DNA of 64,000 nucleotides from Pseudocercospora fijiensis CIRAD86 (lineage: Eukaryota > Ascomycota > Dothideomycetes > Mycosphaerellales > Mycosphaerellaceae): the NCBI RefSeq assembly GCF_000340215.1, contig NW_006921539.1, positions 3,187,624 to 3,251,623 on the forward strand. Direction: 5' to 3'. Made by a program: the position numbers and the translations under genes. Positions 1-64,000 of this stretch are shown here, piece by piece. The notes under the pieces are model-generated. The model was not told where the DNA came from. It did not search any database and was given only the letters and a program-made list of their open reading frames with translations. Each line of letters begins with the position of its first letter. The first letter of the stretch is position 1.

Positions 1-240
1 CAACTATATAAGTAGCTAGTTCGAACTATATAATTTATCGGTTTTTAAGAAGTGTACGAATGTATACGTAGCTTCAAGCAAGCCCTTTATAAGACTTAGC
101 AGTATAGCCGGCAGCGTAGCCGGCATTTTTAGTCCTTAGTACTTATAGAATTTTCGAATCCTACTTAGGCTACGTAGTTATATAAAGGTACTTATATAAC
201 CTCAAATCTATAGACAATTAGCTAAGGGCACTAACCAATC
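1..240. repeat. Terminal inverted repeat, left arm of hAT copy 1
   Basis: This segment reads, in reverse complement, like about 9487-9670, including the blocks ataaatt..atcggttt..taagaagtgta, gcaagccctttataag and the stretch around ctatagacaattagcta. The last 100 or so bases of the arm, with the TAGACCCCG terminus, lie outside the window. Confidence 0.7.
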
Positions 241-1010
241 AAAAGCATATATATATATATATATAAGGCATTATAGTTTAGTTCGGAAACTGCACTCCTT
301 AGGTATGAATTTCATCCTTTCGTTTACGGTTTAATTCCCTAACTGCTTAGTAGAATGTCTTTATCTAGATCTAGGCAGAACTTATCGATTTCCCTAGAAG
401 TCCTCCTCCTTAAGAAGTTTATACACTTTCCTACCGAACTATTCGATAATATTAAGTACTAGGATAGCTCCTCCCTCGGTATCGGTATAGTATATAAAAG
501 AGCTATAAGGCAGCTCTATAGAACGTTCTACTAGTCACTCGCTATACTAAGGCCGAATGCTAGTTCGTTCCTTAGAACTCTTAGTTATTTAGGAGATATA
601 AAGGGTAGGGTAGGTAGTAACTTCGTATTATATAAGGAGGTAGAGGCTGCTATAGAAGAGGCCTTCAACCTATAGAAGATAGTAAAAGATATAGAGGCAG
701 CTATAGGTCTAGGTACCTAGTTGAATTTTTAGTAGGTAGAGTATAAGGATATTTAGAGGGAGTATTAGGTAGAGTTGCGAAGGCAGGTATATAATATGCT
801 CTAGAAAATAGGGATAGTACCTATAACTATAACTATTAGGCTCTTCAACCTTCCTTATTTTTCCCTGTTTCCTTTTTATAAAAATCTAAACTAATACAAA
901 TCAACCGGAATATCTATCTTCATTTAGTTCTTTGAAAAACCTAGCAGCGTAGCTAGTAGCGTAGCCGGCAGCGTAGCCGGCAGCGTAGCCGGCCTTTTTA
1001 CTCCTTAGTA
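130..1010. repeat. Extra segment in hAT copy 1, no gene recognised
   Basis: Similar sequence (ccttagtact preceded by a T run) borders this stretch at about 127-145 and 995-1010. Copy 2 lacks it, so it looks like an insertion or a local duplication. It contains an (AT)n run at about 247-265 and several GCCGGC motifs at 943-993. The 350-850 part has long stop-broken frames, but I could not tie them to any family. Confidence 0.4.
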
Positions 1011-1218
1011 CTAACGGGATTTTAGGAGACTTCTATTCCGTACGGCTAATAAAGTATACTATACTATATATATATACTTAGAGAGTATTTAGAGCGCGGT
1101 ATATAGCGCCGTATAATAGCGGCTTATTTCGCATATAGAAAAGCTTGTAGATAATACTACGAATATCCTTTCTACTAGAATATCTATCCTACCTAGTACC
1201 GTCTCGAATATAGATATT

Positions 1219-1891
1219 CTAGCCTTTTAGAATCTGATCGAGTGCTTTGAAATCCTTATCTATAATCGTTATACGCTTCGCGTAGATAGCTATAAGGTTG
1301 ACCGCTAAAATAGTATTAGTATAGTCCGAAAAGAGGTAGAAGAGAAATATATATTCGAAGATACGAACTAGGTAGGCTTCTATAGCCTCTTAAAGGGCGC
1401 CTATCGCGGAGGCTTAGAAGCGAAGGTCCGTTCTATAATCCTAAGCAATTTCGCGAATAAGTCGTTAGAAAGGAGTTTTGCGGATTAGGAGCTAAGAACT
1501 CTTCTAATATTATCGAATCTTACGGACGGCTACGGCTAAAGAAGGATTAGTAAAAAGACAGTAAGAATGCCGGCTACGCTACCGGCTACGCTGCCGGCTA
1601 CGCTACCGGCTATAAATAGGACTTACTTCCTAAGCGCTATCGACGCTTCGTACGATTGCTACTAGCAGTAGAAGCGCTAGTTGTCGTCTTACGTAGAGCC
1701 TTACCCGCCGTTGTCTTACGCGGAGCCTTACTCGCGACGCCCTTTCTAGTACCGGAGCTAGCGGTAGTAGTAGCAGCCCTCTTACGTTAATATACTATAC
1801 TCGTTCTACTATTTCCGGTCTTATTGCGACCCGTAGAAGCACTAGGTCCCTTCTTACGAGGCGTCGTAACTTAGTTAAGTAGACTCGCTAT
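1219..1891 (-). pseudogene. Histone H3-like gene B, copy 1 (RIP-inactivated)
   Basis: Read on the minus strand with RIP stops taken as former Gln/Trp, this is a histone H3. The tail has H3-tail-like pieces (SKAPRKTTA, GKALRKTTT) and follows a basic Ser/Thr-rich leader that probably began at an ATA at 1891 (mutated ATG). A 91-nt intron (1536-1626, gtaagt..tactaat..tttag) separates tail and fold. Splicing it gives the H3 signature RPGTVA (Leu for Pro after RIP), then LLIRKTPF, RLIREIA, DYRTDLRF, ASAIGAL and EAIEAYLV. A second AT-rich insert (about 1305-1364, ending ctattttag) precedes NLIAIYAKRITIIDKDFKAL, the loop 2 and last helix. Family knowledge: H3 packages DNA in nucleosomes; a transposon-borne role is inference. 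It lies downstream of gene A in the same element and is clearly dead here. Confidence 0.85.
1536..1626 (-). repeat. Intron of H3-like gene B with GCCGGC minisatellite (copy 1)
   Basis: Splice sites gtaagt and tttag and a tactaat branch site are visible on the minus strand. Inside are four spaced copies of a 12-bp unit of the form tagccggcagcg. The matching intron in copy 2 (19997-20062) is 66 nt with about two units, so the copies differ in repeat number. Confidence 0.7.
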
Positions 1892-1899
1892 TATAAAAG

Positions 1900-2400
1900 T
1901 CGTCGAATTAAGGAAAAAAGTGCGTTACGAAGGTATACGAAGGCGCGCGCGGAGCGAGGGTATTACGGAGGTAGTAGATATAGAGCGTAGAGGTATAGGT
2001 ATCGATACGAAGGTTGAATATAGCGGTAGTATCGCGGTGTCGCTAGGCAATAGAGTAAGCTTCGCGCAAGCCTATATTATAGTAACGTTAGAGCAAGGAA
2101 AGAAGGCAGGTACGGCTAAAAAAGGCAGGCACGGCTAAAAAAGGCAGGTACGGGAGACTTTGAAATATAGCCGGCATATATAGCCGGCATAGTAATAGGC
2201 GAAAGCCTCCTTTTAATAAATAGCCGGCGTAATAATAGTATCTTACTATAGTATAGATATTCTTTAGTAATGCCTTTACTAGCTATAGTAATCTTATAAG
2301 TAACCTAGGCCTATTGCTAGTAAATATAAGAAATATTAGGTAGGCTATACTAAATAAGCTAGTTATTTAGTAGGAAAAGGCCTACTACCGTCTCTATATG
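1900..2400. other. Spacer upstream of H3-like gene B, copy 1
   Basis: Non-coding spacer with an aggcaggtacggctaaaaa repeat (about 2103-2152) and GCCGGC motifs at 2163-2190 and 2398-2422. A 72-codon open stretch here (1920-2138, plus) has no family resemblance and is antisense to the element genes. The counterpart in copy 2 is 19100-19750. Confidence 0.4.
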
Positions 2401-2619
2401 CCGGCTACGAGTGCCGGCTATCGCTCTAAATTCAACTCCGCCCTATCTCGGAGGCTAAGGTACCGAGCGGAAACCCTATAGCTTATATTCACTCGGTTGT
2501 CGCGGAGCGCTTATAGGTAAGGTATTAGAAAAGAGTATAAAAAGTACGAGAAGAGTATCCTAGGATATAGGTCGTAAGTAAATAAGAATAGTACGCCTAG
2601 TTATTTATATAGTACGTTA

Positions 2620-3090
2620 CTTTATACGACTAAGAGCCTATATTATCTTATACTTCGCTTATAAGACCTCGACTCTACTAGTATACTATCGATCTCTTCC
2701 TCGGTCGCTAATACGCTATCTTAATTCTTCTTCGAGTTACCGGACTTAGTGCGCATCTATAGCTATATAATAGCGCTACGTATTATAGAGAATTTCTCGT
2801 TAAAGTTTCTCTCTCGTAGGCTTACTATCTGCCTCGTAGTATAGAGGATTAAAGTACTAATACTAAAGAATCTCCTTATAGTTAGGATGCTAGGGCTCCT
2901 TAGGACCTTTGTGTTTTAGGTCTAAATAGAGACGTATTATAAACGTTCTATCGCCCTTTCGCTTACTACCCGCTAGGTCGCGATATACGAAGAAACTAAT
3001 CTAAATATAGCTCGTCTCTATAATAGCCGGGTAAATATAGAGCGCTAGGTTTCTACTTCGTACCTTAGATTTAGGGACGGCGCGGAGATA
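2620..3090 (-). pseudogene. Unidentified element gene between the two H3-like genes (copy 1)
   Basis: A minus-strand frame interrupted mainly by RIP-type stops. It starts near 3088 with a basic stretch (around VPKSKVRSRNLAL) and continues through a segment rich in Lys, Asp and Tyr. The same frame is conserved at 18402-18780 in copy 2, which argues for a real former gene or exon. I do not recognise the family. It is flanked on both sides by GCCGGC repeats (3103-3123 and 2398-2422), as are the other genes of the element. Confidence 0.4.
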
Positions 3091-3183
3091 AAATCAGAAA
3101 TATAGCCGGCACCTATAGCCGGTAAAAGGATGCGAAAATAGGCCTCCTCCTAGGTTAATCTAACGACTAAATACAATTTCCAA

Positions 3184-3960
3184 CTAATCCGCTATAAACC
3201 GACGCCGAATTTTAGCTAGAAGCTATATATCTTTATTTTAAAGAGTAACCCGCTTCGTATAGATAGTAAGGAGGTTTTAAAGCTTAAGCTCGGTTACGAG
3301 AAATACCTCCGTAGCTTCCTAAAGAGTACTAATCGCTTTAGCCGTAAATCGTATACTAGACCGAAAATCTAATATAATTTCTCGGACGAGTCGCTAGAAG
3401 GGAGTCTTAGGGATTAAAAGCTCGGTCCCTCTTTTATTTTAGAAAAGCCGGATCTAGCGAAGGGTAATAGTACCTAGTTTAAAGCGCCGCTTCTTTATCG
3501 TCGAGTCCTGCCTTATTCCCTTTCTTTTAATAGAAAGATAACTTTTCTTCGCGATAGTCTTCGTCCGCCTACTCTTTTTAGCCTTCTCCTATCTACCTAT
3601 AGCCTTCTTATTTTTCGGTACTGTTTTCCGAGGAACCCCCTTCCTTTATATATACTACGGAGAGCCTTACTCTTCCGATATTTCGTTCTCGCTACGGTCT
3701 CCCTATACTTAGCTTGCTTTACCCTTACCCTTTAGCCTCTAAAGATATTTATCTGCGCGTTTAGGCGATAAGGGTATATCGGTAGGACCTAGAAAATTAA
3801 TAAGCATATAATCGTAAGGAGATATTAATGCTTCTTATCTTCTAGAACAAATAGTCTTCTATTAAACCGCCTTATTAGGTTATCGTTAGATTCGAATAAA
3901 GGATAGTAGCTTAAGGAAAGGGAGACAGCCGGCTTAGGAAGGCCCGAAGAGCCGAATCCT
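3184..3960 (-). pseudogene. Histone H3-like gene A, copy 1 (RIP-inactivated)
   Basis: The minus-strand core at 3184-3500 spells a histone H3 fold once stops are read as Gln/Trp: KKRRFKLGT, then a helix ending IRLF, GTELLIPKTPF, RLVREII, DFRSSIRFTAKAIS, EATEVFLV, NLLTIYTKRVTL, NKDI and LLAKIRRRF. These line up in order with H3 from the alpha-N helix (GTVALREI, TELLI, PFQRLVREI) to the C-terminal KDIQLARRIR. No intron is needed in the core. Upstream (about 3500-3960) lies a long basic region, much longer than the 38-residue tail of normal H3. It differs from gene B in loop 1 and helix 2, so these are two distinct variants. Seen: the fold. Inferred: a chromatin role for the element. Confidence 0.85.
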
Positions 3961-4149
3961 TAAGGCATATTTATCTTTAAGAATATAGGGAAAGGGAAGA
4001 AGGAGAGGAAGAGCGAATAGAGAATTAGAAATAGTCCGTAGGTAAGCGGGGTCGGTTGCTATAGCAACTAGTCTGTTTAGGTCCTAGGAATTCGAAATAC
4101 ATTTCGGATATATACCGGCTATATACGCCGGCTATATTACTTTATACGT

Positions 4150-7100
4150 AAACGCTTCGTCTCCTTAAAGCTACTCTAAGCCTATATATATTTCTACTTC
4201 TCGACCCGGTATCGCCTTCTACCTCCGCCCTCCTCCTCTTCGTTATCGCTAATTAGGGTTTCGCTTAGACTAAATTTCGCATTCTCTTCGCGCTCCTAGG
4301 TTTCTTCGATTTTAAGGTTTTCTAATTCCTCGATCAACTCCTTTAGTATAATCTTTAGTAACCTACCTTAGCGATTCTAGTAGAAGAGATAGTATCAGAA
4401 TACTATAATAGATTCGAAGGTAGTAGGCGAGTATATTCGATTAAAGCGGCCCTAGTAACGAGCGATACTAAAAGACCTCTTATAGCCTATACCTACGCTC
4501 GGGATAGCGAGGACGTCCTAAGCGACCGACGCTATCGTTAGAAACTTAGGCTCTAACCGCTACTATATAGCGAGAATATCGTCTCTGAATTCGTTTAGAA
4601 GACCGGTAAGATCTAGAGATTATTAGCCCTCTTTCTAAGCCTACGGGTTTATACTTACTCGCGCGCCGATAGAGATCGAACTCTTCTTTATTCACTTTAG
4701 TAGTTGCTTCCTCTTCTACCTCTACTTCCTATCTACGAAACAGGTATAATATCGGAGCCTTCTAAACCTTCTTTTTCTTTATAGGAGCTGTATTTAGACT
4801 AGTTTCTTTCCGACGCTCGTAGAATATCTTTTCTAGAATAGTCTAGTAATGCTTCGGCTATACCTCGTCCGCCTTCTATTCCGGCCTCTGCTAGTATATA
4901 TCCTTTTCTACCGGGTTAAGTAAGTACGTAATACTATAGATATCCCCGAACGAGTTAAAGGTAGTACTATAATATTTATATAACTTAGTATAGGAGGTAT
5001 CTATAGCTTTCGTTATAGCTACTTTCTAGGGAACGCTCTTCTTAGCTAGCTTAGCTACGGTTTCCTCGAGCTCGTTAAAGAGCTAGTTATAGTACGTAAA
5101 GACAAGGTAGATCGTCGGTCCTCGGGTTCTTCTAATCGTAGTAGTAACCTTCGCGTAATGCTTACTAATATCGACGAGATACTCTACTTAGCGCTATTCG
5201 GCGGCGGTAAGGCCGAGCTACTTAATACCCTCGGAACTCTAATAGATCTCGAGAGCGGTACGTAAAGTACATCCCCTCGTAACTATATAGAAAGTCGAAT
5301 CGAACCGGGTCTTAACGTCTTAGGTAAAACGGAGTAGGCGCTAAGGAGGCCGCTTTTGCTATCGCTTATTCTATACGATATTCTAGGTATCGGTTTTAGG
5401 GCGCTCGATTAGGTTCTTTTAAATAGCCTCGAATCGGTTATATCTCTATAAGCTCGAGTTCGTATATATTACTAGACGACGAAGCTAGAGAAAAAGAGTT
5501 AGAACTATACTAGGTTGCCGGCTATAGGTGCCGGCTACGGACAAAAGTTATACCTTATATAAAACGAGAGCGAGGCTCTCTACCTTATCCCGTCTTATTG
5601 CTATAATAAGTTTCTCGACTTTCGACTTTACTTTATCCTTATCTAGGATCTTCTATTAGTCGTCGTTTAATAGTGCAATTTTAAGCGTCTTAAAGAGGGC
5701 TCGGATCGCGATTTGAACTATATAAGCGAGGTAGGGAAACTTCTATAGGGATGTAACTAGCAACGACGTCGGCTCCGATTCAATAGGGCTAGGGCTATTA
5801 ATAGGCTCCTCTTTATCGTTATTATCGTACGTATTGTCGTACGTATCCGGAATCGTAGCGAGCTTAACATTCGGAAGATTAAGCTAGATTGTAGACCTTA
5901 TAATCTCCTCTACGTACTCGACCCTATCGATACAATTAGTGATTTTAAAGATATATACGAGTAAATTGTATATACAACGCCTTATATAATGTTCGATTAT
6001 TACTAGCGTTGTCCGTAGTAATCGAGATTAGTTTCGTTATTACGCTAACCCTATCTATTACCGTATAGATAAGCTTCGCTATATCCTTACTAGTATAGGA
6101 ACCTAGAATTTTAGGGAATCCGATTATAAGTTCCTAGAGTTTCTAATCCGAATTAATAAAGTATAGTATAATCGAGAGGAAGGAGGCTCTTATAGTCCGG
6201 CTTAACTAGCTATCGATAGTAATAGCTACTCGGCGAGTATTACGGAGGATCTCCCGAATATCGTCTAACGTAGCCTCTTTATTCTTTTCGAATATAATAC
6301 GCTAGGTTGTCGCGCCGAGAAATAGGGGAGGGTAGTTTATAAGATATAGGTATGTCTTCTATATAGACTCCCTTTCGTAGAAGTCTTCCGGAAGACCGTT
6401 TATAGCTAGCATTTCGTTTACTAGTTGCTTAAAGTCTTCGGGAGAGAAATCGGTAGCCTTTAATCCTAGAGCTTCTTTAAGCGTAGCCTATAATAATTAG
6501 CTAGATCTCTACGGTTGATTTAGGTAGCCGGAATCTGTAGCCGGTAGCTGTAGCCGGCAGCTATAGCCGGCATTTTAGAAGATATACCTCTTTCTAGAAC
6601 GCTGTATCTATATCAACTCTCCTCTCTCCTTAAGATTCCCGATACCGTTTAGAATAGAGATAGTTCGTAGGCGATGAGTTCCTATCCCCTAGTTTCGGGT
6701 ATTTCAAGATTGAACCGTAGAAGTTGTAGACAATTACTAGTTAATCTTTAAGTCGAGAAGTCGTATAACGGTGCAATGCCCCCTCTATAAAGAACTTCTA
6801 GAATGTGTCCGTTCGCTCCTTACTCCCCTATCGCATCGAGTACTTCCGGAGTTTACACTCCTTCGAACGTAAGTATAAAGGGAACTATATCTTATAGACC
6901 TATTAATTGAACTGCTCTATATACTCGGGTTTCTAAAGATACGCCTAGCTAGCCTTTTCGAAGATTTCCGGGTTAATACTCGATATTCTTATATCTCCGA
7001 ACAACCTTCTACTTAGACTCCGTAAAGGTAAGGACTAGGTAGTAGTACCCTATAATGAATTCCTACTACTAGGATTCGGAGAGGATGAATCTAGCCCTAA

Positions 7101-7340
7101 TCGTAGTCTAGGACTCGATAGGCTCGAAGGTAAGTATACGACCTCCTCTCGACGTTATCGCAATCTCGCTCGTATACTAGACTATTTCGACTATCGTCTC
7201 GTTATTACCCTTCCTAGTATAGCGCCTAGTGTATATACAATATCGGTCGGTATGTTTTAAGGTTTCGTACGGTAAGGTAAGGACTTAGGAGTAGTAGATA
7301 TATACTAGTAGCTATAGAGAAACACCCTTTCTTTTATAGC
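4150..7340 (-). pseudogene. hAT family transposase, copy 1 (RIP-inactivated)
   Basis: Mirror image of the transposase in copy 2 (14200-16935) and aligned with it throughout. Reading on the minus strand shows the hAT core with an LISITIDN-type motif (Asp of the DDE triad), the KYYSTTFE region and the C-terminal hAT dimerisation block with a DVLTI..R(S/L)FS..R pattern near 4450-4530. The enzyme would cut and paste the element using its terminal repeats, in the nucleus. Dozens of TAG/TAA codons sit where Gln or Trp is expected. GCCGGC motifs interrupt the 3' flank (4113-4136) and the middle (5515-5540, 6536-6573). The middle motifs may lie in former introns. Confidence 0.85.
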
Positions 7341-7499
7341 ATCGTATCGTTAGGAACAGCTAGGCAGTAAATAGCTAGCTACCTTTTTTTTTGTTTCCTA
7401 GCTACCTAACTACTAGATTTTTTTTCCTAGCTACCCTAGCTAGCCTAACTACTAGAATTTCTTTCCTAGCTACCCTAACTACCTGAATTTTGCCTTCTA

Positions 7500-8900
7500 T
7501 ACGGCGGCTCTCTCCTACTAACGGAACCGAGCTACTATACCTAACGAATCTAAGCTCGTTTTTAGTCTTAATCTATCCTCTTTCGGTATAAGACACTCGA
7601 TAAGCAAATGCTTAGGCCGAGTCTAACTACGAAACCTAAGACTAACTAATAGCTCTATTAACTAATCCTAATCCTCGAACTCCTTCCGCTTCTTAGTAAA
7701 GACCTTAAAGAGCGCTCGAGCTTCTTCGGGTACCTGCGGAGTAGTCGAGATAAAGCCGTATCGCTAAAATAGGTAATCCTTCGGAGGCTTATATAGAGAT
7801 TTAGAGAATTCTAACGCTAACCTATCCTACTAGTAGCTTAGATTCCGGATATAAGCCCTCTCTGCCTTAGTAAAGATTTTATATAGCAGTGGCACTCTAC
7901 CTTCGAGAAACGCTTTCTATTTAACTATTAGTATCTGCCGGCTACGAACGCCGGCTATATATGCCGAGTATAGAATAATTACCTATACCCCTTCCTCCTA
8001 TAGTAACACTTCTGCCGTCCCTAGATACCTAGCCCCGATCGTATTAATCGCAAGCTACTTTGCCTTTATAGACGCAAAGGCTTCGCTCTAATACTAATAA
8101 AGAAACTTCTACTCTATATCGAGGATATAAAGACGACTAGTCTCGATTCTAATCCTTGCTAGCTTTTCGTAGTAGCTTTAACTATAATTTTCTAGATTGA
8201 TAGGACTTATGCTTTAGCCCTTTACTAGTATCTCGTTTCTTTAACTATACTCGATCTACTCCTAGCGCTTATCGTCTATAGCGTTAGGCCCTAAGACTGT
8301 ACCTGTTACTAGATCGACGTATAGTATCTCCTCGCTTTTTTCAGTTCCTTTATTCGTAGTATTAAGCTCTATCGCGGCATCCTAAACTCTAGCATTATTG
8401 TTCTCGGCTATCTAAACATCTCCGTTACTATTAGTCGTATCGATAGAGGTAGCGGCTACAGGTCTGAATGCTATTAGTTAACGTATTAAAGAAAAATATG
8501 CCGGCTATAGCTGCCGGCTACGGCTGCCGGCTATAGCTACTAGCTACGGCCGCTAGCTAGATTGACTTACGCTACTAGAACTTTACGCTCGAAAACTAGC
8601 CGCAATTCTTTCCTCCTCTTAGCCTTCTCTTAGGTTGTCTTCTTATTCTAACCTTTACCTTTTTCTATAGGCGCTAGCTATCGATAGAATGCCTTATTCC
8701 GCGCCTTTCTTCTCTTATCCTTAGCTCTTTTATCCTTATCTATCTTATCCTTTCTCTCGCGGTCTCGTACGGAATTCTTCTTCGTAGAGTACTCCTCTTT
8801 AGTCTTACGCTTTTTAGTTAGACGCTTAGGCAAAACAAACTCGCGGTCTTCAGTTCTATCTTCTATTTAGCGCGCGGCGCGCTTCTCTCTTACTATTATA
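7500..8900 (-). pseudogene. Unidentified Lys/Arg-rich gene upstream of the transposase (hAT cargo)
   Basis: A minus-strand frame that is open apart from RIP-type stops. The N-terminal third (about 8860-8590) is dominated by Lys, Arg, Asp and Glu, for example KRLTKKRKTKEEY and RDRERKDKIDKDKRAKDK: a charged coiled coil or nuclear-localisation stretch. After a GCCGGC-rich gap (8498-8560, probably an intron) it continues through ordinary globular sequence (around ARIRIETSRLYILDIE) to about 7500. Copy 2 keeps only the last part (13833-14050). I do not recognise the family. Placement upstream of the transposase suggests a DNA- or chromatin-binding accessory protein, but this is inference. Confidence 0.45.
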
Positions 8901-9054
8901 AGGGAAAGGGGCGGGGGCGCAGCGTATAGTAGTTGTTGTCGGTATAGGTATAGAGGAAGAAGTTGAAAGTGTAAGAATATCGCGAAGCCCTAATTGTTGC
9001 CGCCTACGTAACGTTATATAGGTAAGCTTTCGCAACTACGGTAACTACGCCCCG

Positions 9055-9350
9055 GCAATAGCAACTACGCCCTAGCAACGGCAACTACGCCCTAGCAACG
9101 GCAACTACGCCCTAGCAACGGTAATAAAGCGTAGTAAATACAACCTAGTAACTATTATAGCCGGCAATCGTGGCCGGCAGTCGAATAAGAGTGTCCTTAT
9201 AGCAAAACTACGCCCTAGCAACGGCAACTACGCCCTAGTAACGGCAACTACGCCCTAGCAACGGCAAAAGAGCGTAGTAAATGTAATAGAGTTACTATTA
9301 TGGCCGGCAATCGTAGCCGGCAGTCGAATAAGAGTGTCCTTATAGTAAAA
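9055..9350. repeat. Compound tandem repeats near the end of hAT copy 1
   Basis: Runs of a 20-bp unit (caacggcaactacgccctag) occur at about 9055-9121 and 9204-9264. Each run is followed by a related 85-bp block ending gccggcagtcgaataagagt and continuing through gtccttatag (9121-9205 and 9264-9350). The whole region is thus roughly a 143-bp higher-order repeat, present twice. Subterminal repeats are typical transposase-binding regions of hAT elements, though here that role is only inferred. CpA sites partly survive. Confidence 0.6.
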
Positions 9351-9360
9351 CCAATATAGT

Positions 9361-9486
9361 CTCTAGTTTAAACTAGGAATCTATATAGTTCGAAAAAACC
9401 AAACCGGAACTAGGGAGCTAGTTCGCCGCTAAGAAACCAAACTATATACGTTTGGTAGTTCGGAAACCGAACTACTGCGGGGTCTA
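9361..9486. mobile_element. End of a small hAT-type non-autonomous element
   Basis: The sequence ends in actactgcggggtcta at 9486 and resembles the right part of the MITE at 17066-17457 (accggaact, ccgctaagaaacca, actatatacgtt). The next 8 bases, ttagttag, would be the target duplication, but I could not find the partner end, so this may be a truncated MITE. Confidence 0.45.
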
Positions 9487-9760
9487 TTAGTTAGTGCCTT
9501 TAGCTAATTGTCTATAGATTTAGGGTTATATAAGTACCTTCCTACAACTGAAAAATGCCGGCTACGCTACCGGCTACACTCTCGTATCTTATAAAGGGCT
9601 TGCTTCGAGTTACGTAGACATTCTTACACTTCTTAGAAACCGATAAATTCTATAGTTCGAACTAGCTAATCCTATAGTTGCTTAGCAAACTAACCTGAAC
9701 CAAACTAGATCTTCGGCTTAGCAAACTAAACCAAACCAACCCGAACTACTACGGGGTCTA
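9487..9760. repeat. Terminal inverted repeat, right arm of hAT copy 1
   Basis: Ends with accaacccgaactactacgg followed by ggtcta at 9760, the same terminus as copy 2 (20784) and the MITE at 17066-17457. The inner part matches bases 1-240 in reverse complement. Several AAACCAAAC-like subrepeats precede the end. Confidence 0.75.
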
Positions 9761-9774
9761 TAACTAACGAGGTC

Positions 9775-12700
9775 TACCTTATATAGTAGCTCTCGACCGG
9801 AAGAACGTACGTATTATACCGCACCCTTAAGCCTAAAGTTCCGAACTTAAGGACATATACGTAATTAGTGCAAATTGGTTTTACCGTATAGCTAAACGAC
9901 GAGACTACTAGCTTCTAGTATTATAGCCTAAAGATTTCGATCCTTCCGACGTATACGATGCTAGCCTCGAAGTTAAACAATTCTCCGCAATGTCTCTAGA
10001 AGACTATAAGATATTTGTAAAGAAGTCTAAAGAAAGAGATCCGAAGGACATCTTAAAGCCTCGCTATTATTACCTAGCTAATGCTTTTAAGAGTAAAGAC
10101 AAGACAACCTTGCCCGTCTACTATCCCGCTAACGATTATACTATTAACCTTAAGCCGGATACGCAACCTCCTTACTAAAAGGGTTATCCGATAAATATAG
10201 AACAACTTGCTACTATAAAGAAGTATTTAAACGATTAATTAGCTAAAGGAATAATTAAGAGGTTAAGCTTATAATACGCCTCCCCGGTATTGCTAGTACG
10301 TAAGCCCGGAGGTAGGTTACGAGTATATATTAATTATCGAGCACTTAACGCTATTATAGTTAAGGACCGATATTCTATCCTATTAATCCGCGAGACTCTA
10401 GACCGCCTATACAAAGCTAAATAGTTTACTAAGCTCGATATCGTAGCAGCTTTTAATAACCTACGAATACGGAAAGGAGATAAATAGTTAACTGCTTTTA
10501 TTACCCGCTACGGACTTTATTAGTATAAGGTTATGCCTTTTGGTCTATATAATAGACCTAGTTCCTTCTAGCGATATATTAATACTATCCTCCGCGAGTA
10601 CCTCGACGACTTCGTAATAGTATATCTTAATAATGTACTTATCTATACTAATAGTATAGAAAAAGAACATACCTACTAAGTCGAGAAGGTTATTACTAAG
10701 CTAATAGAAGCTTAATTACCTATCGACATCGACAAGAGCGAGTTCTATATTAAAAGAGTTAAGTACCTCGGCTTATACGTAACGACTAAGGGTATCGAAA
10801 TAGACCTAACGAAAGCAGAAGCTATTCGAGAATAGCAAACCCCTCGTAATATTAAAGACGTACAAGCTTTTCTTAGTTTTGTAGGGTTCTACCGTCGATT
10901 TATCTACGCCTTCTTACGAATCGTAGTACCCTTAACTGCTCTTACGAAGAAAGATACCGCTTAGAACTAGACTAGCGTGTGCGACACCGCCTTCGAGAAT
11001 TTAAAAGTTGCCTTTACTACTGCCCTAGTTCTATCTTACTTTATTCTAGGAGATAAGACGTAGGTAGAAACAGATTTATTAGATTAGGTATCTATAGGGG
11101 TTCTCTCGCAGATAAGGAAAGGTATCTTAGTTCCTATAGCCTTCTTCTTAAAGAGGATGCTTCTAGTAGAAGTAAATTACGACATTTACGATAAAGAGCT
11201 GCTTGCTATTATAAAGCGCTTCGAAGAGTAGGAACTAGAGCTAATAATGTAGGATATTAAAGTAGTTTCAGATTACAAAAACCTAGAATACTTTATATCT
11301 ACGAAGAAGTTAAACCGTAGATAGGCCCGATAGGTAGAGTTCCTCTCCTAATTTAACTTTAAGATTATATATCGACCTAGTCGATAAGGAACAAAGCCTA
11401 ATAGCCTAACTCGACGATCCTAAGATATATCTAACAACGTCGATAACCCTCGTATCTAGCATTAGGAACGTACTATCCTTAAACGCGAAAACCTCGATAT
11501 CGTAACGTATTTCGCTATATACTCCGAGGAAGATAGCGGATACGAGTCCGAAGCTAATAGAGGCAAAGAAGTTATTAAGGACAATAATAAGGATAAAGAG
11601 GGGGGTAAGACGTCCGATATAAGCGCTAATAAAGAATAGGACACCTCCGTACCTACGCAAATTAATATACAAACGGCTATAGACCTAATGTTTAAATAGG
11701 CTTACGAACAAGAAGCTACGTCGTTATTTCTAGCAAGCACCTAGAAGCACCTAGACAACGGCATAGTATCTACGTAGATGCGCGTAAACAAGGTGTTACT
11801 AGCAGACTACGAGATAAAAGACGACCGCCTTATTATTAACCGCCGCTTCTATATCTCTACGTTTAAGAATCTTCGGATAAGAATTATCTAGCGCTTCTAT
11901 AATAGTCCTACTACCGGGTATTAAGGGATAAACCGTACGCTCGAACTAATTACTCGCAACAATCTCTTCTAGCCTAAGATAACCGCCGATATTGCCTAGT
12001 ACCTACGCAACTGCTACGCGTACCGAAGAGCTAACCTATCGAGGTTATAGAAACCTAGTACCCTGTCCGCCTTGCTTACTCCGCCTAAACTATAGTCGTA
12101 TATTACTCTCGACTATATTATAGACCTACCTCCTAGCTACGACGAGCACTTAGACAAGGACAAGACTTGCAAAAACATCTTAACTGTTACTAACTGCCTA
12201 ACAAAATAAGTGCGCCTATTGCCTACCGATAGGTTAGACGCAGAAGATACGGCTTAGTAAGTCTATTACTTTATCTTCCCTACGTACGGAGCACCTTCTA
12301 TTATCTTTAGTAATAGAGGCACCTAATTTGTTAGCGCTTTCTTTAAGCGACTATACGCACACCTTAGCATTACTTAAAACGTTTCTTCCGCTTTCTATCT
12401 AGAAACTAATAGACAATCCGAACGTACTAACTAGACACTCGAGCAATATCTACGAGTCTTTTATATATAATAATAAGACGACTAGGTAGAATAGCTACCT
12501 CTCGCGGAGTTTGTAATAAATAACTACGTATTAGCCGCGATAGGACTAATACCCTTCTTCGCTAATATAGGGCGATATCTAAATATAGGCTTCTAGGACC
12601 TTCTAGGCCGACCGTAGGTTACTAAGCAACAGCTAGCTAACATTGAGTCCGCTAACGCTATAGTACAACGTATACGCTAGGTCCTCGAGGATTGCCGCGC

Positions 12701-13470
12701 TTCGTACGCTCTAACCTAAGCTAAGAACACTAACGCAGCGAACACTAACCGCGTAGTAGTACTAGATTACAAGCCTAGCAACCTAGTTTAGCTCGATACC
12801 CGCAACCTCCGTACTAACCGATTAAGCAAGAAACTAGATTACAAGTAGCTTAGCCTATTTCCTATCGACAAACCGATAGGGCGACGTTTATATAGATTAA
12901 CGCTTCCGGACTCGATAAAACTAATCTATCTAGTCTTCTATACGAGTATACTACGCGCTGCCTCTAATAATCCCTTACCCGGACAAGAATAGGTTAATAT
13001 ACCGCTACCGGTATTAGTTACGCGTAACGGCGAAGAGCTAGAAGAAGAATAGGAGCTAGAGAAGATATACAGCTCGCGGAAAGCTAAGGATAGCGAAATA
13101 TAGTATAAGGCACGTTAGAAGGATAGATCGGAGACTAAGCAGCGATAGGATAACTTCTTACTAGATACTAAAGAGCTAGTAGCCGAGTATTACTAACGAT
13201 ACCTACGCAGGTTGAAGCTAGCGGCTACTAAGGACTTACTACCGGTTAAGAAATATAGACTATCGGTAATACAAAAGGGCTATGCTTCTCTACCGTAAAC
13301 CGCTATACTATTAATACTAGCCTCTAACCCTAAGAAGACTCGCTACCGAGTAGTTAAGACAGAACCTAGCACTTGCCGCTATAAGAGCCTCACCGCTAGA
13401 CCTAATGCTACTAGTAAGTTGCTATATAAGCGGAAGGTACGAGGTACTCGTATCGCCCCCTAGGATTTAA
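9775..13470 (+). pseudogene. Gypsy pol relic: RT, RNase H, integrase, chromodomain
   Basis: A Ty3/gypsy polyprotein with RIP stops. The 62-codon open stretch at 9990-10178 lies just before the reverse transcriptase. RT motifs: [29 protein letters not shown], and the catalytic box as YLDDFVIVYLNNVLIYT (10603-10650). RNase H and the tether follow to about 11400, with a Glu/Asp-rich linker at 11500-11640. The integrase has an HHCC-type region, a first Asp in LDYIIDLPPSYDEHLD, second Asp mutated to Asn (IFSNRGTQF) and Glu in TNRQSERTNQTLE. The C-terminal segment near 13030-13200 (KIYSSRKAKDSEI..TKELVAEYY) fits a chromodomain, which targets such elements to heterochromatin. Confidence 0.85.
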
Positions 13471-13567
13471 TATTATATAGTAACGGATATAACTATAGAC
13501 ATTAAAGAAAGGCCTATTACACGTTACCGAGACGTCGTAGGAGCTCCTTATTTAAGGAGGGGAATAC

Positions 13568-13832
13568 TATTACGGAGTAACGCCTAGGTCGGCTATTGCG
13601 GCCTAAGGTATTAAGTCTTAGCGAGGATACTTCCTCGTACGCTTCCTTCTACCTCTTAGATAGAACTATACGACAACTCGTCTTCTATTTACCTACCTAT
13701 TGTTTATTGTCTCGTAACACTACTAGTAGGATAGTTTCGCGTTATAATTCTCTAAATCTCTATATAAGCTTCCGAAGGATTACCTATTTTAGTAATATAG
13801 CTTTATCTCGACTACTCTATAGGTACCTAACG
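13568..13832 (+). repeat. 3' LTR of the 9.8-13.8 kb gypsy element
   Basis: A purine tract (aaggagggga, about 13555-13564) is followed by tattacggagtaacg, a RIP-altered TGTTACGG-type LTR start. The LTR ends around gtacctaac at about 13832, where hAT copy 2 sequence resumes. No second LTR is in the window, so the exact ends are approximate. Confidence 0.6.
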
Positions 13833-14199
13833 AAGCTCGGGCGCACTTAAAGATCTCTTTTAAGAAGCGGAGAGAGTTCGAAGACTAGGATTAATTAATA
13901 GAGTTTCTAGCTAGTATTAGGTTTCGTAGTTAGACTTGGCCTAAGTATTTGTTTATCGAGTATCTTATACCGAAAGAGAATAGATTAAGACTAGAAGCAA
14001 GCTCGGATTCGTTAGATATAGTAGCTCGGTTCTATTACTAGGAGAGAGCCGCTATATAGAAGGCAAAATTCGGATAGCTAGGATAGCTAGGGTAGCTAGG
14101 AAAAGAATTTTAGTAGTTAGGCTAGCTAGGGTAGCTAGGAAATAAAAAAATGTCGCTAGCTAGTTACTATCTAGCTATTCCTAACGATATAATACTCTA

Positions 14200-16935
14200 A
14201 ACGGAAGGATATTTCGTTATAGCTACTAGTATATATCTACTACTTCTAATCTATTCGTATAAAACTTTAAAATATACTAAAGAAGATTATATATATACTA
14301 GGCGCTATACTAGGAAGGGTAACGACGAGGCGCTAGTCGAAATAGTCTAGTATACGAACTAGACTATAACGACGTCGAGACGAGGCTATATACTCGCCTT
14401 CGAGCCTATTAAGTACTAGACGACGATTAGGGCTAGGCTTATTCTCTCCGAGTCCTAGTAGTAGGAATTCGTTATAGGGTACTACTATCTAGTCCTTACC
14501 TTTACGTAGTCTAAGTAGAAGGTTATTCGGAAATCTAAGAATATCGAGTATTAATCCGGATATCTTCGAAAAAGCTAGCTAGGCGTATTTTTAGAAACCC
14601 GAGTATACCGAGTAGTTTAATTAACAGGTCTATAAGATATATTTTTAAGCAACTAGCAAACGAAATACTAGCTATAAACGGTCTTCCGGAAGACTTCTAT
14701 AAAAGAGAGTCTATAGAGAAGATATATCTATATCTTATAAACTACCCCCCCCCCTATTTCTCGGCGCGACTACCTAGCGTACTATATTTAAGAAGAATAA
14801 AGAGGCTACGTTAGACGATATTCGGAAGATCCTCCGTAATACTCGCCGAGTAGCTATTACTATTAATAGCTAGTTAAGCTAGACTATAAGAGCCCCGTTT
14901 CTCTCGATTATACTATACTTTATTAATTCGGATTAGAAACTCTAGGAACTTATAATCGGATTCCTAGAAATTCTAGATTTCTATAATAATAAGAATATAG
15001 CGAAGCTTATTTATACGGTAATAGATAGGGTCCGCGTAACTGCGAAACTAATCTCGATTACTATAGATAATACTAGTAATAATCGAATATTATATAAGGC
15101 GTTATATATACTATTTACTTATATTTGTCTTTAAAATTACTAATAGTATCGATAGGGTCGAGTACGTAGACGAGATTATAAGGTCTATAAGCTAGCTTAA
15201 TCTTCTAAATGTTTAGCTCGCTATAATTCCGGATATATACGATAAGAAAGATAAAAAGGAGCGTTAGCCTAGATTTAGTAATAGCCCTAGCCCTATTAGA
15301 TAGGAGCCGACGTTACCGGTTATATCCCTAAAGAAGTTTCCCTACGTCGCTTATATAGTTTAAATCGCGATCCGAGCCTTCTTTAAGACGCTTAGAATTA
15401 TACTATCGAACGACGACTAATAGAAGATCCTTAATAAGAATAAAGTAAAGTCGAAAGTCGAGAAACTCGTTATAGTAATAAGACTAGATAAGGTAGAGAG
15501 CCTCGCTCTCGCTTTATATAAGGTATAACTTTAACTATAGCCGGCAACTATAGCCGGTATCGATAGCTAGTACCTATAGCCGGTAATCTAGTATAGTTCT
15601 AACTCTTTTTTCTCTAGCTTCGTCGTCTAGTAATCTATACGAACTCGACCTTATAGAGATATAACCGATTTAAGGCTATTTAAAAGAACCTAATCGAGCG
15701 CCCTAAAACCGATACCTAGAATATCGTATAGAATAAGCGATAGTAAAAGCGGCCTCCTTAGCGCCCCCTCTGTTTTATCTAAGACGTAAAAACCCGGTTC
15801 GATTCGACTTTCTATATAGTTTCGAAGGGATATACTTTACGTACCGCTCTCGAGATCTATTAGAGTTCTAAGGGTATTAAGTAGCTTAGGCTTACTACCG
15901 CCGAATAGCGCTAAGTAGAGTATCTCGTCGATATTAGTATATATTACGCGAAGGATACTACTACGATTAGAAAAGCCTAAGGACCGACGATCTACTTTAT
16001 CTTTATATACTATAACTAGCTCTTTAACGAGCTTAACGAAACCGTAGCTAAGCTAGCTAAGAAGAGCGTCCTATAGAAAATAGCTATAATAAAAGCTATA
16101 GATACCTCCTATACTAAGTTATATAAGTATTATAGTACTACCTTCGAGTCGTTTAGGGATCCCTATAGCGTTACGTACTTACTAAACCTAGTAGAAAAGG
16201 ATATATACTAGTAGAAGCGGGAATAGGAAGGGGGCGAGGAATAGCCTAAGTATTACTAAACTATTCTAGAAAAGATATTCTATAAGCGTCGGAAAGAAGC
16301 TAGTCTAAATATAGCTTATATAAAGAAAAAGAAGGCTAAGAAGGCTCTAATATCCTACCTATTTCGTAGTTAGGAAGTAGAGGTAGAGGAGGGACTTAAA
16401 GTAACTACTAAAGTAAATAAAGAAGAGTTCGATCTCTATTAGCGCGTAAATAAGTACTAAACTTATAAGCTTAGAAAGAGGGCTAATAATCTCTATCGTC
16501 TTAGAATTCGTCTAGCATTCTCGCTATATAGTAGCGGTTAGAGCCTAAGTTTCTAACGATAGCGTCGGTCGCTCGGGACGTCCTTACTATTCTAAGCGTA
16601 GATATAGGCTATAAGAGGTCTTTTAGTATCGCTCGTTACTAGGGCCGCTTTAATTAAATATACTGGCCTACTACCTTCGAATCTATTATAGTATTCCGAT
16701 ACTACCTCCTTTACTAGAGTCGCTAAGGAAAGATACTAAAGATTATACTAAAGGACTTAATTAAGGAATTAGAAAACCTTAAGATTAAAGAAACTTAGTA
16801 GCGTATAGAGAATACGGAATTTAGTTTAAGCGAAACCCTTATTAGTAATAATAAAGAGTAAGAGGGCGGAGGTAGAAGGCGATATAGGATTAAGAAGCGG
16901 AAGCGTATATAGGCTTAGAGTAGCTTAAAAGAGAC
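14200..16935 (+). pseudogene. hAT family transposase, copy 2 (RIP-inactivated)
   Basis: Plus-strand relic of a hAT transposase of about 900 codons. Landmarks: TTIRARLILSESQ and EFVIGYYYLVLTF in the N-terminal part, FLSIILYFINSD (14900-14940), LISITIDNTSNN at 15048-15083 (the hAT Asp motif), KLYKYYSTTFESF near 16120, and a C-terminal dimerisation block DVLTILSVDIGYKRSFSIAR near 16577-16640. The intact family form of that block is DVLTIP..G..VERLFS.AR. A Glu/Lys-rich tail follows. GCCGGC motifs at 15538-15590 interrupt the frame, perhaps in a former intron. Role: cut-and-paste transposition. All breaks seen are TAG/TAA of RIP type, so it is inactive. Confidence 0.85.
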
Positions 16936-17065
16936 GAAGCGTTTACGTAGAAGGTAATATAGCCGGTATATATAGCCGGTATATATTCCTAATATATTTC
17001 GGATTCCTAAATAGACTATTTACTATAGTAACCTATACCGCTTATCTACTAACAATTTCTAAAAC

Positions 17066-17457
17066 TAGACCCCGTAGTAGTTCGGGTTAGTTTAGTTTAG
17101 TTTGCCAAGCCGAAATTCTAGTTTAGTTTAGTTTAGTTTGCTAAGGAACCGGTATACGGACCGGTTTGCCGGCTACGTACCGGCTACGGACAAAAACCTA
17201 ACCTAAAACACGTCTAAATAGCCCGAAACACGTCTAAATAGCCCGAAATACAGATGCAATCGTATAGCATATATAATATAGGGCCCCCGTGCCCGATCCG
17301 AGGTCGTCGTATATCGTCGTAGTTTAGTCGGATTTCTCGGAAACTAGCTTAGACTAGCGGGGTAAAAAACTAAACCGGAACTAGACCGGAGGGGTACCGC
17401 TAAGAAACCAAGCTATATACGTTTTATAGTTCGCAAACCGAACTACTACGGGGCCTA
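17066..17457. mobile_element. 392-bp hAT MITE with perfect 8-bp target duplication
   Basis: Begins tagaccccgtagtagttcgg and ends gaactactacggggccta, an inverted pair identical in type to the ends of the large hAT copies. The flanks tctaaaac (17058-17065 and 17458-17465) are an exact 8-bp duplication, as hAT transposase makes. It holds no gene. The larger element could have mobilised it. It sits between the transposase and H3-like gene A of copy 2 and is absent from copy 1. Confidence 0.9.
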
Positions 17458-17689
17458 TCTAAAACTCTATTCGCTCTTCCTTTCCTTCTTTCCTTTCCCT
17501 CTATTCTAAAAGATAAATATACTTTATAGATTCGGCTCTTTAGGCCTTACTAAGTCGGCTACCTACCCTTCTTATAGCGACTATCCTAATTACGAATCTA
17601 ACGAGGACCTACTAAGACAGTTTAATAGAAGACTATCTAATTAGTAAGATAAGAAGTATAAATATCTCTTTACGATTATAGGCTTATTA

Positions 17690-18312
17690 ATTTTCTAGGT
17701 CTTAACGATATATCCTCGTCGCCTAAACGCTTATAAAGATACCTTTAGTACCTAGAATAAGGTAAGGGTAAAGTACGCTAAGTATAGGAAGACTATAGCG
17801 AGAACGAGATATCGAAAGAGGAGGACTATTCGTAGTATATATAAAGCAAGGGGATTCCTTAGAAAATAGTACTAAAAAACAAGAAGGCTTTAGATAGATA
17901 AAGGAAGGCTAAAGCGGCTAAAAAAAAGTAGGTAGACGAAGGCTATCGCGAAGAAAAGTTATTCTTCTATAAAAGAGGATAAAGGTAGGTCTTAACGATA
18001 AGGAAGCGGCGCTTTAAACTAGCTACTAATACCCTTTACGAGATCTAGCTATTCTAAGACAAAAGAGAGACCGAGCTTTTAATTCCTAAGACTCCCTTCT
18101 AGCGACTTATCCGAGAAATTATATTAGATTTTAGGTCTAGTATACGATTTACGGCTAAGGCGATTAGTCCTTCTTAGAAAGCTATAGAGGCATTTCTCGT
18201 AACCGAGTTTAAGCTTTCTAACCTCCTTACTATCTATACGAAGCGGGCTACTCTTTATAATAAAGATATATAGCTTCTAGCTAAGATTCGGCGCCGGTTT
18301 ATAGTAGGTTAA
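17690..18312 (+). pseudogene. Histone H3-like gene A, copy 2 (RIP-inactivated)
   Basis: Frame positions 18001-18312 give the H3 fold: RKRRFKLATNTLYEI, TELLIPKTPF, RLIREII, DFRSSIRFTAKAIS, KAIEAFLV, NLLTIYTKRATL, NKDI and LLAKIRRRF. The same frame continues upstream to about 17710 through a long basic, Lys/Ser/Glu-rich extension (KAKAAKKK, SSSPKRL). The tail is therefore more than 100 residues, where canonical H3 has about 40. Stops are all of the CAG/CAA-to-TAG/TAA type. It pairs with 3184-3960 in copy 1, and core differences between copies are mostly RIP-type. Centromeric H3 variants also have long divergent tails, but the loop 1 here is not obviously lengthened, so I do not call it CenH3. 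Confidence 0.85.
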
Positions 18313-18401
18313 TTAGGATTTATATTTAGTCGTTAAATTAATCTTAGAGGAGGCCTATTTCGCATCCTTTTACCGGCTATAGATACCGGCTATACTTCTA
18401 A

Positions 18402-18960
18402 TTTTATCTCCGCGCTATACCTAAATCTAGGGTACGAAGTAGAAACCTAGCGCCTTATATTTACTCGGTTATTACGGAGATAAGCTATATTTAGACTACT
18501 TTCTTTCTATATCCCGGCTTTATTCGATAGTATTCGTAGTTTAACTACGCTAAGAAGTAGAAGTAAATATAACTAAAGAAGAGGAGAGATTATCGTACGA
18601 CCTAGGCATTATCGCTCGCCGCTATTTATATAACTAGGGCGACCGAGAAGAAGATCGATAGTATATTACTAGAGTCGAGCGACGACTCTACCTACGAGTC
18701 TAATAAAGAAGAACGTATAGCGTATATAAGAGCCGTAAAGAATCCTCGTCCCGAGATACTATCTCTCCCTCCCTACCGTACTTACTCGATTATATAGAAT
18801 ATAGTCTTATAAGCGAAGTACGAGATAATATAGGCTCTTAGTCGTTTAGAGTTACATACTATATAAATAACTAGGCGTACTACTCTTATTTACTTACGGC
18901 CTGAATCCTAGGATACTCTTCTCGTACTTGTTTATATACTTTTTTAATACCTTACCTATA
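18402..18960 (+). pseudogene. Unidentified element gene between the two H3-like genes (copy 2)
   Basis: Counterpart of 2620-3090. It starts around LRAIPKSRVRSRNLALYIY, with the same frame as copy 1 (LRAVPKSKVRSRNLALYIY). Flanked by GCCGGC motifs (18371-18395, 19046-19072). Family not recognised. It could be a separate gene or a distal exon of gene A. Confidence 0.4.
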
Positions 18961-19752
18961 AGCGCTCCGCGATAACCGAGTATATATAAGGTATAGGGTT
19001 TATACTCGGTACCTTAGTATCGAGATAGGGCGGAGTTGAATTTAGAGATATAGCCGGCACTCGTAGCCGGTATATAAAGACGGTAGTAGGCCTCTTCCTA
19101 CTAAATAGCTAGCCTTACTAGTATAGCCGAACGTAGTATAGATATTTACTAGATTTCCTAGCACTAGGCTTAGGTTACTTATAAGATTACTATAGCTAGT
19201 ACCTCTAGCCGGGTCTTTATAGATACTTAGACGGTATATAGTCGTATTATTACTATTATAGTAATAATAGCGGAAGATATCTAGGTAGAATTTCCTAAAT
19301 TCTCCCTATAAAGCGAGTCGCTATTTTACTATCCGGTAGATAGGTATTTCGATATCTAGACGAGGAAGCCGGTTTAGAATCTAATCGAATTACTAAAGAA
19401 AATCTATATTATAGTAGGATGCTATTATTATACTAACTATTTATTCAAAGGAGGCTTTCGCCGTATTACTATACTAGCTATAGGTACCGGCTATATTTTA
19501 AAGTTTGCCGTACCTGCCCTTCTTAGCTATACTTGCCTTCTTTGCTTACTCTAATATTACTATAATATAGGCTTACGCGACGCTTATTCTATTACCTAGT
19601 AATACCGCGATACTACCTCTCTCGCTATATATAACTATCGTATTAATACCTATACCTCTATACTCTATATTTACTACCTCTACTATACCTTCGCTCCGCG
19701 CGCGCCTTCTTATACCTTCGTAACGTACTTTTTTATTAATTAGACGACTTCT

Positions 19753-20378
19753 ATAGTAGCGAGTCTGCTTAGCTAAGTTACGACGCCTCGTAAGAAGGGA
19801 CCTACTACTACTATAGGCTATAATAAGACCGGACCTACTAGAAAGAGTATAGTATATCTACGTAAGAAGGCTGCTACTACTACCGCTACCGCTAGTACTA
19901 GAAAGCGCGTCGTAGGCAAGGCCCCGCGTAATACGACGCCTAGCGCTTCTACTACTAGTAGCAATAATCGTAGTAAGCGTCGATAGCGCCTAGGAAGTAA
20001 GTTTTATCTATAGTCGGTAGCGTAGCCGGCATTTTTACTCCTTTTTACTAATCCTTCTTTAGCCGTAGCCCTTTATAAGATTCGGAGGTATTAGGGTATT
20101 AGTAAACTCCTTATCGCTAAAGCTCCTTTCTAACGACTTATTCGCAAAATTGCCTAAGGTAGTATAAGGGACTATCGCTTTTAAGCCTCGGTATTAGAAG
20201 CCCTTTAGGAGGCTATAGAAGCCTACCTAGTTCGGTCTTTAAATATATATTTCTCTTCTACCTCTTCTCGTACTATACTAATACTATTTTAGCTATTAAC
20301 CTTATAGCTATCTACGCGAAGCGCGTTACGGCTATAGATTAGGGTTTTAAAGCCCTCTATTAGATTATTAAGGGCTAG
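19753..20378 (+). pseudogene. Histone H3-like gene B, copy 2 (RIP-inactivated)
   Basis: A basic tail (TTPRKKGPTTT, TRKRVVGKAPRNTTPSAS) from a probable start near 19753 (ATA for ATG) leads to a 66-nt intron at 19997-20062 (gtaagt, tactaat, tttag). Removing it joins R-L-G to TVALYKIRRY, recreating the H3 motif PGTVALREIRRY. Then come LLIAKAPF, RLIRKIA, YRF.ASVLEAL and EAIEAYLV. After an AT-rich insert ending ctattttag (about 20236-20295) comes AINLIAIYAKRVTAID, then GFKALY..IIKG and a stop at 20376-20378. The intron position and H3 register agree with copy 1. Loop 1 is less well kept than in copy 1, so copy 1 is closer to the ancestral gene. Confidence 0.85.
19997..20062 (+). repeat. Intron of H3-like gene B with GCCGGC motifs (copy 2)
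   Basis: 66-nt intron with gtaagt 5' site, tactaat branch site and tttag acceptor. It carries about two tagccggc/tagtcggt units, where copy 1 has four. Confidence 0.7.
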
Positions 20379-20517
20379 AATGTCTATATTTAAGATACTA
20401 GTAGGTAGGATAGATATTCTAGTAGGATAGATGTTCTTAGTATCCTCTATAAGCGTTTCTATATATAAAATATGCCGATATTATACGGCGCTATATAGCG
20501 CGCTCTAAATAATCTCT

Positions 20518-20519
<2 letters not shown>

Positions 20520-20552
<33 letters not shown>
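20520..20552. repeat. (TA)n microsatellite
   Basis: About 16 TA units close to the end of hAT copy 2. A shorter run occurs at the equivalent place in copy 1 (about 1065-1076). Confidence 0.9.
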
Positions 20553-20553
<1 letters not shown>

Positions 20554-20599
20554 TATTATACTCTATTAGGCGTACGGAATCAAAGTTTTTTAAAATTCT

Positions 20600-20784
20600 A
20601 TTAGTACTAGTCTTATAAAGGGCTTGCTTTAAGTTATATATACATTCCTATACTTCTTAGAAACCGATAAATTCTATAGTTCGATCCTCCTACTCCTATA
20701 GGTACTTAGTAAACCAACCTTAACTAAACTAGAATTTCGGCTTATTAAACTAAACTAAACTAACCCGAACTACTACGGGGTCTA
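20600..20784. repeat. Terminal repeat of hAT copy 2
   Basis: Contains the same blocks as the copy 1 ends: ataaagggcttgctttaagt, cttagaaaccgataaattct, AAACTAAACTAA subrepeats and the terminus cgaactactacggggtcta. Confidence 0.8.
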
Positions 20785-21099
20785 AAGGTAGCTAGTTACT
20801 AAGCCTATAAAAGAGGCCTCCTTTAGTAGAGATATACAACTACTAACCTCGTATAATATACTAATCCTATTATACCCTAATAGTGCCTCTATTATAGGGC
20901 TCTAATTACTAAGGCCTAATCTATAAGTCTACTATTCTGTTTTACTAAGTATATCTACCTATACTACGATAGGCTATGCTACCTACGGCGGCCTAAACAT
21001 TATAGCTAGTAGTACTAGTAGTATTAGTTGCCGTCTATTACTACTAAGATACTTAAGGATCTTAATAGTCTTAGTAATCGATAAGTTAACTACAAGTAC

Positions 21100-22830
21100 G
21101 ACTAGACGTAGTATATTAGTAAGTATAGAATTGCTATTTGTAATACTAAGACCTAGTAGATTAGGATATATAGAAGTACTATCCGAGATAGTTAGAGAAT
21201 CGGCATTCCTAATAACCTCGACTAACGTATTAATAGATTTTCTACCGCCTAGACTCTTAAGTATAATAAGATCGTCGACTACTAGCGCGTATAGACCGAG
21301 GGTATATATACGCCTGCCTACCTCCTTAGTATCGATAGTAAGGCCGGTATTAGTAAGTCTTACGTTGCTAAGACTATTTCGTATAAGCTTAAGGCACTAG
21401 TCGATAGGTTTAACTACTTAGAAGCTAGTTACGCTAACTTATAAATAGGTAAACCAATCGTACGGCTTGTGCCTACTAGAGCCGCCGCTAACGGTATTAG
21501 AGGCAGTATACTATATGCCTTCCCTAAGCTATCTCTTACGACAAAGGAACATATTTCCCTTAATAGACAGGCCTAAACGGATTTCTAAGATCGGATATCG
21601 TAGATTCAATATATAATTATTAATAAGAAGTCAATATTTAACCTTACTATACTCTATTAGATTAATTAGCGCCTTCTTTAAGTCTCTTTCTAAGCTCTAT
21701 AGAGTTAAGGCGACGCTACCCTCCCCTTTAGAGGTAAATATATTATACTCGTAGGGTATTTTAACTAGTTACTACTAGTAGGGGGAAGCCGCTTTTCTCT
21801 TAGCTTATAGATCTACGTACTCCTAAAGACATCTCTAGTTTTACTATATACTAGCAACTTAATAACTCTATTTAGTTAAGCGTTGTTTAGCGTTAATAGA
21901 GAAGCGATATAGCTACTCTTATATATAAAGATACCGTTAAAGGTCTTCGTAGTATACTAGCTAGTATTACTATCGATTACTAGTAAACACTTTATAGTCG
22001 TATTAGGACCGCTCTGCTATAGGTAGAATAGGACGCCTTTAAGGATTCTATTCGCCTATATCCTTATAAGAAGTAGTTTAGCGCTTGTAGCTATAACGCT
22101 TTCCGAGATAGTTATATAGCGATTAGGGTTGCTCGTACTAAGTATACTAGCGGAATCGACGCCGCTAGCGCTACCTACGACGTCGGAGGCAATTTGTATT
22201 TACGGCTTCCGGTTTGCCTTAGTACTTGTATTATAGTAATATAGAACTTATAGATAGAAGGCGGCATTATTAATAGTAGCTTAGGCAGTGTCCGTAATAT
22301 TATCTAGCTAGAGATTAACAATAAACATGTCTTTAGTATACTACCTATACTACTACTTATTAGATTAGACAAGTATAGTAGACTAACCTCTAACGAGGAC
22401 TTTAGTACTAACGGCTCTCTCGGTATGCCTTATCGCGTTATTCCTATTATTCTAGTCTATTAAGAATAGCTCTATAATTAGCAATAAGATATACGATACT
22501 TACCAATACAATTCCCTAGTCCCTATAACAACTATATATACTACTACTATTTATAAATCGTAGGGTATAATACTTAGCTAAGGAGTACTTAATATCTCTA
22601 AGAAGGACTTTACTATAGAGTTAACGTATACTAGTATTTCCTATATACGTAGACAAGGCGATATTATATTTAAGACTCTATTTAGCTTCTATAATCGGTT
22701 TAAGGTAGGGAAGGTACTACCTACTACTACTACCCGCTATACCGATATACTTCGCCGGCGTCTATAGAGGCTACTCCCTTAAGGCGTTATTCTCTCTTTA
22801 ATACCTCTAGGACCTCGTACTTAGCCTCGT
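21100..22830 (+). pseudogene. PIF1-family DNA helicase of a Helitron-like element (RIP-inactivated)
   Basis: Plus-strand frame with helicase motifs in order. Walker A: KAGISKSYVAKT (21331-21372; GKAGTGKSY before RIP). Motif Ia: RLVPTRAAANGIRGS. Walker B: IIINKKSIF (from IIIDEKSMF, about 21615). Motif III: ILVGYFN.LL.VGGSRF (21745-21790; from LVGDFNQLPPVGG). Motif VI: TTIYKSQGIIL (about 22540), followed by TYTSISYIRR. PIF1 helicases unwind DNA 5'-3', and Helitrons carry one fused to a Rep nuclease. No Rep domain is visible here; it may lie upstream, beyond hAT copy 2. A plain PIF1 gene duplicated and mutated by RIP is the alternative. Confidence 0.75.
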
Positions 22831-24900
22831 ACTCGAGTCGAGATAGTAGAGTATATACGAAAGTAATAGTAGCGAGCTAGTATATAGCGTAAGCAATAAC
22901 CCGCCTAGGAGGCCGCGCGGAAGAAGCGATAATTACTATACTATCTAAAGAATATTTAAGTAATTAATCGTATAGAATGGCTCTAGGCTTAGCTTTAGGC
23001 TAATCTATAGTTACCTTATATCCTTCCTACTATCGCTTAGCGCTATATAGGTACTCCTCCTAAGGCTTATAACTTTCGTTGTCTGCTCCCTAGTAGTAGG
23101 ACTAATACGAACCTTATACGGGGGTTCGTTAGCTAGTTTAAGGCCCTCTATCCTAGGTATACTCCTCTACTAATTCAGGTCGTTTAGCTATAGCTACTAT
23201 AGCTAGCCTCTAGTACTCTCTAAACCAATCTTACCCTATTATCTGTATTATATCTAGTATATATCCCTATATCGACCGCCGATAACACTTCTAGCTTCCC
23301 TATATATATTAACGCTAGCCGTAGGAAAGTAGTATATACCCGCTAGGTAATTACCGTTCTAGATTCTTAGCTAACTTAATCTTTAAGTTCCCTACTAAGT
23401 AGTCTCTTATATAATTAGTATAGCTACGATAATATACTCGATATAATTTAGCCTAGAGAGAGCGTAGACTTCGGTAATAAGGACTAGTATATAGACTATA
23501 ATCGACCGAGGCAGCTTCTTTAGACCGCTCCTAGAATTGCGATTAGTTAGCGTAGCTAGAGCCGTGTCCCTATACGATAGGTAGCTTTTTATAATAATAA
23601 GATAAGAGATAAGTAGGAGATAGTATACGAGTAGGAGATAGTAGACGAGTAGGATATAGTAGATAACTAGTAGATAGTAGATAACTAGTAGATAGTAGAT
23701 AACTAGCAGATAGTAGATAACTAGTAAATAGCTCCTAGGTAGGATATAGCTAATAAGTAGTCTATTACTATTAACTAAATAGGTCGGTCGTATACGTACT
23801 AAAGTAATTACTCTACTCTAAGTATATATTGCGAGTATAAGCGGCTATCCGCTTATAGTCGTACTATAGAATTGTAGCTAATTACTAAGCCTATTTAGCT
23901 TAAGTTACGATATAGATACTAATAAGTCTATTAATAAGCCTATTTAGGTAGAGTTGTAATATAGATACTAAGAAGTATAGTATAGATAGGCCGAGCCGCC
24001 CTACGCTACTCGCCTCGGCTTCGCTCGGCTACCCTAGTAGGTATCTATATTCTAGTACCGCTAAGGCCGTACGTGCCTTTAGAAGTACGCGGTTTATAAT
24101 AATTATAACGAAATTTATCTATTTTTAGCTCTTCTTAGGGAATAGCGTAGCACCGCTAGTACCGCTAGTACTAGTAGTATCTACGGTCGCCGCCGCTAGT
24201 ACTATTTTAAAATAAAGCTAAATTGTTAGTTAGGTATAAATAGTATAGCAAAATAGAGGTATTATTAACGTACTCTTACGTTAATTATCTATCTATCTAC
24301 CTTACTATCGCTACTATCGCTACTATTACTACTATCGCTATAATCGTACTCGCTCTATCTACTCCTCTAATACCTTGTTAGTTAGCGCCTATAGTAGCCG
24401 TTTATCGTATTACTATTACGCGCCTATCTATAGATTATAGTATAGACTAAAGCGGCGGTTCTGCTACTATACGCCCGCGTTAGGCGGTAGTTAAATTAGT
24501 ATATTCTACGGAAGGTTCTTAGACTAGCTATCGCTCGTAGTATCGATAGTAGTATTATATCGCAAACGGCTTAATATAGAAGATATAAAGGGCGTAGAAG
24601 GTAGTATCTACGCTAGGTACTATACTAGTAAGCGGTATTTACTTTTTAACGCATACGGACTAATATATTTAACGTTATTGCCGCCGGCGGTTAGCTAGAA
24701 GCTATCTAGTACGCGCGTAGTAGTTTAGGTCGTAAGGAAGAATTATAATAAGAATAATAGCGGCAGCGGCGCCTAATAAATAAACTTCGTCCTACTAACG
24801 TAGGTAGCTTCTTCTAGACTAGCTATTATATTAGGAGCCTACTTATTAATATTGCCGTCGTCTACTACTATATTACTATTAATAAAGGCGTTACGCGTTT
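22830..24900. other. RIP-degraded repeat, no gene recognised
   Basis: Continues from the helicase frame without a recognisable domain. It holds an 18-bp tandem array at 23600-23740. Low-complexity trinucleotide runs (cgctactat) occur at 24300-24350. GC-richer stretches at 23990-24060 and 24140-24200 are full of CGCT/TAGTAC words. No LTR or terminal repeat pair was found, so the borders of this element are unknown. Confidence 0.4.
23600..23740. repeat. 18-bp tandem array
   Basis: About six imperfect copies of gatagtagataactagta, preceded by related agtaggagatagta units. Confidence 0.75.
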
Positions 24901-24949
24901 AGTTAGTCTACGCCTATAGGTTATTATCGTCGGTTAAATATAACCTCTC

Positions 24950-25640
24950 GAGCTACTAATTAACTAATAAGTTAGTAATAACTGCTAAATAGCATTACTA
25001 ACTACCTTAAAATAGTGCTTATAGAGATACTAAATATAGTCGTTATAGTCCTTTAGACTCCTTCTTCTTCGAGAGGTCGTTTATTAACTACGCCGCCCTT
25101 ACTAGCTTATAGAAGTCTTTTTTTAAAGCTATTAATAATATTATAAAGGAGAATATAGTAGTTAAGCTCTAATACGCCTTTACTAGCTCCTTCTATAGTA
25201 TCCTATATAGCAAGGTCGTCGATAGGTATACGATTGCTATTAAACTAGTCCTTCTAGACCGTTAAAGCGTTTCTTGCCTCTTATCTACTATCTATTAGCT
25301 TCTAGCGGTCTATATACTTATTAACCTGCTTCCGAGATAGCTAATTATCCTTAAACTCGCTATTAAGTAGTATATAGCTATACGGCTAGTACTAGCTAGG
25401 GAAGAAGAGGTATAGACACTTAGAAAGAGTCTCTTCGTCGACTAAAGATTTAAACCGAGACTAGGTAAGAGCGCCTTATTTAAAGCAAGAACGTACTATA
25501 TTATACTACGTAGATATCTTCTTTTATAGGAAGAAGGATAGTTCCTAAAACCTCGAATAACTAGGATTACGGAAGAGTAGCAATTATAGTATAGAAGTTT
25601 TACTACTATCGGCCCTACTAAGCTAATAATTGTCTATATT
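24950..25640 (-). pseudogene. Unidentified minus-strand repeat gene
   Basis: Over roughly 230 codons a minus-strand frame is broken only by TAG/TAA at plausible Gln/Trp positions. It includes SRFKSLVDEETLSKCLYLFF, SYILLNSEFKDN, SRKQVNKYID and PIDDLAI. The composition looks like real protein (helical, mixed charge). I cannot assign it to a transposase, polymerase or helicase family. Continuation up to about 27250 in other frames is possible, and frameshifts cannot be excluded. Confidence 0.4.
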
Positions 25641-28284
25641 AGGAGAGTATACAAGGGCGCCTACTTGTAACTAGTTACAGACTATCGACTCGTTGCCGCG
25701 CCTATAGTAGGCGTAGTAGCCCTCGATATAGCTATCTATACGATTCTTTAGGGAAGTTAGCTCTACCTAATATATACTAAATACGAAGAAATAGCTATAA
25801 ATACCTATAAAACGCGTAGATTGCCCTAGCGTACGTAAGTATACTAGAGCTCGGCGTACTAAACGGTCTATTCTCGTTAGAAATAGAGGAATAAGGTATC
25901 TTACCTTCCGCCTAGTAACGAGTCTTCTACTAACTATATAAACCAACTAGCCTCCTTATAGTCTTCTATAAAATATAGAGCGCTAAATAGGGCATCTTGT
26001 GTCTTCTTCTAGCTACGTTAAATACTAAACTTCTTCCCTACCGTCTCGATAGCGTAGCCCTAGTAAAGGAAGATAATAATAGTACTATCGAACGCTATCC
26101 GGAGAGCGTTCTATTTACTTATAGAGTTATTAATAATAGATTATCGGAGGTGCTAACTACTAGGCTTCTTATAGTCGGCCTCTAGAGACAAGTACTAGAA
26201 GCTAGTCGCTAGAACGATAGTATACTAACTCCTAAGTAGTATATAGGTAGTAGGAAGGTAGCTATTGCCCTTGTTTCGTATAAGCAGGTTAGATAAGAAG
26301 AAGCTAGTATTGCTAGTATTATATATAGCGTCTTATAATAGGGACTCGCTATATCTCCCTAGTAGTATAGTACCCTCCTCGGTCGTATAGATAATACTAT
26401 ATTTAATCCCTTTAAAGGTCTCTATACGGAAGATCTAGTACTAATAACTACGCTTAGTAGTACGCTCTTCTACCTCTCGAAATTAGTATATAATACTACT
26501 CTTACTAGATATAATATACCGCTTATTACGATAATAATATTACGACTAGCGACTAAGATTATATAGCGTTTAATAGCTAGTAGACTTGCCGCCGATATTA
26601 GCGTAGTTATTCGTAGGAAAGTCCTTTACTCGACTCGCTCGTAGCGACTAGTCTAGTAACTTCTAGCCTTTCTCTATAAGATAGTCGTTCGAGCGCCGTA
26701 TATCGTACTACTAGAGGGTATAGGTATACTAGTAGCAATAGTCGGTACGCTTAGTAACTATATTAGTAGGAGAGCCTTCCTTGCTGTCTTAATATATATC
26801 CGCTACTAGACTAACGTTATAATAGTCGTTAGTAGTAAACTCGGGTCTATAATAGCCTCTACTGCCTTCTGTGGCCTTCTTCTTCTTGATCGCCGCCGTC
26901 CGTTTCGACCTAATATAACGATAGTATACCTTAGAAACAAACCTACTACTAGTATAATTTACCTTTATATCGGTAACTTTATTACGACTATATATATTAG
27001 ATATCAGCTTTATACTAGCCGTAAAATCGTTATATAGTAATAGAGTGTCTTTATCGGCGAATAGTAGCGAAGAGCCCTAGAGCTAGTATAGCCGCTAGTA
27101 GGCGCTAGTCGCGCTAGTTCTTCTACTATAGCGGTATTACTAAAGTAGTAGAGACGACGAGATACTGTGTATTTCGAGAAGCCTAAAATCAAGCCTCGAA
27201 CGTGTACAAGTTCGTAGGTCTTAGCGGGAATATAAAAACGTTATTAATTTTAGGTTCTCTACGGACCGAGCTAAGTAACATTTAGCGAGGTACTAGTATA
27301 TAGGTACCTAGGATAGGTTGTCCCGCGGGCCTACGGATACTTTATATAGAATATATCCTATTCTTCTACCTAGCTTATATCTATGGTTGCGTTAGCTCCT
27401 CTTACCCCTCGCTCTAGGCTCGGGAATTTAAGCTATACGTAAAATTGCGATTTGTTAGTAGGCTATACGTAAAACTCGATACTATAGTATATTATAGAGT
27501 ATATAGACCGGGAAATTAAATAGAGGTTTCCTTTAGGGGCTCGTAGAAATAGCGCTTTCGCTATACTAACTCGTAGCGGCGGCGAGGATATACTAAGTAA
27601 GGCTAAATATTAGTATATATAGTATCTTCGTTAAGTAACGCCTCGTCTTATTATAGCTAGTAGAGTTAAGTATTAGGCTCTTACGCGAATAGGCTATTTA
27701 GCCGCCGCTTAGTCTTAACGTTAGTCTACGTTAGAAGGTCGCCGTCGTCTTAGTCCTTCTTTATAATCGTAGGTACGAGTTAATAGAGATAGTATTATTA
27801 CTAGACTCTATATATATATAATTTCGCCGCTCTTTATCGTATAAGTGTATTACTTATAATTACTAAGAATATCGGCATATAGATTACTAGTCTTCTTTAA
27901 AGTAGAGGTATTATTAGTAGTAAGAAGACGCTTATTAAAGACGCGTTATAGTAGCTTATCGATAGACTATAACTTAACGTCTATCGACTTAGTCTTACTA
28001 TTATTATTAAATATAATATAGAAGGCCTTACTATACTTTAATCGATAGCCGCGCGCCTTATTATAAGTACCCTTCGCCTCGCGGAGTATCTTCTAGTACC
28101 TAATATTAGCTATATTCTAATCTTACTAAGCAAGTTATAAGCCTAAATTGCTGCCTAATTCGTTTGCCTCGATAGTACCTACTCGAATAGGCTAATTAGG
28201 CTGTTCCTTCTACCGCTTCTTTACTCGCTTAGTAATCCGCGTAGACTAGCATTTATACTTGTATTTTTTACCCTTATAGATAGC
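25640..28284. other. RIP-degraded repeat, unassigned
   Basis: Long stop-interrupted frames exist on both strands (for example minus strand 27190-26250), but no domain is recognisable. The sequence stops at 28284, where a gypsy element inserted (duplication atagc), and resumes at 42581. So 42581-42612 belongs to the same host repeat. Confidence 0.4.
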
Positions 28285-28481
28285 TATTAGGGCTAAAGGG
28301 GCTATATGTAATTAGTATATAACTAGGCCGAGTAAAGCTAGGGTCTCGATGCCTTAGGTAGGGCTTAGCGCTTAGTATTAGGCTAACTCTCCTACCTTCC
28401 TCCCTCTTCTCTTAGATCCTTATCGAATACTACTTATACCTACTACCACCCTATCTACCTACTAACATAACCTATATTATA
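28285..28481 (+). repeat. 5' LTR of outer chromovirus
   Basis: Starts tattagggctaaagg and ends aacctatattata. Matches 42379-42575 nearly base for base. The left flank is atagc. Confidence 0.95.
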
Positions 28482-28689
28482 TAGTATTCGATCTACCCTT
28501 TAAGGGCAGTAGCTAGATAGTCCCTATTTTAAGCTTTTAGTAGTATAGCTACGAGAATTATTAATTTAACTATATTACGCCCGAGGAACGGGACCTATAC
28601 GTACTATTTACTAAAACAACCGTACTAATTATTAAGCAAGGCCTTCTATACGGCCTATTATACTAAGTTAATCGTACTAGGCTAATACT

Positions 28690-29350
28690 AACTAATTCCG
28701 CTATATCCGTACTATAAGGGGCTATAATATATTATTAGTGCTACCCCTTATTACAATAGCCGGCCGGGCTTATTACAAAACACTAATAACAACCGCGGCG
28801 CTTCTAGTAGCGCTAGCAATAACAACGCTAGTAGTATAGTGCCTGCTAAAGAGCCTACTAGAGGGCCTACTAAAGAACCTATAGTTCTAGGTAATAATCT
28901 AGAATTGCCTATTAACGATATTCTTAATAACATTGTTAATCGACGATATAGCTAACTAGCCTTTAGCCCCTAACTAGTAGGGAGACTTTAGGAAGCTACT
29001 TAAAACAGGCTTACTGCCCTACGTTAAGAATAGTAGCTAAAGGATAACCTCCTCGAGCTTCGCCGCCTTTAGGAAGCCCCGATAACTACTACTAAACTAA
29101 TAGTAGTACCTTCCTTACTATCTATTTAGAAGAAGAAGGATGCTAAGCTTAAGGACTATACTATGTTTAACGGCTCTAGTCGCAAGTAGTATAATAACTA
29201 TATACGCGATTATAAGCTTAACTAGCGAAATGGACTTAGGGCTCTTCTAGACGACTATTTATTAGTTGTCTACGCTATGCAATATATTAATAGCGACCTA
29301 AAACGCACCTAGGATAACTATTTTAACTCCCTTAATAATTAGACCGCTAT
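28690..29350 (+). pseudogene. Outer chromovirus gag, N-terminal part
   Basis: Plus-strand frame with an Asn/Ser-rich start (ASSSASNNNASS), then a Pro/Glu/Lys linker and the capsid-like segment KDYTMFNGSSRK..NNYIRDYKLN..NG. It breaks at the insertion point (NN.TAI) and continues at 36511, with the 5-bp gctat counted once. Gag forms the retrotransposon particle. Confidence 0.8.
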
Positions 29351-29539
29351 TGTAATAGGGGTTATATTAGTAGGTAGATAGGGTAGTAGTAGGTACGAGT
29401 AGTATTCGATAGAGATCTAGGAGGAATGAGAGGAAGGCAGGCTAGTTAGCCTAACGCTAAGCGCCAAGCCCTGCCTAAGGCACTAAGACCCTAGCTTTAC
29501 TCGAGCTAGTTATATGCTAATTACGTATAGCCTCTAATA
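29351..29539 (-). repeat. 3' LTR of nested chromovirus
   Basis: Plus-strand reading begins tgtaataggggttatattag and ends gcctctaata. It is the reverse complement of a tattagaggc...cctattaca LTR. Confidence 0.95.
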
Positions 29540-30700
29540 TACGCTTCCCTTCTAAAGGCCGCGCCCTCGTAGCCTTTCTATATTCTAACCTCGACCTCCG
29601 CTACTAACTTAGCGAATCTAATAGGCTGCTTAGCCTACGCTAAATTAAACACTTAACTACCTAATTATATAACCGTATCAAACCTTACCTTCTAATACAA
29701 TGTCTAACTCTAACTACGCTATCCTTATATACAATAAAGTAAAGGGATATATAGCTATAAGAATTAAGGGCTATCGACTAATTATAATACGGGCGCGTCT
29801 TCCCTACTATAATAGGTAGACGTACGAGGTATTATAGTACTACCTCCGCTCTAAGTAATGTCGTTCCGAGTTCTTTGCGTCTACTCTAAAAGACCTAGCA
29901 ATGTCCGCTTCCGAGGGTTTGTACGCTTCCGAGGGTTATTGTTCTTATTATTATAAGGACTATTATTTACTATCGTAGTTTCACTAGCCCTAATTAGTTA
30001 GGTTTGGCAGCCTTCAATTGTTAATCTTATCTTATCTTTTTAGAAAAAACACAATTCGTCTAGTTTCTATAGGTAAAGGCTATTATAAGTGCAATAGTTA
30101 AGGTTTGCCTCGCTTAAAGGATCGGAAAGATCGAGGAGTAACCTATTATCCGCAAGATCGACCCTAGCTAGCTTAGCTCTATAGTTTTGCCCTTAGTTAG
30201 TCTATTAGTCGCTTAACCTTTTTAGTCTCTAAGTCCTTCGAACGGCTTAACCCTTTTAACCTAGTTAGCGTAGTGCGTTCGGCCTTAGGCTATAGTATAG
30301 GTAAGGTTGTTTTTATAGGGTAGTAGCGATAACAAGTAAGGTTAGTAATAGCAGCGAGCAGGTAATATTAATAATAGCGGCGCTAGTCGTCTTAGCGCTA
30401 ACTTTACCTTGCTTCCGATTTCCTTCTTCGACTAATAATATACTCCGTAATACTGTTACTAATATAGCCGCGCCGTCCTTCTATATAAGCGCGACGCCGT
30501 CGTTATTATTATTATTACTATCTACGCGCACGCGCGCCGTCCTCGCCGATCGCCTAGGCCTCGAGGCCTCGATAGAAGGAAGGAATAAGAGAGGGCGTTA
30601 AAAGGAGGGTCTTATAGGGTGCGCTAGTAAAGAGATAGATTCCTTAAAAGAGTAGGGGATTAGTCGACAGTTATAGCGCGCTCGTTAACACTTAGTACGC
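29540..30700 (-). other. Gene-free 3' region of nested chromovirus
   Basis: About 1.2 kb between the end of pol and the 3' LTR without a recognisable frame. It corresponds to 41150-42378 of the outer copy and includes a GC-rich block near 30470-30560. Confidence 0.6.
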
Positions 30701-33700
30701 GTTCGCTATAGTAGTATAGTCTTATTATCCTTCGTTGCTAACAATTACTTGCCTCTAATTAGTTAGCTAATAGCACTCCGGGGGTAGCATTAATCCTAGG
30801 CCTTCTAGTAACATTATAGGCCCTTAGCCTTCTTCTTATTCTTTATACTAGTCTAATACTTATCTAACAACTCGGTTATGTCTTTAAAAGAAGCTTTAGC
30901 TTCCTACGAGTCCTACTTAGGTAAATAGCCTTACTACCTTAATAGGTATTCCTTCTTGCCCTGCCTAGTTCGGTGCTTTAGGATACGTTCTATAGACTAT
31001 AGCTCTTTACCGTTAGCTAGTATCTCTTTATATTTAGTAGGGGCTTCTTTATTAGAGTCTCCGCGGTAGTAGTATAGTTTAAGGAGGGAGATATAGAAGG
31101 TGTTATAGATAGTATAGTGTAGTAGGAGCTGTAACTAATAGGCCTAGCTATTGCCCTTCGGTTCTCGGATTCGGAAGGGGCTAATAAACCGTAGTGCTAG
31201 TTTAGGGCGTGTTTTACTATTAGGCGATAGGTGTTTGCGGATACGGAGGTTCTTAGTACTTAGTATAACTATATCGCCTTACTTGAAGGTTATTAGCGTA
31301 CAGTGCTTGTCGTAGTAGGTCTTTTAGTATTCTTGAGCCTTTATTAGCTTATTAGCTATCTTAGTATGAATTTCTCGCATCTTTTAGACCCTCTCGATAG
31401 CCGCTAGTATTTTAGGGGCTTAACGCGCTTCCCTTTCCTTACGCTAGGCCTCGAGCGAGGTAAATAGATCTTGTAGCAAGGCAGCGTTTTAGCCTATTAC
31501 AGCTACACACAGTAATACCTTGGTTAATAAGTAGATACTATTATTGTATACGAATTCAGCTAGTTATAGGAGGTTGACCTAGTCGTTAGGGTTCTCGTTA
31601 ATATAGCTGCGTAGGTACTGCTATAGGGTAGCATTTTGCCTCTCGGTTTAGCTATCTATTTATAGATAGAAGGCTATAGATAGCCGATGCTTAAGTCTTA
31701 GCTATAGGTATATCTTACTCTAATAATAAGATATAAATATCGAGCCTCTATCGGAGACTATCCCTTTAGGGGTTCCCTAATAGCTATAGAAGATATTATT
31801 CTATAGCGCTTCTGCTATATTAATAGTAGTCTAATCCTTCCGCGCCGGGATATATCGAGCGCCTTTAGTAAATCGATCTACTATAATAAGGATAGCATTA
31901 TATATATCCTTACTACCCCTACGCTTAGTAGGAGGAAGGCCTATAATAAAATCTATTATAAGTTCTACGAATAGCTTCCTAGGAACAGGAAGTAAAGACA
32001 ACTCGCTAAATAGCAAGTACTTTAGTACTTTAATACGCTAGTATACTATATAGGTCTGTATATATTCCTTTATATACCGTTTACTATTTAGCTAGTAGTA
32101 TATACGCGATAGGAGCTCGTACGACCTCTCTATACTATAGTAACTAGCGAGCTTACTATTATAGTGCCTCTTTAAAAGCTCTTGTCTAATCGATTGTTTA
32201 GCGGGGATATAGTATCTGCCCTTAAACTTTAAGTAACCCTTGTTATCGATCGACTAGTTACTCTTACTAGATCGAGTCGTTCGCCTACTTACAAGCTTAT
32301 CGATACGTTTAGTAGCAAAGGCGTCCCTCTACTAAGTACGTAATAGCTTATCTATAAACGATTAACTATCCCTATTTATAAGGTTATTTAATAGCACCCT
32401 CGCTATCGAACGAGGTACGTATTATATATATCTAATAGTACTAGCAGCCGGATTAACTATAGCAGTGCTTTGATCGCTGTTACTATATATAGCGATATCG
32501 ACTAGGGAGTTATTATAACTTCTCCTATCTGTGTCCTTAATACGTACTGTTAATATAGCAAGAGCATTAATATACTTTAAGCTGTCGCGGAGTCCGGTAA
32601 GCCGCTTATCCTACGCTTGCTTATTAATAACACAGGCTATAGCAATCTTATACTACAGGGTTAGAAATAAAGAATTAATATACTAGGTCTCGCTATTGTA
32701 ATTAGGTCGCCTCGATAGGCTATTAGTAGGGTTACTTACGCCTAGCCGATATAATATATTAAAATCGAACCTAGCGAGGTAGACGGCCTATCTAGCCTAT
32801 CGACCTATAACCCTAGTAACCTTCGTAATTCTACGGAGGTTGTTATAGTCCGTATAGACCTAAATAGGGTGCTAAGCACTATCGAGATAATAGCGCTAGT
32901 GTTTAAAGGCTTCTACAATTGCTAAGAGCTCTTACTCGTAGGTCTCGTACCGACGTTCTATATCGATTATCTTCTGTAAAAAGAAGGCGATTAGGTACTA
33001 GTAATTGTTATTAGCCTATTGTAATATAATAGCTAATATAGCGAACTATAAAGCGTTAGTCTCTATACGGAAATGCTTGCTTAGTACAAAATAGTGCAAT
33101 AAGGGGACTTTAGTAAAGCGCTGCTTTAAACCGTTAAAAGCGGCTTATGCTTTGTTAGTCTATTTAAACTCTCTAGACAGGTTAGCCTTAGTTTTAGTAA
33201 GCTTAGTTAGGGGCATTACGTATCGCGAATAGCCTTTAATAAAGCGGCGATAGAAATTAGCGAAGCTAAGGAACGACTATAGCTCCTTAATGCTAGTAGG
33301 TATTAGCTATTTAGTAATAGTTTTGATCCGATTAGGGTTAGCCTTTATACTATTAGTTAATACGAGGAAGCTAAGGAAGGGCACCTCTTTAGTAGCGAAG
33401 GTGCATTTAGAGGGTTTGTAGTATAAGCTATAGGCCCGTAGGCGGTCGAGCATCTTACGTACTATAGCCTAGTATTCTGCAATATTAGGTAAATAGGTAT
33501 AAACTAGGATGTTATCTAGGTAAACTATATAGAGGTAGTCTAATAGGCCTAAAAGGGCCCGATTAATGTAGGACTAGAATATAGTAGGGGCATTAGCTAG
33601 GCCAAATAGTATAACTAAATACTTGAAATAGCTATAGCGAGTACGGAAGGCCGTCTTCTATTTATTACCCTTACGAATGCGAATGCGGTAATAGGCGTCC

Positions 33701-34700
33701 TTAATGTCTAATATAGTATAGAAGTAGGCGCTAGAAAGGCGATCGAGGGTCTTATTAATAAGCGGAAGTAGATAGCGGTCTTTAATAGTAACAGCATTAA
33801 GTCTACGGTAGTTAACGTATAAACGCAGGCTACTATCCTTCTTAGGAACAAACAGGATTAGTGTACTAGTAGGGCTATTGCTATACTAAATTCGACTATT
33901 AGCTAGGTTCTTATCTAGGTACTTACGTAGTATAGCAAGCTCGCGTTTACTAAGGTTATAGAGGGGCCTAAAGGGGACCTCTTTGCCCTATATAATATCG
34001 ATCTTATAGTCCGTCTCTTTAAATATAGGCAATATCGATGCTAGGTAGTGTTTGAATATATTAATATAGGTTTCTCGAACAGGCTATAGTATACGAGCAA
34101 GCTAATTAGGGTCTATACTATTAGGGGGTATAGGTTTATCGTTATCTCTACCGAGAAGATTAGTAGTCGGATCGGCTAAGGCGGAGGCTAGTATTAGGTT
34201 GCTAATAAACAGGACCTTAACGTCGTTAGGACACTCGCTAATGTTAATGTATTTAATATCCTCTCTCCTAGCGATTCTAAATCGCTACTATTAACTACCT
34301 AAGTCTATAACTATAGTATAGTGCTTAAGAATAGGGTTGCCGATAACAATATTAGATAGAAGGCTGTCTATGTCTACTATATAGGCAGTAAAGTCTAACA
34401 AACGCTTATTGCCGAGGTCGTCCTTTAGAACTATAGGAATATAGTAGGCTCTGTAGGTTAAGTGCCGAGCGTTATTAAACTAAGTAAGGGTTAGTAGGTT
34501 AGCCCTATTCAATTGTCGAAGGTCTAATTACTTAGCTAGGCGATAGCTAATAAGGGCACTAACTAAATTTCCTAGATCTAGCGTAACCTTAGTCTTATAG
34601 TTAGCTCTATACGTAGCCTATATAAGATAGGTACGTATAATAGCTAGTATAATGTCGATGGTTTTACGCCGTATAAGGCTAACAGTTAGTACAGCGCTTA
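30700..34700 (-). pseudogene. Nested chromovirus pol: PR, RT, RNase H, integrase, chromodomain
   Basis: The minus-strand mirror of 37255-41150. A 61-codon open piece at 31831-32016 is integrase (ELIIDFIIGLPPTKR with the first catalytic Asp; IVDRFTKGARYIPA). Reverse transcriptase lies at about 33900-33350 and RNase H at about 33200-32750. The chromodomain-type end is near 30960-30800. RIP stops occur throughout. Function in an intact element: reverse transcription and integration, with chromodomain-guided target choice. Confidence 0.85.
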
Positions 34701-36250
34701 TTCTTTTTTCGAAGGTTGGCCTATAGGGGTAGCGTTAGCTACTAAGAGGTGCTTTCGGTACTTAGCGGTAGTATAGTCGATTCGGGCCTAGTCCTTAGGT
34801 TTGTCGTATTAGCCTAGTAGATAGCTAGTGCTATTATAGTTAAAGCACTTTAATCCGGTTAGGGGATTGCTATAGCCGCTATTACTGCTATTGTTAGTTA
34901 AGCGATTAGTATTATAGGGATACGAGCCCCTTCTACGGCCTCTATTACGGCCTCCTCTATATAGCCGACGGCTACGGCCTCTTCTACGGTCGTTGTTACT
35001 ATTCCTACTATTGTTAGCACTATTGTTTTAGTAGGAACCTTAGTTTCCTCCGCGGCTACGGTTGCTACGGTTAGTACTAGCTAGTCGGATCCTCGATTCT
35101 AGTCGTTACTAAAGTTAGACAGCTCGTTTAGCTGTTTCTACTTCGACTATAAATTGAATACGCGTTAGATTAGCCTATTCGAATATACGGCGGCGGTCCA
35201 ATTCGAGGATAAGCTCCTACCTAAGTTTTAGGCGTATCTTAGAGATCTATATAGAATTAGTCTTAGCCGGAAGGTCGTCCTCGAGGGTCTTTAAATAGGC
35301 CTTAAATAAGCGAGCCGATTAATTAGTCTTTTACTTAGCTCGAAGGTACTAGTCCTAAGCGTATTGTTGCCTTAGTATAGGGTTTCTAAGGGTGTCTAGT
35401 ATAATAGTTTTGTAGGTTTGCTACTAAACAGCGGTCTAATTAGTAAGGGAGTTAAAGTGGTTATCCTAGGTACGCTTTAGGTCTCTATTAATATATTGTA
35501 TAGCATAGACGACTAACGAATAGTCGTCTAGCAGGGCCCTTAGTGCGTTCTACTAGTTTAATTTATAATCGCGTATATAATTATTATACTGCTTGCGGCT
35601 AGAGCTATTAAACACGGTATAGTCTTTAAGCTTAGCATCCTTCTTTTAAATAAGTAGCGAGGAAGGCCCTACTATTAGTTTAGAATTAGTTATTAGGGCC
35701 TCCTAAAGGCGGCGAAGCTCGAGGAGGTTATCCTTTAGCTACTATTCTTAACGTAGAGTAGCGAGCCTGTTTTAGGTAGCTTCTTAAAGTCTCGCTACTA
35801 GCTAGGGGCTAAAGGCTAGTTAGCTATATCGGCGGTTAACAATATTACTAAGAATATCGTCGATAGGTAATTCTAGATTATTACCTAGAACTATAGGTTC
35901 TTCGGTAGGCCTAGTAGTAGGCTCTTTAGTAGGTGCTTTAGTAGGCACTTTAGCGGGAACTATGCTACTAGCGTTGTTATTGCTAGCGCTGCTAGCGGCG
36001 CCGCGGTTATTGTTATTGTTGCTTCGTAATAAGCCGGCTATTATAATAAGGGGTAGTACTAATAATGTATTATAGCCCCTTATAGTACGGATGTAGCGGA
36101 ATTAGTAGGTATCGACTTAGTGCGATTAACTTAGTATAATAGGCCGTATAGAAGGCCTTGCTTAATAATTGGTACGGTTGTTTTAGTAGAATAGTACGTA
36201 TAGGTCCCGTTCTTCGGGCGTAATATAGTTAAATCGATAGTTTTCGTAGC
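34700..36250 (-). pseudogene. Nested chromovirus gag
   Basis: Mirror of 28690-29350 plus 36511-37250, uninterrupted here. It includes the Asn/Ser-rich N-terminus (about 36020-35940) and the CCHC zinc-knuckle region (about 34870-34800). Confidence 0.75.
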
Positions 36251-36316
36251 TATACCGCTAAAAGCTTAAAATAAGGACTATCTAGCTACTGCCCTTAAAG
36301 GGTAGATCGAATACTG

Positions 36317-36505
36317 TATAATAGGGGTTATATTAGTAGGTAGATAGGGTAGTAGTAGGTACGAGTAGTATTCGATAGAGATCTAGGAGGAGAGAGAGGA
36401 AGGTAGGCTAGTTAGCCTAACGCTAAGCGCCAAGCCCTGCCTAAGGCACTAAGACCCTAGCTTTACTCGAGCTAGTTATATACTAATTACGTATAGCCTC
36501 TAATA
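36317..36505 (-). repeat. 5' LTR of nested chromovirus
   Basis: 189 bp, the same as 29351-29539 apart from a few RIP-type changes. The inner side carries the primer-site region before gag. Confidence 0.95.
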
Positions 36506-36510
36506 GCTAT

Positions 36511-37250
36511 CTAGTAGCAAACCTATAAAACTATTATACTAGATACTCTTAGAAACCCTATACTAAGGCAACAATATACTTAGGACTAGTACCTTCGAGC
36601 TAAACAAAAGACTAATTAGTCGGCTCGCTTATTTAAAGCCTATTTAAAGACCCTCGAAGATAACCTTCCGGCTAAGACTAATTCTATATAGATCTCCGAG
36701 ATACGCCTAAAACTTAGATAGGAGCTTATCCTCGAATTAGACCGTCGCCGTGTATTTAAATAGGCTAATCTAATACGCATTTAATTTATAGTCGAAGTAG
36801 AAACAGCTAAACGAGCTATTTAACTCTAATAAAGACTAGAATCGAGGATCTAACTATCTAGTACTAACCGTAGCAGCCGTAGCTACGGAGGAAACTAAGG
36901 TTCCTACTAGAACAATAATACTAATAATAGGAATAGTAACAACGACCGTAGAAGAGGCCGTAGCTAGCGACTATATAGAGGAGGCCGCGATAGGGGCCGT
37001 AGAAGGGGCTCGTATTCCTATAATACTAACCTCTCGACTAACAATAGTAGTAATAATAGCTATAGCAATCCCCCGACCGGGTTAAAGTGCTTTAACTATA
37101 ATAGTACTAGCTATCTACTAGGCTAATACGACAAACCTAAGGATTAGGCCCGAATTAACCGTACTTCCGCTAAGTATAGGAAATACCTTTTAGCCGCTAA
37201 TACTACCCCTATCGGCTCTTTTAATTAGTCGAAAAAAGAATAAGCGCCGT
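36511..37250 (+). pseudogene. Outer chromovirus gag, C-terminal part with zinc knuckle
   Basis: Continues the gag frame broken at 29350. Contains RTSTFELNKRLISRLAY, an Arg/Gly/Asn-rich stretch (36850-37060) and, near 37085-37145, a mutated CCHC knuckle (KCFNYNSTSYLLG.YDKPK, with Cys and His turned to Tyr). Confidence 0.8.
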
Positions 37251-37254
37251 ACTA

Positions 37255-40200
37255 ACGGTTAGCCTTATGCGGCGTAAGACTATCGACGTTATACTAGCTA
37301 TTATACGTACCTGTCTTATATAGGATACGTATAGAACTAACTATAAGGCTAAGGTTATACCAGATCTAGGCAATTTAGTTAGCGCCCTTATTAACTACCG
37401 CCTAGCTAAGCAATTAGACCTTCGACAGCTAAAGAGAACTAATATGCTAACCCTTACTTAGTTTAATAACGCTCGGTACTTAACCTATAGGGCTTACTAT
37501 ATTCCTATAGTACTAAGAGACGACCTCGGCAACGAGCGCTTATTAGATTTTACTGCCTACGTAGTAGATATAGACAACCTTCTATCCGATATTGTTATTA
37601 GTAACCCTATCCTTAAGCAATACGCTATAACTATAGACTTAGGTCTCTAATAGTAGCGATTTAGAATCGCTAGGAAAGAAGACATTAAGTACATTAATAT
37701 TAGCGAGTACCCTAACGATATCTAGGTCCTGTTTATTAGCAACTTAATACCCGCCTTAGCGGACCCGACTGCTAACCTACTCGGTAGTAACGACGATAAA
37801 CCTGCGCTACCTAATAGCATAGACCTTAATTAGCTTGCTCGTATACTATAGCCTATTTAAGAAACCTATATTAATATATTCAAATACTACCTAGTATCGA
37901 CATTGCCTGTATTTAAAGAGACAGATTATAAGTTTAATATTATAGAGGGCAAAGAGGTCCCCTTTAGGCCCCTCTATAACCTTAGTAAACGAGAGCTTGC
38001 TATATTGCGTAAATATCTAGATAAGAACCTAGCTAATAGTCGAATTTAGTATAGCAATAGCCCTACTAGTACTCTAATCCTTTTCGTCCTAAAGAAGGAT
38101 AGTAGCCTACGCCTGTATATTAATTACCGTAGGCTTAACGCTGTTACTATTAAGGACCGCTATCTACTTCCGCTTATTAATAAGACCCTCGATCGCCTTT
38201 CTAGCGCCTGCTTCTATACTATATTAGACATTAAGGATGCGTACTATCGTATCTGTATTCGTAAGGGCGACGAATAGAAAATAGCCTTCTATACTCGCTA
38301 TAGTTATTTCGAGTATTTAGTTATACTATTCGGCCTAGCTAATATCCCTACTATATTCTAGTCTTATATTAATCGGGCCCTTTTAGGCCTATTAGACTAC
38401 CTCTATATAGTTTACCTAGATAACATTCTAGTTTATATATACTTACCTAACATTGCGGAGTACTAGGCTCTAGTCTGTAAGGTGCTTAACCGCCTACGGG
38501 CCTATAGCTTATATTACAAGCCTTCTAAATATACCTTTACTACTAAGGAGGTATCCTTCCTTAGCTTCCTCGTATTAACTAATAGCGTTAAGGCCGACCC
38601 TAACCGTATTCGGACTATTACTAAATAGCCTATTCCTACGTTAATTAAGGAGCTATAGTCGTTCCTAGGTTTTACTTACTTTTATCGTCGCTTTATTAAG
38701 GGCTATTCGAGGCATGTAATGCCGCTAACTAAGCTTACTAAGACTAAGGCCAACCCTTACAAGGAGTTTAAATAGACTAATAGAATATAAGCCGCTTTTA
38801 ACGGTCTAAAGCAACGCTTTACTAAAGTCCCTCTATTATACTATTTTATACTAAGTAAACAGATCCGAATTGAGACTAACGCTTTATAGTTCGCTATATT
38901 AGCTATTATATTACAATAGGCTAATAATACCTATTAGTACCCGATTGCCTTCTTTTTACGAAAGATAATCGATATAGAGCGTCGTTACGAGACCTATAAG
39001 TAAGAGCTCTTAGCAATCGTAGAAGCCTTTAAGTATTAGCGCTACTGTCTCGATAGTACTTAGTACCCTATTTAGGTCTATACAGACTATAACAACCTAC
39101 GTAGCATTACTAAGGTTATAAGGGTTATAGGTCGATAGGCTAGATAGGCCGTCTACCTCGCCGGGTTCGATTTTAATATATTATACCGGCTAGGCGTAAG
39201 TAACTCTACTAATAGCCTATCGAGGCGACCTAATTACGATAGCGAGACTTAGTACATTAATTTACTGTTTCTAACCCTATAGTATAAGATTGCTATAGCC
39301 CGTATTATTAATAAGCAAGCGTAGAATAAGCGGACTTCCGGACCCCGCGGCGGTAACAAATACTATAGTAGAGTTGTCGTTCTTCTAGTATGCGTTAGAA
39401 AGGACGTAGATCGCTCGAGCTATAATAACTCGATTAAAGACATTGCTATCTATAGTAATAGCCTATATAGCGATAGCACTATAGAAGAGGTTATAGTAGT
39501 TCCGGCTACTAGTACTATTAGATATATATAATACGTACCTCGTTTAATAGCAAGGATGCTATTAAATAACCTTATAAATAGGGATAGTTAATCGTTTATA
39601 GATAAGCTATTGCGTACTTAGTAGAGGGACGCCTTTGCTATTAAACGCATTAATAAGCTTATAAGTAGGCGAAGGACTTAATCTAGTAAGAGTAATAATT
39701 AGTCGATCGACGACAGAGGTTACTTAAAGTTTAAGGGTAGATACTATATCCCCGCTAAACAATCGATTAGACAAGAGCTTTTAAAGCGATACTATAATAG
39801 TAAGCTTCCTAGTTACTATAGTATAGAAAGGTCGCACGAGCTACTATTGCGTATATACTACTAGCTAAATAGTAAGCAGTATATAAAAGAATATATACAG
39901 ACCTATATAGTATACTAGCGTATTAAAGTACTAAAGTACTTGCTATTTAGCGAGTTGTCTTTACTTCCTGTTCCTAGGAAGCTATTCGTAGAACTTATAA
40001 TAGATTTTATTATAGGCCTTCCTCCTACTAAGCGTAGGGGTAGTAAGGATATATATAATGCTATCCTTATTATAGTAGATTGATTTACTAAAGGCGCTCG
40101 ATATATCCCGGCGCGGAAGGATTAGACTACTATTAATATAGCAGAAGCGCTATAGAATAATATCTTCTATACCTATTAGGGAACCCCTAAGGGGATAGTA

Positions 40201-41150
40201 TCTAATCGTAGATCGATACTAATATCGCACTATTAGAGCGAAATATGCCTATAGCTAAGACTAAAGCATCGGCTATTAATAGCCTTCTATCTATAGACTA
40301 ACGGACAAATAGAGAGGCAGAATGCTACCTTATAGTAGTACCTGCGTAGCTATATTAATAAGAACCCTAAAGACTAGGTTAACCTCCTATAGCCTACAGA
40401 ATTCGTATATAATAATAGTATATACTTGTTAACTAAGGTTTTACTATATATAGCTATAATAGGCTAAAACGCTGCTTTACTATAAAACCTACTAACGCTC
40501 GAGGCTAAGCGTAAGGAAAGGGAAGCGCGTTAAGTACTAGAAATACTAGCAGTAATAGAACGTGTCTAGAAGATGCGAGAAATCTACGCTAAGATAGCTA
40601 AGAAGCTAACAAAGGCTTAAGAGTACTAAAAGACCTACTACGATAAGCGCTATATACTAATAACTTTTAAACAAGGCGATATAGTTATACTTAGTACGAA
40701 GAACCTCCGCATCCGCAAACACCTATTACCTAATAGCAAAACAAGGCCTAAGCTCGTACCGAGGTATATTAGCCTATTCCGTATTCGAGAAGTTAAGGGC
40801 TCCTCCGTATAGGCCTATTAGTTATAGCTTCCTCCTTATTATACTATCTATAATACATTCTACGTATCCCTCCTTAAACTATACTACTAGCGCGAAGGCG
40901 ATAAAGCGCCTACTAAGTTAGAAGAAGTCTTAGCCGATAGTAAAGAGCTATAGTCTATAGAGCGTATACTAAAGTATCGGACTAGGTAAGGTAAGAAGGA
41001 GTACTTATTAAGATAGTAAGGCTATTTACCCGAGTAAGACTCGTAGGAAGCTAAAGCCGCTTTTAAGGATATAGCTAAGTTGCTAGATAAGTATTAGACT
41101 AGTATAAAGAACAAGAAGAAGGCTAAGGGCCTATAATGTCGCTAGAAGAG
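37255..41150 (+). pseudogene. Outer chromovirus pol: PR, RT, RNase H, integrase, chromodomain
   Basis: One long frame broken by RIP stops. Protease-like region 37260-37700. RT: LFVLKKDSSLRLYINYRRLN, TILDIKDAYYRI (first Asp), and VYLDNILVY for the YLDD box (38405-38435, second Asp lost). RNase H: RIETNAL and VYTDYNNL (39080-39110). Integrase: HELLLRIYY zinc region, ELIIDFIIGLPPTKR, second Asp region rearranged (IVSNRRSI), and TNG.IERQNATL. A C-terminal chromodomain occupies about 40917-41095: EEVLADSKEL..IERILKYRTR, GKKEYLLR..GYLPE and AKLLDKY. Confidence 0.9.
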
Positions 41151-42378
41151 AACTAGGATTAATGCTACTACCGGGGCGCTATTAGCTAACTAATTAGAAG
41201 CTAGCAATTGTTAATAAAAGACAATAAGACTATACTATAATAGTAAACGCGCACCGGTTATTAACAAGCGTCGACTAATCGCCTACTCTTTTAAGAAATC
41301 TACCTCTTTACCGGCGTACCCTATAGGGCCCTCCTTTTAATATTTAGGTCCCCTTTTATTCCTTTATTCTATCGAAGCCTCGAGGCCTAGGCGATTGGCG
41401 AGGATGGCGTACGCGCGCGGATAGTAATAATAGTAATAATAATAGCGTCGCGCTACGAGCTAGCGATAGTTAGAAGGCGGCGTACGGCTATATTAGTAAT
41501 AGTATTACAGAGTGTATTACTAGTTAAAGAAGGAAATTAGGAGCAAGGTAAGGTTAGCGCTAAGACGGCTAGCGCCGCTATTACTAACATTACCTGCTAT
41601 TATTACTACGCTTATAGACACAACCTTACCTATACTACGAGCCTAAAGTACTATACTAACTAAGTTAAAAGATTAAACCTGTTAAGGGTTTAATTAAAAC
41701 TTTAACTAAGTTAAAAGATTAAGGCTTAAAAGATTAAGTAGACTAACTAAGGGCAAAAATATAGAGCTAAGCTAGCTAGGGTCGATCTTGCGGATAATAG
41801 GTTACTTCTCGATCTTTCCGATCCTTTAAGCGAGGCGAACCTTAACTATTATACTTATAATAGCCTTTACCTATAGAAACTAGACGAACTGTGTTTTTAA
41901 AAAGATAAGATTAATTAATAATTAAAGGCTACTAAACCTAACTAATTAGGGCTAGCGAAACTACGAACAATAATAGCCCTCGTAATAATAAGAACAATCC
42001 CTCGGAAGCGGACATTTCTAGGTCTTTTAGAGTAGACGCAAAGAACTCGGATAATATTACTTAGAACGGAGGCAGTACTACAATACCTCGTACGCCTACC
42101 TATTATAGTAGGGAAGACGCGCTCGTATTATAATTAGTCGATAGTCCTTAATTCTTATAGATATATATTACTTTATTGTATATAAGGATAGCGTAGGTAG
42201 AGTTAAGCAGTATATTACGCTTAGAAGGTAAGGTTTAATATAGTTATATAATTAGGTAGTTAAGTGTTTAATTTAGCGCGGCTAAGTAGCTTATTAGATT
42301 TACTAAGTTAGTAGTAATAGAGGTTAGGATTAGAATATAGAAAGGCTACGGGGGCGCGGCCTTTAGAAGGGAAGCGTA
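41150..42378. other. Gene-free 3' region of outer chromovirus
   Basis: Between pol and the 3' LTR I see no coding frame. It holds trinucleotide AAT/TAG runs near 41420-41450 and a pyrimidine/purine asymmetry near the LTR. Confidence 0.6.
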
Positions 42379-42575
42379 TATTAGGGCTAAAGGGGCTATA
42401 CGTGATTAGTATATAACTAGGCCGAGTAAAGCTAGGGTCTCGATGCCTTAGGCAGGGCTTAGCGCTTAGCATTAGGCTAACTCTCCTACCTTCCTCCCTC
42501 TCCTCTTAGATCCTTATCGAATACTACTTATACCTACTACTACCCTATCTACCTACTAATATAACCTATATTACA
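42379..42575 (+). repeat. 3' LTR of outer chromovirus
   Basis: 197 bp matching 28285-28481. Ends cctatattaca, followed by the duplication atagc. Confidence 0.95.
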
Positions 42576-42612
42576 ATAGCTATATTAACTAGTATATTAT
42601 AGGCCTTTTCTA

Positions 42613-43579
42613 CGTTATAAAAACATTTTTCCTAATCGCGACAATCTTGTTAATAGCCTAACAGATCGCTTAGGATTGCTTAGGATTCTTAGGATTCTTA
42701 GGATCCTTAGGATTATAGGTTAAAGATCCTATCGATTCTAAGTAATCGCGAGCGATCCCTAGAACGGGCCGTCCTAAAATTCGAGGAAGTGTAGGGCCTA
42801 GGAATACCTAAAATTCCTAGGAACGCAAAGGATACGGGATCTAGAGCCCGACTATTAGAGCCTAACTACTATTACTATACTACTACTACGAGGTATTTTG
42901 GGGCATTATGTGCTAGTATATATAATATATAGCGGTTTTATAGGTTATTTTTATAAATAAATTTTTTCGTTAGGGTTTCGCTAAATGTAGCCGAGATTAC
43001 GACAAGGCTTTTTTCAAAAGCCGACGCTTAATAAGCAGAACTTCATAAAAAAGTATACTCGAGATTCCTTTCTAGATTCTAAGATAACTGCTAGGTATTA
43101 AGACTTAAAAGTATATAATAGTCTTATTAGTAAGACGAGCTTTAAGTTCTATACTTTATATTTCTTAAAATAGTAAATTGTAACTTAGAAAAAGCTAAAA
43201 TACTATATTACTTATTTCTTTTTCCTAGCTTTAGTTTCTTAGGAAATCTAGAAATTTTTTATTTTTTTACAATAATATACTAAAAATAGAGTGCTTTTCT
43301 ACTATATTACTAAGCCGTAAACCTACTTCAAAAAAAACATACTAGAAGTAGAATTTCTAGAAAAGCGATTTTCTTCTCTTTATATCTTTTTATCTAGAAG
43401 GTTTACGGCTTAGTAATATAAGACAAAAATATTCTATTTTTAGTATAGTATAACATACTAATTTTATTATTAGGTCGATTGATCCTATCGCTAGGATCGC
43501 TTAGGATCGCTATTTAGGATTACTCGCGATTAATAGGATCGATAGGATTATTATAATCGGGAAAAATGTTTTCGTAACG
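42613..43579. mobile_element. 967-bp TA-flanked element with terminal inverted repeats, no gene
   Basis: The left end cgttataaaaacatttttcc and the right end (reverse complement cgttacgaaaacatttttcc) are inverted repeats between TA dinucleotides (42611-42612, 43580-43581), the signature of Tc1/mariner/pogo transposition. Subterminal TAGGAT/ATCGCTTAGGA words recur at both ends. A second, internal inverted repeat (actaagccgtaaacc at 43309-43325, mirrored at 43399-43418) could fold into a stem. Less RIP-altered than its neighbours. No frame of note: a non-autonomous element. Confidence 0.85.
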
Positions 43580-43639
43580 TACTTGCTTTTTAGATAACGA
43601 GCAAAATAGATCAAACAATAGTAATATAGGATTGATACC

Positions 43640-45350
43640 CTATAGGGCTAGTTTTAGATAAGACCGTCGGAAGTCCTTATAAGCTTATATAGTACTATAA
43701 GATACCTTAATCGTACGAGGGCTAGTCGTAGTATTAAGGAGCTATTACGGTAATTCGGAGGTCGGCGTTCGCTAAGGCAGTAGAGATAGTAACGATAGCA
43801 TACCCTAAGCGATTAAGTTTTCGAGATCCCTAAGGTAGTAGCGACTATTAGCGTAAGGCTAGCCTTCTAGATCGATAATAGTAGGCTCTATAGAACGTTA
43901 TTTCTTAACCGATACGATATACTCCTAGTAAGCTACCTCTGCTATTACTAGCGATTTATTATACCGGGCTTCTTTGTATACTAATTCGTCCTTAACTACT
44001 TACTAGTTATAATTATAGTATTAGTTAGTAGCCCTATACTAATCTCGAATATACTTATAAGGGACCTCCCTATTAATTAGGAATATACCTATCCTCCGGA
44101 ATACCGACTTTATATTATATTAAGTAAATGTCCTAGCCCGAATAGCTAAGAGTGCCTTAATAAACTTAGATATTCCGAGTTTACTAATACTACGGTATAT
44201 AGCCTCTAATACCGCTTGCCTATATCTTAGCTTATATACCTAGAATAGGGCAATATCTAAAGGCTATATAAAGTATAAAGTATATAGTTATATGCCCTAT
44301 AATTAAATCTTATACCGCTTTATAAAGGCTATAAACTCCTTAAAGTAGTAGGAGCCGTAATTGTCGTATAGAAGCACCCTCTATTTTTCTAGATCCTTAG
44401 GTCTTATCTTCCCCTCGAACTAGTAGATATAGTATATTATAGTATCGTCGGTTATATATCTAGACTTATTAATAGTAATTAAGAAGTTGTCTTTACCTAA
44501 GAACGAAGGTATCTTAGTTAGTAGGTAACGTTATTCTTGCCTTAGGTAGTAGACTCGGACTCGGAAGTAGTAATAGTAGGGCTATAGTAGTAGTAATAGA
44601 CTTACCTTTCTTTAGTACCTATCGTTCTTATACTATTATACCTTTAATAATTAACTAATAATCTACTATCTTACCGAAGGCATTAACGGTATCTACGATA
44701 GTTATATACGTACGGTTGCTATTATAGTCGGTCTAGGCGCGCCGCTTCGTACCTATTATAACGATATACTCGTTACTATCTATTCTAGCTCGGAAACTAG
44801 TCTTATAGAAATTCTATATATTCCGCGGCCTTATACCTAGTCGCGAGATTATCGCCTTAAAGCGGCTAAACTAGCTCCTTATCGTAGAAGGATTATAGGC
44901 CTCCTTCCGCTATACCTTAATCGGCTTAGACTTAACTTTACTAAGTCTATAGCGCTTAAGAAAGCGGTTAGCCTAGTCTATACTAAATAGCGGTATTATA
45001 TCCTTTAACGTCCCCTCTAGTAATAGGCTTACTAGTATCTCTATCGCTATAATAACGATTAGCGCTACTAGTAAGAATATATCTATTACGTCTCTCTTTC
45101 GATAAGAATCCGCTAGCGCTATCTCCTAAGACTCGCCTAGTTTAGTATTAGTTAATAGACGATTAAATAGCGATCTACGGCCTCTTAACTGCTAGTAGAT
45201 ACGAGAATATAGGCTAGTTGCCTTCTTACTCTTATAGAGCGCTTAAATACTAACCTTCTTATCTAATTTAGCCTCTAGCTTATAATACTTCGAAATAACG
45301 CGTTCTACTACTCTCTATATTCTCTCTATTTCGGTTAACCGCTTAGCCTA
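43640..45350 (-). pseudogene. Pogo/Fot-like transposase (CENP-B HTH and DDE_1), RIP-inactivated
   Basis: Minus-strand frame. A CENP-B-like DNA-binding region near 45270-44900 (SLYSRIYQQLRGRRSLFNRL, NRFLKRY) is followed by RPRNIYNFYKTSF (from NIYNFDETGF, first Asp region, about 44820). Then come RTYITIVDTVNAFGK and LLYDNYGSYYFKEFIAFIKR (second Asp, about 44350). The C-terminal part reads PLDIALF.VYKLRYR.AV and ends with RTFT.YNIKSVFRRIG. All are hallmarks of pogo/Fot1 transposases, which move by TA-target cut and paste. Its own terminal repeats were not identified. It may be the source of activity for the neighbouring TA-flanked element, although the ends cannot be compared here. Confidence 0.85.
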
Positions 45351-45355
45351 TACTC

Positions 45356-45423
45356 TTTTTACCTTTTTACCCTTTTTACCCTTTTTACCCTTTTTACCCT
45401 TTTTACCCTTTTTACCCTTTTTA
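45356..45423. repeat. 9-bp microsatellite (ACCCTTTTT)n
   Basis: Seven near-perfect units of accctttttt/accttttt just upstream of the transposase relic's N-terminal end. Confidence 0.9.
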
Positions 45424-45589
45424 CGCCCTATACTAAGTTTTATATACGATCCGTATAGTAGAATATAAGGAATACGAGGAATATACGCTTTAGAATAAGG
45501 TAGACGCGCCTACTAGGGATTATATAAGAAGTAGCGATAGTAAGGTCCTATAGCTACTATATACTCGGATAAACTAGCTAGTGTAGTAT

Positions 45590-45986
45590 TTGGACTCGTG
45601 GTTTAGTACTGCACCTGCCTGGATATCTGTGTGGGACTAGAATATACCATTTAACGAGTTTTGCGTGTGGCCTACTGAGAAAATGCGATTTTACGTATAG
45701 CTGGAAACCCCGCGAACAGCGGGGAGGAGTGTCTGACGGAACCCTGGATAATCAGACAACACCTTCGCATCCTCGTCGCAAGCTCCGGCCTATGCCTGTT
45801 CACTTCGCTTCGCTCGGATTAGAAGACGAGATGCTACAAGATGTATCTACTGTGGACTTATGCAGCATCGCTGAGATACTAAATCATCTCCGCGTTGCGT
45901 CGAAGGAGGCCGCAAACTTGCGCGCCAAGACGGCCTCGATTCTTCTTTCAAAGGTAGCCATAGAATCCTGTTGCACTGCATGGCCG
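45590..45986. other. Transition from RIP-mutated repeat to normal DNA; 3' flank of the reductase gene
   Basis: CpA and TpG return abruptly from about 45595. A small hairpin (ccccgcgaacagcgggg, 45708-45724) lies in this flank. The open plus-strand stretch at 45729-46160 is antisense to the reductase gene and shows no family resemblance. Confidence 0.5.
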
Positions 45987-46996
45987 CTAGAGGACACCGC
46001 TCTGAAAGCCCAATGTCGGCTTGGCGATCGCTGCTTGGACGACCATCTCGAGTGTGTCCGTCTTCGCAAGGCCAATGGTCTCGTTATCGATCTTGGGATA
46101 CAGAGTAGCGCCTTCGGTCCAGATTCTTCGCAGTGTGTACAGAGCTGCCAAAGGGTTTGACTGCGTCCAAGCGTCATCTTCCAACATCTTCAGCTCGGCA
46201 AGAGTGGTGCAGTCAACACTCCATTTGGCATTCATCTGCCTTTCAAATTCACGCAAGATGGCTTGCGGAGTAGTGACGAACGAATGAACGATGATCGCCT
46301 TGCCATCGCACGCTTCTGGATGCCGGAGCACCGCAAGCAGTGCTCTGCCGCAGTCGGCCATTGTTGTTAAAGCAATATTCCCATCGCCGTCTCCGAGCAA
46401 TACGGCATGCCTGCTATGGACGTCAAAGGTACCGAGTTGTGGCTCACGAGGCATCGACCCTACGTAGAGATCTGCGAATGGACCAGTAACGACATAGGTG
46501 TAGGTCAGGCGGCGAACAGCTTCCGACTCCAAGAAGGCGCGAACTTTCAGCTTTGCTTGGTGAGGCTTCTCGTTTGCCGACGAGGCATTGAAAGCGATGT
46601 CGGTTCCGAACTCAGATGGAATGAATCGCACGATGCTTGGAGACTGCTCTGCAAGCAAGATCAGGTCACATTGCTTCTCGATTGCTGTCCGGCCCAATGC
46701 CGAGACCACAGTGTCGAAGCCTGTGTCTGTCAGCATATATGTCTTTCAATGAGAAGCTTGGACGTACCTTCGTATGCTTTCAGCACATCATAATTAGTAT
46801 AGTTACCAACAAGGATTTCAGCTCCACGGGACTTGAACGAGTCGATCAAGTCGGCTTTCTTCGCGCATGTTTCTTGGGTGGTGAACAACCCAATACGCTC
46901 GAACTGCTCTGTCGCTGCAAGCAATGTATTGAGAAGCGTCTTCCCAACAACACCCGTGCCACCCAGAACGAGGACTTTCTTGCTTGCAGGTGCCAT
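45987..46996 (-). CDS. NmrA-like / isoflavone reductase-like NAD(P)-binding protein
   Basis: Two exons, 46996-46768 and 46720-45987, with a 47-nt intron (46721-46767; gtacgt..gctgac..cacag). They join at Tyr-Glu-Gly-Phe-Asp to give 320 aa, the usual length of the family. Start ATG at 46994-46996 is followed directly by the Rossmann strand VLVLGGTGVVG (glycine motif, residues 12-18). Further family marks: DTVVSALGR (79-87), FIPSEFGTD (109-117) and ANEKPHQAKLKVR (125-137), holding the conserved Lys. The family comprises cytosolic NAD(P)H-dependent reductases of phenolic compounds (isoflavone and phenylcoumaran-benzylic-ether reductases) and redox-sensing NmrA relatives. The aromatic-pathway neighbour on the other strand favours an enzyme. 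Codon use is normal and there is no RIP damage. Confidence 0.92.
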
Positions 46997-47440
46997 GTAC
47001 TTGCTCAAACGTGCGTTCGCATTGCGTCAGGTTTCTCCTGATGCCTACTAGTATTCCTCCTCTCCGTAGTCAATCTCAGCACAGCTCTAGCTCCTTACTG
47101 TATCCTTCCTTGTTCTCCTTTTGCCCGTTCGGCGGGCTTCTTTTTTGGGTTTGAGAGGCCGTCGCCCATCATCGGCCGAGGCAACTAGAGCTTCAAGCCC
47201 GATGGGGTATTTTTTTCATTTCGAAAGCATGGAGGCCCCTGAGGATCTTTGAACTTTGCGGTAGTTGGCATCAGGGCTGATGATGAGGGGTTCAGTTCGT
47301 ATCAACGTATCCGAACAACGGCAAACGTTTACGCGTCCTATTTACTTCTTGATTATTGTGAACGCGGAAGTGGTCAGTCCCTGTGTGAACACTGCAGTGG
47401 AAGGAAATTTTACAAAGACTTTTCTGATCAAGCAATCAAG
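46997..47440. promoter_or_regulatory. Shared intergenic region of two divergent genes
   Basis: The only region between the reductase start (46996) and the dioxygenase start (47441), so it must hold both promoters. Visible are CT-rich tracts (47090-47125) typical of fungal core promoters, a tcggccga palindrome at 47172-47179 (CGG/CCG half-sites of Zn2Cys6 regulators) and a gcccgttcggcgggc hairpin at 47115-47130. Joint regulation is inferred from the layout only. Confidence 0.55.
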
Positions 47441-48768
47441 ATGGGCAAGATCGTGGCTGCAGTTGCACTGTCTCATGCTCCAGGTGACTAGCTTCAATTG
47501 CCGGACTCTGCGCACACGTTGACTTACGAATGAAGTAAAGGCGCCCTTGGATTTCCAGAGACAGCGAAACCAGATGCTCGAGCGCGCACCGAAGCTGCTG
47601 CAACTCAGCTGGGCCAGTCTTTGTCGCGAGCACAGCCCGATGTGATAATCGCATTTCTCGACGATCACTTCGAGAACTTTTACCGCAACCACATGCCAAC
47701 GATAGCAGTCGGCGTTGCTGAACATCATGTCGGCCCGGCTGATCAATGGATGGAAGCTCTTCGTTTATCGGCGAAAACATATTTTCCTGGAGCACCAGAT
47801 GTTGCAGAGCATGTTCTCAAGAGCCTCGTAGAGCAAGGGTTTGACGTATCGCGAACCGGCTCTACCGAGTACGGGAACAATGTTTTGATGCCATGGTACT
47901 TACGCGTGATCCACTCGTGCGATAATTTCTGACTGTCGATCGTGCCTTCACAGGGTACTCATGAAGGCAGATCTGCCAGATGTTGCCATCATCCCAGGCA
48001 TGTGCAGTGTCCACCATTGATGTATGTCTTCTAACGTCTCGCAGTGTATCTCAACGTTTTTACTCCACCATTGATGAGATATTCGCGGGCGTATGCTCTT
48101 GGAGAAGCTTGTCGTGTCGCGGCCGAATCTCTGCCCGGCGATACTCGAGTGGCATTTATGGCTACTGGCGGCCTGTGCGTTCGGTATCGTAGTAGCGTTG
48201 TCGATGAGTCCTTCTGACTGAGTCAGGTCACACTGGCCTCCATACTGGTCGCCGTATCAGAACGGTGACCCGCCGCAGGACGAGTTCCTCAAGCTGATGA
48301 AGGAGTACCAGACGGTAGGGAAGAGCGTGTTGAAGCGCGTGCCGGACCTCTTCGTACAATTCGATGCGTACGAGGTGGAGATGGCGGCCAAGAACGAGTA
48401 TCCGCTGAACAGCCGGCACCCGCTGGTAAACTTCGAGTGGGACCGGAAGTTCCTGGACAAGCTTTGCAGCGGCGATGCTCAGTGGTTGAAAGAGCTGACA
48501 TATGAAGAAGTCGAGGAGGAGGCAGGGCATGGCGGGTGAGTGAAGAAGCAGATCAGACGTGCATGGAGGAGGCTATGCTGACGCCGGGTGCAGGCATGAG
48601 GTGTTGAACTGGGTGGCCATGTCGGGAGCCATGGGCGGCAAAGCGTGCTCGCTTGTCTTGTACGAGCCTGTGATCGAGTGGATTTGCGGGATGGCATATG
48701 TCGACTACGGGGACGCGTTCGATGGCGCGGGCACGAATGGCGTGATGAATGGTGCGAATGGCCACTGA
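47441..48768 (+). CDS. LigB-type class III extradiol ring-cleavage dioxygenase
   Basis: Six exons: 47441-47483, 47541-47895, 47954-47997, 48045-48174, 48227-48535, 48594-48768, giving 351 aa. All introns are 47-58 nt and keep the frame. Intron 3 (47998-48044) begins GC (CAG/GCATGT) and ends AG. The first acceptor could instead be at 47558, six residues shorter; 47540 gives APGALGFPE, the better family fit. The protein has LSHAP (His12), FLDDHFENF (His57), GGLSHWPP (His193) and NFEWD (Glu261). These correspond to the iron-binding and catalytic His/Glu of LigB (protocatechuate 4,5-dioxygenase beta chain). It would open the ring of a catechol, protocatechuate or gallate-type substrate with O2. 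The single chain contains what looks like the LigB unit only; a LigA-like partner is not seen. Substrate unknown. Confidence 0.92.
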
Positions 48769-48960
48769 AGCATTGAGAGACATGCTGTTGCTGTTTGATC
48801 AAAATTGCCTTGTTCCTTAGCTAATTTTAATCAAATAGGCTCACCTTTATTAGGCTCGTGCTTTTCATTAAATAAGGCCAATTTGGTCTAGTTCTAGATG
48901 TTGTTTGGTTATGTTTGTATACAAACCGGACTGTAAGATAAAGCTACTAAGTTTAGGAAA
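48769..48960. other. 3' flank of dioxygenase gene, edge of the island
   Basis: Normal, AT-rich sequence with CpA/TpG present up to about 48945. RIP-type sequence starts at about 48960. A gtttgtatacaaac palindrome lies at 48915-48930. No gene. Confidence 0.5.
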
Positions 48961-49389
48961 GCGGATCCTTACTAAATCTAATCTACTATTATAATATAAC
49001 TACGTATTAGTATTATTATACCGGAGTAATAATAGCGACTATCTTCGCACTTAATCGAGTCGTTTCTAGTATCTAGAGTAATATAAGAACGTATTATTAT
49101 ATAGCTATAGCTTCTTAAAGCAAATAGCTAGAATCTAGTCCCTTATCTATAATACTAACTTTTACTAAAAATATCTTCTAACGCGACTACTAACCCTTCC
49201 TTTTGCCTAATATCGCCTATAGCGGTATAATAGAACCTCTAACTATAACGTAATATACCTATATAATTATCTATACTACGTCTAGCTATTCCGACCGTTA
49301 TAGTACCTAGTTTTAATAGCTAGAATACCGAATAGCGCGCTAATCCGTTCCCTATATTAGCGTAGGTCTCCTTTAATAAATACCTTAAA

Positions 49390-50121
49390 AAGAAGAAGCT
49401 AAAGGGGTACGATAAGATACTAATAACTCGAGAGTACTATCTATATATTATTTAATAGATTATAGTCGATAGTATAACGCTCGGCTACCTCGAATATACT
49501 ATACTTAGTAAATCCGATTATAACGAGAAGATCTAGGCTTTATACCGTTTCTAGTAGAACGATAGCAAGTACTAGCGCCTATATATAATCGAGGAGGAAG
49601 GTAGTAGTAGGAAGGTTATTTAAGAGTATAGAATCTTTTACGTTCTAGCTACTAAATACTACTAGTATGCCTTCGGATATATACGCCGTAGCGTAGTATC
49701 GTACCTTATTTGCGAGAAATTTTACGATATAACAAAGAAGGATATTATTAAGGTCCTTAAGTACTACTAGATATATACCCTAACTAATTACTACTCTACT
49801 ATATAGAAGGGCGACTTGCTATAATATATATAGGTTAGAAAGACTCTCTCTTAAGTCTAAATAGATTTAATCGACTTGTTAAACGACCCTAATAGCCCTT
49901 ATCTATACCTTCTATATATAAAGGACTATAAGTCTAAATTCTACCGTATTTAGGCCCTTATTTTAAGAGAAAGCGCCGAGATTGCCTTCTATATTTAGTA
50001 CTTCGCCTACTTCGGAGGAATTACGGTATTATATTAAATAGATAATAGTAAAGAGTTTAAGAAGGTTATCGAGAAGTTGTTACTATTATATAGTATAAAG
50101 ATCGCTTATAAAGCGCCTTAT
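49390..50121 (+). pseudogene. Integrase (rve) gene relic, part 1
   Basis: Plus-strand frame with RIP stops: YLKKKKLKGYDKILITREYY, then the His/Cys zinc region (CEKFYDITKKDIIKVLKYY and IYTLTNYY, His turned Tyr). Next comes the DDE core with VQIDLIDLLNDPN (first Asp, about 49856-49895), YIKDYKSKF and ITVLYQIDNSKEFKKVIEKLL (second Asp, about 50010-50070). The gene continues at 63309 after a 13.2-kb insertion. This layout fits stand-alone integrases of Ginger-type DNA transposons or retroelement-derived integrases. The left border of the element (near 48960) has no recognisable terminal repeat. Confidence 0.7.
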
Positions 50122-50309
50122 TGTTACGATATGACACTATTGCATGTACGATAGCAGGTAGCGGTTACTATCGACCGCTACGGTCGCTATTACTACTAAT
50201 AGTAGGACTATTATATAGATAGCTTGCCTCGCGGCACCTTAGAGAATATATTAACTTTTGTACCGCATAACCGTTACGATACCTTCGTACTGTAACCGTG
50301 TGCCTAGTA
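50122..50309 (+). repeat. 5' LTR of the 13.2-kb chromovirus
   Basis: 188 bp, matching 63116-63303 with only a handful of differences, mostly C/T or G/A. Confidence 0.95.
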
Positions 50310-50335
50310 ACTTAGTAGCTTCGCTTAATACTTAG

Positions 50336-53300
50336 TTGGCTTCTATACTAACTACTAGTCCTCTACCCGAATCGACCCCGGTCGTTACGGCTACGACGAG
50401 AATCGACGCGATTAGCTACGGGTCCTACCGATCTTCCGCCGATTACTACGATTTAACTCCTACCCGTTACGACGGTACCTATTCGATTTACTACCCTTCC
50501 GTACTATACCCTACCGACGCGCGAGCGCCTTATCGGCGATCCTATTAGTACCCCGAGGAGACAGTAGTAGTAGTTTCTACCTTTAGTAGCAAGTGCCTAC
50601 TATACCTAGGTCTAGGGGCAGCCGCTTTCCCTAGGAGGACCTACCCGATAAGCTACGCTTCTCTACCTTTAGTCGGTTCTCCGTTGTTGTCCTCCGTTTA
50701 GAGACTATCTCGCCTCTACCCTCTTACTAATAGTTTACCCGCTTGCCGTAGCTCCTTCGGACTCGCTTCTAACTCCGGTAGAAGCCTCGAAATTAGCTAA
50801 GCTAGCGGTTTAACCGCTGCCCTAGTACTACAATCTCGGATTGCCGGATATAGAGCCCTATATCCTACGTATCTGTTCCTATATTTAGAACTACGTCGAT
50901 TATAGCGAGAACTTCGCGACCTAGCTTAGGGCAAAGTACGGCCGAATCGACTTGCTTGCCTTATACGTTCTATATTATTACCCGCTCGTAGGAAATCCGC
51001 CGCCTCTATAGGCTAAAATCGAGGAGCTCTACCTAGACGCCCTTAACGGTTATAACTTCCTAGGATAGTAGGTAGTAGATAAAGGAATCCTAACCAAATC
51101 GGTTAAGGAGCTTAAAGCCGCGCTCCTAACGGTGCGCGATTTACGCTATTACCGTTAATTCTACCCGGAGATCTATCTACTACCTATAGTAGAGCAGCGC
51201 CTACTAGCCCGACTGCCTTAAGTCCTACCGCGGCCTACGGTTTCGCCTATTACTATAGTAGAAACAACTATGCCGCCGGAACAGCGTCCCGGTTCGCCTA
51301 ATAGCTCGCTTGAATCGGTTTTCTTATAGAGGCTACTTAAGCTACGATACCCGGCGGACGAGAATCCTTAGAAGCTAAGGGGGCCTCTATCTAAGACTTC
51401 CTCTAAGGAACTGTTAACCGGGCCTTCTAATCTGTCGACGTCGCCGTTCTAGGATATCGGTCGTAGCTAATTGCCTCTAATAAACGACGGCCTCGCCGAC
51501 CCGTAGGCTAACGAGCCGCGTAGTCGTTTCTAATATCGTACCCCGGTAGACGCCTCGTAGATAACCGAGGAGATCGATAGGGCGAATATCGCTATATAGC
51601 AAAACCGTTAGCGTCGTAATTATCTTCGCGAATTAGCTAGACGGAGAGGAGTCTATCTTAATAAAGTTGTATTAGACTTTCTAATAGAATAGGCGATTTT
51701 ACTGCTATCGGCTACGCGTAAGCTAAGTCCGCCCTAGCCGAACCCGGTTTAATACAATTACTAGTAGAGGGCAGACGTATATATAAATGCCCGTAGGCAT
51801 AGCTACTTACGTCGGGGTAGGTTTGCGCTAGGCGATCCGCCTAGCAATCCGCCTAGTAATCCTCCTAGTAATCTACTCGGAAATCCTCCCGACGATCCTC
51901 TACTACTACTACCTAGTAACTTCGATCCGGGTAATTCCTCTCGTAAGCCGACGTAGGGTTAGCCTTTGCTCTTTCCGCTATTAGACTTATAGGGTCTACT
52001 ACGGGAAGGTAAGAAGTAACGCTAGAAACACCGTCGGTATAGGGATAATCCGAGTAAAGATAGATCTTTATCTAATAGTAAGGATTCGGACGACTCCGAT
52101 TAATCCTTATCGGATAACGATAGCTCCTTAGATAGTAGTTATTATAGACACGCCCGCTGTCGCAGACACCGTTAGTATTATCGGGACTACGTCGCGGAAG
52201 CGCTAGTTTCTAAAGCGAGTTATGTCTAGGGGTACTACGCCTGCCTCTAGTAGCTATAGTTCGATTTAGCGTATCTTAGGTTCTTCGATCCTCTACTTAG
52301 CGTTACGGATTACGGCGAGGGAGACTACGCCTTAGTTAGGAATAAGATAATATACCGTTCGGTATATGCTTTTATCGAAGCGGCTAAGGATTATACTTAT
52401 ATTATAGGGCGAGAGACGGTTCGTCTTAACCTTTCTCTTTGCTTTCGAGGGGTAGCGCTTAGTTAGTATTATAGTTACCTTTTTAGCCGCAACCGAGTAA
52501 AGCTCCGCGGCGGACATAGTCTAAAGCGCTAGGAACGTTGTCTTAGTAAGAAATAGAAGGTCCCTCCGATAAAGGCGATAGATCTCCTCGATAAGTAACG
52601 CTACGACTAGTAGGATATCGCTTTAGAGCGTTTAGTAACGGACTTTATTATTAAGACGGTGCGACTCGCTAAGGATACTAGTATACGGAAATCGAACCGG
52701 CTCTTAGAAGCTTACCGTCGAATAGACCCGCGCCTCTAATTAAATATAGACGAGCTAAATTGTCGTATAAAGGTCGATAAGTAGGTTACGTACTACGAGA
52801 AGTAGGCATTAATCTAGGAGCATATGCTTTCGTCCTCGTCTAATCGTCGCTAAGACGCTACGACTAGGAATAATAGCCGCGCTAGTAAGGCTGCCTAGTA
52901 GAACCGATACGAAGGGAACGCCTCTTATACTCTAGTAAGCTTCGCTCTAGTAAGAGCATCCTCTAACTACCGGAACCGCGATACCGACCGACCGAACCTA
53001 CTACGCCTTACTAACGCCTATTAGCAGAATCGCCTACCTAACGCCTCTTAGTAGAATCGCCTACTACTAGTAGGAAATAGTAAAGGACCGTCGAAGGGTA
53101 GTAGCCCTACCTTCCTCCCGAAAGACCTAAAGCGAGTCGATTCGCGCCTATTTAATCGATAGGATAGAAAGCGTAACAATCGAGCTCGTAAGTAGGCTAA
53201 CTTTGCCGATAATAGTAAGAAAGTAGGCGATACCGTAAATAATGCTAACTAAGCCGACGACGTCTATCGGGAGGATAGTTAGGAGGGTAATAGGGGAACC

Positions 53301-53700
53301 GACGCGGATAATTATAGCTATTTTAGTAACGCCGGAGAAGACGCCGACTACTTTACCGACCCTTATAACTCCGATTTAGGCTTAGGAGCTTACTTTACAG
53401 GCATAGGCGATCGCTCGCTATTAGCGTTAAACTCGGTACTATAGGCTAAAGCGTCCCTACTAGCGGCGATCTAACTATTTGCCTCTACGAAGTACGCTTA
53501 CAAGATCTATAGGCAGCGATTTAAGTTAGGCAACCTTCTATACTAGTATATTCGTAAGGAGTATATAGGGGCGACGATGCCTTCTACTATTATCGAACGC
53601 GTATCGGCAAACCCGAAAGTAATTTAGTCGAAGGCGCCTCTGTTAGCTTAGTAAGGTTACGCATTCCGGAATTAGCAATATATAACTTTCCCCCTTCGGT
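50336..53700 (+). pseudogene. Gag-like frame of the 13.2-kb chromovirus
   Basis: Open for 70 codons from 50336 (MASILTTSPLPESTPVV), then broken by RIP stops for about 3.3 kb. It is Pro/Ser/Arg/Tyr-rich at first, then charged (51540-52200, many Asp/Ser/Arg). A Cys/His-poor region near 53130-53170 (RAYLIDRIESVTIELVS; in another frame FNR.DRKRNNRARK) could be the remains of a nucleic-acid-binding segment. At more than 1000 codons it is long for gag. The boundary with the protease is not sharp. Confidence 0.6.
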
Positions 53701-56700
53701 TGTTACTATTTAGTGCATCTATATAGGTTTGCCTAGATACCGGCTATACGCTTACTATTATAAAAAAAGACTTCGTTTTAACCTATCGCCCGGACGTAGA
53801 GGTACGTAAGCTACGCGAACCGATCGAAATCGGCGGCATCGCCGGCGCGTATCGCTCCGGGGAATACGTCGTATTAGACATATTTGTCCTAGTAGCGAAG
53901 ACAGACGGTATAGTCTCCCTAGTACGAATAACTCGTAAGGTTTACCTAGTTCCTAAACTAAAGGCAAAAATCCTAGTCGGTATAGATACGATTACTCTAG
54001 AGGGAATAAAGATCGATGTTCTCGTATAGACGGTTACTATCGCTAGTTAGGATAACGCCCGCTTTAAAGTAGCTATTAAGCGTAAGAAAGGGAAGTCGGT
54101 TTAGCGCCCTATAAGGCTAGCGGAGGATGTAATATTAGCGCCGCGCACGGTCGCCCTCGCGCTAGTTAAGTATAGTAGTAACCTCCCTAAGGGCCGGGAT
54201 TTCATTCTTAACGCCGGTTTCTTAGTCTAGCTAACTAGCAATATATAGGGATTGTCGTTACAAGCTCCGCCTTTAGTAACGGCGTATAATTAGGTCGTAG
54301 ACGCTAATTTTTCTTATATATATATTCGTAATAATGCGACTACTCTAGTAACGATTCGAGCCGGATAGCTACTCGGTTCGTTAAGTAATAGGACTATTGC
54401 TAGGGCCTACTATATCGACGTAGCCGACTATAGACTAGTAGGATTGAGTCCTAACGCTTTTACGGCTATATAGGATATACTAAATATATAGCGGGAATAC
54501 TAGTACGCGTTAGGCGTAACGATCTACGGTAACGATAACTAAGTAGACTAAATTGCTATAGCAGTCGAGCGGTACCTAGAGCTCTTTACTAATCGCTAGA
54601 CAGTCGTTAATATTCCCGAGCACGATTACATACCTATCCTAACCGTGCTAAATTACCTAGATCTGTTGCCGCCCCCCTATATAATTAACCTAGGCAAGAG
54701 GGATCGTAAAGTAGTAGACAAGATATATAACGACCTGCACCGCTAGGGGAAGATGCAGTATATAACCGAGCCTACGCCCTTCGGCTTTCTAGTGTTTGTC
54801 GTATAGAAGCGCGTTACTAACGGTAAAGGTAGTATAATTAATAAGCCGCGGGCGGTAGTCGATATACGCGCCTTAAATAAGGTAACGATCCCCGACAGCT
54901 ATTAGATACCGCTCTAGGCGGACCTTTTTATATAGTTAGTAGGGTGCTAGTATATTAGCACTATAGACTACCTAACCTTCTTCTACTAATAGGGCGTAAA
55001 GCTAGAGGATCGTTACAAATTAACGATTAATACTTATCGTAGCTAGGAATAGTATAAGGTCGCTATTATAGGATATTCGAATAGTATCTAATTCGTATAG
55101 CGGAAGCTAGATTAGATCCTTCGCAACTGTCGTAGCTTTGCGTAGGCTTATATCGATAATATCGTAGTATTTTCGAAGACGTTGCCTAAGCATCTCGATT
55201 ATCTAGAAGCGGTCTTCTAGAGATTAGACGCCGTAAGGATTAGCATTAGTCCGAAGAAGACTTTCTTAGGCTTCCCCTCTACGACCCTTTTAGGTTAGTA
55301 CGTTAGCGGCCTCGGTCTAGCTACAAGTAAAAAGAAAATCGCAGCGATTACCTTACTTTAGTTCCTAGAGAACGTATAGAAGCTAGAGCATTATCTCGGT
55401 CTAACTAATTGGTTGCGGCAATATATCCTATACTACGCGTAGATAGCGGCGCCTCTATAGGCGGAGAAAACACGCTTATTAAAAGGGGCGCTAGTTACTA
55501 GCAATAGTCGTCGCCGGCACGTCGCCGTTACGACGCTAGGTAAGAACGATTAGCACCGTAACGAGCTAGTAAAAGCGTTTCGCTTGTTACAATCGATGTT
55601 CTACGAGCCCTCCTTCCTATACTATTTCGACCCTAACCGTTGCTTATACGCTAATATAGATTCCTTAAAAGAGTTTAGCTATAGCGCGGTGCTCTACTAT
55701 GTCGATAGGGACCTAGACCCTATTCTATCTAAGGGAAAGGCGCAGTTGTTTCCTTACTACAAGGTTTAGCCTATTTTGTTCTTAAGCCGAGGCCTAACTT
55801 AGGCGGAGATACGATATTAGCCGATAGAGCTCGAATACTCGGGAATCGTATAGATAGTAAAGAAGGTAGGCTATTTAATACATGCTTTATCGAGGCCGAT
55901 AACTATCTTTATAGACTACTATACCGCGGTCGGTCTTACTAACTCGGTATCGATAACTACGACTACCGATATAGGCAAGTAGAACCTAAAATTAGTAAGA
56001 GCATTAATGTTCCTTTCCTAATATCGAGTTAATATAGTTTACCGTCTAGGGCGGATATACCTAGTTCTAGACGCCCTTAGTCGACTTCTAAGGGATATAG
56101 AGTCGCTTAAGTTAACGCCGGACGAGGAGAACTTAGACCCGCTCTCTTACTATACCGACGTTATACCCTCTTCGGCCGATCTAGAGGAAGTAGCCTACTT
56201 CTATACGATATTAGTAGAGCTAGATCCGGATTTTCGACGTCGGTTAAACCGAGCGTACGATAACGACGAACATTAGTCTAGGGTTTTATAACTAGTTCGA
56301 TAAGCGTAGGCGCGGAATGCTTTAGAGCGTCTCTATTCGGAGGGAGCTAATATGCCTTCGGTAACGAAAACGCTAGTTCGGTATAAGGGTAGCAAAAATC
56401 CGGACCTATTCGTAGGTAATAAGTTTAATAGTCCGCTAGGTATTCGATTCTTCGAAAGGGACGGCCTCTTATATTTCTATAACTAATCTTTAGAGCGCGA
56501 GCGGCTCTATATCCCTTAGGCCTTAATAGGCGAGATCTTCGAGTAGGCTTACGATAACCGTTGCTACTAAGGCTTTTAGCGCGTCTTCGACCGTATTTAG
56601 GCTTCCTTCTTTATATATCGACTCGCTCGCTACCTTCGCCTCTATTTAGATTATTATTACTAGTGTCTCCTTTTGCGTATCCCCCGGTATACTCCTTACG

Positions 56701-57860
56701 GCGAACTTTACCCGATCTAGAATACGGAGGGCCTATACTATACTATAACGATAGATCTCGTAACCGCCTTGCCGGTTACGACCGATAGTTTTAATATACT
56801 ATATACGATTACTTGCAAGACATCTAAGCGGATAGCAGTCGTCCTAGGCAAAGAGGACTAGAAGGCCTACGACTAGGGTATCGCTCTAATCGATAGGCTT
56901 TGCTTAATAGATATAAGTATACTAGTAGTACTTATCGCTAATCGTAATCCTCGCTAGCTAAGCGACTTCTTTAAGGGCGTTTTCTCCCGCCTACGTACGA
57001 AGCTAGCTACGTCTATAGCCTACTACCCTTAAACCGATAGTTAATCTAAGCGGACTAACTAAACGGTCGAGACGGCAATTCGTTACTAGTTAGCGGATTA
57101 TTCTAGCGAGGATTAGACGACGTTTATCCTATAGCTATAGGCTACGCTTAACAACTCCCGTAATATAACTACCAGTTAGTCGCCGAACGAGGTTGCTATA
57201 GGCGTAAGGACGAATCTCGACTCGCTCGATATACTATACGACTACCCGTATAATAGGGCGGCAGCGCGTAGTCGTATTTAGAAGGAAGTCTAGGACGCGA
57301 TTACTTAGGCGAACGTAAAAATAAAAGAACGGTATAATAGTAAGTATAAGCCCCTATTCCTTAAGCTAGGCGACCGTATTATACTTCGCCTATACCGTAG
57401 TTACGAAGTGCTAGGTTAGTCGTACAAGTTTAGCTACTATTTCGAAGGGCCTTTTACAGTTCTTAAGAAGGTCGAACGACTAGCCTACTATCTCGAGTTG
57501 CCGCTATTAATGCGTATCTATCCGGTAATATCGGTTTCGCAGTTAGAAAAAGCTCCTAAAGACCTAGATTCTTTCGAGAGAACTATTAATTACAAGCCCC
57601 TGCCTGTCGTAGCTAAGGACGGTCTAGGTTCTAGCGACGAGGGCGATTCTTACGAAATCGAGCGCTTTCTCGGGCGACGGACCGTCGTCCGAAGAGGCCG
57701 GCCTATTCTCTAATACCTAGTAAAGTAGAAGGGCTATAGGAGCGCCTATAATGTATAGTATAATATCGACGACTTAACGGGCGCAGACGATCTACGCAAA
57801 ATCTACGATAACGTATATCCTCTAGAGGAGGTACCGCTATCCCGAACCCTCCGTAGGGTA
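53700..57860 (+). pseudogene. Pol of the 13.2-kb chromovirus: PR, RT, RNase H, integrase, chromodomain
   Basis: Protease: CLDTGYTLTIIKK (about 53734; DTG triad). RT 54690-55470: TPFGFLVFVV, PRAVVDIRALNKVTIPD, TIDYLTFFYQ, and AYIDNIVVFSKTL for the catalytic box (55148-55186, second Asp lost). RNase H: LYANIDSLKEFSYSAVLYYV (55636-55700). Integrase 56730-57210: TITIDLVTALP (Asp), LIANRNPR.LSDFFKGVF (Asp lost) and TDSQSKRTNQTVE (Glu), then a C-terminal barrel. Chromodomain 57648-57800: EIERFLGRRTV, GRPIL.YLVK.KGY and YNIDDLTGADDL. The segments at 55584-55769 and 57498-57713 are still open. Confidence 0.9.
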
Positions 57861-57999
57861 GTAAAGCGGACGAGAACTCGCTAGCCTTTTTTAGAGGTTG
57901 CTAGCTCCGCCGATAAAGGCGAGGCCGGGCAATCCCTCGCGGTTCGTCGTAAATCGATATAACTCCGCGGCGCGACTCCTCCTTCGGAGTCGTAATCCG

Positions 58000-60900
58000 C
58001 CTAGGCGTACCCTTATATCGTTATCGTAACTACGTTACTTAGGCAACCGTTATACGTAGACGCGGGCTATCCCTTATTTAGTATTAATCTTTCTAGCATC
58101 CTACGATAAGAGAGCTTTCTATTAATTACCGACGACTAATAGAAACGGCCCTTAAGCGCGATAACTACGTCCGTCGTAGAGAATGTAAAGCAGTAGCTTT
58201 TTAGCAAAAATTTCTATAGCACCGATTACGATATAAGCGCCTAAACGTTATATTATTCGAGGCGGATTTATAACGCGCGTCTCGCCTATACTATAAGGCC
58301 GATACGTTCGACCTCCTCTAAGGAACGATAGCTAAGGAATATCGTAAAGGCGAGGATCGAGACTCTTAGGACACCGCGATAGGGAATAGTAAGATTAACG
58401 CTCCTCGCGGGGAATCGCTACTATTAGACAGTCTAGGATCGGCCGGACAGTCCTTATTTGTTACCGGCTTAACGCCTACGCCTAAGCTAGAGAGTAAGGC
58501 AAGCAATAAGGATATAGTATAGGGCACTACGGTCGGGAATTATACGGCCGCGCCTAAGCTAGAGGACCTAACGGACAAGGCGGATATAGTATTAGATACT
58601 ACGGTCGAGAGTCGCACGGCCGCGCCGGAGCTAGAGAATGTAACGGATAAGAAAGATATAGTATTAGACGAAACGGTCGAGAATCGTATAGCCGCGCCGG
58701 AGCCGGAGGATATAATAAGTAGAGAGGATATAGACGTAGACCCTTCGATCGAGGTTCCTACGCTCGCGGCTAAGCTTAAGAATATAGCAAACGGAAAGGA
58801 TATAGCGCCTAGCGCTACGGTCGAGATACGTACGGCTACGCCTAAGCTAGAGAATATAGAAAACTCGATAAAGGATTCGGTAGGCAAAGAAGATACGATA
58901 GCGGATTAGATCGGCGAGTATCGTAGAGAGATAGATAACGCCGCGCTCGACCCGTAATAACCGCAACTAGAGGAAAATAGTACTAACCTAACGTAGACGC
59001 TAGGAGGATTTATAATTCTCGCTACGGTAGAAGGCAATATCCGATAGATCTTTTATAAGGCGCTATAGCTTATTTCTACCGATAGTAGCTTAAGTACTAG
59101 CGAGGTTTAGACGGTATTAAGCTATACCGCCGAGGATAGGTATATACGGCCTTTCCTAATGTTTACCGAGGACAGATCCGATATAGAGCTATACTACGTA
59201 TTAACAGACGCCGGCCGGCAACTATTGCAACGATACGCACCGTTATTCCTAGGTCGTAGTCGTATTAACGAAACGCTAATAGCAAGCTTAGCACCGTTGC
59301 CCCCGGCTAATAAGACAGACGCGTCCGATTAGGAATCGCTCGATATAATAGCTTAGCCGCAATCGTAGGGAACGCTAGGTAGTAAGTTTAGCACGGCGTA
59401 GCGTTAGACTATCGCTAGCCTATCGATAGTGCTTCCGAATCTAGACTATCCGCTCTCCGATATTAGACGGTTTTTATTTCTAAAATATTACGTACCGGCA
59501 GTTATCGCGGCGGTTAATCTAGACTACGTTTTCGATAGTAAGTCGTTTATATAGGCGGTTATAGCGCTTACTACGAAGAAGAAATAGTTAACGGAATTAG
59601 CGAAGGTATTATTAGACAAGGGCCGACAGATAGGTCGAGCACTCTATAAGGCTATAGCCGACTATTTTATTAATAACGGCGACCCGCCGCCGCACTATTT
59701 AGGTAAATAGGAGTTTGTTTAGAAGGGCAAAGCGTTAGAGATTAGGATTCCGGAGGCCGAGAAGCTATAGGACGCTATACCTAGCTTCTTTGCCCTCTAC
59801 CGTAACGCTACGGCCTACGCGTCTAGTAGCCCGGTTAACGGTGCGGAAAGCGGCCCGACTAATCCCGTCGGCGCGTAGCCTCTTTATACGCCTTCGGCTT
59901 TAGAATCGGCACTACTTTTAACAAAACCCGCAAACCGACCGGCTTCGCTAAAATTGCTATCTTTACTAGCGTACACTCTTCCTAATTTACCGCTATTATA
60001 GGCACTAGCCTCCCTAACGTAGGCGCCGAGTAACGGCTCGCTGCAAGCGCCCGTACTAGCTCCCCCTAAGCTGCTTACTACTCCGATCGAGTCGGTATAC
60101 GAAGAATATCTAGACCCTTCCTCTAAAGAACTTAAGTTCGAGCGACGGCGGCTCCGAGGGTAGCGCTCGCGCTAGACTTTAATTAACAAGCGTCTTCTTC
60201 GTACTAACGAGATATCCGAATAAGCGGCGATCCGGTAGTATATAGAATACGAGGACTGTAATAAGAAAGTCGATGCACTAATCGCCGCTAATCCTATAGA
60301 GCGCAATAAGGCTAAAGATATACGCTTTATCTAGGCCGCGAAACTCGCACGTAACGTATACGCCGAGGACGCAGACGGTCGACTGCCTAACCTCTTTCGC
60401 CTACGCCTACGTAAGCGACTCGTCGAATACTATCTAGTAAGGCTTTAGTATTACCTATACTATCTATACCTTACCGCGGGCGATCGGCGCTTCTAGATTC
60501 TACGCGAATTGCATTAGTATATAGGTAAGCTAGTTACCGATTTTAAAAGCCTACTCTTTACGTAACTATACTCCTTCCGAATTGTAAACGACGATTACGC
60601 CCGTAAATACTCTATCTTTAGAACCGACCTCTACTCGGACGGTTACAATACGTAGTAGGAGATTTACGCGATACGCTTTAGCGAGTACGTAGCGCTTATA
60701 ACTGCGGGCGAATTAAAGGAGCTTCCTAACCTAGCTAACCTCGATACGAATTTTCTACTAACTATTACTTTCTACTACGCGAAGTTATAGCACCGACTCC
60801 TAGCAAATATTACCTGCTTACGCGAGAACTTTCTTAGCTTAAGCACCTATACTAGCGACCTACGATTCTAGCTAGCACTATCTCTAATCCGTAATAGAGC

Positions 60901-63075
60901 CGTCGGTCTTATAGTACGCGCTATCTTATACTTCCTATAGACGGTCGACCTTGTATAAGAGTAGTTCTACCGCTTCGTCTCGAAGGAACATCGGAATAGC
61001 GTTATAGTAGGCGGTTACCTAGTCCTATATAAGCGTAGCGAGAACGGTAAGGATATATCCTACCGCGACTACGGTAAGGAATACTAGAAGATAGGCAAGC
61101 GACCTATTAGCGAATATATCGGAGCGACGAAGTATTACGAGATCGACCTAACTACCTACGGCGAAGTCTAGTTCTTATAGATAGTAGCTACTAGACGACT
61201 CTCTATAGTGCGCCTACCTCTACTAGACTCCTAGCTTAAGGATTACACCGTTTAGCTACTGCTAATCGGTATAGAGCTTAGTGCCTAGTCGGCTATATAG
61301 CTCTATAAGTAGTACGAGTCCTCCCTTAACTCTAGTAGCCTGCCCTACCTATACCGTCGCAACCTAGGTCGCCTAGCTATTACCTAGGACGTCGTCGCTT
61401 ATACCTAGCGGTATGTTACGGTCTATAACGTATATACGCTTCGTAGCGAGGGCTACACATCCGCCCTCTATACTAATAAGGCGCTTATAGATACTAAGGC
61501 TACTAATACGTCGCATACGGAATAGTATACTTAGCTTACTAGTAGCGGTCGCTACTAGAACGGTACCTATACCGCTAATAAGGGCAAAGGTATGCCTCTA
61601 CTACTCCTTAACCGTTAATGCCTAGTAGACTTTAGCCTAGTCTGCTAGCTAACTTAGATCGATCCGGTATACGCCTTATCTACCTTTATCGCCTATATCT
61701 AGACGCTTAAGGACGGCGCTATCCCTAATAGATTAGAGCCCGCGCTAACGCTACAGTTCTACAATTTGCCGAAGACGGCCTCTACCGATCTAGTCTTCGA
61801 TCCTTTAGGCGTCTAGGAGCGTATTATATAGGGCAATACTATTTTCAAGTACGATAAGATAGTAACGAATAAGAATTACTAGTAGTACAATATCGACTAT
61901 ACTTAGGATCCTATAGGTATATTCCTAGTACCGTTACCTAACTACTCGCTAGACGAGACCGACCTTACTAACGCGTACCTTTTTAGTAAAATTATCCCTC
62001 TAAAGCTCGCGACTCGGGCTAAGCCGGTTGCCCCGCTAACTAAGGCGATCTAGCTAAATTCCTCGCGCGCGTTACTATCGACTAAGTTAAATACTCGCTA
62101 GAAGCTAACCGCTAGCCCGTTCTTAGCGCCTCGCCTACCGTCGAAGATGCTACTACCGTCTAACCTATTCTCTACGCCTACGAAGGCTCTAGTTACGGCT
62201 TAGCTACTACTGTCTAACAATACGGTTGCGTAGCTATAGTATAAGCTCCTATCGCTTCCGATACGCTTGCTACCTTTGCCCGCCCTATAGGAAAACACTA
62301 TAGGCGCCTACGGACAATACTAATACAATGCGACGGCAATTAGTATACGTAAGCTTAATTTACAAGCTCTCTACTATATGCGCTAGTCCGAGTTAGCAGC
62401 AATCGAGGTGCACTAGCTATAATAGATACTAGCTAAGGCGTAGATCCGCGAAGCAACTAAGCGCTAGATAGCCTAGTAGTATCGTCTTTCCGCTACAGTC
62501 TTAAAGGAGTCGCTTACGCTATCGCTAACCTATCTTTACTACAATTTCTTACGCGTCGCGCCGTAATAGGCAATCCCTATACTATACCTAATTAACGAGG
62601 ACGCTTTTAAGCTGCTCGGCAGCGTATAAGGCAATACTACTAAGGATAAGATCGCAAAGCTTAACGTATAGATAACCGACTACTTTAAGCTATACGGTGC
62701 TATACGCGACGCCGATACGCTACTATTGCTAGGTACCGACTTCCCTAATATCCCTATCGATTAGTTAGACCGCGCTACTACTATAGCGGACGCAGTTAAT
62801 ACCTCGCTATCCGATAATAAGACTATAAAGACCGTCGCGCCTTAGCCGCAGCTAAAGGCGGTTTAGACTATACCGACTAGCTTACGCGACGCTCTTCGTA
62901 ACTGTCGTAATAAGCAAGTATAAGACCGACGCAGTTATTACTAGAGAGACACGATTCTATACCTAGCATTACCGTTCTAGCATACTATTTAGGCTTAGCC
63001 TTTATACGACGCTATTACGCTCTTTTGCCTTAAACCTTCCTACGGTGCGGCCTGCTAAGGACCTTTGTTTTAGGA
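58000..63075 (+). pseudogene. Extra ~1.7-kb-codon ORF downstream of the chromodomain
   Basis: After the chromodomain a plus-strand frame, interrupted essentially only by RIP-type stops, runs for about 5 kb to just before the 3' LTR. It starts with a repeat-rich, Asp/Glu/Lys/Thr region (58460-58890). A charged helical part follows (60120-60330: FERRRLRG, EDCNKKVDALIAANPIERNK), then a long globular part (for example FAYIRT-free stretches such as DLYSDGYNT, KTIKTVAPQPQL once stops are ignored). It ends at LFCREGG near 63100. Position corresponds to env-like or accessory third ORFs of some LTR elements, but I see no signal peptide or membrane segment. Family unknown. Confidence 0.55.
58460..58890 (+). 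repeat. About 25-residue coding tandem repeat in the extra ORF
   Basis: Five to six imperfect units of roughly 72-80 bp encode the pattern (A/T)-x-P-x-L-E-(N/D) followed by x-x-D-I-V-L-D-x-T-V-E-x-R, for example TAAPELENVTDKKDIVLD. The antisense of this array is open for 115 codons (58887-58540), a by-product of the repeat. Confidence 0.75.
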
Positions 63076-63115
63076 CACTATAGACAGTACTAACCTTTTT
63101 TGTAGGGAGGGAGGC

Positions 63116-63303
63116 TGTTACGATATAATACTATTGTATGTACGATAGTAGGTAGCGGTTACTATCGACCGCTGCGGTCGCTATTGCTACTAATAGTAGG
63201 ACTATTATATAGATAGCTTGCCTCGCGGCACCTTAGAGAATACATTAACTTTTGCATTGCACAACCGTTACGATACCTTCGTACTATAACCGTATGCCTA
63301 GCA
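63116..63303 (+). repeat. 3' LTR of the 13.2-kb chromovirus
   Basis: 188 bp ending gtatgcctagca, followed by the duplication cttat. Confidence 0.95.
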
Positions 63304-63308
63304 CTTAT

Positions 63309-64000
63309 TATCCTTAATCGTAAGGCCTTAAAGAACTAGCTAACGGTATTCTTAAGAGGCGCATTCTTGCTATTAAACTATAACTCGGCGTTCGCGGATA
63401 GGTTATAGTAGCGTATAAGGCGTTACGAATCTATAATAATACCTTATATACTACTATAAAGATAACGTCCTTTAAGGCCTTCTTTAACCGTAAGCCGCTA
63501 ATATAATCTCGCTTTATTATAGCGGAGGTTATAGTAGCGGTAACCGAGAGTAATACAGACCTACTATTTAGACCTAATAAGCTACGTATAGTTAATAATA
63601 CTATAGACGATAACGAGAGCGCAGCTACTAAAGACGCTAACCGGTATAATACTAAATAGAATAGTAGGAATAGGCCTTAATTTAACCCTAAGAACTTACC
63701 TCTTAATCTATCTATAAACGATAACCGGTATAGTAATAGCGATATATTAGTAACGCCTCTTTACGACGTCCGTAATTAATAACGTACGATTTATACCTCT
63801 AGCGCTAGTATATCTTCCGCTATAGACTATATAGTAGCCGCTTAGGAAGCCGCTAATCTAAAGGCTAATCGTATATAGAAGTATAATAATCTATAGACCT
63901 TCGAGATTAGTAACATTATTAGCTTAGAGATCTCTAAGTAGTATAAGGTACTAAATAGTCCGAAGCTAATTATATACTATATAATAGAGTAATACGAGGA
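63309..64000 (+). pseudogene. Integrase (rve) gene relic, part 2 (runs off window)
   Basis: Continues the frame broken at 50121: KAPY-YP.S.GLKELANGILKRRILA, which matches the HPQSQGLVE-type end of an integrase core with the catalytic Glu. Then come NNTLYTTIKITSFKAFFNRKP and a Ser/Asn/Asp-rich C-terminal region (NKLRIVNNTIDDNESAATKDA). RIP stops throughout. Confidence 0.7.

What the first reader, a model, noticed from the sequence alone, without database searches (positions are those of the whole stretch)
17690..18312. A hAT transposon carries a histone H3-like gene with a long basic tail (gene A)
Seen: 18001-18312 (plus) and 3184-3500 (minus) encode, in order, every helix landmark of H3 (TELLIPKTPF, RL(I/V)REI, DFRSSIRF, FLV, TIYTKR, NKDI, IRRRF), at equivalent places in two copies of the same element. 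An upstream basic extension of more than 100 residues is in frame. Known: core histones are not usual transposon cargo. Inference: the element may have used its own H3 to mark or open its chromatin, or to escape silencing.
Basis: partly seen in the sequence, partly recalled or inferred. Interest (0 to 1): 0.92.

Follow-up and report, generated by a model that had tools for sequence, protein, structure and literature searches.

The report
Fungal transposon carrying histone H3-like genes
Two dead copies of a large fungal jumping gene each carry two histone H3-like genes; such an element was already described in print, but its H3-like genes look like old transposon-owned genes with introns and long tails rather than fresh copies of the host's histone.

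Summary
In detail: gene A is H3-like and sits in both window copies of a hAT transposon (terminal repeats, 8-bp duplications, transposase homology), broken by RIP. The genome fits Pseudocercospora fijiensis, and this is already in print: Dhillon et al. 2019 (PMC6710886) report 784 H3-like copies in 471 hAT elements there; Manning et al. 2013 (PMC3538342) report an intact, transcribed hAT-borne H3-like gene in Pyrenophora.

What I add: the element carries two different H3-like genes. Gene A has about 148 codons before the fold, including a probable first exon and intron. Gene B has a long tail and two introns. The printed '16-residue insertion' of the second copy is best read as a 48-nt intron: 95 of 302 pattern-matched copies keep a 5' splice site that RIP erased in the rest. 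B's first intron lies 3 nt from a host H3 intron site, so B is not a plain retrocopy. Subfamilies that split before RIP differ by exonic indels that keep the frame; transversion tests are mixed, and for B negative. A and B form their own clades beside host H3 and CenH3.

The chromatin-escape idea is possible, untested. Core finding already known; the reinterpretation is of moderate interest.

The parts
1..9760 (-). hAT element copy 1, visible part (its right end lies beyond the window start, where the genome record reads N)
   Evidence: TIR at its left end, similarity to seven TIR-to-TIR elements
13715..20784 (+). hAT element copy 2, left part missing, abutting a Ty3/gypsy pol fragment
   Evidence: similarity to copy 1 and right-end TIR
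9741..9760 (-). terminal inverted repeat TAGACCCCGTAGTAGTTCGG of copy 1
   Evidence: exact match; 393 exact matches in the genome against 0 for the reversed control
20765..20784 (-). terminal inverted repeat, right end of copy 2
   Evidence: exact match
5963..6448 (-). hAT transposase core of copy 1 (broken)
   Evidence: tblastn with an open 778-aa hAT transposase of the same genome, E 5.9e-8
14820..15077 (+). hAT transposase core of copy 2 (broken)
   Evidence: tblastn E 5.8e-4
16490..16790 (+). hAT dimerisation-like C-terminal part of the transposase, copy 2 (weak)
   Evidence: read-through; in two other copies of the element Pfam Dimer_Tnp_hAT only 12.2-12.7 bits, E 0.12-0.16, below cut-off
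17519..17648 (+). gene A probable exon 1, copy 2
   Evidence: alignment to copy 1, start codon ATG or ATA across subfamilies
17649..17698 (+). gene A probable intron, copy 2
   Evidence: splice-like ends; 1-nt length difference between subfamilies
17699..18312 (+). gene A exon 2, copy 2: basic tail and H3 fold (fold from 18022)
3839..3968 (-). gene A probable exon 1, copy 1
3789..3838 (-). gene A probable intron, copy 1
3184..3788 (-). gene A exon 2, copy 1: basic tail (from 3788) and H3 fold (from 3474)
   Evidence: Pfam Histone 3.9e-22
1627..1891 (-). gene B exon 1, copy 1: basic tail with SKAPRKTTAGKALRKTT
1536..1626 (-). gene B intron 1, copy 1 (GTAAGT...TACTAAT...TTTAG)
   Evidence: splice signals kept, inside of variable length
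1353..1535 (-). gene B exon 2, copy 1: H3 fold, first two helices
   Evidence: Pfam Histone 1e-20
1305..1352 (-). gene B intron 2, copy 1 (48 nt; the printed 16-aa insertion)
   Evidence: 5' splice site kept in 95 of 302 genomic pattern matches
1219..1304 (-). gene B exon 3, copy 1: end of the H3 fold
19756..20378 (+). gene B, copy 2 (exons 19756-19996, 20063-20244, 20293-20378), with a 1-nt deletion in exon 2
17066..17457 (+). 392-bp non-autonomous element with the same TIRs, inserted in copy 2 only, 8-bp duplication TCTAAAAC

Best explanation
The window holds two RIP-dead copies of a 9.6-9.9-kb hAT transposon of (by inference) Pseudocercospora fijiensis that owns two H3-derived genes, A and B, placed after its transposase. 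Shown: the H3 fold, the hAT context, RIP decay, two distinct genes, introns in B, subfamilies older than RIP, net frame-keeping indels between subfamilies. Inferred: both genes were made as proteins by the element over the time in which its subfamilies split, so they are resident H3 variants and not a recent copy of the host gene. Most likely mechanism (inferred, about 0.25 on its own): the proteins could enter nucleosomes, but their long altered tails offer a poor substrate for the host's H3K9 silencing mark, which would have kept the element's chromatin or the host's heterochromatin looser until RIP destroyed the genes.
For: Two gene families form separate clades (A 100/99, B 99/96) beside host H3, host CenH3 and 16 other H3s. 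B has two introns; one is 3 nt from the host H3 intron site, the other explains the printed 16-aa insertion, with GTATRT kept in 95 of 302 pattern matches and 0 in controls. Majority indels between subfamilies: 8 of 10 exonic ones are multiples of 3 and the other two cancel within one copy, against 3 of 22 outside exons, Fisher p 0.00056; 2 of 15 and p 0.0015 with edge cases dropped. Gene A fold has fewer RIP-blind differences than non-coding parts, 16 of 288 against 34 of 275, p 0.003. Fold hits canonical H3 best. Tails: A reads SRRTK(T/A)IAKKSY, B lacks an ARKS motif, where H3 has ARTKQTARKST. An H3-like hAT gene in Pyrenophora is intact and transcribed (PMC3538342, section read).
Against: No third-position excess of transversions in A (24, 13, 18 by codon position) or B (23, 23, 26). 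Fourfold sites vary less than other coding sites: A 0 of 81 against 53 of 600, B 6 of 63 against 65 of 429, the reverse of purifying selection; RIP hides part of such changes but I could not correct for it. B exons differ more (72 of 498) than B's non-coding parts (20 of 297) (totals summed by me). Gene A exon 1 shows no constraint (18 of 130, p 0.72). The exon model was drawn from the same alignments as the indel count. In gene A the less decayed copies read GCAAG at the 5' splice site, so that intron would be of the rarer GC-AG type. No expression, no intact copy, no chromatin data. Chromatin function is not tested at all.
Confidence: 0.5

Rival explanations
1. Passive transduplication, as printed by Dhillon et al. 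2019: a hAT element captured a processed transcript of the host H3 gene, amplified it, and RIP inactivated every copy; the H3 part never did anything for the element.
For: Published for this species with 784 copies. Gene A has no intron at either host H3 intron site. The transversion tests for purifying selection are weak or negative. 148 of 150 scored Histone matches carry TAG/TAA stops, the two exceptions being host H3 and host CenH3.
Against: Gene B keeps an intron 3 nt from the host site and a second one. A and B are different lineages, 45-56% and 55-64% identical to host H3 in the fold. Frame-keeping indels. Long tails unlike the host's.
Confidence: 0.33
2. The H3-like proteins served transposition directly, for instance as basic DNA-binding partners of the transposase or as a way to tether it to nucleosomes, with no role in silencing.
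For: Both genes lie in line with the transposase in the same orientation in the copies compared; very basic tails; the fold keeps K64, R69, R72, R83, K115 positions (numbering recalled; residues).
Against: No direct evidence; TIR-bearing 373-392-bp elements without these genes also moved, although proteins could have been supplied in trans.
Confidence: 0.1
3. The genes are centromeric H3 (CenH3) derivatives that biased the element to centromeres.
For: Long divergent N-terminal tails and fast divergence are CenH3-like traits (recalled).
Against: A and B lack the longer loop 1 of the host CenH3 (11 residues between RE and the following Q/T in A, B and H3; 15 in host CenH3, counted on the sequences); identity to host CenH3 (41-51% A, 48-55% B) is lower than to host H3 (45-56%, 55-64%); best solved-structure hits are canonical H3.
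Confidence: 0.03

Closest known systems
H3-carrying hAT element of Pseudocercospora fijiensis (Dhillon et al. 2019, PMC6710886; parts 1-5 of 7 of the text read, the rest reference list)
   Same: By inference the same element: hAT, 9.5-9.9 kb, 20-bp TIR, 8-bp TSD, one or two H3-like sequences, RIP, functional H3 on scaffold/contig 6, 74-Mb genome.
   Different: They read it as a captured host H3 transcript without introns and the second copy as having a 16-aa insertion; here the insertion is an intron, B has another intron near a host intron site, A has a probable extra exon, and A and B are distinct lineages. Their TIR sequence is in a figure I could not see.
H3L gene in a hAT element of Pyrenophora tritici-repentis (Manning et al. 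2013, PMC3538342; passages and part 1 of one section read)
   Same: hAT element with transposase and an H3-like gene that is neither H3 nor CenH3, with insertions in the tail.
   Different: 5.6 kb with a central ORF, nearly identical copies, intact, ESTs present. Dhillon et al. report no DNA similarity between the elements. I could not obtain the H3L sequence to compare.
Canonical histone H3
   Same: Fold, all helices and most DNA-contact positions.
   Different: Tail replaced and lengthened; two extra residues between alpha-N and alpha-1 in A; 45-64% fold identity to host H3.
Transposons with epigenetic cargo: TET/JBP dioxygenase in fungal DNA transposons, SET methyltransferases, plant Vandal anti-silencing protein (passages of PMC12730594)
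   Same: DNA transposons carrying a gene that could act on silencing.
   Different: Those are enzymes or regulators; this is a histone-fold protein, and no activity is known.

Membership tests
hAT transposon superfamily | terminal inverted repeats | tested here: met
   20-bp TIR, 393 exact genome matches, 0 in the reversed control; 5 matches in the window with up to 3 mismatches
hAT transposon superfamily | 8-bp target site duplication | tested here: met
   perfect in 5 of 7 TIR-to-TIR elements (not in L040, L043), 2 of 2 short elements, and the short element in the window
hAT transposon superfamily | hAT transposase | tested here: met
   tblastn with an open hAT transposase of the same genome hits 10 of 10 sequences tested, best E 2.9e-8 to 8.6e-6; Pfam Dimer_Tnp_hAT only E 0.12-0.16, below cut-off, and no other hAT domain at E up to 5
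P. fijiensis H3-hAT family of Dhillon et al. 2019 | length 9.5-9.9 kb with one or two H3-like sequences | tested here: met
   seven TIR-to-TIR elements of 9565-9934 bp; gene A and gene B sequence found in each of the seven by blastn
P. fijiensis H3-hAT family of Dhillon et al. 2019 | same TIR sequence | not testable with these tools
   printed in a figure only; figures are not held
histone H3 family | histone-fold profile match, H3 as best relative | tested here: met
   Pfam Histone 1.6e-28 and 1.9e-26; PDB search best hits all named histone H3 among the 60 shown of 176
histone H3 family | canonical modifiable tail ARTKQTARKST | tested here: not met
   A: SRRTK(T/A)IAKKSY(S/L)S in the aligned copies, with variants; B: no such motif
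CenH3 | longer loop 1 than H3 | tested here: not met
   A and B have the H3 length; host CenH3 has 4 residues more (sequences)
processed retrocopy of host H3 | no introns at host intron sites | tested here: inconclusive
   gene A: none at the host sites; gene B: an intron 3 nt from the host H3 intron 2 site, which speaks against it for B unless gained later
Pyrenophora H3L lineage | common ancestry of the H3-like proteins | not tested
   H3L protein not found by name in the listed hits

The most novel reading that the evidence does not exclude
A hAT transposon lineage owned a pair of histone H3 variants, spliced and kept in frame across at least four subfamilies, whose long non-canonical tails let element chromatin resist H3K9-based silencing; the Pyrenophora H3L would be a living relative or a parallel case, making transposon-encoded nucleosomes a recurring counter-silencing strategy.
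Probability: 0.25. Interest if true: 0.85.

Novelty: already known. Interest (0 to 1): 0.42.

Why it matters
If the reinterpretation holds, a published case of a housekeeping gene copied by accident becomes a case of a transposon that owned its own histones, and the living Pyrenophora gene gives a direct way to test whether mobile DNA can build or spoil nucleosomes. It also corrects the anatomy on record: an intron was read as a protein insertion because RIP had erased its splice site, a trap that can recur in any RIPped gene.

Tried and rejected
CenH3 origin: rejected on loop 1 length and identity. Reading gene B as having a 16-residue insertion: rejected after the splice-site prediction was met. 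I first also took copy 2's frame change in B for the whole explanation; it is only a 1-nt deletion in that copy. An earlier count said host CenH3 has 2 extra residues in loop 1; recounted it is 4.

Codon-level selection tests: tried with purine/pyrimidine coding, which RIP cannot change; no third-position excess, and the fourfold test came out reversed. Part of this is an artefact (a silent change to A after C makes CpA, which RIP then turns into a different codon), so I hold the test inconclusive and report it as evidence against.

Structure prediction of gene A (copy 1, read through, with 24 H3 proteins): mean pLDDT 61.0, pTM 0.38, four long helices in H3 order plus a short one; Foldseek's first six hits are nucleosome entries but with query TM 0.24-0.27. 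Too poor to count as evidence. Closest proteins: no listed protein is more than 57% (120 listed of 361) or 61% (120 listed of 7994) identical to the gene A query; (119 listed) did not name a fungal hAT relative of B. NCBIfam had no match for A; the B query was out of frame by my mistake and was redone against Pfam. Pfam searches for DUF659 and Dimer_Tnp_hAT over the genome (21 and 47 places) were not cross-checked against element coordinates. An Rfam scan found nothing. The right end of copy 1 could not be seen: the record reads N upstream of the window apart from its last bases.

Rows left out of counts: L026 (carries a short element inside gene A) was left out of the final gene A alignment; L049 (unlike tail) was aligned but left out of the four-subfamily counts, so 22 of 23 aligned sequences were counted for A; all 18 for B.

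Full report
WHAT IS THERE. The window lies at G000:C8:3187624-3251623 of a 73.9-Mb genome whose largest contig is 11.88 Mb. This, and the host H3 gene on contig 6, fit Pseudocercospora fijiensis CIRAD86 (74 Mb, largest scaffold 11.8 Mb in PMC4981457, passages; functional H3 on scaffold 6 in PMC6710886). The species is an inference. The first 20.8 kb hold two copies of one element in opposite directions with a Ty3/gypsy pol fragment between them (reverse transcriptase, RNase H and integrase domains). Both copies show strong RIP: TpA/ApT 1.84 and 1.85, (CpA+TpG)/(ApC+GpT) 0.27 and 0.09, against 0.53 and 1.36 at the host H3 locus.

THE ELEMENT IS A hAT TRANSPOSON. Its ends carry TAGACCCCGTAGTAGTTCGG. 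The genome has 393 exact matches and none to the reversed control. I fetched seven TIR-to-TIR stretches, 9565-9934 bp; five of seven have a perfect 8-bp target duplication, two do not; both short 373-bp elements with the same TIRs have one too. A 392-bp element of that kind sits inside copy 2 and not in copy 1. An open hAT transposase from elsewhere in the genome hits 10 of 10 element sequences tested by tblastn (first hits E 2.9e-8 to 8.6e-6; copy 2 in the window 5.8e-4), around the motifs that read T.D.W and TRDNAS in the query (their catalytic role is recalled). Pfam finds only a sub-threshold Dimer_Tnp_hAT.

GENE A. The H3 landmarks named in the finding are there. Copy 1's exon 2 hits Pfam Histone at 3.9e-22 and two other copies at 1.6e-28 and 1.9e-26. 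A profile of ten read-through copies hits 176 distinct PDB sequences, the 60 shown all named histone H3. Aligned copies fall into at least four subfamilies that differ by transversions and indels, which RIP does not make: 13, 5, 3 and 1 of the 22 sequences counted. In each of them a start codon (ATG, or ATA after RIP) opens a 130-nt first exon, followed by a 50- or 51-nt stretch with intron-like ends, followed by exon 2 in frame. The whole frame is 244 codons in copy 1, about 148 of them before the fold. The intron is probable, not proven: in two less decayed copies shown its first bases are GC, not GT (L018, L013).

GENE B AND THE LOST INTRON. A second H3-like gene lies further on. Its fold (Pfam 1e-20 for exon 2 alone) follows an 88-codon tail that contains SKAPRKTTAGKALRKTT, like the GGKAPRKQLA stretch of H3 (host H3). 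Between tail and fold lies a stretch that starts GTAAGT in 8 of 9 printed copies (GTAAAT in the ninth), has TACTAAT in 9 of 9 and ends in AG in 9 of 9, and varies in length from 66 to 103 nt in the eight copies measured. Its position is 3 nt from the second intron of host H3. Dhillon et al. describe a 16-residue insertion in the second H3 copy. I predicted that it is an intron whose 5' splice site GAAT|GTATGT had been turned to ATATGT or ATATAT by RIP. Of 302 genomic pattern matches, 95 keep GTATRT; both controls gave 0. With it removed, the protein has H3 length there. So the transcript-capture account does not hold for B as it stands, unless both introns were gained later.

WERE THE GENES KEPT BEFORE RIP? 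Among majority indels between subfamilies, 8 of 10 exonic ones are multiples of 3; the other two (10 and -4 nt) lie in copy 2 and cancel. Outside exons 3 of 22 are (p 0.00056); with edge events dropped 2 of 15 (p 0.0015); without the copy-2 pair 8 of 8 (p 9e-5). The exon model came from the same alignments, so this is not independent. Single copies do carry frame-breaking indels: 4 of 23 in gene A exon 2 and copy 2 in gene B. Coding purines and pyrimidines only, which RIP cannot alter, the fold of A differs less than non-coding parts (16/288 against 34/275, p 0.003), its tail a little (21/269, p 0.052), its exon 1 not (18/130, p 0.72). There is no third-position excess (A 24, 13, 18; B 23, 23, 26). 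B exons differ more than B's surroundings (72/498 against 20/297). Fourfold sites differ less than other coding sites (A 0/81 against 53/600; B 6/63 against 65/429), the reverse of what purifying selection gives, partly because RIP hides silent changes. On balance I take frame-keeping as moderate support and the codon tests as against.

RELATIONS. A maximum-likelihood tree of 34 folds puts nine A rows in one clade (100/99), seven B rows in another (99/96), and host H3, host CenH3 and 16 other H3s together (85/96, not fully supported; CenH3 is a long branch). Fold identity to host H3 is 45-56% for A and 55-64% for B; host CenH3 has 70%. The closest proteins listed are ordinary H3s at up to 61% (A) and, for B, 66% over 73% of the query for the best hit. 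The Pyrenophora H3L sequence was not identified, so kinship with it is open.

HOW IT MIGHT WORK. The fold keeps the residues at most H3 DNA-contact positions (positions recalled), so entry into nucleosomes is plausible. The tails do not carry ARTKQTARKST: A reads SRRTK(T/A)IAKKSY, B has nothing like it. From general knowledge, the fungal H3K9 methyltransferase DIM-5 needs the residues around K9. A protein of this kind could dilute that mark. This step is inference. In this genome RIP won: of 150 scored Histone matches (772 candidates) 148 carry stops, and the two without are host H3 and host CenH3.

KNOWN AND NEW. The element, its RIP decay, its copy number and the H3 likeness are in print (PMC6710886, parts 1-5 of 7 read) and a 2026 paper repeats it (PMC13041039, passages). 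Six searches of the paper library, listings only apart from the papers named, showed me no paper that reads the insertion as an intron or B as a separate gene; subscription papers and preprints are not held. Hence 'already known' for the finding, with a corrected anatomy and a bolder reading left open.

Noticed in passing
window 17066-17457; L046, L047: Short non-autonomous elements of 373-392 bp share the TIRs of the big element; one is inserted in copy 2 and another, in L026, sits inside gene A.
   Followed up: partly
window 9761-13714: RIP-decayed Ty3/gypsy pol fragment with reverse transcriptase, RNase H and integrase domains between the two hAT copies.
   Followed up: partly
proteins P0262, P0286, P0308, P0315 and others: Clusters of 10-13 member sequences of 242-285-aa H3-like proteins in unnamed ENA contigs: a long extension, then a changed H3 tail (M(V/A)KTKKTRKLTKKEK and similar), then an H3 fold. 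Some copies differ by changes such as R to H, C or Q. They may be another multi-copy, perhaps transposon-borne, long-tailed H3 family; their genomic context could not be seen here.
   Followed up: partly
L049 (G000:C9:1494750-1495900): A copy whose gene A fold matches the others but whose tail and upstream part differ strongly, as if joined from another subfamily.
   Followed up: no
window 28285-42580: Another large inverted pair of repeats, about 6 kb per arm and about 85% alike, with short 183-195-bp repeats at their ends.
   Followed up: no
window 45700-49000: A GC-rich island (about 51%) without RIP signature, with a 249-aa open reading frame at 45987-46736 (-).
   Followed up: no
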